Shown here one piece after another: positions 1-64,000 of a stretch of 64,000 bases of DNA. The stretch is from assembly GCF_040802235.1 (NCBI RefSeq), contig NC_133157.1, forward strand, positions 89,886,001-89,950,000, written 5' to 3'. A model generated the notes under the pieces. That model saw nothing but the letters and a program-made list of their open reading frames with translations. It ran no database searches and had not been told where the DNA came from. This stretch comes from Manis javanica (taxonomy: Eukaryota > Chordata > Mammalia > Pholidota > Manidae). A program made the translations under genes and the position numbers. Every line of letters begins with the position of its first letter. Within the stretch, counting starts at the first letter, position 1.

Positions 1-1176
1 CCTGAATATAAGCATTAGCAACTTCTTCCTGAACACATCTCCTTGAGCAAGGGAAACAAGAGCAAAAATGAACACATGGGACTACATCAAACTAAAAAGC
101 TTCTGTACAGCAAAGGACATCATCAAAAGAACAAAAAGACATCCTACAGTATAGGAGAATATATTTATAAATGACATATCTGACAAGGGGTTAACATTCA
201 AAATACTTCAACACCCAAAAAGCAAATGAACCTATTAAAAAATGGGCAGAGGACCTGAAGACACAATTCTCCAAAAAAGAAATCCAGATGGCCAACAGAC
301 AGATGAAAAGATGCTCCACATCACTAATCATCAGGGAAATGCAAATTGAAACCACAATGAGATATCATCTTACACCAATAAGGATGGCCAGCATTGAAAA
401 GACTAAGAACAACAAATGCTGGTGAGGATGTGGAGAAAGGGGAACCCTCCTACACTGCTGGTGAGAATGTAAGCTAGTTCAACCACTGTGGAAAGCAATA
501 TAGAGGTTCCTCAAAAACTAAAAATAGAAATACCATTTGACCCAGGAATCCCACTCCTTGGAATTTACCCAAAGAATACAAGTTCTCAGATTCAAAAACA
601 TATGCACCCCTATGTTTATCACAGCACTATTTACAGTAGCCAAGATATGGAAGCAACCTGTGTCCATCAGTAGATGAATGGATAAAGAAGTGGTACATAT
701 ACACAGTGGAATACTATTCAGCCATAAGAAGAAAACAAATCCTACCATTTGCAACAACATGGATGGAGCTGGAGTGAAATAAGCCAGGTGGAGAAAGACA
801 AGTGCCAAATGATTTCCCTCCTTTGTGGAGTATAACAGTGAAGCAAAACTGAAGGAACAGAAAAGCAGCAGATTCACAGACTCCAAGAAGGGACTAGTGG
901 TTACCAAAGGGGAGGGCAGATGGGGAGGGAGAGAGAAGAGGATTGAGGGGCATTGTATTTAGTACACATGGTGTGCTGGGGGTCACGGGGAAAACAGCCA
1001 TAGCACAGAGAAGGCAAACAGTGAATCTGTGGCATCTTGTACACTGATGGACAGTGACTGCACTGGGGTATGGGTGGGGACTTGATAATATGGGTAAATG
1101 TAGTAACCACATTGATTTTCATGTGAAAGCTTCATAAGAGTGCATATCAATAATACCTTAATAAAAATAATAATTC
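1..1176 (+). mobile_element. L1 fragment: end of ORF2 plus native 3' UTR
   Basis: This is the 3' part of a LINE-1 whose 5' side lies beyond the window. Bases about 60-700 encode, with frameshifts and stops, the ORF2 C-terminal region: the segment aligned with '[12 protein letters not shown]' of the intact copies, and the Cys/His region near 415-480. The 3' UTR follows, with a purine-rich stretch near 900-950 and a terminal block at 1040-1176 ending in an A-rich tail. It belongs to a relative of the young full-length elements at 4396-12462 and 31376-40087 but stops at the native L1 3' end, with no retroviral tail. That makes it a useful outgroup. The frame is broken, so it is not functional. 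Confidence 0.85.
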
Positions 1177-1339
1177 TGCATGACAGGGTTGTTGGGGGCA
1201 CGGATGAAAAAAAAACCAAAAATGGATAATAGACATAAATATGAATGGTAATGCTTTAAAACTTTCAGAGAAAACAGAGTACAAAGCTTTATGCTGTTAT
1301 GTTAGGCAACTATTTTTCAGCTATGACACCAAAAAATAA

Positions 1340-2300
1340 TTCATAAAAGTGAAAATAGTCAACTTCCCTTCATTGAAATTAATAACATTTATATTTAAAG
1401 ATATGGTTAAAAGATCTGAATACAAGCTACAGACTGGAAACAAATATGTGAAAAACACATATCTGATAAAAGATTCACATCCAAAATACATAAAGAACTC
1501 TTTCAACTTAGCAATAACAAAGAAAACAATTTTTAATATTGGGAAAAGATCTGACCACACCCTTCACCTGAAAATGTAAGTGGATGGCAAATAAATAGGT
1601 AGAAAATGTTCAATGGCATTTGTCATTAGGAAAACACATATTAATACCTCAATGAGATATCATTATTCAGTTATTAGAAAGGTAAAAATCCAAAAAAGAA
1701 ACCAGTGATACTAAATGTTGGCAAGAATGAAGAGCAATAGGACCTCTTGCTCCTTGCTTGGGGGAATATAAAGTGACTCAGTGACTTTAGAAGACAGTTT
1801 GGAATTTTTTACAATGTTAAATATATATTTACCATACAACCCAGCAATTGAACTCCTAGGTATTTGCTCAAGCAAACTGAAAACTGAAATTAGTACCAAA
1901 CTCTGCACTTGAATGTTTGTATTATAGCAGCTTTATTTGTAATTACTAAATATTGTGGGGTGGGGAAACAAAACAAGATGTCCTTCAGTGGGGGAATGGA
2001 TAAAACAAAGTGTGGGACCTGTGATCAAAAAGACTGAGGTATTGATTGATGAAACAAGACGCATGAACTCCACATGCATTTTGTTAAGTGAACAAAGCCA
2101 GCCACATAAGTCCACATACTGTGATTGCATTCATAACATTTAGGAAAAGGAAAAACTACAGGATGGAAAATGTATTATTCATTGCTATTGGTTGGGGGAG
2201 GAGAGGATGACTGACTGACTGCAAAGGGATTGGATTTACTCAATAAAGTGACCATTAAAGTACATGAACTGGAAAATCCACCAGATACTCTGGGACACGA
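1340..2300 (+). mobile_element. Old L1 (L1M-type) ORF2/3' UTR fragment
   Basis: Degenerate L1 3' sequence. Landmarks are the region resembling 'atacataaagaactctttc' near 1485, the block aligned with 'caatgagatatcat' near 1650, and the 'cccagcaattgaactcctag' block near 1840. All occur in the order found in the ORF2 C-terminus of mammalian L1. No frame survives. Divergence from the young copies suggests an old subfamily. Exact ends and subfamily cannot be set by eye. Confidence 0.7.
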
Positions 2301-2605
2301 GGATGGAAATCAGACTGTGACAAATGAATCAACCAATTAATCGAAAGGAGAGGGGAAAGGAAACTTGGAAAATAGTGTTTTTACTGGAAATTTATGCTAA
2401 AGACAGAAAGAATTATACATAAATAATACACTCTACTTGGTAAATATTATTTAATTGAAATGAAAAGGACCAAACCAGCTAAAACAATCTTGAAAATGAA
2501 CAAATTTGGAGGCCCACCCTTTCTAATCTCAAAAGTTTCCTGGGAAGTTATTCCAATCAAAAGACTGTGGTACTGGCCCAAGGACTGGTATAGAACAAGG
2601 GAGTA

Positions 2606-2609
2606 GAAC
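2606..2609. repeat. Target-site duplication of solo LTR (GAAC, left)
   Basis: Four bases GAAC immediately before the LTR's TG start; identical to 3134-3137. Confidence 0.75.
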
Positions 2610-3133
2610 TGTTGTGGGCTGGGGTCATTCTCCTCCGTTCTCGTCCCCCTGCAACAAACTGAGAGGCAGACACAATAGCGAGGCAGAGGGGAAGTCTTGC
2701 TTGAATACACTCCGGGGGCAGAGCAGGCCAGAGGCAGGGTAGACACGGGCCGCCATCTGCTATGCGGGAGGGAGGCCTTTGTAATAATACATAGGGAGGC
2801 CTATATTTTAATCCAGGTAGGAGGTGTCTCTTTGATTGACAAGGTGGGGTTATTTGATTGATGTGTCCACCTGTATAGCCATCTCTCTCAGTGTACGTGT
2901 CCTTCCTATGACGAGGCACGGTGTTTTGGGCAGCCCTTAGTTTTGTTTGATTGTGCCCACGTTGGGATCAGGTTGGGACCAGTTTGACTTGGTCCTGATT
3001 GGCAAAGAAGTTACCTCCCCGTAAAGCCTCTGTTGTCTTCATGTAGGACCCCTTACCTGGGCAGGCTGGGCAGTTTTTCCTTGAACTTATCTTCCCTTCC
3101 CCCAGCTGCTCATGTCTATCTTTCTACCCAACA
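2610..3133 (-). mobile_element. Solo ERV LTR (ERV1-like, 524 bp)
   Basis: The segment begins TGTTG and ends CAACA, a perfect 5-bp terminal inverted repeat of the TG...CA form. It is flanked on both sides by the 4-bp duplication GAAC (2606-2609 and 3134-3137). It sits inside an otherwise continuous old L1 ORF2. A 4-bp duplication is typical of class I (gammaretrovirus-like) ERVs. Orientation is inferred as minus: on that strand there is a TATA-like 'TAAAATATAG' (near 2810) and the GC-rich, CTCTG/TTGTGTCTG-type 3' end seen in many ERV1 LTRs. No internal gag/pol/env remains, as expected after LTR-LTR recombination. Family name not assigned. Confidence 0.8.
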
Positions 3134-3137
3134 GAAC
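3134..3137. repeat. Target-site duplication of solo LTR (GAAC, right)
   Basis: Four bases GAAC immediately after the LTR's CA end; identical to 2606-2609. Confidence 0.75.
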
Positions 3138-4130
3138 TAAGAACACGCATATCTGTGACCAATTAATTTTTGCAAAGGTGGTGAGACCATTTAATGGGGA
3201 TAGAATAGTCTTTTCAATAAATGGCAACTGTATATTCACATGCAAAAGATTGAAATTGGGCCTCACCTCACACTATATATAAAGAGTAACTTAAGTGTAA
3301 GCTAAACTATACAACTGTTCGAAGGAAACAGATGTAAGTTTTTGTGATCTTAGGTTAGGAAAAATTTCATATTTACAACACCAAAAGAACTCACACAAAA
3401 ATAAAATTAATTCTATTTCAGCAAAATTATTATTACTCTTATTTTTTGTTCAAAGACATCATTAAGGAAATGAAAAGGTAATCAGCAGACTGGGGGAACA
3501 TATTGCAAATCATATCTTATAAAAAGCTCATATCTAAAATACATAAAGAACTCTTAAAATATTTTAAGAATTAAAAGGACCAAATAACAGGGGCAAATGA
3601 TTTGAAAAGACATTTCAGTGAAGAATAAAACTTCCTAAAAGCACATGAAGAGATATTCAGCATCATTAGTCATTAAGGAAAGTCAGATTAAACCCCACTG
3701 AATGCAACCCAGAACCTTTAGAATGACTGTTATAAAAAAGACAGACAGAACAGAGCATTGGCAAGGACATGGTAAAAAGGGAATTGACATACACTGCTAG
3801 TACAATGTAAAATGGGACTGTTTGGCAGTTTCTTAAAAGGTTAAGCATAAATTAACAATGTAAACCAGTGAGTCCATTTCTAGGACTCTACACACAAGAA
3901 ATAAATGTATAGATTCACAAAACGACTGGTCTATGACTGTTTATAGCAACAGTATTCCAGTTCCTCACCATAAAAAGAAAAACTCAAATATCTACCAACT
4001 GTTAAGTGGATATGATGGAATACAATTCAGCAAAATAAATAAATAAATAAAATTCTTATATATGCTAAAACATGAAAAACCTCAAAACATTATGCCAAAT
4101 TAAAGAAGCCAGACATAAAACATGACCCAT

Positions 4131-4320
4131 TGAGCTTACCTTCATCTAGGGTGACTAGACTTCCCCTGCATTCCTGAAGGATATTTTCACTGAAAATACA
4201 AACCAGCCTTAAGAAGTTTTCCTGAGCACGTGGAAAATCCCGTGCTTCTTCTGCTGGCCTCCCCAGTCTCGGTGAGAATGAGTAATCATCTGATTGCTTT
4301 TCCCTATCTGTAATTTATTA
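4131..4320. other. Unassigned flank between old L1 and young L1
   Basis: About 190 bases with no gene or repeat I can name. In the pre-insertion genome it would have joined the DNA now at 12479. Confidence 0.5.
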
Positions 4321-4345
4321 CTCTCTGCTGCCTTTTTTTTTTTTT
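4321..4345. repeat. Probable target-site duplication (3' side) and outer poly(T) of L1 copy 1
   Basis: 'ctctctgctgcc' followed by a T-run parallels 'ctctctgccttctttt' at 12463-12478 on the other side of the element, differing by one extra 'ctg' unit. The T-run 4333-4345 is the poly(A) tail of the minus-strand element. The opposite copy is followed by AAAG, matching an L1 endonuclease site of the TTTT/AA type. Confidence 0.55.
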
Positions 4346-4386
4346 GTAATAAAAATATTTTAATACCTAGACAACTACTGATCATA
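4346..4386 (-). mobile_element. Probable 41-bp 3' transduction of L1 copy 1
   Basis: In element sense, the composite's usual end (…GCCCTCTC then A9, plus-strand T-run 4387-4395) is followed by 41 bases absent from copies 2 and 3, then a second A-tract (4345-4333). The 41 bases contain ATTAAA (minus, 4364-4359) 13 nt before the second A-tract. This is what readthrough of the first poly(A) site into source-locus DNA would leave. The probable target duplication lies outside the second tract, supporting this reading. Confidence 0.55.
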
Positions 4387-4413
4387 TTTTTTTTTGAGAG
4401 GGCATCTCTCATA

Positions 4414-4419
4414 TTTATT
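4414..4419 (-). terminator. AATAAA poly(A) signal of composite L1 copy 1
   Basis: TTTATT on the plus strand reads AATAAA in element sense, 18 nt upstream of the first A-tract. The same position is conserved in copies 2 and 3. Confidence 0.75.
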
Positions 4420-4544
4420 AATCAAATGGTTGTTAACAACAATAAAATTGAGTATGGGGGGTCAATGCTCAATGTACAATCATTAATCCATCTCAAGTCT
4501 AATTCTCGTCAGTCTCCAATCTTCTGAAGCATAACGAACAAGTT

Positions 4545-4552
4545 CTTATATA
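4545..4552 (-). promoter_or_regulatory. TATA box of the LTR-like segment (copy 1)
   Basis: TATATAAG on the minus strand, about 165 nt inside the U3 start and 130 nt before the AATAAA. This spacing suits a retroviral U3 promoter with a short R. Activity is not shown by sequence alone. Confidence 0.45.
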
Positions 4553-4717
4553 GTGAACGAATTCTTACATAGTGAATAAATTCTTACATGCTGAACAGTA
4601 CAAGGGCATTCATCACAGAAACTTTCGGTTTTGATCACGCATTATGACCTATAAACAATCAGGTCAAATATGAATATTCGTTTGATTTTTGTACTTGATT
4701 TATATGTTGATCCCACA

Positions 4718-4728
4718 TTTCTCCCTTT
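4718..4728 (-). other. Retroviral polypurine tract relic (copy 1)
   Basis: AAAGGGAGAAA on the minus strand immediately before TGTGGG, matching the usual plus-strand primer site next to U3. In copy 2 the tract is shortened by loss of Gs (31707 on). Confidence 0.6.
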
Positions 4729-5357
4729 ATTATTATTATTATTTTTATTTTTAATAAAATGCTGAAGTGGTAGGTAGATGCAAGATAAAGGTAGAAAACA
4801 TAGTTTAGTGCTGTAAGAGGGCAAATGTACATGATCAGATGATCAGGTGTGTGCCTATGGACTAAGTATTAATCCAGGCTAGACAACGGCAGCAAAACAT
4901 CCACGGATGCAGAAGATTTCTCTCAAAACAGGGGGGTGAGGTTCTGAGCCTCACCTCTGTTGATCCCCAAATTCTCACCTGATGGCCCCCCTGCGACTGT
5001 GCCTGTCTTAGGTTGTTCCTCCCTTGAGGAATCTTACCCGTCTCTGGCTAACCAGTCATCTTCCGGGGCCATACAGGGAAATGTAAAGTTGGTAAGTGAG
5101 AGAGAAGCCATATTGTTTGCAAAGGTTAGCTTTCTACTTCTTTGCAGATTTATGCCCTGTGGCTTCTATGCCCAGCACTTGTCTCGAGGTATCTTTACCA
5201 CTTGGAGGAATTATGATACTCGGTAAATTCGATATGAGGCACGAATTCTATTTAAGGGTTGTAATTAGGAAGAAAGAAGAAAAGCTACAGATGTAGCATA
5301 TGGAAGGAAACATGGGAGGATTGATTATTTCTTTGACATATCTTCTTGTAGAGTACC

Positions 5358-5810
5358 TTAAGTATGTATAGGTTTTAAACTACTAACTAATTTGCACACA
5401 CATATTAACATAATAGGAATACGATGACATAAACAAAGCAAATCTATAATTACCATCCATCTCCAGTGAAGCCAAGAAAACCATTTAGGCACCCTAGGCA
5501 TTTGTGAAAATTTGTCTATGATATGATGGATATTGTGCAACTGTACTTGAACAGTCTGAGAGAAATCAGACAAATTAAAGCAGCCCATTTCTGGGATCTG
5601 TTCACATCCCATATGTTCTTTTAACCGTAGATAGTCTATAGTCATAAGATTTTGGAGTGCTACACCTTGCACCCCTCCCAACTCCTGGTTGAGTTCCAAC
5701 AGTACAGATCCGGTCAAATTCGTTGTCTCACTGTATGCACATGCCAGCCTAGACATCTTCCTCCTCATTTCTATGGCAAGTCCAGGAGACGGTGGGCTGG
5801 ATGCAGCCAC
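5358..5810 (-). pseudogene. ERV Env transmembrane-subunit relic in L1 copy 1 tail
   Basis: A 150-codon open frame on the minus strand reads like the TM half of a retroviral envelope. Residues about 20-75 form a heptad-rich segment ending 'LQNLMTIDYL'. A disulfide-loop region 'GCEQIPEMGCF' follows, deviating from the usual CX6CC by a Gly at the first of the paired cysteines, then 'FNLSD'. A Trp-rich membrane-proximal stretch ('WFSWLHWRWM', about residue 110) and a hydrophobic Cys-rich segment close it. The surface subunit and much of the N-terminus are missing, so it cannot be a working envelope. It lies in the same sense as the L1 and upstream of a PPT and U3, the normal retroviral order. The CX6CC-type loop points to a gamma- or alpha-type Env. 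Homology is judged by motif only. Confidence 0.65.
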
Positions 5811-6209
5811 AACCGCAGCATCGTCCGGATCCCTGTGGAGGCATTTTGATGAACATCCCCTGGCACAAGTCCTTCAGAGAGTGCTGATGCCGGAAGCTCC
5901 TCCTCATATCGTATCTTAGTTCATTTTCTGGGTATCCAAGCTAGGCCTTGATCTTCTGCATAGAAACAAACAGACCCTTTGCCCACACTTTGACATGCCC
6001 TCTATACCATTGTGCAGATCTCATTGGAGGTCAGCACAGAGTAACTGCTTTTTTTCTTTTTTTAATTAAGAGAAAGGAATATTATCAGAAAAGAGTACCT
6101 CCATAGCTGATCATCTGACACCCTTTAAGTGATCAACATTAAGGATATTTAAAGCATGTGTTGATCTTTGATTTACCAATAGTTTTATCCTATCAAGGAG
6201 TAATCCCCC

Positions 6210-6254
6210 TTTTCTTTCTTTCTTTCTTTCATTCTTCTTTTTTTTTAATTTTTA
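6210..6254 (-). repeat. Internal A/GAAAG tract at the L1-ERV junction, copy 1
   Basis: Plus-strand T-rich run with (TTTC)n. In element sense it is an A-run followed by GAAAG repeats. It sits where related L1s in this window (1-1176 and 60756-60866) stop and have their poly(A). It is best read as the fossil tail of the ancestral L1, now internal. Confidence 0.7.
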
Positions 6255-6588
6255 ATCTATACCTACATGAAGAATACTATGTTTACTATGCTCTCCCCTA
6301 TATCAGGTCCCCCCTAACAACCACATTACGATTACTGTCCATCAGCTTAGCAAAATGTTGTAGAGTCACTACTTGTCCTCTCTGTGTTGTGCAGCCCACC
6401 CTCCCCTTTCTCCCTCCCCCCCATGCATGCTAATCTTAATACCCCCCTTCTTCTTCTCCCACCCTTATCCCTCCCTGCCCACCCATCCTCCCCAGTTCCT
6501 TTCCCTTTCATACCTGTTAGTCCATTTTTGGGTTCTGTAATTCCGCTGCTGTTTTGTTCCTTCAGTTTTTCCTTTGTTCCTATACTCC
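6255..6588 (-). mobile_element. Native L1 3' UTR with polypurine tract, copy 1
   Basis: In element sense it runs from the ORF2 stop to the fossil A-tract. The plus-strand stretch 6395-6510 is almost pure pyrimidine, so the RNA has a long G/A-rich tract, a general feature of mammalian L1 3' UTRs often linked to G-quadruplex formation. Confidence 0.7.
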
Positions 6589-9500
6589 TCAGATGAGTGA
6601 AATCATTTGGTATTTCTCTTTCTCCGCTTGGCTTATTTCACTGAGCATAATACTCTCCAGCTCCATCCATGTTGCTGCAAATGGTTGGATTTATCCACTT
6701 CTTATGGCTGAGTAGTATTCCATTGTGTATATATACCACATCTTATTTATCCATTCATCTACCGATGGACATTTAGGTTGCTTCCAATTCTTGGCTATTG
6801 TAAATAGTGCTGCGAAAAACATAGGGGTGCAAATGTCTTTCTCAAACTTGATTGCTTGTTCTTAGGGTAAATTCCTAGGAGTGGAATTCCTGGGTCAAAT
6901 GGTAGGTCTGTTTTGAGCATTTTGATGAACCTCCATACTGCTTTCCACAATGGTTGAACTAATTTACATTCCCACCAGCAGTGTAGGAGGGTTCCCCTTT
7001 CTCCACAGCCCCGCCAACATTTGTTGTTGTTTGTCTTTTGGATGGCAGCTATCCTTACTGGTGTGAGGTGATACCTCATTGTAGTTTTAATTTGCATTTC
7101 TCTGATAATTAGCAATGTGGAGCATCTTTTCATGTGTCTGTTGGCCATCTGTATTTCTTTTTTGGAGAACTGTCTGTTCAGTTCCTCTGCCCATTTTTTA
7201 ATTGGGTTATTTGTTTTTTGTTTGTTGAGGCGTGTGAGCTCTTTATATATTCTGGACGTCAAGCCTTTATCGGATCTGTCATTTTCAAATATATTCTCCC
7301 ATACTGTAGGGTTCCTTTTTGTTCTATTGATGGTGTCTTTCGCTGTACAGAAGCTTTTCAGCTTAATGTAGTCCCACTTGCTCATTTTTGCTGTTGTTTT
7401 CCTTGCCCGGGGAGATATGTTCAAGAAGAGGTCACTCATGTTTATGTCTAAGAGGTTTTTGCCTATGTTTTTTTCCAAGAGTTTAATGGTTTCATGACTT
7501 ACATTTAGGTCTTTGACCCATTTTGAGTTTACCTTTGTATATGGGGTTAGACAATGGTCCAGTTTCATTCTCCTACATGTAGCTGTCCAGTTTTGCCAGC
7601 ACCATCTGTTGAAGAGACTGTCATTTTGCCATTGTATGTCCATGGCTCCTTTATCAAATATTAATTGACCATATATGTTTGGGTTAATGTCTGGAGTCTC
7701 TAATCTGTTCCACTGGTCTGTGGCTCTGTTCTTGTGCCAGTACAAAATTGTCTTGATTACTATGGCTTTGTAGTAGAGCTTGAAGTTGGGGAGTGAGATC
7801 CCCCCTACTTTATTCTTCTTTTTCAGGATTGCTTTGGCTATTCGGGGTCTTTGGTGTTTCCATATGAATTTTTGAATTATTTGTTCCAATTCATTGAAGA
7901 ATGTTGCTGGTGATTTGAGAGGGATTGCATCAAATCTGTATATTGCTGTGGGCAAGACGGCCATTTAGACGATATTAATTCTTCCTAGCCATGAGCATGG
8001 GATGAGTTTCCATTTATTAGTGTCCCCTTTCATTTCTCTTAAGAGTGACTTGTAGTTTTCAGAGTATAGATCTTTCACTTCTTTGGTTAAGTTTATTCCT
8101 AGGTATTTTATTCGTTTTGATGCAATGGTGAATGGAATTGTTTTCCTGATTTCTCTTTCTATTGATTCATTGTTAGTGTATAGGAAAGCTACAGATTTCT
8201 GTGTGTTAATTTTGTATCCTGCAACTTTGCTGTATTCTGATATCAGTTCTAGTAGTTTTGGAGTGGAGTCTTTAGGGTTTTTTATGTACAGTATCATATC
8301 ATCTGCAAATAGTGAGAGTTTAACTTCTTCTTTATCAATCTGGATTCCTTGTATTTCTTTGTTTTGTCTGATTGCCGTGGCTAGGACCTCCAGTACTATG
8401 TTAAATAACAGTGGGGAGAGTGGGCTTCCCTGTCTAGTTCCTGATCTCAGAGGAAATGCTTTCAGCTTCTCACTGTTCATTATAATGCTGGCTGTGGGTT
8501 TATCACATATGGCCTTTATTATGTTGAGGTAGTTTCCCTCTATTCCCATTTTGCTGAGAGTTTTTATCATGAATGGATGTTGAATTTTGTCAAATGCTTT
8601 TTCAGCATCAATGGAGATGATCATGTGGTTTTTGTCCTTCTTTTTGTTGATGTGGTGGATGATGTTGATGGATTTTCGAATGTTGTACCATCCTTGCATC
8701 CCTGGGATGAATCCCACTTGGTCATGGTGTATGAACCTTTTGATATACTGTTGAATTCTGTTTGCTAATATTTTATTGAGTATTTTTGCATCTACATTCA
8801 TCAGGGATATTGGTCTGTAATTTTCTTTTTTGGTGGGGTCTTTGCCTGGTTTTGGTATTAGGGTGATGTTGGCCTCATAGAATGAGTTTGGGAGTATTCC
8901 TTCTTCTTCTATTTTTTGGAACACTTTAAGGAGAATGGGGATTATGTCTTCTCTGTGTGTCTGATAAAATTCCGAGGTAAATCCGTCCGGCCCCGGGGTT
9001 TTGTTCTTGGGTAGTTTTTTGATTACCGTTTCAATTTCTTTGCTCGTAATTGGTTTGTTTAACTTTTGTGTTTCTTCCTTGGTCAGTCTTGGGAGGTTGT
9101 ATTTTTCTAGGAAGTTGTCCATTTCTTCTAGGTTTTCCAGCTTGTTGGCATATAGGTTTTCATAGTAGTCTTTAATAATTCTTTGTATTTCTGTGGAGTC
9201 TGTCGTGATTTTTCCATTCTCATTTCTGATTATGCTGATTTGTGTTGATTCTCTTTTTCTCTTAATAAGTTGGGCTAGAGGCTTATCTATTTTGTTTATT
9301 TTCTCAAAGAACCAGCTCTTGGTTTCATTGATTTTTGCTATTGTTTTATTCTTCTTAATTTTGTTTATTTCTTCTCTGATCTTTATTATGTCCCTCCTTG
9401 TGCTGACTTTAGGCCTCATTTGTTCTTCTTTTTCCAGTTTTGAAAATTGTGATGTTAGACTATTCATTTGGGATTGTTCTTCCTTCTTCAAGTGTGCCTG

Positions 9501-10430
9501 GATTGCTATATACGTTCCTCTTAAGACTGCTTTCGCTGCATTCCACAGAAGTTGGGGCTTAGTGTTGTTGTTTTCATTTGTTTCTATATATTCCTTGATC
9601 TCTATTTTGATTTGTTCATTGATCCATTGATTATTTAGTAGCATGTTTTTAAGCCTCCATGTGTTTGTGAGCCTTTTTGTTTTCTTTGTAGCATTTATTT
9701 CTGCTTTTATACCTTTGTGGTCTGAAAAATTGGTTGGTAGAATTTCAATATTTTGGAGTTTACTGAGGCTCTTTTTGTGAGCTAGTATGTGGTCTATTCT
9801 GGAGAATGTTCCATGTGCACTTGAGAAGAATGTATATCCTGTTGCTTTTGGATGTAGAGTTCTATAGATGTCTATTAGGTCCATCTGTTCTAGGGTGTTG
9901 TTCAGTGCCTCTGTGTCCTTACTTATTTTCTGCCCGGTGGATCTATCCTTCGGGGTGAGTGGTGTGTTGAAGTCTCCTAAAATGAATGCATTGCAGTCTA
10001 TTTCCCTCTTTAGTTCTGTTAGTACTTGCTTCACATATGCTGGTGCTCCTGTATTGGGTGCATGTATATTTAGAATGGTTATATCCTCTTATTGGACTGA
10101 GCCTTTTATCATTATGTAGTGTCCTTCTTTATCTCTTGTTACTTTCTTTGTTTTGAGGTCTATTTTGTCTGATATTAGTACTGCAACCCCTGCTTTCTTC
10201 TCACTGTTGTTTGCCTGAAATATGTTTTTCCATCCTTTGACTTTTAGTCTGTGCTTGTCTTTGTGTTGTAGGTGAGTTTCTTGTAAGCAGCATATAGATG
10301 GGTCTTGCTTTTTTATCCATTCTATTACTCTGTGTCTTTTGATTGGTGCATTAAGTCCATTTACATTTAGGGTGACTATTGAGAGATATGTACTTATTGC
10401 CATTGCCGGCTTTAGATTCGTGGTTACCAA
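6589..10430 (-). pseudogene. L1 ORF2 (endonuclease-reverse transcriptase), copy 1, broken
   Basis: ORF2p nicks target DNA and reverse-transcribes L1 RNA at the nick. Compared with copy 2 the frame is interrupted by a Gln-to-stop change near 10095 (endonuclease domain), a Lys-to-stop change at 7965-7967 (after the RT domain), and a 1-nt loss near 6855 that shifts the C-terminus. Visible domains are: an N-terminal AP-type endonuclease (LNVNGLN, QETHL, GDFN, RIDHIL, SDHKG motifs), the Z/RT region with 'TPGPDGF', 'IDAEKAFD' and the catalytic 'FADD', and a C-terminal Cys/His cluster (CX3CX7HCX3C-type). Expected intact length is about 1,280 residues. Confidence 0.9.
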
Positions 10431-10550
10431 AGGTTCAAGGTTAGCTTCTTTAGTATCTTACTGCCTAACTTAGCTCGCTTATTGAGCTGTTATATACACT
10501 GTCTGGAGATTCTTTTCTTCTCTCCCTTCTTATTCCTCCTCCTCCATTCT

Positions 10551-11488
10551 TCATATGTTGTGTGTTTTGTTCTGTGCTCTTTTTAGGGGTGCTCCCATCT
10601 AGAGCAGTCCCTGTAGGATGCCCTGTAGAGGTGGTTTGTGGGAAGCAAATTCCCTCAGCTTTTGCTTGTCTGGGAATTGTTTAATCCCGCCATCATATTT
10701 AAATGATAGTCGTTGTGGATACAGTATCCTTGGTTCAAGGCCCTTCTGTTTCATTGCATTAAGTATATCATACCATTCTCTTCTGGCCTGTAGGGTTTCT
10801 GTCGAGAAGTCTGATGTTAGCCTGATGGGTTTTCCTTTTAGGTGACCTTTTTCTCTCTAGCTGCCTTTAAAACTCTTTCCTTGTCCTTGATCCTTGCCAT
10901 TTTAATTACTATGTGTCTTGGTGTTGTTCTCCTTGGATCCTTTCTGTTGGTAGTTCTGTGTAATTCCATGGTGTGTTTGATTATTTCCTCCCCCAGTTTG
11001 GGGAAGTTTTCAGCAATTATTTCTTCAAAGAGACTTTCTATCCCTTTTCCTCTTTCTTCTTCTTCTGCTACCCATATAATACGAATATTATTCCTTTTGG
11101 CTTGGTCACATAGTTCTCTTAGTGTTGTTTCATTCCTGGAGATCCTTTTATCTCTCTCTATGTCAGCTTCTATACATTCTTGTTCTCTGGCTTCTATTCC
11201 TTCAATGGCCTCTTGCATCTTATCCATTCTGCTTATAAATCCTTCCAGGGATTTTTTCACTTCTGTGATCTCCTTCGTGACATCTGTGATCTCCCTCCTG
11301 ACTTCATCCCACTGCTCTTGCATTTTTCTCTGCATCTCATCCCATTGCTCTTGCATTTTTCTCTGCATCTCTGTCAGCATGTTCATGATTTTTATTTTGA
11401 ATTCTTTTTCAGGAGGACTGGTTTGGTCTGTCTCCTTCTCAGGTGTTGTCTCTGTGATCTTTGTCTGCCTGTAGTTTTGTCTTTTCAT
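10551..11488 (-). pseudogene. L1 ORF1 (RNA-binding coiled-coil protein), copy 1, frameshifted
   Basis: Starts at the Met of 'MKRQNYRQTK' (11488), the same start as intact ORF1 in copy 2. It encodes the N-terminal region, coiled coil and RRM, but one missing base near 10842 creates a stop right after 'REKKVT', deleting the C-terminal domain. The coiled coil has two 33-bp 'MQRKMQEQWDE' units versus three in copy 2. Without the C-terminal domain the product would not be expected to bind RNA normally (inference from the L1 family). Confidence 0.85.
11304..11369 (-). repeat. Two 33-bp coiled-coil repeats in ORF1, copy 1
   Basis: Tandem units 11304-11336 and 11337-11369, each encoding 11 residues (MQRKMQEQWDE). 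They differ by one base. Copy 2 has a third unit. Confidence 0.9.
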
Positions 11489-12462
11489 GGTGATAGAGAT
11501 AGTGTGTAGAGCTGGTACAAGTGGCCCCTGGAAGAGCTTCCCTTCTTGTTGGTTTGTGGCCTTCCTCACCTGGGAGAATAGCGACCTCTAGTGGCTTGTG
11601 CTGGGCAGCTGTGTGCAGACAGGGCTTCTACTTCCTGCCCGGTTGCTATGGGGTTTATCTCCGCTGTTGCTGTGGGCGTGGCCTAGCTGGGGCTGCTCCT
11701 CCAAAATGGTGGAGCCCCGTTGGAAGGGGAGCGGCTGGGAGGCTATTTATCTCCGTAAGGGGCCTCTGTGCTCCCTGCTGCCCAGGGGGTTAGAGTGCCC
11801 AGAGATCCCCCGATTCCCTGCCTCTGGTCTAAGTGACCTGTCCTGCCCCTTTAAGACTTCCAAAAAGCACTCTCCAAACCAAAAGAACAGCAACAATTAG
11901 AGAGGGAACAGAAAAAAAAAAAAAAGGAAAAAACACATGATTTTTTTTTTGTCCTCATGCGCCGGTCCCAGGCACCCGCTCACTGGTCCTGCTGCCCTGC
12001 CTCCCTAGCACCAGGGTCCCTGTCCCTTTAAGGCTTCCAAAAAGCACTCGCCAGAAAGAGAAAAAAAAAGGGGAAAAACGTGCGATTTCCTCCGTCCTCA
12101 AGTGCCGGTCTCAGGCACCCACTCACCGGTCCCGCCACCCTGCCTCCCTAGCAACGGGGTCCCTGTCCCTTTAAGGCTTCCAAAAAGCATTCGCCAAAAA
12201 AAAAAAAAAAACCGCTCCGGTTTCTTTCCACCCGCCGGGAGCCAGGGGGAGGGGTGCTCGGGTGCCACCAGGCCAGGGCTTGTATCTTACCCCCTTCGCA
12301 AGGCGCTGGGTTCTTGCAGGTGTGGATGTGGTCTAGATGTTGTCCTGTGTCCTGTGGTCTCTATTTTAGGAAGATTTTTCTTTGTTATATTTTCATAGCT
12401 CTATGTGTTTTTGGGAGGAGATTTCCACTGCTCTGCTCACGCTGCCATCTTGGCTCTGCCTC
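11489..12462 (-). promoter_or_regulatory. L1 5' UTR promoter region with two monomers, copy 1
   Basis: About 974 bp of GC-rich DNA between the element's 5' end and ORF1. Two tandem monomers begin (plus strand) at 11951 and 12093, spacing 142 bp, each with 'ccctgtccctttaaggcttc' and an A-rich linker. By analogy with monomer-type mouse L1 promoters this is probably the Pol II promoter. Copy 2 has about 625 bp more here, equal to three 208-bp units. Confidence 0.75.
12443..12453 (-). promoter_or_regulatory. YY1-like site at L1 5' end, copy 1
   Basis: CCAAGATGGCA on the minus strand, about 10 nt from the element's first base. A YY1 site of core AAGATGGC at the same position sets accurate initiation in human L1. 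Function here is by analogy. Confidence 0.6.
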
Positions 12463-12478
12463 CTCTCTGCCTTCTTTT
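12463..12478. repeat. Probable target-site duplication (5' side) of L1 copy 1
   Basis: 'ctctctgccttctttt' directly after the element's 5' end and before AAAG. Its partner is at 4321-4345 with a 'ctg' difference. Confidence 0.55.
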
Positions 12479-13710
12479 AAAGAAATTATATTTATCTTTA
12501 ATTTTCAGAGGCTTGATTATGCTATGTCCTGATGTGGGTTCTTTGAATTTATCCTGTTTATGATTTGTTCAGTTCTTGAATCTATAGGTTTATGTTTTTT
12601 GCCAAATTTGGGGAGAATTTTCAGCTCTTACTTGTTTGAATACTTTCTGGCTCCATTTTCTTTTCCTTCTGGGGAATTTGTGACATGAATGTTAGATCTT
12701 CTGTTATTGTTCCTTATTGAGGCTCTGCTCAATTTTTTTTCATTTGTTTCCTCTGTTATTCAGATTGGGTAGTTTCTACTGTTTTATCTTCAAGTTCACT
12801 ATTTATTTCCTCTTTCCACTACCTTTTCATTGTGAATCCATCCTTTGAGTTTTTATTTTGGCTGTTGTATATTCTCAAGCTCTAAAATTTCCGCTTGATT
12901 CTTCTGATTTCTTTATTTCAGTTGTGCTCATAGCTGCTCATTAAAAAGTTTTGATGATGGAGGCTTTAAAACCCTTGTCGGATCATTCAGCGCCCATGTC
13001 ATCATGTGGATATGGTGTCTGTTGATTATTTTTCTTGTTAGTTTGAGATCTTCCTGGGTTTTTGTATAAAAGGTGATTTTCTTAAACCTACTCATTTTGT
13101 ATATTATGTTGAAGAATCTGGATCTTATTTAAATTTTACATTTTATCAGGCTTTCTCTGACATCACTCTGATGGGTGAGAGAATCTCACCTACTACCACC
13201 AGGCAGGATGAAAGATCAAGCTTCCACTTGTCATTTTGGCGAGGCAGTGGGTACTCTTTACTTCTGGGGTGCGTGGGAGGTCAGGCCTCCCACAGGCTCT
13301 GCTGACCTGTCCTGGCTAGGAGGTGGGAGGCCCTCACAGGACCTGGCAAGGGTGGGAGTCTGGGCTCTCCACTGGGGCTTGGCTGCTGGCGTGGGGGAGA
13401 GGAAAGGGACCACAGTTTCTTCTGAACTATTTAGCTAGAACAGAGCTGTTTTTGTCTAAAAGTTGCCTGTACTGCGGCTATATTGAGCATGCTTTCTTTT
13501 GTCTGCACAAAATGTCTGTGGGTTTTCAGGTTCTCCAGAGCCCAGTCTGGGATGTAGAGGCCACTGTGTCATTTCTTGGGTCCGAATGTCCCCTGGTCAC
13601 CTTTCTTCTCTCCACTTGTCTTAAGTCTGTTTATATATAACAGCCAGGTGCTTTAGTTGTACTTATATGTTTGGGAAAAGTCATCTGCTCCACCTTCCAG
13701 GAAGTGGAAG
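12479..13710 (-). mobile_element. Old L1 / HAL1-like relic
   Basis: T-rich plus strand with phrases typical of antisense old L1, such as 'ttttggctgttgtatattc' near 12860 and 'ctccaccttccaggaagtgg' near 13690. In minus sense that last phrase resembles the 5' part of ancient L1M/HAL1 elements. It has no open frame. The assignment is by recall of general L1M/HAL1 sequence, and the segment may consist of more than one piece. Confidence 0.5.
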
Positions 13711-13744
13711 TTCATTCTGTGAATTTTAATCACGTATTACCTGT

Positions 13745-13875
13745 CCTCTGTCTAGCCCACTGCACTATAAACTCCATGGGAATAGGAATTCTTACTTCTT
13801 TTGGTCAGTAATGAAGGGCAGGGCCAAAAATATGCCTGGACTATGATAGATATGTGTTAATATTTATCGAATAAA
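13745..13875 (+). mobile_element. L2-type LINE 3' end
   Basis: 'cactataaactccatggga' followed by 'gggcagggcc', 'atgcctggac' and 'atcgaataaat' follow the order of the L2 3' consensus (…aagctccatgagggcag… cctggcacatag… aataaat). Degenerate but recognisable. Confidence 0.6.
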
Positions 13876-13879
13876 TTAA

Positions 13880-14480
13880 TCATCAGAATTTTCATTATGC
13901 AAAACTGTTTGCTGGATGATCATGTAGTAAGATCTATAGTTGTTAAGAAAATATATTTTGGCCTTCCATTTCTACCTCAAGCCTAATTATCTTTATTCGA
14001 ATGTGGAACCACAAGCAAGATATTTTCCGAAAAGCAAGGACTTAACATTTCATAGCCTCAAATCTTTTTGGAGGCTCAGGAAGAGGCTCAGGAGGCTCCG
14101 AGTCAGTAGTTTGGATTTTATTGCAAGTGTGATGGCAGATACTTAAAAAGCTTTACCCAGGGAGGTCCACTTCGTGTGGCACAGGTGACTCTGACTTCTT
14201 ATGGAGAGCGTACTGGGTTGGCCCAAGAAGGGGAGTGTGTGGAGCTGTCACAGGGTTACCAGAGTAGCTCCAGGCAACATGAATGACACGTCGGGTGTGG
14301 TGGTGGCAGTGAGGATGGGCAGGGGCGCACCAGGCCTGCAGCAGGAACTGGCCACTCAGAATCAGAGTGGCTCCCAGAGCTCCAGCTTAAAAATAAGTGT
14401 GCAAAAACTGGCTTTGAGAGGAAACTAAGAGTTTAGTTTCAAATGTACTCAATTTGAAATAATCATGGTCTTTCATGTGA
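13880..14480. other. No recognised feature
   Basis: Mixed-composition DNA. Short open frames (for example 68 and 75 codons) carry no motif I recognise. Confidence 0.5.
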
Positions 14481-14484
14481 GGAT

Positions 14485-14815
14485 TGTGTCAGTCTATTCA
14501 GGTTCAGTGGCTTAAATAAGAGAGGTTAATTTCTCACAGTTCAAGTAGCCAGAAGCCCAAGATAAGGTGCCAGCAGGGTGGGGTTCTGATATGCAGACCT
14601 CACCACCCCCTGACTGGGTCCTCATGCGGCCTTTCGCGGCATGTGCGCAGAGAGAGTGGGAGTCGTCTGGCATCTTTTCTTATAAGGACACCAATTCCAT
14701 CAGACCAGGACCCCACATCCTGACCACATTTAACCTTCCTTACAGGCCCCTGTCCAAATAGGGCCACACTGTGGGGTAGGGCTCCGGGAGGCACACAAAC
14801 CTGAATCCATCACAC
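14485..14815 (+). repeat. Old interspersed repeat, family A (copy 1)
   Basis: Shares with 15620-15965 and 59955-60312 a consensus-like order: 'gtcagtctattcaggttc', a 'cttaaataagag' block, 'cacagttc', 'aagataaggtgcc', a 'tataaggacaccaattccat' block and a 'gaggcacac' end. This is a widespread mammalian repeat, but I do not assign a family name. Divergence is high, so it is old. Confidence 0.6.
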
Positions 14816-15619
14816 GGGTGTTAACGACCATTAGGCACACAAAGACAGAGCTCAGAGGAGAAAGCAGGGCTGAGGAAGTGATAACCGTCCCTGTGCTGGA
14901 AGCCATGGGGTCAGCTAGGACATGTGCAAAGGCGATCTGGCAAAGAGCACAGAAGCTTGTCTAGGACTGAACACTGAGGACGTCCAGTATTTAGAGACCA
15001 GTAGAGGAGGTGACAGGGACAAAGCTCTCCGCGATGGAACCCCGAGGAGGACAGAGCGCCAGAGGCCTCCTGCCCATGCGCACTGTGGGCCCTGGGTCTC
15101 ATCTTTGTGATCCAGGACCGCCGGGAAAGCGGTCAAGACTGTGAAATCCCAGAGGGGATGTGTGACGGCACGGGATCCTGGGGTGCAGGTGCCACCTCTC
15201 AGCAAGGCCCCTTGGCTCAGTCTGGGCATCACAGCTTTTGGTAAGGAAGATTCGTGATTGCTTGTGACCTGTTCTTTATTTCTTTGAAAATGTAAGATTG
15301 GGGTTTAATGCCTGTGTTCTTTTTTTATGCATATAGTAATTTTCCATGAGTCTCAGTAGTGGAGAATGGAGAAATGTCTTGACAGCACGACCTTCTCTGG
15401 GCATCAGTACCCTCAGATTAACATACTGATCACTGCACATCTTAGATGTTGATCAGTTACATCATAGATGTGTAACACATGCAAATGCAGGGAAAATACT
15501 TAGTAAGCACTCAATAAGCATTGGTGTCAGTTTGCTCTATTGTTTTGGAGGAACCCATTCTTTAACAGCTTCTTAAAGAAAAGAGGCCATGCGATGATAA
15601 ATTACTTGAGCATTCTCTA
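14816..15619. other. No recognised feature
   Basis: Mixed DNA. An open frame pair on both strands at 14911-15232 has no recognisable domain. A 'actcaataagcattgg' scrap near 15505 may be a MIR/L2 remnant. Confidence 0.4.
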
Positions 15620-15965
15620 AGTGTGTCTGGGCTGCTGTAACAGAATGCACAGACTGGGTGGCTTAGAAACAACAGGAATTTGTTCCTTACAATTCTGGAG
15701 GCTGGAAGTCCAAGATCAAGGCACCTTCAAATCCCATGTCGGGTGAAACCACTTCTGGTTCATAGGTTCATCTCCTTGTGCTCCCACGTGGTGGAAGGGA
15801 CGAGGGGGCCCTCCAGCCTGCAAAAGCACTAATACCATCCATGGGGCTCCACCTTCATGACCTAATTACCTCCCAAGGGGCTGTACCTTCAAATTCCATC
15901 ATACTGGGAATAAGGACTCCACATGCAAACTTTGGAGGGACACACTCAGTCTACATCAAGCATAA
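15620..15965 (+). repeat. Old interspersed repeat, family A (copy 2, best preserved)
   Basis: Contains 'gggctgctgtaacagaat', 'cagactgggtggcttagaaa', 'ttctggaggctggaagtcca', 'agatcaaggcacc' and the end 'aaactttggagggacaca', a familiar mammalian repeat consensus. Compare 14485-14815 and 59955-60312. Confidence 0.7.
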
Positions 15966-16829
15966 TAGCACCCCACCAGTGACATATTTGGGAGTGGGTC
16001 TAAAAGCAGAGAGGACAGGGTGAAAGTCTGTTCAGGAAGCTGCTCAGATCCTCATTCCCAACTCCGAAGGGGGTCGCCGTAGCTGACAGTGGGCAATAGA
16101 CAGAGCACCTTGTTTCCTAACACAAACCTCTTAATACCCACGGGGAGCAACATCTGGCCCAGGCATTCTTGGGACCTGAGCTATTTCTTAAATGTCCCTT
16201 TTGGGTATTACTAAGATATTAGAGAAACAACTCTTCTACTGTTTGTTCCCTAAAACCAAGAAATATTTTAAGTAGACTAAATCCCAAGACAGCCAGCTGC
16301 TGCCAGTGTGAGAAGACAATTGGGTGAAATCTGGTGAATGTATGTATATTTCTTAATCACTGTGGGCCTGTTTTGTCCTTTGTAAACTAGAAATAACAAA
16401 TAACAGCAGAAATAATAAATAACATCAGATTCATGTGAGAACCAAATGCATAGAAATGAAGTAATGTGTGTGGAGGCACTTAGACCTGAAAGCATCATGT
16501 GGTGGGGCTTGGAATCGAAATCTGAAAGAATTTCAGTAACACTGCAGTATATTAAGGATGTCTGCAAACTCTTGCTTTTCCCTTTGAAAGGCAGCATCTA
16601 ATTTCTGTCCCTTAAATCTGAGCAGGCTCTGTGATGAGGTGAGGTGACCGGAGCAGCCACTGGAGAGAAACAAGCCCCAGGCTGCTGGCCACAAAGAAGC
16701 TCCAGACCAGGGCCGGCCCCAGTGGGTCCTGCTGAGTGACGCGGCCGTCACAAAGGGAGATCAGCATCCCCAATGACGTCACGCTTCCTTGAGCCTTCAA
16801 GGAGCAGACAGAAGCACAGATCAGAACAA
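15966..16829. other. No recognised feature
   Basis: Intergenic-looking DNA. Frames of up to 106 codons on the minus strand (16277-16597) contain no motif. Confidence 0.4.
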
Positions 16830-16965
16830 ATACTCACTCAATAGCTTAACTTTTTAAATGATCGGTTGTACAATTTAAAAATTAAATTATTTAATTAAAA
16901 CATTCAAATTTAAAATTTAAAAAATGAGAAGTTTTTAAAAATGAAAACATCCGTTTAAAAGAGAA
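16830..16965. repeat. AT-rich low-complexity tract
   Basis: Mostly short combinations of 'aaatt', 'taaaat' and 'attta', with almost no G or C. Confidence 0.6.
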
Positions 16966-19229
16966 ACCTCTTGATTACAGAAGAGTAAGAGGATGGGTTC
17001 ATACTGAATGGGGCCACTTCTGTCTCTGCGGGCGTGTCAGCGATGCGCACCGGGCCTCCATCCGGCTCCTGCGCTGAGGGCAGGGGCTGTGGGTCTGACC
17101 CACCAGGGGAGCCTGGACACACACTTTCACTTTCTCGGCCACAGATTTTCATCTGTAAGTTTTTCTAAGATTATGAGCCAAATATTTTTGAAATTACAAA
17201 GGAAATTTAAAATTATAAAGGAAACACAAAGCAAGTCATTTACACCAGCAGCTGTTCTTTAATAAAACTTCATAGAAGCACATTTCAATCTGGCTGCAAA
17301 GGCTGACCTGTGCATTCCTACCTTGGTGTATGGTTTCACCTTTTCTTGGGCCTTTATATACAAGTTTAGACTTGCACTGCATGCGAATAGTGGGTCAGTG
17401 ACCAATTCCAGTTGCTGCTTTCCAGGATAATGAAAGCTGTCATTTGTTGATGGAAGCTGGAAAAAAGATTAAGTGGGATTTTCAGGGTCCTTCTGTTCTT
17501 TACATGTGGAAGTTGACTCTAATTTAAATGCATCCTTTGCCCAGGCTTGAATGTAGCAATGGATTAGTAGGGTAGTATCTGAATGTTGGGTCTGCATCTG
17601 GGACCTTTGCACTGAGCGATCTGGAACCACCTGTAGAAACCACTGCGGTCATAGTGCACCCCCATAGGGCATGCTGTTTTATGCATACTATTACTTCATC
17701 TTTGGAGATGACTGAATTTTTTTTCATGGCAAAGTCATAAAAATAGCAGTGGCCTGTGGTGAAGCTGCGGGGCAGGCAGCCAAGGACCTGCCTACAGTGA
17801 GGCTTCAGGGCCAGATGGCATGCGGGTTCCCAGCCCACCCCATTTCGTTTGTGAGTTTGGAGCACAGCGCCTCACACTCCCCAGGGCTGCCCACCTGCTT
17901 CCAGATCTCAGACATAGAGGGTCAGATGCTGAGTTTCCTTTTATGGACAAGTCATGATTATAATGGGGCTGATGGAGCCCAGTGTGAAAACCAAAGGGCA
18001 GCCCTTCAGCTTTAGAGAGACTTTCTGTGCACCTGCTATGTGTGGGCAATTCACTGCTCAGATTGGAACAAGCAGCTTGGCCCCTAGTAGCCAGGAGTAG
18101 AGTTGGAAGGGGAATAAGCAAGCGCTCAGGGCAGGTAAAAAGGCAGGGCCAAGGGGCCAAGGCAATGCGTACAAGGCCCATGGGAACCTAACAGGGGCTC
18201 TGTGCGTGGCTGACTCCCTGGCCAGCCAGCTCTGACCAGAGTTGCTCTGCTGCTTCTTGAGCATCATGTCTGCCTCTCCCTCAGAGCAGCGTCTGTGCAC
18301 TTGCTCAGCTCTGTACAGTGCCCTCCACTTGCTCGATTCCAGCAGACCTCCTTGGCTTCTGATCACTGTCAGCACCTTCAGCCAAGGTTGTAAGGAATGT
18401 TCCCCACGTGAGGCAGCTTACATCCCCCAATGGCCAGAGAGGACCTTGGCCATGGACTGCCTGACACGTTTGTAAAACTGTACTATGTGCAGACCCCAAC
18501 TATCTAACTGTATCTGCTCAGAAGGAGGAAACAGTGCTATTACCCAAAAGAAGAGTGTTGCCTTTTGCTTTACCAGAAAAAATAAATGTTCCACACAGTT
18601 AAGCAATTTCTCAAAATGTGCATAAAACTGGTAAAACCAATTTCCTTAACAATTTTTGACTGGCTCCATTTTAATGCTAATGTTAAGCCATCACATATCA
18701 TTCCATTAATAGCTGAGTGAGCTTACATGTTGGAAGGATTAGATCCTTTCTTAGAACTAGTGAAAAAGTAAATATTCATTTGTTATTTTTTATTGAAGTT
18801 GTCATCTGTTAACGAAGCCTATCTTGTGCTAGTTGCAGGTATAGGACTTACTTTGACAAATTTTTGTTTGAAATTCTTCACATAGTTTCATCCATATTGA
18901 TTTCAACAAATATACAGTTCCTTTAAAAAACTGACAGTATTTTGAATCATTATTTCTTCTGTTTCTCCTACTCTTACATTATGCTTGAGATTCATTTCCT
19001 CTGTGTAAATATTTTAGCCCGTCTTATTTCAGCATGTGACATGCAAGGTGGACATCTATGCATCTCAGAGAGGACACATACACTGGTGATATTTCCTGCT
19101 GGCCTCCAGGCAATCCACCAGTGTGAGGGGGTGGGTGCCCTATGCACTCCCTCACCTATCTCTCTAGATGATTTTAATCCTGAAGAGGATAAGTGATTGC
19201 CAAACAGTAAGTTAGGAGTTTTGTTAGAA
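16966..19229. other. No recognised gene; moderately GC-rich intergenic DNA
   Basis: Open frames up to 129 codons (17792-18181, minus) overlap several others on both strands, a sign of stop-poor GC-rich DNA and not of coding. No splice-site/ORF combination was convincing. Confidence 0.4.
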
Positions 19230-19314
19230 ATCATGGGCATCTCTGCTGGACAAAAGTCTGTGGGTCCACAGGCACCTTCACTAAATCTGGGACCTTTAGA
19301 AAATAGCAAGCAGT
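19230..19314 (+). repeat. 85-bp duplicated segment, copy A
   Basis: Runs from 'atcatgggcatctctgctgg' to 'aaatagcaagcagt'. It matches 21698-21782 at 83 of 85 positions, while flanks on both sides are unrelated. This is far higher than other non-L1 repeats here. Confidence 0.85.
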
Positions 19315-21697
19315 GACAATATGACAATAGGGAATTTACATCTGCAATCTTTGGGTTAACAGGTTTTAAATAACCACCTTAGCTTCAAAATACATGGGAA
19401 TGTGTGAAAATTGAGACCCCTCAGTCACAATCACTGTCCGTGATGTGGTTTAAGTCATGTGTAGAGAGGCTGAAGAGCTGAGGAGGACGGGCACATTTCG
19501 TCTGAGGGTGGAGAGCAGCGTTTGAGGAGATGGTGGGCAAGAGTCTGAAGCCCAAGGCAAAGGGAGGAGACAGTTCGCCGGCAAATGGAACGGAGGCTTA
19601 GAACCGGTGCTGAACCCTGCCTGCAGGTGTACGAAGGAAACCCAGTTAGCCGGTCTTTTGTGAATCAGGAACATAAGAAAGGGGATGCATTAGAAGCAAA
19701 CAGAAACCTCAGGGCTCCACATGTTAGCACGTGATGCAGACAGTTAGGGATCCGGGGCAGCCGAGATGCCCGGGCCAGGCTGCCTGAGCGGGGACACAGC
19801 AGAGGCCGGGTTCCTTTCCAGAGGGCACTCACCCAGTCTGAGAAAAGAACTGTGGTTCAGCACTCTGACTGAGCATCTGCTGGTACAAGTGGCTCACAAT
19901 TCAACCAATTGGCTGTGAAAACAATGATACCTCAGAGCTAACCTCTTATTTTCAGTTATTTAATCATAAAGCTGACATGGTAGGGCCAGAGGCCTTTGAG
20001 GCTTATTACTGAAGGTTTTCTTAAAATTTCCACTGTAATTTGGATCCTAATCTCTGTTGGACTTGTTCTGTTTTGGATTAAAATATAAGGAAACCAAATT
20101 TCACAGAAGTAGCAAGATGATCACTGTGGAGAGAGATGAATGAGTGGCCAAGAGAGAGACCTGAGCCTGACTTCTCGCCTTCTAATTCAATTCAGATGCA
20201 GCAAGGGCATAAGAAGATGAAGAAGAGGAGATGACACTGGGGAAGATGTTTGGAAGCTGTAAATCAGAGGGAAGAATGGAACCCATCTTACCCGGCAGAA
20301 ACTTGAATCTTTTCTTGCCGAGGAGAGGGTGGAAGAGAGGGGTCTCAGCCTGGGGACCCACGGTGGCCTTGCAGTGTATATGCAAGGTGTCCGGAGCATC
20401 ACACAGCACAGTAGGACAATGCCACATTGCCAGATGTTTGGAGGACTGTCTCTGAATGAGGACAGACCAGAACAAAGTAAAAAGATAGAGAAACTTGGAG
20501 AAACAAACTGTACACAAAACAGAACACAGTGATTTCTTAAAACTGTAATTAATTGCCTCAAAGTAAAAAGAACAGACTGAACTCATAAAGCAGGAACATG
20601 GAGTTATAAAAGGAAATATTTAAAGAATAAAAATTAATTTTGAACAACTTAGAAGTTAAAAAATAATCTAATTGAATGCTTGCAAACTAAAGTTAAGGAA
20701 ATCTAAGAGAAGTCAGGGTTAAAAAAAACAGATATGGAGAATGGAGAAAGGTAATAATATTAGACAATCTCTCTAAAGACTCCAAGTTAATATAGCTATA
20801 TAGCTTCTATGTTTTATAAAGAAAAAACAGCAAAAAAAGTGGAAAAGTAAATGTTGAAAAATTTCATAATAGAAGCATATGAGTTTCCCAAAATTTTCAG
20901 ATTGAAAAGTGCCTCTGAAACTTGCAAAGAGTTAAAATGTGATTTCTACAAAGCCCCAAGTGTACAATTTTGTATTACTGACAATAATGATTGGGTCATA
21001 AGCTCTTCCAAAGAGAAGGGAAGAAAATGACCACATAGATACATTCTGGGGATTCTAAACGGCATAGGACTTCTCAACATAGGCCCAAAAGACAATATAG
21101 CTCAATATAACCGTTTGTAGTTCATTCCCCAGCTCAGCTGTGAACAACATGGACAAGGTCTTTGTACTGGGAACCCTGAATACTTACCCAACAACAACAC
21201 AAAGGCTGTGTGATGTGATGCTGACTTACAGTCTTGGCGCTGCGGCAGACAGGGTCTTGGAGAAGCGGCTTCTTGGAGAGGCTTCTGGAGGCTGGAGCAG
21301 GTCCCTGAGCAGGGCGGCGGGAGCCGGTCCTTCCCCGTGGGCAGCCCGAGGAAGAGAGCGCTCAGATGTGCGCGGCTGCCACGGGCCTGCCTGAAGACAG
21401 CGGGCCGGGGATGGGCTCACACGTCAAAGTGTGCAGGATGAGATCTGTGGCCATTCGCTGGTTTCATGGCAGAGAGGAAAGAACTGACTTTATGTGGAGT
21501 GTGTAAAGCAGGATTCCCGTGCAAAGAGATGAACACATGTCAACGACTGAATCCCTGTGGAAACAGGTAGAATGGAGAGCCTGACGCAGAGAACATGTGC
21601 GTGCAGGAAACAGGAAGGCGGTGAGCTGCAGCACTCGTTAATGACCAACAGGGCGGCCACCTCTCACCTTTGGGGTAGTGTTTTCTACCACACAGAC
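19315..21697. other. No recognised gene
   Basis: Mixed DNA. The minus-strand frame of 134 codons at 20182-20586 and its frame-shifted neighbour have no domain I recognise. A local GC-rich patch lies at 21240-21420. Confidence 0.4.
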
Positions 21698-21782
21698 ATC
21701 ATGGGCATCTCTGCTGGACAAAAGTCTGTGGGTCCATAGGCACCTTCACTAAATCTGGGACCTTTAGAAAATAACAAGCAGT
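21698..21782 (+). repeat. 85-bp duplicated segment, copy B, with exon-like borders
   Basis: Near-identical to 19230-19314. Here the left side is preceded by a pyrimidine-rich 'ttttctaccacacag' (acceptor-like) and the right end runs into GTAAGTG (donor-like). All three forward frames contain stops or are very short, so any exon would be non-coding. Confidence 0.8.
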
Positions 21783-23570
21783 AAGTGAAAGTACAGTCTC
21801 CTAAGTGATAAAATAATCCTCGGTTGGGACTGTGCTCCCATAGGATGGTAAACAAACATTCTGTCCACCTTTAAAAATAAAAATCTAATTTCCAAGTTGA
21901 AGTGTTTTTCTTAACATAAGTGTATGAGTTCCATGCACCAGATGTGAGTTGCTCGGGAAGGAGCCAGCATGATGGGGGCTTCAAGTGAGACCCCCCAGGA
22001 GGAGGGCACATTCACGGGAGAGTCTGGAAGGAGCCGGGAGCACTGGCAGGAGGAAGAGCTAAACCAGGGCTGTCAGTGAGGAGACCTGTCAGGCTCCCGC
22101 CTCGGGGCAGCAAGAGAGGAGAGAGACGGAGACACACAGAGACAGAGAGGCAGAGACCGGGCAACCCAGCAGGAGCACCGTGCTTCCGCCCACCTCGCAG
22201 GCCGGCTCAGTCCCTCAGGGCTTCTCCTCTCCTTCCCTTACATGTCAGTCCACCCCTCCAGATTAACCACGTGATCCTGTAATACTCAAGGAGGGCAGAT
22301 TTCATCCTAGTCTCAGGAGCCTAGGGCGGGGAGAGACGGTGCAGAGGAGAGGGAAATCCAGGGTCAGACCCTGCTCTCCCCCACTGCTTCTGGGCCAGCA
22401 GCAGCTTTAGAGGTGTTTGAAGTCCTGGCTACTGCACAGGACCAAACATTTAATTGTGAATTTTGTTTGGTGATATGGAGTAACTGGAATTTTTTTAATT
22501 GTCTAAATAAGACATGAAATAGCTTGTAGTTACCCTGGATTACATGAGCGAATTGTGGTTGGGTGGAGTGGGCAGTGACTGGCGTGTCTGGCATTCACCA
22601 GATAGGGGTCTGCTGGCCACTGCAGTGACTACACATCTTGAGCTCCAGAAAAAAAAAGGGTGGGGCAGAAGAAGGGGTGTGTTTTGAGGTACAAGGCAGT
22701 GAATCGTAGAAGAGGGCAGAATCTGTAGCTGTATTATCAGGAACCAGCAAATAAAAGCTACAACTGAAATAAAAGAAATGGGGAAACATCAGAAGCAAAT
22801 ACTAATAGAAACACCTAAGAGGGATTGTTTCTGGGAAATCAGGGTAGGTTGATGGATGTTTCCCAAGCAGTCCTGGCCTTGCATGCATTGCAGCTGAGGG
22901 ACATCGCATTCAGCACACGCAAAGTCCCCAAGGAGCCAGGGGCAGGGAGAGGAAACAATTTCACAACAGCAATGGTGCTCTTCTATCAGCGAGTATTAGG
23001 CTGCAAGCTGGGCATCAGACTTTCTCCACCCTGACATCTAAATCACAGAAGTTGGAAAGGAGGAAAAAAATTCACAGCGGTAGAGGGACAGGCGCCTGGA
23101 ATGTGCTGAAACATCTGACTCCAAAATTCATGAACAATGTTAATTAAATATGAACAAAAACTTACTAATGTAATGTGATGTTAGAAAAATGTATAAAATC
23201 TGTTAGTAAAATACCATTCACATTAACTAAACTATCCACCTTTCATTTGTTGCTTTGACATTTTAAAAGCAAAATCAAAGTTGACAAAACATTTTACCTA
23301 AGCCTCCTAGTGCATCCACACAGGTTTGGCTTGTCAGTCAGCTCTTCACCACAAAGATTTCAATGTCTCCAAGGAGGAATATTTTTTATTTTCTGAACTA
23401 CTGATCCTCTGTTTCTTCAGTCTTAGAAAAAGACAAAAGTATTTTGTCCAGGTACAAATGTGTTTTTTGGGTAATTCTGAAGTAAATCACCCCAATTCAA
23501 TCTCTCCAGGGCTGGACAAAATCTGGCAGAGAAGAAAGAGGGCCGCAAGAAGCAGAGCAGCAGATTCCAG
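21783..23570. other. No recognised gene
   Basis: Intergenic-looking DNA with a purine-rich patch (22100-22160). No named repeat could be supported. Confidence 0.4.
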
Positions 23571-23615
23571 AACATGTGATTTACATGGCAGAAAGTCACA
23601 TGTAAATCACATGTT
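23571..23615. repeat. Perfect inverted repeat (17-bp arms, 11-nt loop)
   Basis: Arms 23571-23587 (aacatgtgatttacatg) and 23599-23615 are exact reverse complements, separated by 11 bases. The arms would form a stable hairpin or cruciform. No coding or transposon context explains it. Confidence 0.9.
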
Positions 23616-24544
23616 GTCCACTTGGGAGAGAACTGGTGGAAGTAGCTGTTCTACAGAGGAGACGTGAATGCTAATCTGTCCTCTGTCCTGGTTGAATTCC
23701 TGCCCCAAATTCATAGCCCTTCTCTTGCCCTGGACAGGCATGGTTCAGGTCCTCCCTGATTAGGTTTCAGATGGTGAATCCACTGTCACCAAGCCAGGCA
23801 CAATGCCCAGCTGAAATGGGCAACTCCACTGCATCCTCCACTGTAACGAACCATGCTTTGGCCTGGTCCCCTCTGCTGCTGAGACCAATGAGCTTCCTGC
23901 TACGGGGTGCATGTGGTCTAATGCTGTGGTGTCTTGGCTTCAAGGTTTCCATCACTGATTGTGCTTCTAGGCCTTTCTCACAGATAAATGTATTACTCAT
24001 GCCCTTTATTTTTTCTGTCCTGGTGCTTTGACGTCTGGGCCTTGCTGACCCTGCTGACCCTCCCAAGGCTACATAATCCCTACAGAGAGCAAGGGCTTGC
24101 TCGGAGGTGCTCCTTTTGTCAACAGACTACAGACTAGCCAGTGCAGACCCCCAGCCTGTGGAGCTCTCGCACCAGAGCCACTGTCCTCCTGCCCTAAACA
24201 TCACAGGGCTTGCCCGAGACAACCGGGACAGGCCCTCGGCCCCAGAGCCAGCTGAGAGGCTTCAAACTACCTGGTCCTTGGCCTGCTCGCCCTGCCTCAC
24301 CAGTTGCTTCCCACAGGGAAGCCTCTGGTCTGTTTCCCCACTGTGACCTCTGGGTCACCCCAGTGCTTCCCGTGTGGACCCCCGAGCATGGCATGCCCTC
24401 TCCTCTTGGGCACTGTGAGTACCCAACTGTCTTTTCAATGCCAGTTGTCTCCTGATCTGTTAGCCTGACTGTACCTGAATAATAATAAACCTCTATTTTA
24501 AAACGCTCCACAACAACACTTACTGCTCCAAGAACTTCATGCTG
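23616..24544. other. Unassigned; possible LTR-like 3' end with AATAAA
   Basis: The stretch 24090-24520 is C-rich and ends 'aataataataaacctctatt' (near 24478) with a poly(A) signal, a look shared by many mammalian LTRs. I could not find matching terminal TG/CA repeats or duplications, so no element is called. Confidence 0.25.
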
Positions 24545-24725
24545 CAAGTTCTGTTGGTGTTTTACACACAGGGTCTCATTTAGTGCTCACGAGAACAGTG
24601 TAATGCCAGTTTTATTATCTCCATCAACCATATATTAAGGACTTGCCCAAACCACACAAAACCACACAAGACCACTGTTTAATAAGGGGCAGATCCTGGG
24701 TTTTTACTGACTCCATCTGAGGTCA
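24545..24725 (-). mobile_element. MIR SINE fragment
   Basis: 'gtctcatttagtgctcac', 'tttattatctccat', 'aaggacttgcccaaac', 'cacac' and 'ggggcagatcctggg' follow the order of the reverse MIR consensus. No open frame. Confidence 0.65.
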
Positions 24726-26039
24726 TGAGACTGTGTGATTCACGTGTAACACTATGCAGCCCTCAGAGCCCCCGGTTGTGAGACCTCGGTCACCAGTGGA
24801 TTAACCACTAATCCGTATCCCCCTGGGGGTCTACCCTCACACTAGGATGTCAGGATTTCAGGAACATAAGAGTAAAGGGAAAGCATAACTATGGGTCAAC
24901 AGAGCACATATACCCCACACATGCTGGGTGCTTCTTTCTCTGCCCATCAGCCAACATTCAACCAGAGAAGTGGAAGCAGTTGGATCCACACACGTATGTG
25001 AAGAGGCACTTGATAAAACACACAGGCATTTACTACAGAAGGGACTTATTACAAGGAACTGATTCCAGGTGACCTCGGCTGGTTGCACGCCCCATGGTGG
25101 CAATGACCCACCACATCATCAGCCCTACCAACACGCAGTGGTAGACTCTGAGCCTAACATGGTGGCCAGGGGGGACAGGGGATCAGGGTTCAATTCCAGG
25201 GAGGGAGTCTGTAAATGTTTGTGACATCCAATGAGGGCAGCAGGTGTGCAAATTACCCATTCCCGACCCGGGGACGTGGTGACAAAAAAGACAACGCAGG
25301 ACTCTTCTGAGGCCATGTAATTGGAGGGAGGAACCCATAAAGGGAACAGTGTCAAAGAAAAACGTTTTTCTTTCTTTACTGGCCTTTTTCTGTTTGTCTC
25401 AAAAAAAATTTTTCTTCTACCTGAACATGTGTTTGTCTCGAGTAAACACTGTGGGAGTAAGGACTTTACAGAGAAAAACAGGCTTTAAGGTGTAATTCCA
25501 AGCCTGTTCCCTGCCTGCAGTTCATTGTATGGTCCCCTCTGTCATAGCAATTTTGCTCTGAGGTGTAACTCATAACGAGTGATGAATCGCGCAGCCCACT
25601 CCTAATACAGGCTGTCAGCCACCTGTCAGAACACTACTATATTCTTATTTTTTATTAGCCACCAGATTAACTTTTGAAATTCCTGAGGTGTATTTTTCAA
25701 AATTCCCTAGATGGTTAGAGACTGCAGCAACCGCTTGGGGTACATGTGTGGGGTTTTTATGTTAATGAGGAGTTCTGTGCTCATCCCCCCTCTCAGAGGC
25801 TATTAGTAAGAGGGCTGGGAGAGGACTTTCCCCACTGTGAGGAGGAGGTCGCTGGAGAGGGATTAGTAAAGGCAGCCAAACACCAAAGCCAGACTGCTAG
25901 GGGTCAAAGCAGCCCCAGGGCCCCAATTCCCCTTGACTCGGGGAATCCTGATGTCCACTGGAGTTCCCGCTGGACCTGAGGATCTCCAGGCAGCATGACA
26001 CTTGGAGACAAAAACCAGAACCCCAGAGCAATTAATTCA
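24726..26039. other. No recognised feature
   Basis: Intergenic-looking DNA. Frames below 85 codons, no motif. Confidence 0.4.
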
Positions 26040-26760
26040 TTATTCATGAAAATAATGGGTGCTTACTAGCTGTCAGGAGCAGACAGGAATTGAGGATAAA
26101 GCAGGGAATAGCATGGGTATTGTGCACAGCCCCTACCATTGTGGGTAGGAAACAGATTTTTAAGCAAATAGGTTAATTAATTACCAGATGTAAAAGGAGC
26201 TGTTCACTAGAAACTACTGATACAGGTGGGGTTCCAGGGCTGGCCTCTCTGAAGACATGACTACCCAAGATTTTGTAAAGGAGCTGGGTTGCTAAGAAGT
26301 GCAGGAATAATGTCCTTGCAGAAGGAATAATGAATGCAAATTCCCAAGGTAAAAAAAGGCTATTTGTACAACTCGGCTTGTTTTCAGAGCTGACATATAG
26401 CAGCGTGGCTTCAGTGAACCATGCAGGGGAAATGGAGACCGAGGTTTGTGGAGGGTGAAGGGCAGAGCACATGGGATGCAGGCTGCCACTACGATGCTAG
26501 CTTCCCTCCTAAGTTCATGGAAGGGTCACCATCAAGGGTTTTGCTTAAACAGACCTGTTTTATGGAAATCTTCATCCTGCAATAAATTGAAATAAAGAAT
26601 CAATTGAAAGTAGAAAAAGGAAGGAGCTCAGAAACCTTGCAGGGAACAGATGCAGTAACCTAGGTGAGAGATCGCAGTGGCCAAGACCAGGATGGAGAGG
26701 GCAGGTGAGACCCACGGACTGGAACCTCATTTTGGGAAGGGAATCGGCAGCCATGGCAAT
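26040..26760 (+). repeat. Ancient interspersed repeat, family B (copy 1)
   Basis: Contains 'cattgtgggtaggaaacaga', 'gtgcaggaataatgtccttg', 'cagtaacctaggtgagag' and similar phrases in the order of a common ancient mammalian repeat (…caggtgagagatgatggtggc…). The same order is seen at 61470-62100. I do not name the family. Confidence 0.45.
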
Positions 26761-29651
26761 GGAGTGAGTGGCTGTGTGGGCTGTAGCAAATGAGAAGTAG
26801 CACGGCCCCTGGACTCCTCTAAGCCTGTCATCTCTGGCAGGAACTGCTCCTCAAACGTTCCAAACTAGTTCTGCTTGCTCCCACTTCTTCCCTTCTAAAA
26901 TTTAGTTCCACAAAGAGACCAGACATCCAGTCACAGCCAGCCATGTTCACTGTACTCTGAGCCTTCCTAGTGCACGTACAACACGTGACACAAGCCTGCA
27001 GCCCAGCCCACATCATTCAGCTGGCAGAGACCTGGCCTGGTCTCCCTGTGCTCCACACCCCCTCACTCTGCCCTGGCCACACAGCTTCTCTGGCTCTACA
27101 GACCATGGGTGGGGCAGTGGAGACCATGGCTGTGGGGGCTGAGGGCAGGCAGCCACCACCAGCAGTGAGGGAGTCTAGGAAAGTGTGGCCACGTGCCGGG
27201 TGCCATCAATACCGATGCTCCAGTGACAAGATGCTACAGGAGTGACCCCGAGGACAGTAGGAGAGTCACATGTTAGGGCAGTAGGTGATGGCCGTGGGAG
27301 GTGCTGAGCCTGGAGGAATCATTGCTTGAAGTTGGGGGGAGGATAAATAGGGTTTTTCTTGCTTCAAGAAATTTACATTATTGTTTCTTCTGCAAAGACC
27401 CCATTTCCTGCAGCTCTTAGAAACCGAGTTCCTTTACGAAACCCCATTTCCAGTCCCAGAGGTCAGGGAGGTGGGGGAGACCAGGTCAGCCACTGCTGAG
27501 AAGGCTACAGGGGAGGTGACAACTGGAGGCCAGGAGGTGAGTCCTGGGAGGAGCTGGGAGCACAGGGGAGTTATTTAGTGGGAGGAGCTCAGAGGGCACA
27601 ATGTGACAGTTTGAGGAAGGCTCAAGAGTGCGCATGTTGTTGGGTGTGATTGAGAGGGGCTCGCTACACCCCATTCTACAGGGCAGGACAGGAAGTTCCT
27701 GTTTCACCCCCAAGGGTGGGGACTGTGCCCAGGGGTCACCATGTCACGGTAGGCAGGAGCTATGTCTGAGGGCTGTAATAGGGCTGCAAAGATCCATGCT
27801 TCAGTGCACAGGGAAGACCCACTGTTCCTGGAGGCTGGGACAGAGATGAAGATAAAACACTGTTTCTTCCTCAGCAGGCAGCGCACTTGGACTGTGCCTA
27901 CTAACGACAATAGAGTGATCACACTCACAGCTCGGGACTTACCTGGGAGGCAACCAGCAGGAAAGGCAAAAAGAGCTGGTTCCAGGGCCATTTGAGAAAC
28001 AAGAACACCCAGTCCGGGAAGGCCTGTCCTTGTTGAGATGCTACGTCACCTGCACAACTGGTTAAGTTCTTCAGGACACTAACCCCTTAGCACCTTTATG
28101 TGGAACTGGTCTGCCAGGTTGTGGAGCCTCCCCAGTCTCTGTAGGTCAATGTCCAGCCTGACAAGCTGTAATCCACCTGGGCTTTTCTGCTGTTAATTAT
28201 TTGCCAAACACATTTATATTTCAGACCTCTCTTCGTGGAAATCCTGCCTCCAGATGAAAAGCCATTCAGTGAAAAAATAGGTCCATTCATTTTGATGGGA
28301 AAGTATTGAAGCTACCATAAAGCATTTCTGCAGAGAGAAACATGCATCACTGAGCGAAGGGAAGAAGTGCAGGAACACAGACACAACCACCGTTGCCTAG
28401 TTAACACCAACATTAAGTCCTGCTCGGGGCTGGGATGTAATGGTTTCTGAAGTTCTCCCGCGACTGTGGGATAAGGGTGAGTGGGAAGATGACATCCTTA
28501 GGCAGGTACATTCTTCCTTCTGCACAGTTTCTTAGCAATTTTCCATATTCCTGCAGTTTCTGATTGGCTTACATTCAGACTGAACTTAAAAATAAAGTTA
28601 TAGCAAGGGAAAATGCTTTCAGTACCTGGAAACACATGCAAATAACTTGCTTGGCCCCCATGACTGAAGGACTGGAAGAGCCCAGCTCTTCATTACTCTC
28701 CGGCCCGACAGGAGCAGGGCAGGACACCTTGTGTTCATCCCAGCATGGCGCAAAACCAACCTGGTGCCACGGGTAAATCGGCAAGTAAGTCCTTGTATGA
28801 AACTATCCTGTTGAAATGTATTCATAAACAGTATTTATTTGTTGTGATTCGTGATCTGTATGAAAAGGACATTATATTCCTTAAAATAGTCACAATAAGA
28901 AGTGTGTTGCTAACACACAGCTAAATAACTTGGTCATTATTTAAAAGAATTCTGTGTCCTGTGACAACACAGAGACCTCCCCCGTGTTCAGCGGCCCGGT
29001 GGAAAGTGCTCTGGTGTGAGCTCCAAACAGCACACGGTCAGCCCTTTCCTCTTCCCCAGTTTGAGCAAACTCTGTTTCTCTTCCTCACACTGAAGAGGCA
29101 ATGCTGAGATGCAGCCTGCACCTGAAGGCTCACATCCACCACCAGGCAGGGTCTGCAGACCCTTCTTCCCCTGCCTCCCAGCAGGACGGAGGTGCTTGCC
29201 CTGCTCATCCGGAGGAACACTGGGAGCTGTTTGACACGAGGACACAGGTGGAGCCCAGAGGTGAGGCTGACTCCTGGGCACGGAATGATGTCGGGTGCCG
29301 AGGAGCCTCAGAAGGGGTCCCACCTACGGCCCAGGTTTGCAAGTGCTTTGCTAGGCCTTCAAATGCCGAACTTTCTTTACACGATTAGGAGGCGGTGTCT
29401 CTGGGGCTGATCAGCCACAGTGGCTCATTCCTCAGAGGACACTGAAGATGGTCTGGACAAGAAGAAAGTAGGAGAAATAGGAGAAGGCCTACTGATGGGT
29501 AGATTAGCAAAGCTACCGTCTCTGAGGCAAGGCGGTGGGGGTGGGGCAGCAACATGCATGCGGCACTGCAGCCAATGGTGAGCAATGCACAAAAGCAGGA
29601 ATCTCAAAACAGATTTGCCCTCAGGATGTTTCTGTGGCTCCTACTGGGTGC
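26761..29651. other. No recognised gene; GC-moderate intergenic DNA
   Basis: Many overlapping short frames on both strands (up to 111 codons at 28988-29323, minus) without conserved motifs or clean splice signals. No tRNA or other RNA gene recognised. Confidence 0.4.
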
Positions 29652-30372
29652 GGTGGATGACGATGGCTGGTCCTGTGGGGAGCAAGGCTGGTCCCGCAGC
29701 TGGTCCCGTGGGGGGCAAGGAGGATAAGGATGGGTGGTCCTGTGGGGGGAGGAGGGTGCGGATGGCTGGTCCCGTGGGGGGCAAGGAGGATAAGGATGGC
29801 TGATCCTGTGGGGGGCCGGGAGGATGAGGATGGCGAGTTCTGTTGGGGGTGGGGAGGATGAGGATGGCTGGTCCCGCTAGGGGTGGGGAGGATGAGGATG
29901 GCTGGCCCTGTGGGGGTTGGGGAGGATAAGGATGGCTGGTCCCGCGAGGGGTGGGGAGGATGAGGATGGCTGGTCCTGTGGGGGTCGGGGAGGATGAGGA
30001 TGGCTGGTCCCGTGGGGGTCGGGGAGGATAAGGATGGCTGGTCCCGTGGGGGGCGGGGAGGATGAGGATGGCTGGTCCCGTGGGGGGCGGGGAGGATGAG
30101 GATGGCTGGTCCCGTGGGGGGCGGGGAGGATGAGGATGGCTGGTCCCGTGGGGGGCGAGGATGAGGATGGCTCGTCCCGTGGGGGGCGGGGAGGATGAGA
30201 TGGCTGGTCCCGTGGGGGGCGGGGAGGATGAGGATGGCTGGTCCCGTGGGGGGCGGGGAGGATGAGGATGGCTCGTCCCGTGGGGGGCGGGGAGGATGAG
30301 GATGGCTCGTCCCGTGGGGGGCGGGGAGGATGAGGATGGCTGGTCCTGTGAGGGGTGGGGAGGATGAGGATG
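29652..30372 (+). repeat. G-rich minisatellite, ~35-bp unit, about 20 copies
   Basis: Tandem units of the form 'gaggatgaggatggctggtc' + 'ccgtggggggcgggg'. Left-end units are diverged and shorter (gcaagg/gataagg variants). Units from about 30040 to 30340 are almost identical, with occasional one-base losses (30195-30200) and ggctggt/ggctcgt variants. Strong G-strand bias with runs of 4-6 Gs suggests G-quadruplex potential. Confidence 0.95.
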
Positions 30373-31361
30373 GTGCTCTAGCTTGGAGTCTCAGCCTTTA
30401 GAGTTGCTTACTCTGGGTATCAAGATGTGGACGATCACTTATTCCAAAACCTTGGTTAATATCCTCTGCTAAAACCAACAGCTAAATCCAGTAAGGTCCT
30501 AGAGAAAACAAACTAATTTTTAAAAGCTCCTTCTATCCTTTGAAAAGTGATAAAAAATTAATATCAAACAAATGCCCAATTTCTGATTTTTCAAAATGTT
30601 TAAACAAGATTTTATCTGTTACCGTGACAACCAAGAGCTTCATAAATTTTTTCTAGCTTCTGATATTTTCTAGAATGTATCTGCATTTTGGTGTCTTTTT
30701 AACAATTTTGAGATGACAATAGTAAAGAAATTGTTTTATGGGCTTGTGGGGGTGTGGTAGGAAATTATATTGGTGCCTTTGTTTTCCATTGTGAGACATT
30801 TTAAATAAATCTTTATATTTAATGTGCACATTAAATGTCCCATTTGCTTTGCTCACCATCTAATTAAATCATTGTGATAAGCAAACTGACTTTATCAAAA
30901 ATCTGCTGACTTAATTAAAACTTCCGGAGACGGTAAAATCATGTCTTTAAGTGAAATTGACAGTCTTAAGAACTTGTATTAAAAAGTGGTTAAGCTGAAA
31001 ATGATGAGAAAAATTTCTGAATTAAGTAACTGGTAATGAAAAGCAAAATAAATCCCAAGATTGCAAAAAGGAGATAATAAGCACAGAAATAAAAAGATCT
31101 CATGGAAAATCAACAATGTGAAAGGTTGCTTCTTTGAAAATATGTACAAGATTTGGGTGATCATATGCTTGCTTTCCCCAAGATAGTCCCAATTTCCCCC
31201 TGCTGTCTGGTGTCACCTTCCATTTAGTTACATCTCTGACTACTGATTGTTAATTAAACATAATTATTCACAGTTGAATTCTGTTAATCCAGCATGAGTT
31301 TGGTAAACCTCCGCTTTGTATCAGTAGCTTCTTCCAGGGTCTCAAGTGTGTGCCATTGAAC
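30373..31361. other. No recognised feature; AT-rich
   Basis: AT-rich intergenic DNA leading to the insertion site of L1 copy 2. Confidence 0.5.
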
Positions 31362-31375
31362 AGAATTCTCATTTT
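31362..31375. repeat. Target-site duplication (3' side) of composite L1 copy 2
   Basis: 'agaattctcatttt' is identical to 40088-40101. At the far side it is followed by AATG, so the pre-insertion plus strand read TTTT/AATG, a canonical L1 endonuclease cleavage site for a minus-strand insertion. Confidence 0.95.
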
Positions 31376-31384
31376 TTTTTTTTT

Positions 31385-31706
31385 GAGAGGGCATCTCTCA
31401 TATTTATTGATCAAATGGTTGTTAATAACAATAAAATTCAGTATGGGGGGACAACGCTCAATGTACAATCATTAATCCATCTCAAGCCTAATTCTCGTCA
31501 GTCTCCAATCTTCTGAAGCATAACAAACAAGTTCTTATATGGTGAACGAATTCTTACGTAGTGAATAAATTCTTACATGGTGCACCGTACAAGGGCATTC
31601 ATCACAGAAACTTTCGGTTTTGATCATGCATTATGACCTATAAACAATCAGGTCAAATATGAATATTCGTTTGATTTTTGTACTTGATTTATATGTTGAT
31701 CCCACA
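31385..31706 (-). mobile_element. LTR-like U3-R segment ending L1 copy 2
   Basis: 322 bp, same length as copy 1 (4396-4717). Starts TGTGGGATC in element sense and ends CTCTC before the poly(A). Holds a TATATAAG-type box changed to CATATAAG (31540-31534) and AATAAA (31408-31403). Confidence 0.7.
31403..31408 (-). terminator. AATAAA poly(A) signal of composite L1 copy 2
   Basis: 18 nt before the poly(A) in element sense, same position as in copy 1. Confidence 0.75.
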
Positions 31707-32340
31707 TTTCTCCTATTATTATTATTATTTTTATTTTTAATAAAATGCTGAAGTGGTAGGTAGATGCAAGATAAAGGTAGAAAACATAGTTTAGTGCTGT
31801 AAGAAGGCAAATGTAGATGATCAGATGATCAGGTGTGTGCCTATGGACTAAGTATTAATCCAGGCTAGACAAGGGCAGCAAGACATCCACGGATGCAGAT
31901 TTCTCTCAAAGCAGGGGGGGTGAGGTTCTGAGCCTCACCTCTGTTGATCCCCAAATTCTCACCTGATGGCCCCCCTGCGACTGTGCCTGTCTTAGGTTGT
32001 TCCTCCCTTGAGGAATCTTACCCGTCTCTGGCTAACCAGTCATCTTCCGGGGCCATACAGGGAAATGTAAAGTTGGTAAGTGAGAGAGAAGCCATATTGT
32101 TTGGAAAGGTTAGCTTTTTACTTCTTTGCAGATTTATGCCCTGTGGCTTCTATGCCCAGCACTTGTCTCGAGGTATCTTTACCACCTGGAGGAATTATGA
32201 TACTCGGTAAATTCGATATGAGGCACGAATTCTATTTAAGGGTTGTAATTAGGAAGGAAGAAGAAAAGCTCTAGATGTAGCATATGAAGGAAACATGGGA
32301 GGATTGATTATTTCTTTGACATATCTTCTTGTATAGTACC

Positions 32341-32782
32341 TTAAGTATGTATAGGTTTTAAACTACTAACTAATTTGCACACACATATTAACATAATAGG
32401 AATACGCTGACATAAACAAGGCAAATCTATAATTACCATCCATCTCCAGTGAAGCCAAGAAAACCATTTAGGCACCCTAGGCATTTGTGAAAAATTTTTT
32501 ATGATATGATGGATATTGTCCAACTGTACTTGAACCATCAGACAAATTAAAGCAGCCCATTTCTGGGATTTTTTCACATCCCATATGTTCTTTTAACCAC
32601 AGATAGTCTACAGTCATAAGATTTTGGAGTGCTACAACTTGCACCCCTCCCAACTCCTGGTTGAGTTCCAACAGTACAGATCCGGTCAAATTCGTTGTCT
32701 CACTGTATGCACATGCCAGCCTAGACATCTCCCTCCTCATTCCTATGGCAAGTCCAGGAGACGGTGGGCTGGATGCAGCCAC
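32341..32782 (-). pseudogene. ERV Env transmembrane-subunit relic in L1 copy 2 tail, frameshifted
   Basis: Same Env TM relic as 5358-5810, in the same position and sense. Here an 11-bp loss near 32537 and other small changes split it into two overlapping frames (32477-32782 and 32341-32577). It keeps the heptad-rich block, the loop 'GCEKIPEMGCF' with the same Gly deviation as copy 1, and the Trp-rich membrane-proximal end. The shared deviation means it was present in the tail of their common ancestor. Neither copy is under evident selection to stay open. Confidence 0.65.
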
Positions 32783-33177
32783 AACCGCAGCATCGTCCGG
32801 ATCCCTGTGTAGGCTTTTTGATGATCATTCCCCGGCACAAGTCCTCCAGAGAGTGCTGATGCCGGAAGCTCCTCCTCATATCGTATCTTAGTTCATTTTC
32901 TGGGTATCCAAGCTAGGCCTTGATCTTCTGCATAGAAACAAACAGACCCTTTGCCCACACTTTGGCATGCCCTCTATACCACTGTGCAGAACTCACTGGA
33001 GGTCAGCACACAGTAACTGCTTTTTTTTTTTTTTAATTAAGAGAAAGGAATATTATCAGAAAAGAGTACCTCCATAGCTGATCATCTGACACCCTTTAAG
33101 TGATCAACATTAAGGATATTTAAAGCATGCGTTGATCTTTGATTTACCAATAGTTTTATCCTGTTAAGGAGTAATCC

Positions 33178-33224
33178 CCCTTTTCTTTCTTTCTTTCTTT
33201 TTTTTTTTTTTTTAAATTTTTAAT
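33178..33224 (-). repeat. Internal A/GAAAG tract at L1-ERV junction, copy 2
   Basis: Same position as 6210-6254 in copy 1: A-run plus (GAAA)n in element sense, between the native L1 3' UTR and the tail. A second, shorter A-run in the tail (33021-33032; 6050-6063 in copy 1) may mark another joining step. Confidence 0.7.
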
Positions 33225-33555
33225 CTACACTTACATGAAGAATACTATATTTACTATGCTCTCCCCTATATCAGGTCCCCCCTAACAACCACATTACGGT
33301 TACTGTCCATCAGCTTAGCAAAATGTTGTAGAGTCACTACTTGTCCTCTCTGTGTTGTGCAGCCCACCCTCCCCTTTCTCCATCCCCGCCATGCATGCTA
33401 ATCTTAATACTCCCCTTCTTCTCCCCCCCCCTTATCCCTCCCTGCCCACCCATCCTCCCCAGTTCCTTTCCCTTTGGAACATGTTAGTCCATTTTTGGGT
33501 TCTGTAATTCCGCTGCTGTTTTGTTCCTTCAGTTTTTCCTTTGTTCCTATACTCC
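33225..33555 (-). mobile_element. Native L1 3' UTR with polypurine tract, copy 2
   Basis: From the ancestral ORF2 stop to the fossil A-tract. The 33360-33475 plus strand is nearly all pyrimidine, giving a G-rich purine tract in L1 RNA. Confidence 0.7.
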
Positions 33556-36500
33556 TCAGATGAGTGAAATCATTTGGTATTTTTCTTTCTCCGCTTGGCT
33601 TATTTCACTGAGCATAATACTCTCCAGCTCCATCCATGTTGCTGCAAATGGTTGGATTTTTCCACTTCTTATGGCTGAGTAGTATTCCATTGTGTATATG
33701 TACCACATTTTCTTTATCCATTCATCTACCGATGGACATTTAGGTTGCTTCCAATTCTTGGCTATTGTAAATAGTGCTGCGATAAACATAGGAGTGCATC
33801 TGTCTTTCTCAAACTTGATTGCTGCATTCTTAGGGTAAATTCCTAGGAGTGGAATTCCTGGGTCAAATGGTAGGTCTGTTTTGAGCATTTTGATGCACCT
33901 CCATACTGCTTTCCAGTTGAACTAATTTACATTCCCACCAGCAGTGTAGGAGGGTTCCCCTTTCTCCACAGCCTCGCCAACATTTGTTGTTGTTTGTCTT
34001 TTGGATGGCAGCTATCCTTACTGGTGTGAGGTGATACCTCATTGTAGTTTTAATTTGCATTTCTCTGATAATTAGAAATGTGGAGCATCTTTTCATGTGT
34101 CTGTTGGCCATCTGTATTTCTTTTTTGGAGAACTGTCTGTTCAGTTCCTCTGCCCATTTTTTAATTGGGTTATTTGTTTTTTGTTTGTTGAGGCGTGTGA
34201 GCTCTTTATATATTCTGGACGTCAAGCCTTTATCGGATCTGTCATTTTCAAACATATTCTCCCATACTGTAGGGTTCCTTTTTGTTCTATTGATGGTGTC
34301 TTTCGCTGTACAGAAGCTTTTCAGCTTAATGTAGTCCCACTTGCTCATTTTTGCTGTTGTTTTCCTTGCCCGGGGAGATATGTTCAAGAAGAGGTCACTC
34401 ATGTTTATGTCTAAGAGGTTTTTGCCTATGTTTTTTTCCAAGAGTTTAATGGTTTCATGACTTACATTCAGGTCTTTGATCCATTTTGAGTTTACCTTTG
34501 TATATGGGGTTAGACAATGGTCCAGTTTCATTCTCCTACATGTAGCTGTCCAGTTTTGCCAGCACCATCTGTTAAAGAGACTGTCATTTTGCCATTGTAT
34601 GTCCATGGCTCCTTTATCAAATATTAATTGACCATATATGTTTGGGTTAATTTCTGGGGTCTCTAATCTGTTCCACTGGTCTGTGGTTCTGTTCTTGTGC
34701 CAGTACCAAATTGTCTTGATTACTATGGCTTTGTAGTAGAGCTTGAAGTTGGGGAGTGAGATCCCCCCTACTTTATTCTTCTTTTTCAGAATTGTTTTGG
34801 CTATTCGGGGTCTTTGGTGTTTCCATATGAATTTTTGAATTATTTGTTCCAATTCATTGAAGAATGTTGCTGGTAATTTGAGAGGGATTGCATCAAATCT
34901 GTATATTGCTTTGGGCAGGATGGCCATTTTGACGATATTAATTCTTCCTAGCCATGAGCATGGGATGAGTTTCCATTTATTAGTGTCCCCTTTAATTTCT
35001 CTTAAGAGTGACTTGTAGTTTTCAGAGTATAAGTCTTTCACTTCTTTGGTTAGGTTTATTCCTAGGTACTTTATTCTTTTTGATGCAATGGTGAATGGAA
35101 TTGTTTTCCTGATTTCTCTTTCTATTGATTCATTGTTAGTGTATAGGAAAGCTACAGATTTCTGTGTGTTAATTTTGTATCCTGCAACTTTGCTGTATTC
35201 CGATATCAGTTCTAGTAGTTTTGGAGTGGAGTCTTTAGGGTTTTTTATGTACAGTATCATATCATCTGCAAATAGTGAGAGTTTAACTTCTTCTTTATCA
35301 ATCTGGATTCCTTGTATTTCTTTGTTTTGTCTGATTGCCGTGGCTAGGATCTCCAGAACTATGTTAAATAACAGTGGGGAGAGTGGGCATCCCTGTCTGG
35401 TTCCTGATCTCAGAGGAAATGCTTTCAGCTTCTCGCTGTTCAGTATAATGCTGGCTGTGGGTGTATCATATATGGCCTTTATTATGTTGAGGTAGTTTCC
35501 CTCTATTCCCATTTTGCTGAGAGTTTTTATCATGAATGGATGTTGAATTTTGTCAAATGCTTTTTCAGCATCTATGGAGATGATCATGTGGTTTTTGTCT
35601 TTCTTTTTGTTGATGTGGTGGATGATGTTGATGGATTTTCGAATGTTGTACCATCTTTTCATCCCTGGGATGAACCCCACTTGGTCATGGTGTATGATCC
35701 TTTTGATATACTGTTGAATTCTGTTTGCTAATATTTTATTGAGTATTTTTACATCTACATACATCAGGGATATTGGTCTGTAATTTTCTTTTTTGGTGGG
35801 GTCTTTGCCTGGTTTTGGTATTAGGGTGATGTTGGCCTCATAGAATGAGTTTGGGAGTATTCCCTCTTCTTCTATTTTTTGGAACACTTTAAGGAGAATG
35901 GGTGTTATGTCTTCTCTGTGTGTCTGATAAAATTCCGAGGTAAATCCGTCCGGCCCCGGGGTTTTGTTCTTGGGTAGTTTTTTGATTACTGTTTCAATTT
36001 CTTTGCTTGTAATTGGTTTGTTTAACTTTTGTGTTTCTTCCTTGGTCAGTCTTGGGAGGTTGTATTTTTCTAGGAAGTTGTCCATTTCTTCTAGGTTTTC
36101 CAGCTTGTTGGCATATAGGTTTTCATAGTAGTCTTTAATAATTCTTTGTATTTCTGTGGAGTCTGTCGTGATTTTTCCATTCTCATTTCTGATTATGTTG
36201 ATTTGTGTTGATTCTCTTTTTCTCTTAATAAGTTGGGCTAGAGGCTTATCTATTTTGTTTATTTTCTCAAAGAACCAGCTCTTGGTTTCGTTGATTTTTG
36301 CTATTGTTTTATTCTTCTCAATTTTGTTTATTTCTTCTCTGATCTTTATTATGTCCCTCCTTCTGCTGACTTTAGGCCTCATTTGTTCTTCTTTTTCCAG
36401 TTTTAATAATTGTGACGTTAGACTATTCATTTGGGATTGTTCTTCCTTCTTCAAGTGTGCCTGGATTGCTATATACTTTCCTCTTAAGACTGCTTTCGCT

Positions 36501-37393
36501 GCATCCCACAGAAGTTGGGGCTTAGTGTTGTTGTTGTCATTTGTTTCTATATATTCCTTGATCTCTATTTTGATTTGTTCATTGATCCATTGATTATTTA
36601 GTAGCATGTTGTTAAGCCTCCATGTGTTTGTGAGCCTTTTTGTTTTCTTTGTAGAATTTATTTCTACTTTCATACCTTTGTGGTCTGAAAAATTGGTTGG
36701 TAGAATTTCAATATTTTGGAATTTACTGAGGCTCTTTTTGTGAGCTAGTATGTGGTCTATTCTGGAGAATGTTCCATGTGCACTTGAGAAGAATGTATAT
36801 CCTGTTGCTTTTGGATGTAGAGTTCTATAGATGTCTATTAAGTCCATCTGTTCTAGTGTGTTGTTCAGTGCCTGTGTGTCTTTACTTATTTTCTGCCCGG
36901 TGGATCTATCCTTTGGGGTGAGTGGTGTGTTGAAGTCTCCTACAATGAATGCATTGCAGTCTATTTCCGTCTTTAGTTCTGTTAGTATTTGCTTCACATA
37001 TGCTGGTGCTCCTGTATTGGGTGCATATATATTTAGAATGGTTAAATTCTCTTGTTGGACTGAGCCCTTTATCATTATGTAGTATCCTTCTTTATCTCTT
37101 GTTACTTTCTTTGTTTTGAAGTCTATTTTGTCTGATATTAGTACTGCAACCCCTGCTTTCTTCTCACTGTTGTTTGCCTGAAATATGTTTTTCCATCCCT
37201 TGACTTTTAGTCTATGCTTATCTTTGGGTTTAAGGTGAGTTTCTTGTAAGCAGCATATAGATGGGTCTTGCTTTTTTATCCATTCTATTACTCTATGTCT
37301 TTTGATTGGTGCATTAAGTCCATTTACATTTAGGGTGACTATTGAGAGATATGTACTTATTGCCATTGCAGGCTTTAGATTCGTGGTTACCAA
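33556..37393 (-). pseudogene. L1 ORF2 (endonuclease-reverse transcriptase), copy 2, C-terminal frameshift
   Basis: Open for 1,176 codons from 37393 to 33863. Endonuclease residues are all present: N24 (LNVNG), E51 (QETHL), Y123 (NIYAPN), D153/N155 (GDFN), D213 (SRIDH) and D237/H238 (SDH). The RT domain (about 470-780) has 'KTPGPDGF', 'LIPKPGKD', D608 ([10 protein letters not shown]) and FADD at 708-711. The C-terminal Cys/His cluster is at 1138-1155. Compared with copy 1, 5 bp are missing at 33915/33916. This shifts the frame 17 codons before a premature stop and removes about 104 residues, which persist in another frame down to 33556. Catalytic domains are otherwise complete, so residual activity is possible but not shown. 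Confidence 0.92.
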
Positions 37394-37513
37394 AGGTTCA
37401 AGGTTAGCTTCTTTAGTATCTTACTGCCTAACTTAGCTCGCTTACTGAGCTGTTATATACACTGTCTGGAGATTCTTTTCTTCTCTCCCTTCTTATTCCT
37501 CCTCCTCCATTCT

Positions 37514-38485
37514 TCATATGTTGTGTGTTTTGTTCTGTGCTCTTTTTAGGGGTGCTCCCTTGTAGAGCAGTCCCTGTAGGACGCCCTGTAGAGGTGGTTT
37601 GTGGGGAGCAAATTCCCTCAGCTTTTGCTTGTCTGGGAATTGTTTAATCCCGCCATCATATTTAAATGATAGTTGTGCTGGATACAGTATCCTTGGTTCA
37701 AGGCCCTTCTGTTTCATTGCATTAAGTATATCATGCCATTCTCTTCTGGCCTGTAGGGTTTCTGTTGAGAAGTCTGATGTTAGCCTGATGGGTTTTCCTT
37801 TATAGGTGACCTTTTTCTCTCTAGCTGCCTTTAAAACTCTTTCCTTGTCCTTGATCCTTGCCATTTTAATTACTATGTGTCTTGGTGTTGTCCTCCTTGG
37901 ATCCTTTCTGTTGGTAGTTCTGTGTAATTCCATGGTCTGTTCGATTATTTCCTCCCCCAGTTTGGGGAAGTTTTCAGCAATTATTTCTTCAAAGACACTT
38001 TCTATCCCTTTTCCTCTTTCTTCCTCTTCTGGTATCCCTATAATACGAATGTTTTTCCTTTTGTATTGGTCACATATTTCTCTTAGTGTTGTTTCATTCC
38101 TGGAGATCCTTTTATCTCTCTCTGTGTCAGCTTCTATACGTTCCTGTTCTCTGGCTTCTATTCCTTCAATGGCCTCTTGCATCTTATCCATTCTGCTTAT
38201 AAATCCTTCCAGGGATTGTTTCACTTCTGTGATCTCCTTCCTGACATCTGTGATCTCCTTCCGGACTTCATCCCACTGCTCTTGCATTTTTCTCTGCATC
38301 TCATCCCACTGCTCTTGCATTTTTCTCTGCATCTCATCCCATTGCTCTTGCATTTTTTTCTGCATCTCTGTCAGCATGTTCATGATTTTTATTTTGAATT
38401 CTTTTTCAGGAGGACTAGTTAGGTCTGTCTCCTTCTCAGGTGTTGTCTCTGTGATCTTTGTCTGCCTGTAGTTTTGCCTTTTCAT
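37514..38485 (-). CDS. L1 ORF1 protein, intact, copy 2
   Basis: Complete 323-residue frame, start at 38485 (MKRQNYRQ), stop TGA at 37516-37514, 120 bp before the ORF2 start. ORF1p is the trimeric RNA-binding chaperone of the L1 RNP. Residues about 30-135 form a long charged coiled coil with three tandem 11-residue units (MQ[KR]KMQEQWDE, 41-73). An RRM spans about 144-226 (RNP-like 'IRIIGIPE' and 'TPRHIVIKMA'). The C-terminal domain spans about 227-291, with 'ILYPAQLSF' near 266-274. The length is close to human ORF1p (338). No lesions seen, unlike copy 1. Confidence 0.92.
   Translation of the reverse strand: MKRQNYRQTKITETTPEKETDLTSPPEKEFKIKIMNMLTEMQKKMQEQWDEMQRKMQEQWDEMQRKMQEQWDEVRKEITDVRKEITEVKQSLEGFISRMDKMQEAIEGIEAREQERIEADTERDKRISRNETTLREICDQYKRKNIRIIGIPEEEERGKGIESVFEEIIAENFPKLGEEIIEQTMELHRTTNRKDPRRTTPRHIVIKMARIKDKERVLKAAREKKVTYKGKPIRLTSDFSTETLQARREWHDILNAMKQKGLEPRILYPAQLSFKYDGGIKQFPDKQKLREFAPHKPPLQGVLQGLLYKGAPLKRAQNKTHNI
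38268..38366 (-). repeat. Three 33-bp coiled-coil repeats in ORF1, copy 2
   Basis: Units at 38268-38300, 38301-38333 and 38334-38366. The first two are identical and the third differs at two bases. Copy 1 has two units, so this is a recent in-frame gain or loss. Confidence 0.92.
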
Positions 38486-38960
38486 GGTGATAGAGATAGT
38501 CTGCAGAGCTGGTACAAGTGACTGCTGGAAGAGCTTCCCTTCTTGTTGGTTTGTAGCCTTTTCCTGGGAGAATAGCGACCTCTAGTGGCTTGTGCTGGGC
38601 AGCTGTGCGCAGACAGGGCTTCTGCTTCCTGCCCAGTTGCTTTGGGGTTTATCTCCACTGTTGCTGTGGGCTTGGCCTGGCTGGGGCTGTTCCTCCAAAA
38701 TGGTGGAGCCCCGTTGGAGGGGGAGCAGCCAGGAGACTATTTATCTCCGTAAGGGGCCTCTGTGCTCCCTGCTGCCCAAGGGGTTAGAGTGCCCAGAGAT
38801 CCCCAGATTCCCTGCCTCTGGTCTAAGTGACCTGTCCTGCCCCTTTAAGACTTCCAAAAAGCACTCTCAAAACCAAAACAACAACAGCAACAATGAGAGA
38901 GGGAACAGAAAGGAAAAAAAAAAAGGAAAAAACATGCGATTTTTTTTTTTTTTTTTTTTT

Positions 38961-39830
38961 GTCCTCAGGTGCCGGTCCCAGGTACCCGCTCACTGGTCCT
39001 GCTGCCCTGTCTCCCTAGCACCAGGGTCCCTGTCCTTTCAAGGCTTCCAAAAAGCACCCACCCACCGGTCCCGCAGGGAAGGAACGCTTGATATTCTTTG
39101 TCCTCAGGTGCTGGTCCCAGGCACCCGCTCACCAGTCCCGCCGCCCTGCCTCCCTAGCACCGGGGTCCCTGTCCCTTTAAGGTTTCCAAAAAGCACTCGC
39201 CAAAAGAGAGAAAAAAAGGGGAAAAACACGCGATTTCCTCCGTCCTCAGGTGCTGGTCTCAGGCACCCGCCCACCGGTCCCACAGGGAAAAACGCGCGAT
39301 ATTCTTTGTCCTCAGGCTTCAGTCCCAGGCACCCGCTCACCAGTCCCACCGCCCTGCCTCCCTAGCACCGGGGTCCCTGTCCCATTTAGGCTTCCAAAAA
39401 GCACTCGCAAAAAAGATTTAAAAAAAGGGGAAAAACGCGCGATTTCCTCTGTCCTCAAGTGCTGGTCTCAGGCACCCGCTCCCCGGTCCTGCAGGGAAAA
39501 ACGTGGGATATTCTTTGTCCTCAGGCGCTGGTCCCAGGCACCCGCTCACCAGTCCCGCCACCCTGCCTCCCTAGCACCGGGGTCCCTGTCCCTTTAAGGC
39601 TTTCAAAAAGTGCTCGCCAAAAAGAGAAAAAAAAAGGGGAAAAAAGCGCGATTTCCTCCATCCTCAGGCGCCGGTCTCAGGCAACCGCCCGCCGGTTCCA
39701 CAGGGAGAAACGCGGGATATTCTTTGTCCTCAGGTGCCGGTCCCAGGCACCTGCTCACTGGTCCCGCCACCCTGCCTCCCTAGCAACGGGGTCCCGTCCC
39801 TTTAAGGCTTCCAAAAAGCACTCACCAAAA
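38961..39830 (-). repeat. L1 5' UTR monomer array, copy 2
   Basis: On the plus strand, starts of the 'gtcctcagg' motif lie at 38961, 39100, 39242, 39308, 39451, 39517, 39660 and 39726. This gives a 208-bp higher-order unit made of a long (~143 bp) and a short (~66 bp) subunit, repeated about three times plus partial ends. Long subunits carry 'cctgtccctttaaggcttcc'; short ones carry 'cacagggaaaaacgcg'. Copy 1 has only two long subunits. Confidence 0.9.
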
Positions 39831-40065
39831 AAAAAACCGCACCAGTTTCTTTCCGCCCACCGGGAGCCGGGGGGAGGGGCGCTCGGGTCCCGCCGGGCTG
39901 GGGCTTGTATCTTACCCCCTTCACAAGGCACTGGATTCTTGCAGGTGTGGATGTGGTCTGGATGTTGTCCTGTGTCCTGTGGTCTCTATTTTAGGAAGAT
40001 TTTTCTTTGGTATATTTTCATAGCTCTATGTGTTTTTGAGAGGAGATTTCCACTGCTCTACTCAC

Positions 40066-40076
40066 GCCGCCATCCT
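40066..40076 (-). promoter_or_regulatory. YY1-like site at L1 5' end, copy 2
   Basis: CAGGATGGCGG on the minus strand near the first base of the element. The core differs by one base from the AAGATGGC of copy 1. Confidence 0.5.
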
Positions 40077-40087
40077 GGCTCCGCCCC

Positions 40088-40101
40088 AGAATTCTCATTT
40101 T
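40088..40101. repeat. Target-site duplication (5' side) of composite L1 copy 2
   Basis: 'agaattctcatttt', identical to 31362-31375; followed by AATG. Confidence 0.95.
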
Positions 40102-42305
40102 AATGTGCTCTAATATGATAGATGATCTGTGATAGCTTGCCTCTCTTTTTACAATGTCTTCAGATACGGCATGACTACTGCCTCCCTTAGTGGGACGCAT
40201 GCAGGGGTTGCTGACAGACTGAAGTGTTCCTGTACACAAGTGTAAAGGACAGCACCTTCTACTGATAGGGGAGAGACACTTATGCTCCTGTGCCCATTTG
40301 GTATACCAGCAAGCTGTGGCATGGCCACCCCACCCTGGCCTGTTGGAGTTGATGACTAAGTGTGGGAAATGAAAGTTTAGGTATAAGGGAAATATATATG
40401 AGAAATGAAAGTAGATCAATCCTCTTTAGAGTGTATATGGTCTGTACAGTCATTTAAAGCATTTTTCCCATTTAAAGGTACCATACATCTATATTTATTG
40501 TATTGTTCAACAACACTTTAATTTTGCAGTTGTGTTTGTTTTGCAATTATTTTGCATTAAGCTGAAAAATAATAAAGTTCATGTTTAACTAAAACTTATA
40601 TACAGAAATCTCATTCTCAACTTTGGTGATAGTTACCTCATGCAGACTATTTGTTGGCATTGACTATCTCCCAGAGGAACCATAGTCGTGCCATGGGAAT
40701 GAGAAGTGACAACTTCTCAGGTCAGGAGAAATTACAAGGAAATCAGGTCAGGAGAAGTTACAAAAAGACTGTGCTTGAAAGTGAAAGTTGAACACATCTT
40801 CAGAAAATGTGTTTACATCGTATGTTGTGGAGGAAGACTTTTCATTTAGATCAAATAACCGTTTTCACTTTGAATTTCAAGTTTTCTTGGCACGTATAAA
40901 AAAGTGAGGCAATAGTTATCAGTTTTTGGCTTCAGTTGGCAAGAGAACATAGTCGATAATTAAATGATGACAGATTTTTATCAGTGTACTGGATGCTTCA
41001 AACAGAAAATTAAATTCCAGTACCAATTTTATCTTTTCAGCTAATCCATGTAATCAAAGTAGGGATTTGAAGGTTTATTCTGCTGAAGGTGAAGCATCTG
41101 ATATCACGTGAATGTTACAAGGATTTGAGTTTAAAAGTTCAATAATGAGGATAAAAATTTTGTATTTGTGACAATAATAAGGAGAAATTTGGGATGCCAA
41201 GCTTCATGGTAAGAGCAATGTTGTTTCCAAGGTTAAAAAGCCCAGAGTAGCAATCCACTAGACATTGATTAGGGGCACACATAATTCATAACGTCGTTCA
41301 TATAAACTGTATCATTTTGCCAACTGGAATGAAAACATAGTTCACAAAATTTATAAATATTTTACATATACACAACTAAATGACCTACAAAATTCTGTGA
41401 AGTTAAATTTTACAAATAGCAGAACAGAGTATGTTTGAGTCCTCTTCTTTATCCATCACAAATAGTTAAGGTGGTTGAACCTTTGAAGTTGTAACTGTGA
41501 AAAGTAGCCAGTGTGAGAAATAATGATGGCGAATTTTTATGAGTCTCCAAAATTCAGTTTTGTGCTTTATTCTAAATAAATGAGATGTCTTAGAAACAAA
41601 AGAGTATCTAAGAAAATGCTGAGTGAAAACATGATGACAATTTTGCAGAATCTGACTTGGACAAAGCATTCTGAAGAATTATAGAGACTGGTTATTTGAC
41701 AAGTGTTTTTCTCATGAAAATATTTGTTAATGACATGTATTCTGAATGAAGGAAAAAGGCATTACTTGTGAAAATATTTTGGCTAAAATATTAAAAACAG
41801 ATTCTGTCAATCTCTGCCCTTTCCAGCTACTTCAGTTTTGTAGGATTATTTTCACAGTGAAAATTATCATGGTCTGTGGAGGAAGCTCAAGTTTATTGAA
41901 GGGATCAAGTTTATTAATCATACAATACAACTTTGAGGATTTTTTAAAGTTTTAAATATTTTTGAAATTAAAAATAGTATGACCATATATTTAAAAATCA
42001 GTTATTCTAAAAGATTTCAATGGCACTGTGTTAGAGAATCTGAAATATATGAATATTTACCAAGAGTTAATTACTTTTATTTTTTCCTTTTTAATGTTTA
42101 AATATTCATTACTAGGAATTATTTTTGTTTCTAAATTTGCTTTGGTAATATGAATGTTTTTTAGGAAAAAAGTTACTTGAAAGTATAAAACTTATTATTT
42201 GAGTTTGTAATATAAAAAGCTAATTTGTTATATTGCCCTGTTTTATATCAGCTTAATTATTTTTGGGGGCTCAGTTTCACACTCCTGGTTTGAAAAACAA
42301 TTTAT
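40102..42305. other. No recognised feature; AT-rich
   Basis: AT-rich intergenic DNA. The part 41090-42260 could be a decayed transposon (T/A-rich, many broken frames), but I found no terminal repeats or motif to support a family. Confidence 0.4.
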
Positions 42306-42309
42306 GCAG

Positions 42310-42850
42310 TCACCCTACATAAGAGAGAAAAAGATCTGGAAAATAAAGAAGTAAAGAGGAGGCATAAATGAATAATATCATGAATGGAAAAAAGGACATA
42401 ACCACAGACAGGAGTCATCAATAATATTCTAAAATAATGATATCACTAACTTTGTGCAACATGTTTGAAAACTTAGATGAAATGGACAATCCTTTCAATA
42501 TATAACCTAACAAATCTAACAGGTGAAACTAGATTGCATGAATGGTCCTAATACTATAAAAGAAACTTAATGACCAAAACTTTTTGACAAAGAAAAACAC
42601 TGTGGTCACAGTTTTGTAGGTGAGTTCTACCAAATTCTTACCCGGTGGTTCATCCCAGTTTGCACAGGCTTTTCCAGAGCAAAGAAGATGAATGGTTGAC
42701 TTATTCTGTAAGACCAATACAATCATTAAGCAAAACCTGGCAAGGACAGTACAAGAAAACAACACTACGGACTTACTTTATTCATAAATATAGATAGAAT
42801 CATCTAAAACAATTTAATGATCTGAACCCTACAGTGTATAAAGTGAGCGT
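42310..42850 (+). mobile_element. Old L1 ORF2 fragment
   Basis: Phrases such as 'atgaaatggacaatcctttc' near 42478 and 'gtgagttctaccaaattctt' near 42619, 'caaaacctggcaaggacag' near 42733 appear in L1 ORF2 order (RT-proximal region). Frame fully broken. Confidence 0.65.
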
Positions 42851-43959
42851 ATACAGTGTCTTGGGGCCAATTAAGTGGAGAAACCTGGCAAACACCACTG
42901 CAGCCAGGTGACCAGCTCAGCATCCTCTGTGGTGAGTCAGGTGGACAGCATGTGCCCCAAACAGGGTGTGAGGAGTGGTGTGTCTCCGCCTCTGCTTCCT
43001 CCCAAACCTTCTCTCTAGTTGAACGGTGAGAAAGACATCAAACCCTAACATTCTACAAAATACATGATCGGTGCTCCTCAAAACTATCTAATGTCATCAA
43101 AACAAGGGAAGTGTGAGAACCCGTTACAGCCAACAGGTGGCCAAGGAGACAGGTCAGCAAATGTGCCACAGTACCCTGGAGGGGATCCCGGCTCCAGAGA
43201 AGGACATTAAGCAAACAGAAAAAAAAACTAGAAAAATGTAAACAAGGCCTGAGGCTTAGTTGATAACAAGAAAGGACCTCTGTTCATCAAAACAGAAATA
43301 AGAAACTTTACAGAAAGTGCAAATCTGCATTTAGAGCAGGAGGAAGGCATTTGTGATGCAGGCAGGCAGCGATCTGAGAGCACCCCACAAACCCGTCCCT
43401 GGTGTGCAGCCCCTTCACCAGCTAGTCAGATGCTGATTATCTGCTGCTGGAAGGGATTTTCCTGGTGTGATGAAGGTCCCAAATCTCCCTAAAGGTGGGG
43501 AGTTGTCAGATGGGCCAAAGCGACCAGGCAGCCCTTCCTGCTGGCTCTGGAAGAGGAAGGCAGACATGCCCTCCGCTGGCCTGGACAGAAGCAGACACCC
43601 AGCTTGTGAACTGCCTATGAGCACCCTGAGGCAAGGAGCTGTGGCAGCCCCATGGAGCCGAGGGCGGCCCTGCCCGCAGCTGCCATGGCGGGATGCCCAT
43701 CACACAGCCCCAGGAAGGAGTTCTGCCAGCAACAGCGAGGAAGCAGCATGCCCCCGCCCAGCACAGGGCGGCAGGCACCTGCACTCCCACCTGTGAGACC
43801 CTGGGCAGAGCCCAACCACACCTGCTGACATCAGGCCTAAGGAGACTGTGGAGTGGTGCATTTCTGATATTTTAAGCCACTGAGTTGTGGTAACTTGTTA
43901 TCCAGCAAACAGAAAAGTAACACAATGAAATAGCAAGGAGTGAGAAAGAAATGCTTCAA
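42851..43959. other. No recognised gene; includes a GC-rich patch
   Basis: 43490-43800 is GC-rich and has frames of about 60-110 codons on both strands, which overlap and show no conserved motif. Probably non-coding. Confidence 0.4.
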
Positions 43960-44600
43960 GAACAAATAACCTCCTAAGAAAAGAAGGTCACACACATGGC
44001 CAGCAGATATGGCAGATGTCTTTAACCTCTTAATGAGGAATGCAAATGGCACTTGGATGAAATCGCCATTACCTAGGAAACTTGTGGATACTGATTTCTA
44101 GATTTCAGGTCTAGATTTCAAGACTCTCTTGTTCATTGTATGTAGAAAAGTCAAGGGGCATAACCACTTCAGCAAATAATTTAGAATTATGTTATTCAGC
44201 TGAATATTTGCCAGGCTTACTGTGGCAAGGAAATCCTGTTTCTGGGAGTGCACCCAAGAGCAACTCTTGCAAGTGTTCATCGGAAAACATGTATAAGAAC
44301 TAACAGCACTGCTTTTATTAGAAACATCTTAGAAATAACCAAACGTCCCTCAGCAGAGACTGGGAGTCAAGTGTGAAATACCCACACTCGGAGCATTCCG
44401 TAATGGTGAAAACAGCAGGTTCACGAAGCCGTACACACCAATCCTGCAGTGCAGCACCATGTGAATGAACAAGCTGCAGAGGGTTAACCATACCATGGCA
44501 TCATTCCTATACTGTCAATTAAAACAATTACCAGAAAAACACTTCAAAAAAGATTCTAAGAATGTTTTCATACTAAAATTATGTTTCACAAAAGCATCAG
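43960..44600 (+). mobile_element. Very old L1 ORF2/3' fragment
   Basis: Degenerate match to the L1 C-terminal region: 'ggaaatcctgtttctgggag' near 44227, 'taagaactaacagcactg' and 'aaataaccaaacgtccctca' near 44332 follow the order of L1ME-type ends. Borders uncertain. Confidence 0.45.
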
Positions 44601-46974
44601 AATGATAAATGCAACATTTCAGGCCCGAGTTACTTCAAGTGGGGTAAGCAGGAATTTGGGGTAATGAAGATGTAAATGATGGGCAGCATCCCAGAGAATC
44701 ACTTATATGTGGTCCGTGCTTCCAGTTACATCGGATGAGAAAGACGGTGGGAGGGGGGAAAGGAGAAAGGCCACATGAGAACCCATGAGAGCAGAGTAGT
44801 GAACAAATGAGTTTGTAATTCTGTGCACTCACGGTCACGGCAGGGTAGGAGGGTGGGGATGGTTGCTTTGCCAGCCCTGTTTCAGACCCAGGGAGGGCCC
44901 CTTGATGAAATCCTTTCTGGCCAATGCATCCCAAGTGGGCCATGGCACTTAGCCAAACCAGGCCTTTTCTGCACAGACATGCAGGAGCTGACTGTCCCAA
45001 GGATTGTTACTGGGTTGATGTGACAGCCTATTAAAAATGGGTGGTTCCTGTTTACATTTTATTCAAATGAACCAACTATACAGATATTTAGGAGATAATT
45101 GAGAAAACTTGGTATCAAGTGATACCACAAAATTCATATTAACTTTATTGTCATGGTTATTTGAGAGAACCCACATATATGCAAAAGTGTATACATACTA
45201 TTCTGAATTTATAAAATGTTTACAACTAAAAGAAATATGAAGGAGCCTTCATTTTAAGTCTAAACTTATATTTCCTTTCTCTTTCCACAAGTCATTCCAA
45301 TTTAATAGGTGTAAAATATTATTTCATCAAGTGTCATACTCTGATTATGCCTTTAAAATAGTTGCCTGTTTCATTCATGGTGACATTTTTCTATTGAAGT
45401 AAATTCAGGGTTTACATAACACAAGCATATACATTTTGTATTGAAGTCACTTAGTAGGCGCCATAACAGTCAATACCTAGGGAAATCTCAGATCTTCATT
45501 ACCTAGAAAATGACAGGCATCTACTGAGGCATAACGGTAATTGCAGGTATCAATTTTGTAATCCGTGTCATCAAGGAAAGCAGCAGGCTTTTAGATGCTT
45601 ACACGGTGCCTCAAAAATGCAGGGAACTTCAAACAAGGTGGAGAGTCCAAGATGACTTGCAGAATGAATGTACAGTGTCTGCAACTGCCTTGAGAATCTC
45701 AAACATTATACATTATAAACTCTTTACCTGCAACAGTGCACACTCCTGAATACCCATAAAAACTCTTTACTGGCTTCCTGGGGAACTCTTTCCAAGAGAG
45801 TCCACCCTTTTGAACATTCAATTAGAAGAACAGGTCTCACCCTCCCACTCTCTCATCCTTCCCAGCTGGATGGCATTTAGGATTGTACTCATATTTTGCC
45901 AGCTATCCAGGGAAAACAGCTTGTCAGTTGCTTGGGAGCCTAGCCAGTGTAGGACCAAAGCCAAAATGAGAAGGAAAGATCTAGAAATAGAGAATTGTGG
46001 CCATTTGAATAGATCTCCACCTCCCATACCTGGACCTTCCTCAACCTGCTCAAACCACATTTTCACAGGGAGGCACTTGGCAAAGGTGAGGATATTTTCC
46101 TACTCCCCTAAACGTTGCTCTCAGCCTACTATGAGTTCCATGAAAAAACTGAAGAACCAAACTAGCACCTTAGCTGTCTTGTGAATTTCCCACAGAGTTA
46201 GGAAGAAAGGTGTTCCTCCCATGGAGTTGTCGGAGCAGATGATGGCATTTTCTTCTCTAGTTTTTGGAAACGGATTCACTTCTACTTGCATGAATTTGTT
46301 TTTTTCAAAGAAATGTAAATTTAGGAGAAGACAAAGGAAAAATATCATTCACCTGCAGATTAAATCATGAAGATCCCGAAGTACTTGGCATGCCTCTCCT
46401 TTTTTTCTCAATTTCTTTGAAAGCTTTCAGAGTATTAAATAAAGTGAGGAAAGTGTTAGAAACTTGCTTGAATAAAATCTATATTTTCTAAACTAGTCAG
46501 TGATTGATTCGGTTTAACTGCTCTGTTTTTCTAGGTCTCAGTTTTAAGCAGAAGAAGATACTGCGGAGAGAGAAGTGGAGAGGAGGAAATCGGGTTTTTG
46601 TTCCTTTTTCACTCTTGTATTCGACAGCATACCTCCCCAAACAGCAAAGCGTTAACGGTAAGGATGAAAATCTTATCAAAGAACAGAAGTGTAAATGCCA
46701 GATGGGGACTGTGCTATGTAAATTACAATGATACACATTAGGGGTGTGAGTGTGTGAGCAAATTTTACGTTTTGCCAAAAACATCATCCCACATTTCAAT
46801 GTTCCTGTTGAAATAAGATGTACTTATTTTATAATCTATGGTAACTTGCACTCAATGGATCATAATCCAATACAGTATATGGGTAGTTACCACATACTCC
46901 TTAACCCTGACACTTCTCAGAAGGGGAAATGCCAGGCACCTGTGCACACAGCTGGGTGCTCCACCCAGAGGCTG
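44601..46974. other. No recognised gene
   Basis: Intergenic-looking DNA. Frames of 121 (44635-45000, minus) and 124 codons (45810-46184, plus) have no recognisable domain. A T-rich acceptor-like stretch before 46538 is not paired with a convincing exon. Confidence 0.4.
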
Positions 46975-47130
46975 GGTCCCTCCACACCAGCACTAGCATC
47001 CCTGGGGTCTATCGGAGATGCAGAACCTCGGGCCTCCATCCCAGATCTGCTGACTCAGAAATGACATGTTGCCCAGACCCCTAAGCGATCTGTGGGAGGC
47101 TGTGTGAGACTCAGTGTGGAACCAGCTGTG
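46975..47130 (+). mobile_element. MER5-type hAT MITE fragment
   Basis: 'accagcactagcatccctgg', 'atgcagaacctcgggcc', 'cagatctgctgactcagaa' follow the order of the MER5 consensus (…agcatcacctggg… cagaatctcaggcc… agacctactgaatcagaa…). Non-autonomous DNA transposon, ancient. Confidence 0.6.
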
Positions 47131-49907
47131 CAGTGCCTTCAGGCCCTGGCCCAGAAGCCTTTTTCTTGGGGTCAGCTATGAGTAAGTTTATCCAGACCCG
47201 TGCAGCCCCAGCATGGCCCTAGAATTGTTTGGGAGACACCCGAGCCTTTGTCTGCCTTTCAAAAGTTTCTCCTCTTTGCAAACATAATTATAGGTAGACT
47301 ATGCCAGTCACTCAGTAGTGAGGATGAGAACACGCAGCAGGTACCCCAGGACAAAAACTAGTTCTAACCCAGACTGGCAATTTTCACCAGGGTTTCCATA
47401 GAAATTGCACCAGGGGCTCCGTATCCTTACGCCCTCTTCTTAAACCAAACAGGGATTTGCCCTCGGCTCGTCCTGGAGAAGGCATGGGAGCCATCGGCGG
47501 GAGGGCAGTGTGCTACCCCTCTGCCCTTCTGATGTGTTATCTCTGGGATGCAGGCTAGGAATCTTACCAAGAGCTACCGGATCTTGTGCAGATTCAAGTT
47601 TGAATCTCCTGAATCCAGAGGACACACCTTTTCCCACAACCACGGGGAATAAATCTGTGTGGGGAGCCCCAGCATCTTTGAAGAACTTCATGGTGGTTCA
47701 TTTCTGCAGGTCAGAAATCATAGGGAGAACTGCTGCCACCAGGATGGGGTGGGCTAAGGGGCTCCTGAGAGACGGGTCCCCACACTTATACCCAAATCGA
47801 GGTGCGAGTGGTGCCCACAGGACAGCACAGCCAGAGTAGTGATCAGGGAGCTCACACAGCCCTAGCCATTGGCTAGCTGACCCTGATGTCCCAGAAATGG
47901 AATGGGGGGCAGCTGCTGAAGCCCTTTGATCTGTCTAGGCAGAAAAACTATCTGCTGAACAGAAGTCTAATTTCAATAATCAAAACACAGTTCTTGGACC
48001 TTCAATCAATTTAGATACTGGAGTCTGCTCACAGATAGAAATCTCCTGGAATGAAGGGGAGACAATTCCCTTGAGGAAGGAGCCTTCCATGTTACTGAAA
48101 ATTTGCAGTTAATCTTCCAACTGCCTTCCCTAAGGGGACCTCCAAAGGGTGACTGTGTATGAGGGTGAAATAGCAGACTTTCCAGGGATTGCCAGATACT
48201 GACACTGAACTGACATTAATTCCTGGAGACAAAATGTCCCTGAGGCCCAACAGGCAGAGCTGGGATGAGGCCAGATAACGGAAGGCGTTTAGTCTCGGGT
48301 GCATGTAACACTGGGTTCCTCAGGTCGCTGACCCCACCCTGTGGTGTTTCCCAGTTCCAGAATGAACTCAGATAGACAGACTCACTCACTGGGACTTATC
48401 TTGTCCAGATGCTAAGGTGGGTGGATCATTAAGAAACTTCCAGAGGACCACTGAGGCACTGCATCTTAGAAGCCAGGCAGGGGGTGCCAAATGTGACCAG
48501 GATAGGCCTCTTTGCTGGGAGTAAGCATTCATCACCAGCATGGCTTCTGCACGTCACGGACACGACCCAGTCTGCTCAGCGAATGTGCATCAGCTGCACT
48601 CCTTCTCACAGGTGCATGAAGCCCAGTGATTGGCCAGCAGGCGGTGGGTCTCTCCCAGAGGCAGCCCCACGTGTAGGGCCTGAGTAACCGAGGCTCCTGG
48701 CCCCACGCTGTCACCTTCGCTCCTAGGACAGCCTCTTCTCCTGGATCTCGGCAGCTCAGGTCTGAAGCAGAAGAGGAGGCAGGGAGAACTGGAGCATGGA
48801 GCCCACAAAAGACACCAGAGAGTTCAGAAAATGTTCACATGTTTCTTGGAAGAGACAGCTCAGGCTATTTTGTTATGAGTAAGTGATGTGCAAATAAAGA
48901 TTTTGGAAAACATAGGTTGTTTTTTTTCTGGCTATTGGATATATAATGGAATGTGGCTTGTAGGAAATTCTTAAATAGGTCTTAAATAGGTTTTTTTGCT
49001 GCAAAAAGCTTTACTGTTTCCAGTTGGTCCATGGCTTAGGAGAGAGCTCCATAGTGGTTAAAAGGCTGCCTAGTGTCTGCAGGGAGAGGCTCAGGTGGAG
49101 GCCCTGGCACCAGGGGGATGCCAGAGAGGCCACTCTATGGCTGCTGGGCTCCAGAGGCTCCTAGTTGTGCTTGAGGGTGTTTTCAAGATCCCATAATCTC
49201 TTGCTCTATCTGGTGTCCGATCGTGGTACTGCAGACTCTCTGGTGTTGACAAACTGCAGGGCCACCCTTGTCCCCAAAGGCCCCCAACCTGGCACCCAGA
49301 TTATACCTCTGTTTGCTTCAGCTCTCAATTCAAGTGAGGCAGGAACCAGTCCCTCTGCAAGCCCCCTGCTAAATCCCAAGCCTTGATGCACATTCTATTC
49401 TCTTTCTATCCTGAGGGAGAAGCCAGGAGTTGGGAGCTCTCTCCCAATGCTGCTGCAGTGTTATAGTAAGGAGAGAAGACTAGGGGGGCAAAAGCAGAAA
49501 ACTACTTCAGTGGGACCCTTCGTGGCTTTGCACTTGCCTGAAGTGCTGCAACCTCCTAACTGGCGCCTACATCCTCAGAAAGGAAAGTTAGTCCATGTGT
49601 TGTTTTTAAGTTGCTGTCTCCATGGTGGATGAGGGCACAAGACTTCCAGATCCATCATCTCGCCGCAGTCTGCCTGCCCAGCTTCCAGTGTCTCTTACTT
49701 TATATTTATTACGATTACTGTAAAGGGACTTTAATTGGCTTTTTATTTTATGTATTCTGCTGTTTTCTTTCCTACTTTGTAGTGGATATATCTACTTTCC
49801 TATACTTTAAAAAAGTATACATTTTATTTTTAGTTTTCTAGTATTTATCTCTACCTTACTCAGATGGACTTACATCTTTTTCCCAATAAATTCAAAGGTT
49901 TATAAAT
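47131..49907. other. No recognised gene
   Basis: Mixed intergenic DNA. Frames up to 109 codons at 47510-47839 lack motifs. Confidence 0.4.
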
Positions 49908-50751
49908 ATCTGTAGTGCCAACATTGAAAAGACTAGGAACAACAAATGCTGGTGAGGATGCAGAGAAAGGGGAGCCCTCCTACACTGCTGGTGGGAATGT
50001 AAGCTAGTTCAACCATTGTGGAAAGCAATATGGAGTTTCCTCAAAAAACTAAAAATAGAAATACCATTTGACCTGGGAATTCTACTCCTAGGAATTTATC
50101 CAAAGAAAACAAGTTCTCAGATTCAAAAAGACATATGCATCCCTGGTTATCGCAGCAATATTTAAAATAGCCAAGATACAGAAGCAACCTAAGTGTCCAT
50201 CAGTAGGAATAAAGAATGGATAAAGAAGAGGTGGTACATATACACAATGGAATACTATTCAGCCATAAGAAAGAAACAAATCCTACCATTTGCAACAACA
50301 TGGATGGAGCTAGAGGGTATTATGGTCAATGAAATAAGCCAGGCAGAGAAAGACAAATAACAAATGATTTCCCTCTTTTGTGGAGTATAATGACAGGGCA
50401 AAACTGAAGGAACAAAACATCAAAAGGCTCACAGACTCTAGGAAGGGACTAGCAGTTACCAAAGGGGAGGGATGTGGGAGGGTGGGTGGGGAGAGAGGGA
50501 GAAGGGAATTGAAGGGTATTATGTTTAGTACACATGGTGTGTGTGTGGGGGGGGGGTCATGGGGAAGACAGTGTAGCACAGAGAACCCAAGTAATAACTC
50601 TGTGGTGTCTTACTACACTGATGGACAGTGACTTCAGTGGGGTATGGGGGGGACTTGGTAATACGGGTGAATGTAGTAACAACATTGTTTTTCATGTGAA
50701 ACCTTCATAAGAGTGTGTATCAATGATACCTTAATAGAAAAAAATCTGTAG
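49908..50751 (+). mobile_element. 5'-truncated L1 with target-site duplications
   Basis: L1 3' end of the same tail-less group as 1-1176, starting within the ORF2 C-terminus (49916) and ending in an A-tract near 50743. It is bounded by 'atctgtag' at 49908-49915 and 50744-50751, extended by A-rich bases. It has a G-run (50541-50558) in the 3' UTR. It ends at the native L1 3' end, with no ERV tail. ORF2 remnant is broken. Confidence 0.85.
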
Positions 50752-51479
50752 GGTCACCTGAATGGAATGATCACTGTGGTATGCTCATACCTCTTTCTTC
50801 TTTCTACTGTTACTACAAGACTGTTACTGTTTCCTAAGATTTTAATTCTGAATAGCTATAGATGTATTTTTGAATTCAGAATGTCCTTATCCTAAAAAAA
50901 ATAATCATCCAAAACCTATCAAAGTAAAAATCACATTTATTAATTTATAAGTGTGTGCTACTGCTCTTAATTATATCATCTGTAGCATAATAATACATTT
51001 ACAAAAAATACAGAAATCAAAACTCAGGTTATAATTATGAATTAAATGTTTTCCTGTCTAAATTCTATGGCTTCTTCCATGCCACCCTAGGATGAATAGA
51101 GTCCACTTTTGAAAGCTCAGTAAAGGTTCCTAAGTTATTTATTTATCCTTATTCTTCATCGCATTATTCATATCTCATTGTATCTTTCGAGTGTGTTTAT
51201 CTTCCTGAAATGCTTCTCCCAAGGGTGTTTTCAACGACAGGCTGTTTTATCTTTCTGTGCCATATTGCTGTGAAAATTCTCATGTCTCTTTGTCTCTTTC
51301 TCTTTTTATTCATTATCTCAGGGTGCTTTCTGAATTCTTTCCACATCTGCACTTTAAAATTTTCCTATAATGTGTATTATTTTTTGTATTCATCTTCTTT
51401 TTGTTTGTTTTAACAATAAGAGGGCTTATAAAATGTTCAAGAGAAGCCAGAAATGGAACAAAATATAATTTTTTGGCAG
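50752..51479. other. No recognised feature
   Basis: AT-rich intergenic DNA. Confidence 0.4.
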
Positions 51480-53450
51480 AAAAATGGGTAAAGGCTATCA
51501 GCAGACACTTACCAGAAGGGTAAAGACAAATGTCGTGGCAACAACTGGCAATGTTTATGCATCTGTAATTAGTAAAATGCAAACTAAAATGAGATACACC
51601 TTCATGTTCTTCACATTGTCAAAAATCTTAAAAGTGGAAAACTTCTACTGTTGACTACATTGTAGTGGACCTTTTGCTCTTATTTTTTGTGAAGATAAAT
51701 TGATAAAACTTTTTTAGAAAATTATTCAGCAGCATATTTCAGAATGAAAAAATAAAAGTCCGCATGACCTTTGAGCAAGCAATTCTTTTAGGAATCCATC
51801 CTAGGTAAACAATATTGCACTAAATTTTATATACAAATTCCCAAAACAGCTCAAATGGATTATAGACCTAAAACTATAAAACTCATAGAAAAAAGTATAG
51901 GAGAAAATCTTCGTGACCTTAGGCTAGGCAAAGCTTTCTTAGATATAACAAAGCACAAGCAAGAAAATCAAATATAAATTGGACTTTATCAAAATTATTA
52001 AAGCTTAATGCTGAAAGGATATTACAAAAGAGTGAAAAGATAATCCAGAAAATGAAGAAAATACTTGAAAGTCATATACCTGATAAGTGTTTCTAGTGTG
52101 TTTTGTGTCTAGCATTTATAAATAATTCTTACAACTCAAAAATATAAGGATATGTAACCCAACTAAAAATGGGCAAAAATCTGAATATTTATCCAAAAAA
52201 ATACACAAATGACTAGTAAACCCCTAAAAGATCCTCAACATCATTAATCATTAGGCAAATACAAAATCAAAATCAAACTGAGATGTCCTTCACACTCACT
52301 AGGACGGCCATTAAAATGAACAAATGAAATAACCAGGGTTGATGCGAATATGGAATGATTGGAAACCTCATGCACTGAGTGGTGGGAATGTAAAATTTGT
52401 ATAGCCATTTTGGAACAGTTTGACATTTATTAAAAAGTTAAATATAGGTTCATCGTATGATCCAGTAATTCCATTCATAGGTTTATACCCAAGAGATTTG
52501 AAAACATGCCCTCAAAAATCTTTTACATGGATGTTTGTAGCAGCATTATTCATAAGTCAAAAAGTAGAAACAACTCAAATATCTACCATTGGATGAATCA
52601 CAAAATGTAGCATATCCACACTGAAATATTATCCAGCAATTAAAAGGAAGTTCTGCTACATGACACAGGCTGGATGATCCTGAGACATTATGCTCCGTGA
52701 AAAAGTGCAGAGTAAAGAAAGCCACACATTGCTTGATTCCATTTATACAAAATGTCCAGAACAGCCAAATCTATAGAGATGGAAATTGGACTAATGATTG
52801 CTTAGGTCTGAAGGGCTTGAGGAAATAAGGAGTGACTGCTAATAGGTTACCAGGTTTATTTTGGAGATGATCAAAATGATCTAAAATTGTTTCCGTGGCT
52901 GTGCAACTCTGTGAATATAGTAGGAACATTGAGTTGATTGCTTTAAGTGGAAAAATTAGGTTACATAAATTATATGTCAGTATGATCATTATATGAAAAA
53001 TTTACATACAAAAATATCCACAGAGGTGTTGAGAAAAAAACTGGAATAACTAAAAATGTCTGACAGTAGCAACTGAATTAAACAGCATCCTTCCAAGGGC
53101 ACACTATGTAGTCCTCCAAATAAATACAGGGGGAATCCATATATACTTACGATAAGAAGAAAACTCCAAAATGCAGGGTTAGATGGAAATTCAGTTTTAG
53201 GTAAATATATATATATACCATACTCCAACTTTAAACTGTAGGTAATTTTTTCATATTTGTGCAAGAGTACCAAAAAATACTGAAGACATGTAATTGCTGA
53301 TACTGTTTTTGAACAACAGGGGGTAGGAGCAGAGGATGTGAAGGCTGGGGGGTTTGTGAGAGCTTTATTTTGTATGTCTGCATTGCTGGGATATTTTAGA
53401 ATGAGAATGCCATTCTGTATTATTTGAATAATGAACAACAAATACACAGA
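51480..53450 (+). mobile_element. Old L1 (L1ME/L1MD-like) split by a nested younger L1
   Basis: Outer element: 51480-51835 (ORF2 C-terminal block ending 'ctaggtaaacaatattgcac' and 'atatacaaa') resumes at about 53005 ('aaaatatccacagaggtg', 'ctggaataactaaaaatgtc', 'ccatactccaactttaaac') and runs to about 53450. It includes an (AT)n run at 53206-53217. The interruption is another L1 in the same orientation. All frames are broken. Confidence 0.6.
51836..53004 (+). mobile_element. Nested L1M (ORF2 3' part and 3' UTR)
   Basis: Begins 'caaattcccaaaacagctca' and continues through 'tggattatagacctaaaac', 'ggaacagtttgacatttatt', 'gatccagtaattccattcat' and 'agcagcattattcataag', standard L1 ORF2 C-terminal order, to a 3' UTR ending near 53000. 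'atacaaa' at 51831 and 'catacaaa' at 53004 could be its target duplication. Confidence 0.65.
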
Positions 53451-55064
53451 TAAACACAGCTAAGTAAAAAGAATGTACACGGGAGGACTGAGGAATTAAA
53501 GAAATGCCTGTCTTTACTCAGGGTCCTCTTGGCCAACAATGCGTGGGCTCCATCCATATAGTGACCTCCGCAGGGCACTGTGCCTGGACGTCAGCTGAAC
53601 ATGGCTTTGAGGAGGGCACTTTCATGTTTAGAAAGGAAAAGAAGGGGGATGGATGCTAAGTCTTTTTTTTTCTTTTTTTTACAGTCTATTCAATTACTTT
53701 CCTCTTTTTTTCATTCTCTTCGATTGTTGTAATTCATTTCTTTTTACCATTTTTAATGGTAATTCACTTCTGATTTTGTAATTTATTACTGTTTTTAACT
53801 ATTTATATCTATTGATTAAAGTTAACACACCAGGGTGTGTCAGTCAGGTTCTATATGAGGATTGATTGAGGAACTTGATTTATGAACAGCCTTTGACAAA
53901 GTACAAGAAGTTTGTAGGGTTTTCACCAGTCTAGAGGAAGACCTGGTCAACAGGAATGGAAATGAGTGGCTCGAGAGGAACTTAGCCTTCCTAAGTTGCC
54001 TTCACCTTGTGAGTGTTGGTGAAGACACACCCTACCTCCACCTTCTTCCCGCTTGCCAGAGCTCCCCTCTGGGCCCCAGTGGGAAGCCCTCAGGCATGGA
54101 AGCCCATTGGCAGCCTCTGAGGGCAGAGAGCCAAGTGAGAACAGTCTGATTTTGGAAATTGGGGTACTTAGCTGGATAGAACAGTTTTGACCCTTATTTG
54201 TTGTGCACTGTGCCAACCCTGCCATGTGAACTCAGCATTTTGTACAATTCTTCTAAGTTACAACCTATTCTGATTGGCATTTTGTCACAATTTTTTTCTG
54301 ATTTGTTGTTCTTGAAATGTCAAAAATGGCCTTAAAATGTGTTCAACACAGTTGATAAACAATAGAGTTCAGAGCTGAATTTGTATGTGGCCCCTCCTGA
54401 CTACAATTTTCACAGCACTCTCATTCATACTTGCTTTTGAGGGGATTCTTGGCAGGCTTAATTTAAGCTTTATCTAAATAGCTTTAGAAATGAAGCAGTC
54501 TTTTCAAATACTGCCCACAATTCATGTTTAATTGCTCTTTTAGAAGCAATACTTGAAAAGGTTCCCACAGCAAGACCCAGATTCTTTTTTCATTGGAGAA
54601 AATAGGAATGAAAGGAAATCAAGGCAGGGAGATGTTACCTGAACTTGAGTGTTCTGAGAGGTGCCATGCTATTTCTGGGTGGTGAACTGGGGCTGCCTTT
54701 TATCCCACACAGTAAATAAACATCACCCTCCCTGCCTCTCACAAGCAACCTGAGAACTATCTATGATGCCTACTTCATGCCAGTGTAAGGCATAGGTGCA
54801 ATTCCACTTGGACAAAATTAGTTGTGATCATCTTCAGATCTGAGTAGGTGCTTTAATCATGCCCATTCACCAACATCAATCAATCATATGTAAGCTGTAC
54901 ACACATCGTTGTTCAATGCAAAAGTGAATTTTGGGAAAATGCCTATATCTTATAACTAGTATCAAGCTCTTCTGGTCAGACAATGCTTGATTGTCATTCA
55001 ACTCACCTGAAACACATTATGTGCTTTTTCATTGCCATTAACTTTTAAATTTCAGGGTCCCTTC
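53451..55064. other. No recognised gene
   Basis: Mixed intergenic DNA with a T-rich tract at 53660-53730. The minus-strand 92-codon frame at 53947-54225 has no motif. Confidence 0.4.
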
Positions 55065-55205
55065 AGACAATTTTTTCCCAAAGCAGAATGCATGTGAGAA
55101 CACCTGAGAACCAGATTCATTCTAGGCTAACTGAATCAAATTGAGTCTAGAGTCTGTATTTTTAAAGAGCTCCTCTTTTGATCCTAACACCTAGCCATGT
55201 TTGGA
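55065..55205 (+). mobile_element. MER5-type hAT MITE fragment
   Basis: 'gagaacacctgagaaccaga', 'aggctaactgaatcaaattg', 'agtctgtatttttaaagagc' and 'gtttggaaccct' follow the MER5A order. Degenerate. Confidence 0.5.
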
Positions 55206-55276
55206 ACCCTACAACCTACAGTAATTTTTTATTGGTAAATATATTCTATTTTCTAAGTAGCTAAATATCAAGGAAT

Positions 55277-55282
<6 letters not shown>

Positions 55283-55323
<41 letters not shown>
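55283..55323. repeat. (TG)n microsatellite
   Basis: About 20 uninterrupted TG dinucleotides between 'gtgtata' and 'ttacacata'. Confidence 0.95.
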
Positions 55324-55326
<3 letters not shown>

Positions 55327-55639
55327 ACATATATTTACATATAGTATGTTGGGGCAGTAGTTAGGAAGCTTCTGTTGCAGAAGCTTTGGAGGGTAATTTT
55401 CTAATTTTCTGGTGCTTTCTTGCATGGTGATGGTAGGTAGATAACCCAAGATAACTGCAGAATAATTTTTAATTTTCTTTGTCATATGAATCACTTTCAC
55501 TTCAGGGAACTAAAGACAATGTGTTGATCTGATTTTATACATCAAATTCTTCCTGGTAGTTAGTTTCCATAACTTCTAATCTGACTTGAAGTCAATTTCC
55601 CATTTCTCCTGAGATGAAGATTATAGGCCCCAGAGAATA
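55324..55639. other. No recognised feature
   Basis: AT-rich, no gene or repeat supported. Confidence 0.4.
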
Positions 55640-56350
55640 TAACACAGGCAGGATAAGATGGCAGATTAAAGCCCAGAATATCACTAATTTCATTAGATCT
55701 AAAGAGGATAAATCATTAAGTGAAAATGGAATACTCCAATTAAAACTAAAAGATTGTCAGATTGGATAAAAAAGTACCTAATTATGTACAGCTTACAGGA
55801 CATGTGTTTTAAATATGCGACTACAGCACCACAACCCACTGATAGAACAAAGGACCATCTCAATGCATGCAGAAAAAATGATATAAATCAAATGCATTAA
55901 TGATAAGTGCACTTAGTGAACTAGAAATAGGAAGAAATGTTCTTAATCTGATGAAGATCTACAAATAACAAAACAGATGTTAAAGCAAGCATCATACTCA
56001 AAGCTTTAAGACATTACCTCTGACATCAGAAATAAAGCAAGAATCTGCTATCACTTTTATTCAGCTCTGTTGTGGAGATTCCAGTTGGCACAAAAAGAGA
56101 TGGGGAAAAATTGAAATGTGAGAAATAGAATAGTTATTATTTTATATGTAGATAACTCTCTGTAGACAACTCAACAGAATCTAATAGTCTATTAAAATTA
56201 ATAAGCAAATTGTCAAGGTCAATTATACTGGTTATAACATCAATATATGAGAACCAATTGTATTTCTATATACTAGCAAAAAAATTAGAAAATAAAATTT
56301 AATGGAGACCTTTTATGCAAGCATTAAAAAATTTAAATATAGGAATAAAT
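55640..56350 (+). mobile_element. Old L1 ORF2 fragment
   Basis: Decayed ORF2 middle: 'gtgaactagaaataggaaga', 'gcaagcatcatactcaaagc', 'tcagctctgttgtggagatt' (cognate of the block before the RT active site) and 'tttctatatactagcaa' follow L1 order. Many stops in every frame. Confidence 0.6.
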
Positions 56351-57540
56351 CCAAACAGAGCTGCGTTAGTGACCTCAGCTCAGGTGGGTCAGAACTTGTG
56401 CTTCTAAGCCCTAGCCTGTGCTGCCTCCAGAAGTGGACAACTGTCCTGCCAGTGTTTTCTGTGCCCAAACAGATTCCTAAAGCCCTTGGAACAGAGCTGT
56501 CCCTTGTGAATCCCTTTCTTCCCCATGGCAATCCCATAAACACTAGAACCAACTGACTTTTGCCAAGCCAGGATGGCAGCTTGCCTTTCCCATATGGTCC
56601 TCTGCATGGACTGCCATATGGCACATATATCAACACTTGAGCTCTGTGTGACCTTGACTGTGTCCTCACCTCCCAGTTCGTGTTAGCACACTACACTGAT
56701 AGGACCCAGGGTGCACGTCTCTGGGTTTTTAAGGCAAAGGGGCTGAATCCCATGAACAGAGCTGGTGCAGGGACCTGGAGTCCTATGGTCCAGGACGTGC
56801 GGCCATCCTCAGCAAAGGTGAGAGCCCCCTGGGCCCCCGACCACTAGTGCAGGGGGCCTGTTTGGTTTCTGCAGGCAGCATACACCACACCTGTGTGTTT
56901 TGCTCTGACAAGAAAGACTGATGACCTTGCGTGTTGGCTGAGCAAGAAACAGCTCTCCAGTGGTGGGCTGCAGCCACTCAGTCACCACATGGCCCACACA
57001 GGACCCTCAGAGACAGCAGCTGGAGAGGACACCCTGTCTGTGGCCGGGGACAAGTCCCGACAGGAAAACCACAGTGGAGGCCCGAGAATTTGTTAATAAA
57101 ACCTATTCAGTTATGACTATTGTCCTTTTGAGAAACATTCCCTAGCTTGTATTGATCTAGTAAAGGCTGAATGCTTAGCTATGAGACATGAGGTGACTGA
57201 GGGATCCAGGAGGCCTTTCATGAATAGCTTTCTGCCGGATTCTTCCATAGGCCCAGATGCATCCTGGAAGCAGTATTGGGGACCTACTTGCGCAGGCCCT
57301 AGAGTGCAAGTGGCATGTCCCTCCCACCACTGCCAGGGTCATGAGTACCCTCTGGCCACTTGGCAGAGAAATGTTAACTTCAAGTCCCTCCCAGGTGGCA
57401 CTGGGGCAGGGTGGGCAGAGCATGATGGCTGCACCAGTGGCACCTTCCCAGACAGGCCTTCTGTCCTGACTGTTTACCGCAGCCTGCCTTCTATCATGTC
57501 ACAATTCTACTCTCATTATACAGCTTACTAGTATATTGTC
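56351..57540. other. Unassigned; possibly ERV-derived
   Basis: GC-moderate block between two L1 pieces, with 'aataaaacctattc' (57095) as a poly(A)-like end and a 116-codon frame at 57181-57531 without a recognisable motif. The composition is LTR/ERV-like, but I see no terminal repeats or catalytic motif. Confidence 0.3.
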
Positions 57541-57692
57541 TTGCTTATATCCACCTGGCTTATTTCACTGAGCATAATACAATCTCGGACCATCCATGTT
57601 GTTGCAAAGGGCAGGATTCCTCTCTTTTTATAGCTGAATAATATTCCATTGTGTACATGTACCACCCTTCTCTATCCATTCATCTACTATGG
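57541..57692 (-). mobile_element. L1 fragment (ORF2 end, antisense)
   Basis: 'gcttatttcactgagcataa', 'ccatccatgttgttgcaaa', 'gctgaataatattccattgt' and 'tctatccattcatctac' are the reverse complement of the L1 ORF2 C-terminus seen intact at 33590-33730. Confidence 0.85.
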
Positions 57693-58760
57693 TAAATTTT
57701 CCTTTGTATTTGTCTGTTTCTTTTGTTTAGAACATAAAATAACTAAGTTCAGAGAACTTACTGTCATAGCATGAAAAACAGAAGCCTCACATTCAACCAA
57801 AACATAATGCAAGCCAGATATGTAATTTTGAAGTTTGTACTAGATGTTTTAAAATAGCAACAAAACAAAACAGATGACATTAACTTTAACAGTGTGTCTT
57901 ACTTAACCTACTGTACATAAAAATTATCATTAACAGGTAATCAGTGTTACCTGGACTCAGCTCGTGCGGCTGTAGCCACGGCAGCACAGCCAGGAGTGAT
58001 ACACAGGCGACTAAGTCCTTGTTGATGAAACAAGTGCACTAAGTCTTTCAGCGCTGTAGGTCCAGTCAGAAGTTCTGTGACAGACGATACCCTAGATATT
58101 GTTGCTTCTATATGATTTTATAATAAATGTTATTTTTGTGTTTGTTTCTTTTTCCTTCCATTGCATATTTCCTTCTGGTTTCTTCATGTTCCTGTTCCCT
58201 CCTCCTTTTGCATCTGACTCTCCTTTTCATTTCTACTAGTGTTTATGTTTCCATTCTTAACAATTTATCAAAATGTAAAAATTAAATAATTATTAGGCCA
58301 CTCAATAGGATGACTTGTTAGTTATTTCTCACCCCACTAAAATGTACCATTTTGAACCCTGCTTTCTTTCCTACTTTTCCCACACACAGGAAACCTAATC
58401 ATATGAGACCTCCACTCTCCCACGTCTGTAAATCTTGAGATTGGAGAGATTTTTTTTTGTCAAGCTATTATTAAAGTTAGCTTGCAATATAGTGCATTTC
58501 CTTGTTCAGAGGCTTAATGAAACCCTACATGTCAATCTCATTCTCAGGACTATCTACTCACTGTAGCCACTGTAACAGTTTCTCCATCACTATTTCCTCT
58601 AGGGATGACCATGTCTGCACCGATATAGTTTTTCTGCTCCAGTTACCATGGAGGTAAAGATCTTCAACAATCCTCCTCAGATAGGAATCATGGTATGAGC
58701 CTCTCTGAATTTCTCTCTGCATTAATAAATGTCTTCATTTTGTCCTGACAGTTTAATGGT
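57693..58760. other. No recognised feature
   Basis: AT-rich intergenic DNA. Confidence 0.4.
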
Positions 58761-58761
58761 A

Positions 58762-59165
58762 TCTTTATTTTTGAATAGCCTTATTGAATTACAATTAATA
58801 CAGAATAAAATTCATGCGTTTAGAGTTTCATTTCAATGATGTGCTCACAGAGATGTGCAACCATCACCTCAGTCAACTGCAGAACCTTTTCCGTCATCAC
58901 TGTGTCCACTACAAGTCACTCCCCATTCCCTGTAGCAACCACTGATTCACATCTTGGTTTGTAGATTTGCCTATTCTGGAAATTTCACATTAAGTGCAGT
59001 CATACAATTTGTGTTCTTTTTTGACTGGCTTCTTCACTTAGCATAAAATTTCCTAGATTTATCCGTGTTGTAGCATGTGTCAGTACATGATGTTTTGTTG
59101 ATGAATAGTTTCCCACTGTATGAACATACCACTTTGTCCCTATTCAGTTTTCATTGTCCTTTAAG
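58762..59165 (-). mobile_element. Old L1M 3' UTR fragment
   Basis: 'agatgtgcaaccatcacctc', 'gtcactccccattccctgta', 'tttgcctattctggaaattt' and 'ggcttcttcacttagcata' follow the antisense order of the long 3' UTR of older mammalian L1s. Confidence 0.75.
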
Positions 59166-59954
59166 AGATGTTTGTTGATAGAAAATAGAAGGTAGTGCTC
59201 ACCATTCAATATGCTACGTATAATAGGACTTTTGGGGGAGAAAGTGGGAGTAAGGATCAAATTTATATTTATTATATAAAATTTATAATTTTTTCTGAAA
59301 AAAAGTGGCTAACCAAAAAGTGACAGGGAATAGAGTTATTTTCTCAGTGAATTTGTTTTTGAGATAGAGTCTCTAGGTTTATTAGGGGCCTGCTGCCATT
59401 TGAAGAAGACAGTTCATGGAACAGGCAGGGGGACATCAGGGGATGCCAGAGGTTCCTAAAGTTTCCATTTATCTTGCAAGGTGGCCACAGTCCAGGCTTC
59501 ATCCTCAGTCTGGGAGGCTGCATGCCTAGATTGTCAGCGCTTAGTGTGGCTCCATCTCCCAAGGCAGACTCACACCCTAATGTGGCTCTCACAGGCCAAC
59601 ATACCAAAACCAGAAAAATGGCCTTCCCTTTAGATGAGGATGGCAATTGTCAGATGAACTGAATGGTCCAGTCCAGAGATGTAAAGTGTGAAATCCAAGT
59701 ATACTTCAAAGGTTGTTCTCAGCTATGCTACTTTGAAGCTCTGAACCCATCTGGTGAGGTAGGAGCACCCTGCATCAGTTTTGTTGAGGTGATTGCCTCT
59801 GTGACCCTACTATTCATATGTACTTTTCCTGACAGTCTTTTCCCACACAGGACCAGTGCAATGAGACAGGCTTCTGGCTCCTAAGTCACAGCCACAGTCT
59901 GGTCCTGCCCCCTTGAGCTGGGCATTATTGTCATTGGACTTCAGGTCACACATG
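59166..59954. other. No recognised gene
   Basis: Mixed DNA. A 100-codon minus frame (59344-59646) is not recognisable. Confidence 0.4.
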
Positions 59955-60312
59955 TTTAGCAGTGCTTCAGTCAGCTTAGGCTGCCATTGCACAGCACCAC
60001 AGGCCAGGTGGCTCAGACAACAGCTCTGGAAGCTGGCAGGCCAAGGTCAGGGTGACAGCAGGGGTGGGTTTTGGTGAGAGCTTGCTTCCTAACTTGCAGT
60101 CAGCTTGTCACTGTGCTCTCAAATGGCAGAGATAGAGCTCTGGTGTCTCTCTGTCTTAAAAGGGCACCAATCCCATCATGGTGCCACCATCAAGACCTCA
60201 TCTGAACCTAACTGCTTCCCAAGGGCTCCATTTCCAAATGCCGTCACATTGTGGATTAAGGCCACAGCCTATGAATTTGAGGCAGACATACTTCAGTCCA
60301 GAACAAGTGGAT
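59955..60312 (+). repeat. Old interspersed repeat, family A (copy 3)
   Basis: 'gtcagcttaggctgccattg', 'ccaggtggctcagacaacag', 'agctggcaggccaaggtcag', 'gggcaccaatcccatcatgg' and 'acttcagtccagaac' match the order of 14485-14815 and 15620-15965. It is the most diverged of the three. Confidence 0.55.
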
Positions 60313-60755
60313 TAAATTTCAAAAGGCCCTGCACCACTCCATCCTAACCATGGCCTGTGACAGAGCACATGATAGAGATGTACACTGTCTCCAAAAGACA
60401 GAAGCTACAGCTTGATAGTGAGCCTTCACGGGGGAGATGGTCCTTCATTAAGAGCAGTCAAGGAGTCTAACTTTCTCCCAGTTGCATTGCCTGTCGGATC
60501 ATGAGCTACATAGTCATGTTGGGGCCTCTCCTGAGGAAGGTGCCTGGAGTCTTGCTCACCTACCCCCAAGGACAAAGAAGACAATAGAACATGGCTCTCA
60601 GTAGAGATGTTACTCTTTATAGTGCGTGACCATTGGGCATAGGATCCAAATCTAATTCATCTGTGTCTACGACACTGTGTCTTAATCATTGTAGGTCCTC
60701 GATTAATATTTTAAATCAATAAATGGATTTTTTTAAATGCTATATACAAGCCTTT
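60313..60755. other. No recognised feature
   Basis: Mixed intergenic DNA. Confidence 0.4.
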
Positions 60756-60866
60756 CTTGATGGACAGTGACTGTAATGGGGTATGTGGGAGGGACTTGGT
60801 GATGGGGGGAGTCTAGTAAACATAATGTTCCTCATGTAATTGTAGATTAATGATACCAAAAAAAAA
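60756..60866 (+). mobile_element. Very short L1 insertion: last ~100 bp of the native 3' UTR
   Basis: 'gatggacagtgactgtaatg' to 'gtagattaatgatacc' followed by A9. It matches the end of the native 3' UTR of the young L1s ('gtgtagatt' just before the fossil A-tract) and shows independently where that L1 normally ends. 'aagcct' occurs on both sides (60749 and 60864) as a possible target duplication. Confidence 0.7.
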
Positions 60867-61469
60867 GCCTCTTATAGATTGGCACATTATTGTTTTGATT
60901 TCTTTTGGAGTGAAGGAATGTTTCCCACTCAACTGAAATCTACAACTGCAAATTCCTAACTAGATATAATGTACATTGTAAAAATATCACAAAATGAAAA
61001 CTCTGATCACAACTGTCTTTTAATTGTGCAGTCCACCCAGTCCTACTGCTCCCTGGTTTGTTAGGGGAAGGATACTCCCAGACAGAATGTAGGCCTGAAA
61101 GCAAGCTTGTTCTGAAATCAAGGGTTTTATTCATTCTCAAAAGTACAGTTCACATACCCAGAACCAAAGTTGTATTATAAGCCATGAACGGAGAATGTGT
61201 GATGAGACACTCCCAACACGCAGGAGGGGGAATGGACAGAAGGTGCACAGAGGACTTTAGGAGGGCTATCGGGATGAGGATAGTAACTGGGTCTTTAAGA
61301 AGGGTCTACATACTCAGCCTGCCACAAGAGTCCATAAAAAGTAGTGGCGGTGAAAGATCAAAAACACTGATATAAACTTCAGACTCAGGAATCCAAGAGC
61401 TTCTAGGAAGACTGCTGTGCTTCATTGTTATTTCCATCCAGGGCAGGAGCGAGGCAGGAATGAGGAAAC
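60867..61469. other. No recognised feature
   Basis: Mixed intergenic DNA. Confidence 0.4.
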
Positions 61470-62100
61470 ACAGGCCAGGCCTACTCTCATGAACCTCATA
61501 TTCTAGTTGGCGAGTGACCCCAAATAAGCAAGTGACTATTAGATGTGTAACATACGCAATATGCCAAAAATGAGTCATTAGAGGTAATGAGGAAAGAGAG
61601 GGAGACTTTTTAAAAGGGGTCCCTTTGAGCAAAAGATCTGACAGAAGTAAATGAATATGCTAAATGAATATCCGCAGGAAAAGAGCGACTTTAAAAGGTG
61701 CTCAGGCAGGATTATTCTTAGACACTTGAAGCAAAGCAAAAAGACCAGCATAGGTGGTGCAGAGTCAGTGATGAGAAGAGGGTAGGAGATGAGTCTAACA
61801 AGAAAAGCAGAGGTAAATTACATAAGGTTGAGTGGCTCATGGTAAGAATGCTGGATATTTTTCCTCACCGTAATGGGAAACAAATTGCCAGGTTTTGAGG
61901 GGAGGAAGTGAGTGATCTCATTTGCATTTCACAAAGGGCACTCTTTCAAGAATATAGAGTGGGGCAAAATGTGGAATGAGTTCATGTTGGAGTCTATTCA
62001 CATAGCCCAAGTGATGTGAGAGAAAATGTGGGCTGAGTAGGAAAGAGCAATGAAATCGGTTAAGAGCAGTTGTATTTGAGATACATTCTGAAAATGGAGG
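61470..62100 (+). repeat. Ancient interspersed repeat, family B (copy 2)
   Basis: 'aacctcatattctagttggc', 'ggtttt' + 'gagggg', 'gtgatctcatttgcatttca' and 'cactctttcaag' follow the same ancient-repeat order proposed for 26040-26760. Confidence 0.45.
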
Positions 62101-62935
62101 CAATGCGACTGGCTCCCTAGGTCCCCGGGCTGCAGCTCATCCCCTTCCCCTGCCCCCTCCCTGGCTCCACGAAGGAGCACATCAGGTAGGCCTGGAGGAT
62201 GGCCTCTCCCAGCTTCGGCCAAGCCTTCTTCAACTCCCCACAGCAGATGGGGCTATTTGCGCCATCAATGCCTTTGCCGATTTTCATTCCTCTTCCTTTG
62301 CCCACCATCCAACTTCCGCTCTATTTCCGACCTCAGCCTCCTTGTTCCCTGTCAGGGGAAGCACCTGATCTCTGTGCAGTCAATACCCGGTATTAATATT
62401 TATCCTGTGACAGTTTTCTCTCATTAGCCCTTAGCACTTTTGTAATTGGCTACTTGTTTTGTGGTCCTTCTAACCAAACACAATGCAGTCTTCCAAAGGC
62501 TTTGGTGACGTCAGCACCCCATTTCAAGCAGTGTTGGAAACAAGAGTTGATAATAAATGTTTATTGGGTGAATAATTATACAGGTGTATAAAAGTTGGCT
62601 TTTCCAAGGCAGGACTTCTCTTCTCTTCTGGATTCCCCAGTCTCTTGTTTTATTCACTGCTGATTTCTACAGACCATGAGAAATCTTGGTAATTTACAGT
62701 ATGACTTCCTCCCTCCATTCTTTAAAAGTTTCTTCCTCCATTTCACTTCACATATATCCACCCCCACAGATATCTTAAAATATCAGAAAAGTTACATGCC
62801 ATTTCCTTTTAAAACTTAAAATCCACGCCATCTGTAACAGCAGTGACAGAAGTTCACACTTCAGATGAGTGCCTCTGCACCATTAGTGATCAACACTGAA
62901 ACAGCTTGAAATTCTCTCTTCTACGTTGTCCCTGC
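62101..62935. other. No recognised gene
   Basis: A GC-rich patch (62110-62360) has short frames on both strands with no known domain. The rest is AT-rich. Confidence 0.4.
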
Positions 62936-63320
62936 AAAAAAACAAGGATTCTCTCACTTACCAACTTCACATTTCCCTGTATGGCCCCGGAAATTGACTG
63001 GTTAGCCAGAGACGGGTAAGATTCCTCAAAGGAAGAACAACCTAAGACAGGCACAGTCGCAGGGGGGCCATCAGGTGAGAAATTGGGGATCAACAGAGGT
63101 GAGGCTTAGAACCTCACCCCCCCTGTTTTGAGAGAAATCTTCTGCATCTGTGGAGGTTTTGTTGCCCTTATCTAGCTTGGATTAATACTTAGTCTAGAGG
63201 CACAGACCTGATCATCTACATTAGCCCTCTTACAGCACTAAACTATGTTTTCTAACTTTATCTTGAATCTACCTACCACTTCAGCATTTTATTAAAATAA
63301 TAATAATAATAAGGGAGAAA

Positions 63321-63634
63321 TGTGGGATTCACATATAAATCAAGTATAAAAATCAAACGAATAATCATATTTGACCTGATTGTTTATAGTTCATGATGCA
63401 TGATCAAAATCGAAAGTTTCTGTGATGACTGCCCTTGCACTGTTCACCATGTAAGAACTTATTCACTATGTAAAAACTTGTTCACCATGTAAGAACTTGT
63501 TCGTTATGCTTCAGAAGATTGGAGACTGTTGAGAATTAGGCTTGGGGTTGATTAATGATTATGCATTGAGTCCCCTATACAGAATTTTATTGTTGTTAAC
63601 AACCATATGATCAATAAATGAGAGATGCCCTCTC
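63321..63634 (+). mobile_element. LTR-like U3-R segment within copy 3
   Basis: 314 bp from TGTGGG to the last CTCTC before the poly(A), matching 4717-4396 and 31706-31385. Confidence 0.7.
63613..63618 (+). terminator. AATAAA poly(A) signal, copy 3
   Basis: AATAAA 16 nt before the A12 tract, conserved with copies 1 and 2. Confidence 0.75.
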
Positions 63635-63719
63635 AAAAAAAAAAAAACAAACAAGCAGGAGCAAATATAAAAATGGAGACTTTTCACTTTACACATCTTA
63701 GAACTATGTTTTGTGCTTT

Positions 63720-64000
63720 TTAAAGAAAGCAACTGCTTTTTTTACTGAAGTATAGTTGATATACAATATTATATTGGTTTCAACTATGCAACACAGTGGT
63801 TCGACAATTACACACGTTATTAAATCCTCACCCTGACTAGTGCAGTTACTGTCAACATAGAAAAATGTTACACAAACATTGGCTATATTCTCCATGCTGG
63901 ACTACCATCCCTGTGACCAGCTTATATGATGATTAAGAACCGTGTCCCTTTATCCTCTCACCCTCCCTACCCATTTTATCCACTCACCCCAAACCCTCCC
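63720..64000 (-). mobile_element. Old L1 (L1MA/MB-type) 3' UTR, running off the window
   Basis: 'tgaagtatagttgatataca', 'atattatattggtttcaact', 'cacagtggttcgacaatt' and 'gttactgtcaacatag' are the reverse complement of the characteristic 3' terminus of older mammalian L1s. The 3' end lies at about 63730 and the 5' side continues past 64000. Confidence 0.75.

Follow-up and report, generated by a model that had tools for sequence, protein, structure and literature searches.

The window analysed here, a stretch of 64,000 nucleotides of the Malayan pangolin genome (second contig, 89886001-89950000), contains two full-length L1 elements that continue beyond their native 3' end into a tail of retroviral appearance. 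How did an L1 come to end in parts of an ERV, and is the arrangement confined to this locus or the property of an L1 family? Our analysis indicated that the Malayan pangolin very probably harbours an L1 family with RNA that terminates in a captured retroviral 3' module, a chimera that would have originated by read-through, replaced its ancestors and drawn an advantage from the LTR and the CTE. The L1 ORFs, env-TM, half CTE, polypurine tract (PPT) and U3-R are copied as one unit ending at the retroviral poly(A) site, and this unit is found in thousands of places.

Self-comparison of the window placed both L1s on the minus strand, copy A as an L1 at 12485-6256 with a tail running to 4396 and copy B as an L1 plus tail at 40085-31385, with 95.5% identity over 7875 columns. 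The tails alone (A, 6254-4396; B, 33222-31385) were 95.8% identical over 1860 columns, confirming the claim of a preliminary description that the two L1s extend past the native 3' end into an env-PPT-LTR tail. Copy C showed 88.8% identity to tail A. In L1 sense, the tail consists of the native 3' end, an A/GAAA tract, a segment termed seg2, a second A tract, env/TM, a CTE half-unit, the PPT, TGTGGG, AATAAA, CTCTC and poly(A), and the coordinates in tail A agree with the retroviral order that had been described (Env TM-like frame, polypurine tract, TGTGGG, and AATAAA before the poly(A)). The features of the window are as follows.

6256..12485, minus strand: body of L1 copy A, with 5' UTR carrying tandem monomers, ORF1, ORF2 and native 3' UTR; ORFs broken
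6210..6250, minus strand: junction tract at the native L1 3' end, composed of an A run and (GAAA)n; identical junction in 22/22 aligned copies
6068..6209, minus strand: seg2, a 150-bp segment; missing in 1/68 sampled copies (L046)
6049..6067, minus strand: second A tract, with AATAAA inside in most aligned copies
from 6048, minus strand: start of the env piece, which includes the TM frame
5358..5873, minus strand: Env TM-like frame; the portion 5738-5535 matches the ASLV TM in PDB
4995..5057, minus strand: CTE half-unit with one internal loop, AAGACA/AGAGAC, flanked by ACCU/GGGU and GGC/GCC
4718..4728, minus strand: polypurine tract, read in the sequence; the CTE-PPT-TGT order recurs in ERV pieces L033, L037, L039 and L041
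4396..4717, minus strand: U3-R of an LTR, with TGTGGG start, AATAAA at 4419-4414 and CTCTC end at 4400-4396, without U5
4387..4395, minus strand: poly(A) of copy A, read in the sequence
33223..40085, minus strand: body of L1 copy B; ORF1 (323 codons) and ORF2 (1167 codons) open
31385..33222, minus strand: tail of copy B, 95.8% identical to tail A
40087..40101, minus strand: target duplication of copy B, 5' side, 15 bp
31361..31375, minus strand: target duplication of copy B, 3' side, 15 bp
62937..63634, plus strand: copy C, tail-only and 5'-truncated; CTE half-unit and U3-R, then poly(A)

The 15-bp target duplication of copy B lies outside the L1 together with its tail, and no clear target duplication was seen for copy A (best match 6 bp). 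Older L1 pieces without the tail matched the L1 body at 8-1124 (76.5%), 49922-50697 (76.2%) and 60758-60867 (74.5%), and all three end at, or close to, the native L1 3' end; the first and the last are the two tail-less relatives that had already been reported, and the middle one is an addition. Read in the sequence, the native L1 end has no AATAAA and the new tail end has one. The L1 5' UTRs (38941-39828 and 11931-12276) contain tandem monomers of about 209 bp whose number differs between the two copies and which recall the promoter monomers of mouse L1. Elsewhere in the window, a 34-bp unit forms a tandem array at 29676-30453 whose minus strand holds several long open frames, and the stretch at 2613-3135, starting TGTGGGCTGGGG, resembles by eye a solo LTR of a different family.

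The nature of the body was evaluated on copy B by Pfam domain analysis. ORF1 contains the RBD-like and dsRBD-like domains (Transposase_22, 4.7e-24; Tnp_22_dsRBD, 1.5e-19), and ORF2 contains an endonuclease and a reverse transcriptase (Exo_endo_phos, 1.9e-23; RVT_1, 6.2e-46). The assembly of 2,559,957,944 bases in 63 contigs was then searched with the tail; the best 40 of 5513 first-look candidates were scored and were 95-100% identical, and 34 of these 40 reached tail position 1857 or further. Twenty places were fetched with their flanks and, having been picked among those most like copy A, they represent a young, biased sample. The complete order ORF1-ORF2-3'UTR-seg2-env-CTE-LTR was present in 17 of the 20, and L015, L018 and L030 contained only the 3' part of the unit. 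Together with A, B and C, all 23 copies share the same end base followed by poly(A), with different flanks. Moreover, 14 of 19 full-length copies have target duplications of variable length (9-19 bp; one with a mismatch, and the 9-bp one of L013 A-rich) around the L1 and its tail, the score being below 9 bp in the other five (A, L014, L024, L028 and L031). By its domains, target duplications and poly(A), the element is a true L1.

All 22 copies that reach the junction share it, with variation in tract length and one adjacent substitution in L032, and this identity leaves no problem of chance for the window. Pairwise tail divergence was 1.3-5.6% among 22 copies, 20 of which had been chosen for their likeness to copy A. 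Both ORFs are open at full length in one of the 19 full-length copies, and the label "autonomous" would depend on that one; in copy B, ORF1 is open and ORF2 is open for 1167 codons. At L030 (7467-9669), another, partial LTR piece (91%) directly follows a tail copy, which looks like the insertion of one tail into another.

The abundance of the chimera was assessed by short-word searches of the genome. A 15-mer at the seg2 start, on the junction side, had 12,596 matches with at most one mismatch (reversed control, 160), and a 15-mer of the native 3' UTR had 12,568 (control, 148). LINEs make up 35.41% of the Malayan pangolin genome, according to the part of the report available to us (PMC11825179). 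In the first 25.7 Mb of contig C1, 61 of 68 exact UTR sites were followed by an exact seg2 site at a distance of 87-318 bp (median 95). The remaining seven were fetched; six carried a mutated seg2 and then env, and in one (L046) the UTR A tract was joined straight to env. The tail was therefore present at 68/68 sampled 3' ends of the family in this region, and no tail-less member was found among them. In addition, 39 seg2 sites had no exact UTR partner, and 13 of these were fetched, of which 12 had a diverged UTR and one (L059) was cut at the A tract. The expectation set out beforehand, that the junction would occur in many copies with separate target duplications, agrees with these matches, with the junction in 22/22 copies and with the 14/19 duplications.

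Some of the sampled loci on C1 are near-identical neighbours (L049, L050 and L055; L052 and L053), so not all of them are independent insertions. These neighbours are what might speak for a local artefact, in which a duplication or an assembly error set the same ERV fragment beside two L1s, but the same junction recurs across many contigs, where both the flanks and the target duplications differ, making such an artefact exceedingly improbable. Separately, opposite-strand seg2 sites on C1 are repeatedly 4456 bp apart (1823162-1827618, 4500789-4505245 and 23476355-23480811), and this spacing points to a duplicated palindromic block of C1 that holds these L1s.

The one sampled copy without seg2 bears on how the junction was assembled. 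At L046, the UTR end AGATTAATGATT is closer to the tail-less relative at 60846-60859 than to the AGATTAAAAATT of young copies. We read L046 as an early form that may never have had seg2, loss of seg2 between the two A tracts being a possible alternative. Since L046 (1/68) joins the L1 end directly to env, the junction was probably built in two steps, in which the env-CTE-LTR piece would have been captured first; seg2, together with its own A tract, would have entered the junction A tract later. The locus (L046 and L081, C1:18746765-18748665) is the sole sampled copy without seg2 and perhaps retains the earliest form of the chimera.

Next to the junction, the env piece includes the TM frame. 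This frame matched the ASLV TM in PDB as a single sequence (E 1.6e-8), and a profile of the frame with 22 metagenome relatives gave E 1.4e-14; through this match the frame has the heptad/ISD region and CX6CC of a retroviral Env TM. By eye, CX6CC is complete in the metagenome relatives P0004, P0009 and P0011, and one Cys is lost in copy A. Pfam gave the frame no name, and its relative P0004 matched TLV_coat below the cut-off (E 0.016). No relatives were found in viral and prokaryote genome contigs, scans that may omit near relatives of the genome to which the window belongs. The frame is open for at least 164 codons in 19 of 22 copies, and pN/pS among copies was 0.62, which gives no strong sign of protein function.

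Behind TM, at 5057-4995, the tail resembles the constitutive transport element (CTE), which serves type D retroviruses as a signal for nuclear RNA export by NXF1. The AAGACA internal loop and the GGGU/ACCU stem of type D CTEs are both present, as one unit and not as two units in two-fold symmetry. Both CTE motifs, AACCTAAGACAGG and AGACGGGTAA, are shared with SRV-1 CTE primers printed in PMC4330393; as far as the accessible text of that paper goes, every CTE unit contains a conserved AAGACA loop, which accommodates one Tap-p15, and a halfmer CTE binds NXF1-NXT1 in vitro. The window has three occurrences of the two motifs in this order, in A, B and C, and none of 100 shuffles has any. Folding predicted that the loop forms with a probability of 0.90-0.97, also within a context of 451 bases. 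The wider CTE region was not unusually stable (z -1.24; 20/200 shuffles equally good), and the case for a CTE therefore rests on motif and loop identity. A search of the window against Rfam, which might hold no CTE family, returned nothing at the gathering score, and in the tail it returned only two sub-threshold snoRNA matches (E 3.4 and 6.1).

Conservation of the unit was examined in 43 aligned copies, including 20 from C1 loci of mixed age (83-97% identity to copy A), and AAGACA was intact in 43/43. Net divergence between young (22) and old (15) copies was 0.0008 at the CTE unit, compared with 0.0306 and 0.0688 in the next two stretches, and the CTE window had the lowest net divergence of 662 windows. 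Two other stretches were nearly as low (5125-5061, 0.0025; 4799-4727, 0.0011), and old-group diversity at the CTE was not extreme, with 5% of windows equally low; the apparent conservation of the CTE is thus suggestive and no proof.

To place the module among the ERVs of the same genome, class II ERVs were marked by their integrase C-terminal domains (150 scored of 2335 candidates), and nine 3-kb pieces downstream of such domains were fetched. With the whole tail as query, only the CTE region matched at E <1e-3 (L037, 1.0e-6; L040, 7.4e-6; L039, 5.4e-5); weaker matches (E 0.001 to 0.4) fell in the CTE of L033 and L041, and in A/T-rich or short stretches of L033, L034, L035 and L036. Four of the nine pieces (L037, L039, L040 and L041) contain two CTE units each and L033 contains one, and none was found in L034, L035, L036 and L038. 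Folding gave a two-fold CTE in L037 and L040, and in L041 the outer GGGU/ACCU stem had a probability near 0.5. In L033, L037, L039 and L041, the CTE is followed by a polypurine tract and an LTR start (TGTTGGG or TGTGGGG), as in the tail. Judged by eye, the tail unit appears to fuse the left portion of the first ERV unit with the right portion of the second and would amount to a half CTE. The nine pieces themselves were ruled out as donor, the CTE alone having matched at E <1e-3. Furthermore, open frames of exactly 883 codons contain 15 of the 150 scored integrase domains, and some other frames are longer, suggesting recent ERV activity in the Malayan pangolin.

A donor-type LTR was found with a genome pattern consisting of the R end followed by mostly non-A bases. 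The pattern matched eight places, five of which, on five contigs, share a AGCACCACT-like continuation. The one locus that was read (L082) runs through pre-PPT, PPT, TGTGGG and U3-R to CTCTC and then into U5-like sequence without poly(A), and its first 402 bases are 73.5-80.7% identical to the L1 tails, most to the older copy C. A 23-base U5 motif had 325 genome matches with at most three mismatches (control, 0). Among 100 listed U5 places there were at least eight pairs within 30 kb, all on the same strand, and four of these same-strand pairs were 6564, 6627, 7583 and 7764 bases apart, against an expectation of 0.008 pairs at 5-9 kb. The donor family thus has the PPT, TG start, U3-R, U5 and proviral-spacing pairs of an ERV LTR, and the L1 tail lacks the U5. 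We take the L082-type LTR to represent the putative donor ERV family, which is known from its LTRs and not from env. Among viral contigs, a 24-mer of the LTR end had no match; a 16-mer matched four (L001-L004), which were taken as chance.

The preliminary description had proposed that the tail would have ERV relatives and that a donor provirus could be located. The ASLV TM match, the CTE, PPT and LTR start in class II ERVs and the donor-type LTR with U5 bear out the former; for the latter, the LTR with U5 and the pairs at proviral spacing were obtained, which point to a putative donor by its LTRs. Neither of the outcomes named in advance as contradicting it, a tail without ERV relatives or a junction at two loci only, occurred. 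The same results bear on the idea that the tail is ordinary genomic DNA caught by read-through, retroviral in look by chance. Rfam and Pfam, which gave no confident match in the tail, would allow this, but the TM profile match, the recurrence of the CTE-PPT-TGT order in ERVs of the same genome, and an LTR that occurs 325 times with U5 and in pairs at proviral spacing leave it practically no credit.

A sense insertion of an L1 in env followed by read-through would account for the A tract at the junction, for a tail that begins within env and for its termination at the LTR poly(A) site. An L1 likely inserted in sense into the env of a class II provirus; transcription would then have passed the L1 end, which lacks AATAAA, and the RNA would have been cleaved at the 3' LTR poly(A) site, so that the capture would amount to a 3' transduction of about 1.65 kb. 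The earlier proposal of read-through from an L1 into a nearby ERV is supported in its mechanism; its geometry is amended, the junction lying inside env and not beside the ERV, and assembly having probably taken two steps. Seg2 as a separate step and the CTE are additions to what that proposal had noticed.

Template switching would be another route, in which the L1 enzyme, during target-primed reverse transcription, would have started at the poly(A) end of a retroviral RNA and then switched to the A tail of an L1 RNA, so that a single insertion joined the two. The junction A tract is as expected for such a switch, and the retroviral poly(A) site is where the tail terminates, but an L1 inserted with its own A tail in a provirus leaves identical marks, and 3' read-through is the commoner event. 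Moreover, an L1 in the required position is on record, as a nearly complete LINE-1 lies between ENV and the 3' LTR of ERV-Gamma.b9-Mpen of the Chinese pangolin in the portion of PMC12584738 that was available. We consider template switching unlikely. ERV-Gamma.b9-Mpen represents the kind of locus that the read-through origin needs and is the nearest published hint in the literature searched; it is an insertion in one gamma-type lineage, and the likeness is one of description, not of sequence.

After capture by read-through, the chimera would have replaced its tail-less ancestors. Its advantage may have lain in the standard poly(A) signal supplied by the LTR, and the half CTE may bind NXF1-NXT1 and so aid the nuclear exit of unspliced L1 RNA. 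The tail could also be a passenger, the chimera having spread through its ORFs or promoter without help from the CTE or LTR, and we give this close to an even chance. The pN/pS of the TM frame is compatible with a passenger, as is a CTE that is only a half-unit with a function predicted from sequence; against it, the tail is retained in old and young copies (83-97% to copy A) and at every one of the 68 sampled ends, and the CTE window has the lowest net divergence. As a tentative possibility, the half CTE might recruit NXF1 to the full-length RNA of the L1, either substituting for a native export signal or acting alongside it, and together with the viral poly(A) site this might explain the displacement of other L1s in the pangolin lineage.

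An NXF1-binding element in the human L1 3' UTR was reportedly proposed by Lindtner in 2002. As cited in the consulted part of PMC3045867, this is likewise an element proposed to act in export from the 3' end of L1 RNA, the human one being native to L1 and the pangolin one retroviral in origin. In SERV-K/MER11, a primate retrovirus, the export system was replaced by an LTR-derived CTE whose function was shown (PMC11379458, in the section at hand); this is likewise a retroelement that took up LTR-derived CTE sequence, although it is a retrovirus lineage with shown function and the pangolin element is an L1 with a predicted CTE. Both cases provide a precedent for a CTE benefit. In contrast, when a native CTE-like element was put back into an engineered human L1 that bears an intron, retrotransposition did not increase, as the available text of PMC3045867 has it, which counts against such a benefit. 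With the SRV-1 CTE of type D retroviruses (PMC4330393, as far as seen), the pangolin unit shares the AAGACA loop, the flanking stems, both strand motifs and the position between env and PPT; it differs in being one unit without two-fold symmetry, in residing within an L1 and not a virus, and in being known from sequence.

No description of an L1 family with such a tail was found in the literature searched (one collection; titles and abstract openings). The closest relatives in architecture are the hominoid SVA elements, whose SINE-R derives from HERV-K. SVA likewise ends in an ERV env-U3-R piece at a retroviral poly(A) site and is moved by the L1 machinery. However, SVA is a composite without ORFs that contains a VNTR, is moved in trans and depends on L1, whereas the pangolin ERV piece forms the 3' end of an L1 whose ORF1 and ORF2 are part of the unit, and its ERV has an ASLV/gamma-type TM and a CTE half-unit. 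The pangolin element carries its own ORFs and is therefore SVA-like at its 3' end, not an SVA. L1 3' transductions arise by the same read-through to a downstream poly(A) site and are copied with the L1; the pangolin piece differs from them in being a retroviral module, in its presence at all sampled ends and in belonging to a family of thousands.

L1s change their 5' ends; the pangolin case indicates that a LINE-1 can also exchange its own 3' end for viral parts and still multiply. With thousands of copies made after its 3' end gave way to a retroviral env-CTE-LTR module, this L1 represents a counterpart of SVA that brings its own enzymes. Two questions thereby become testable, namely whether the 3' end of an L1 can be exchanged freely and whether export from the nucleus is limiting for L1. 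Thousands of retroviral U3-R and CTE pieces have been spread in this genome without a retrovirus moving them, and repeat and ERV counts in pangolins must allow for that.
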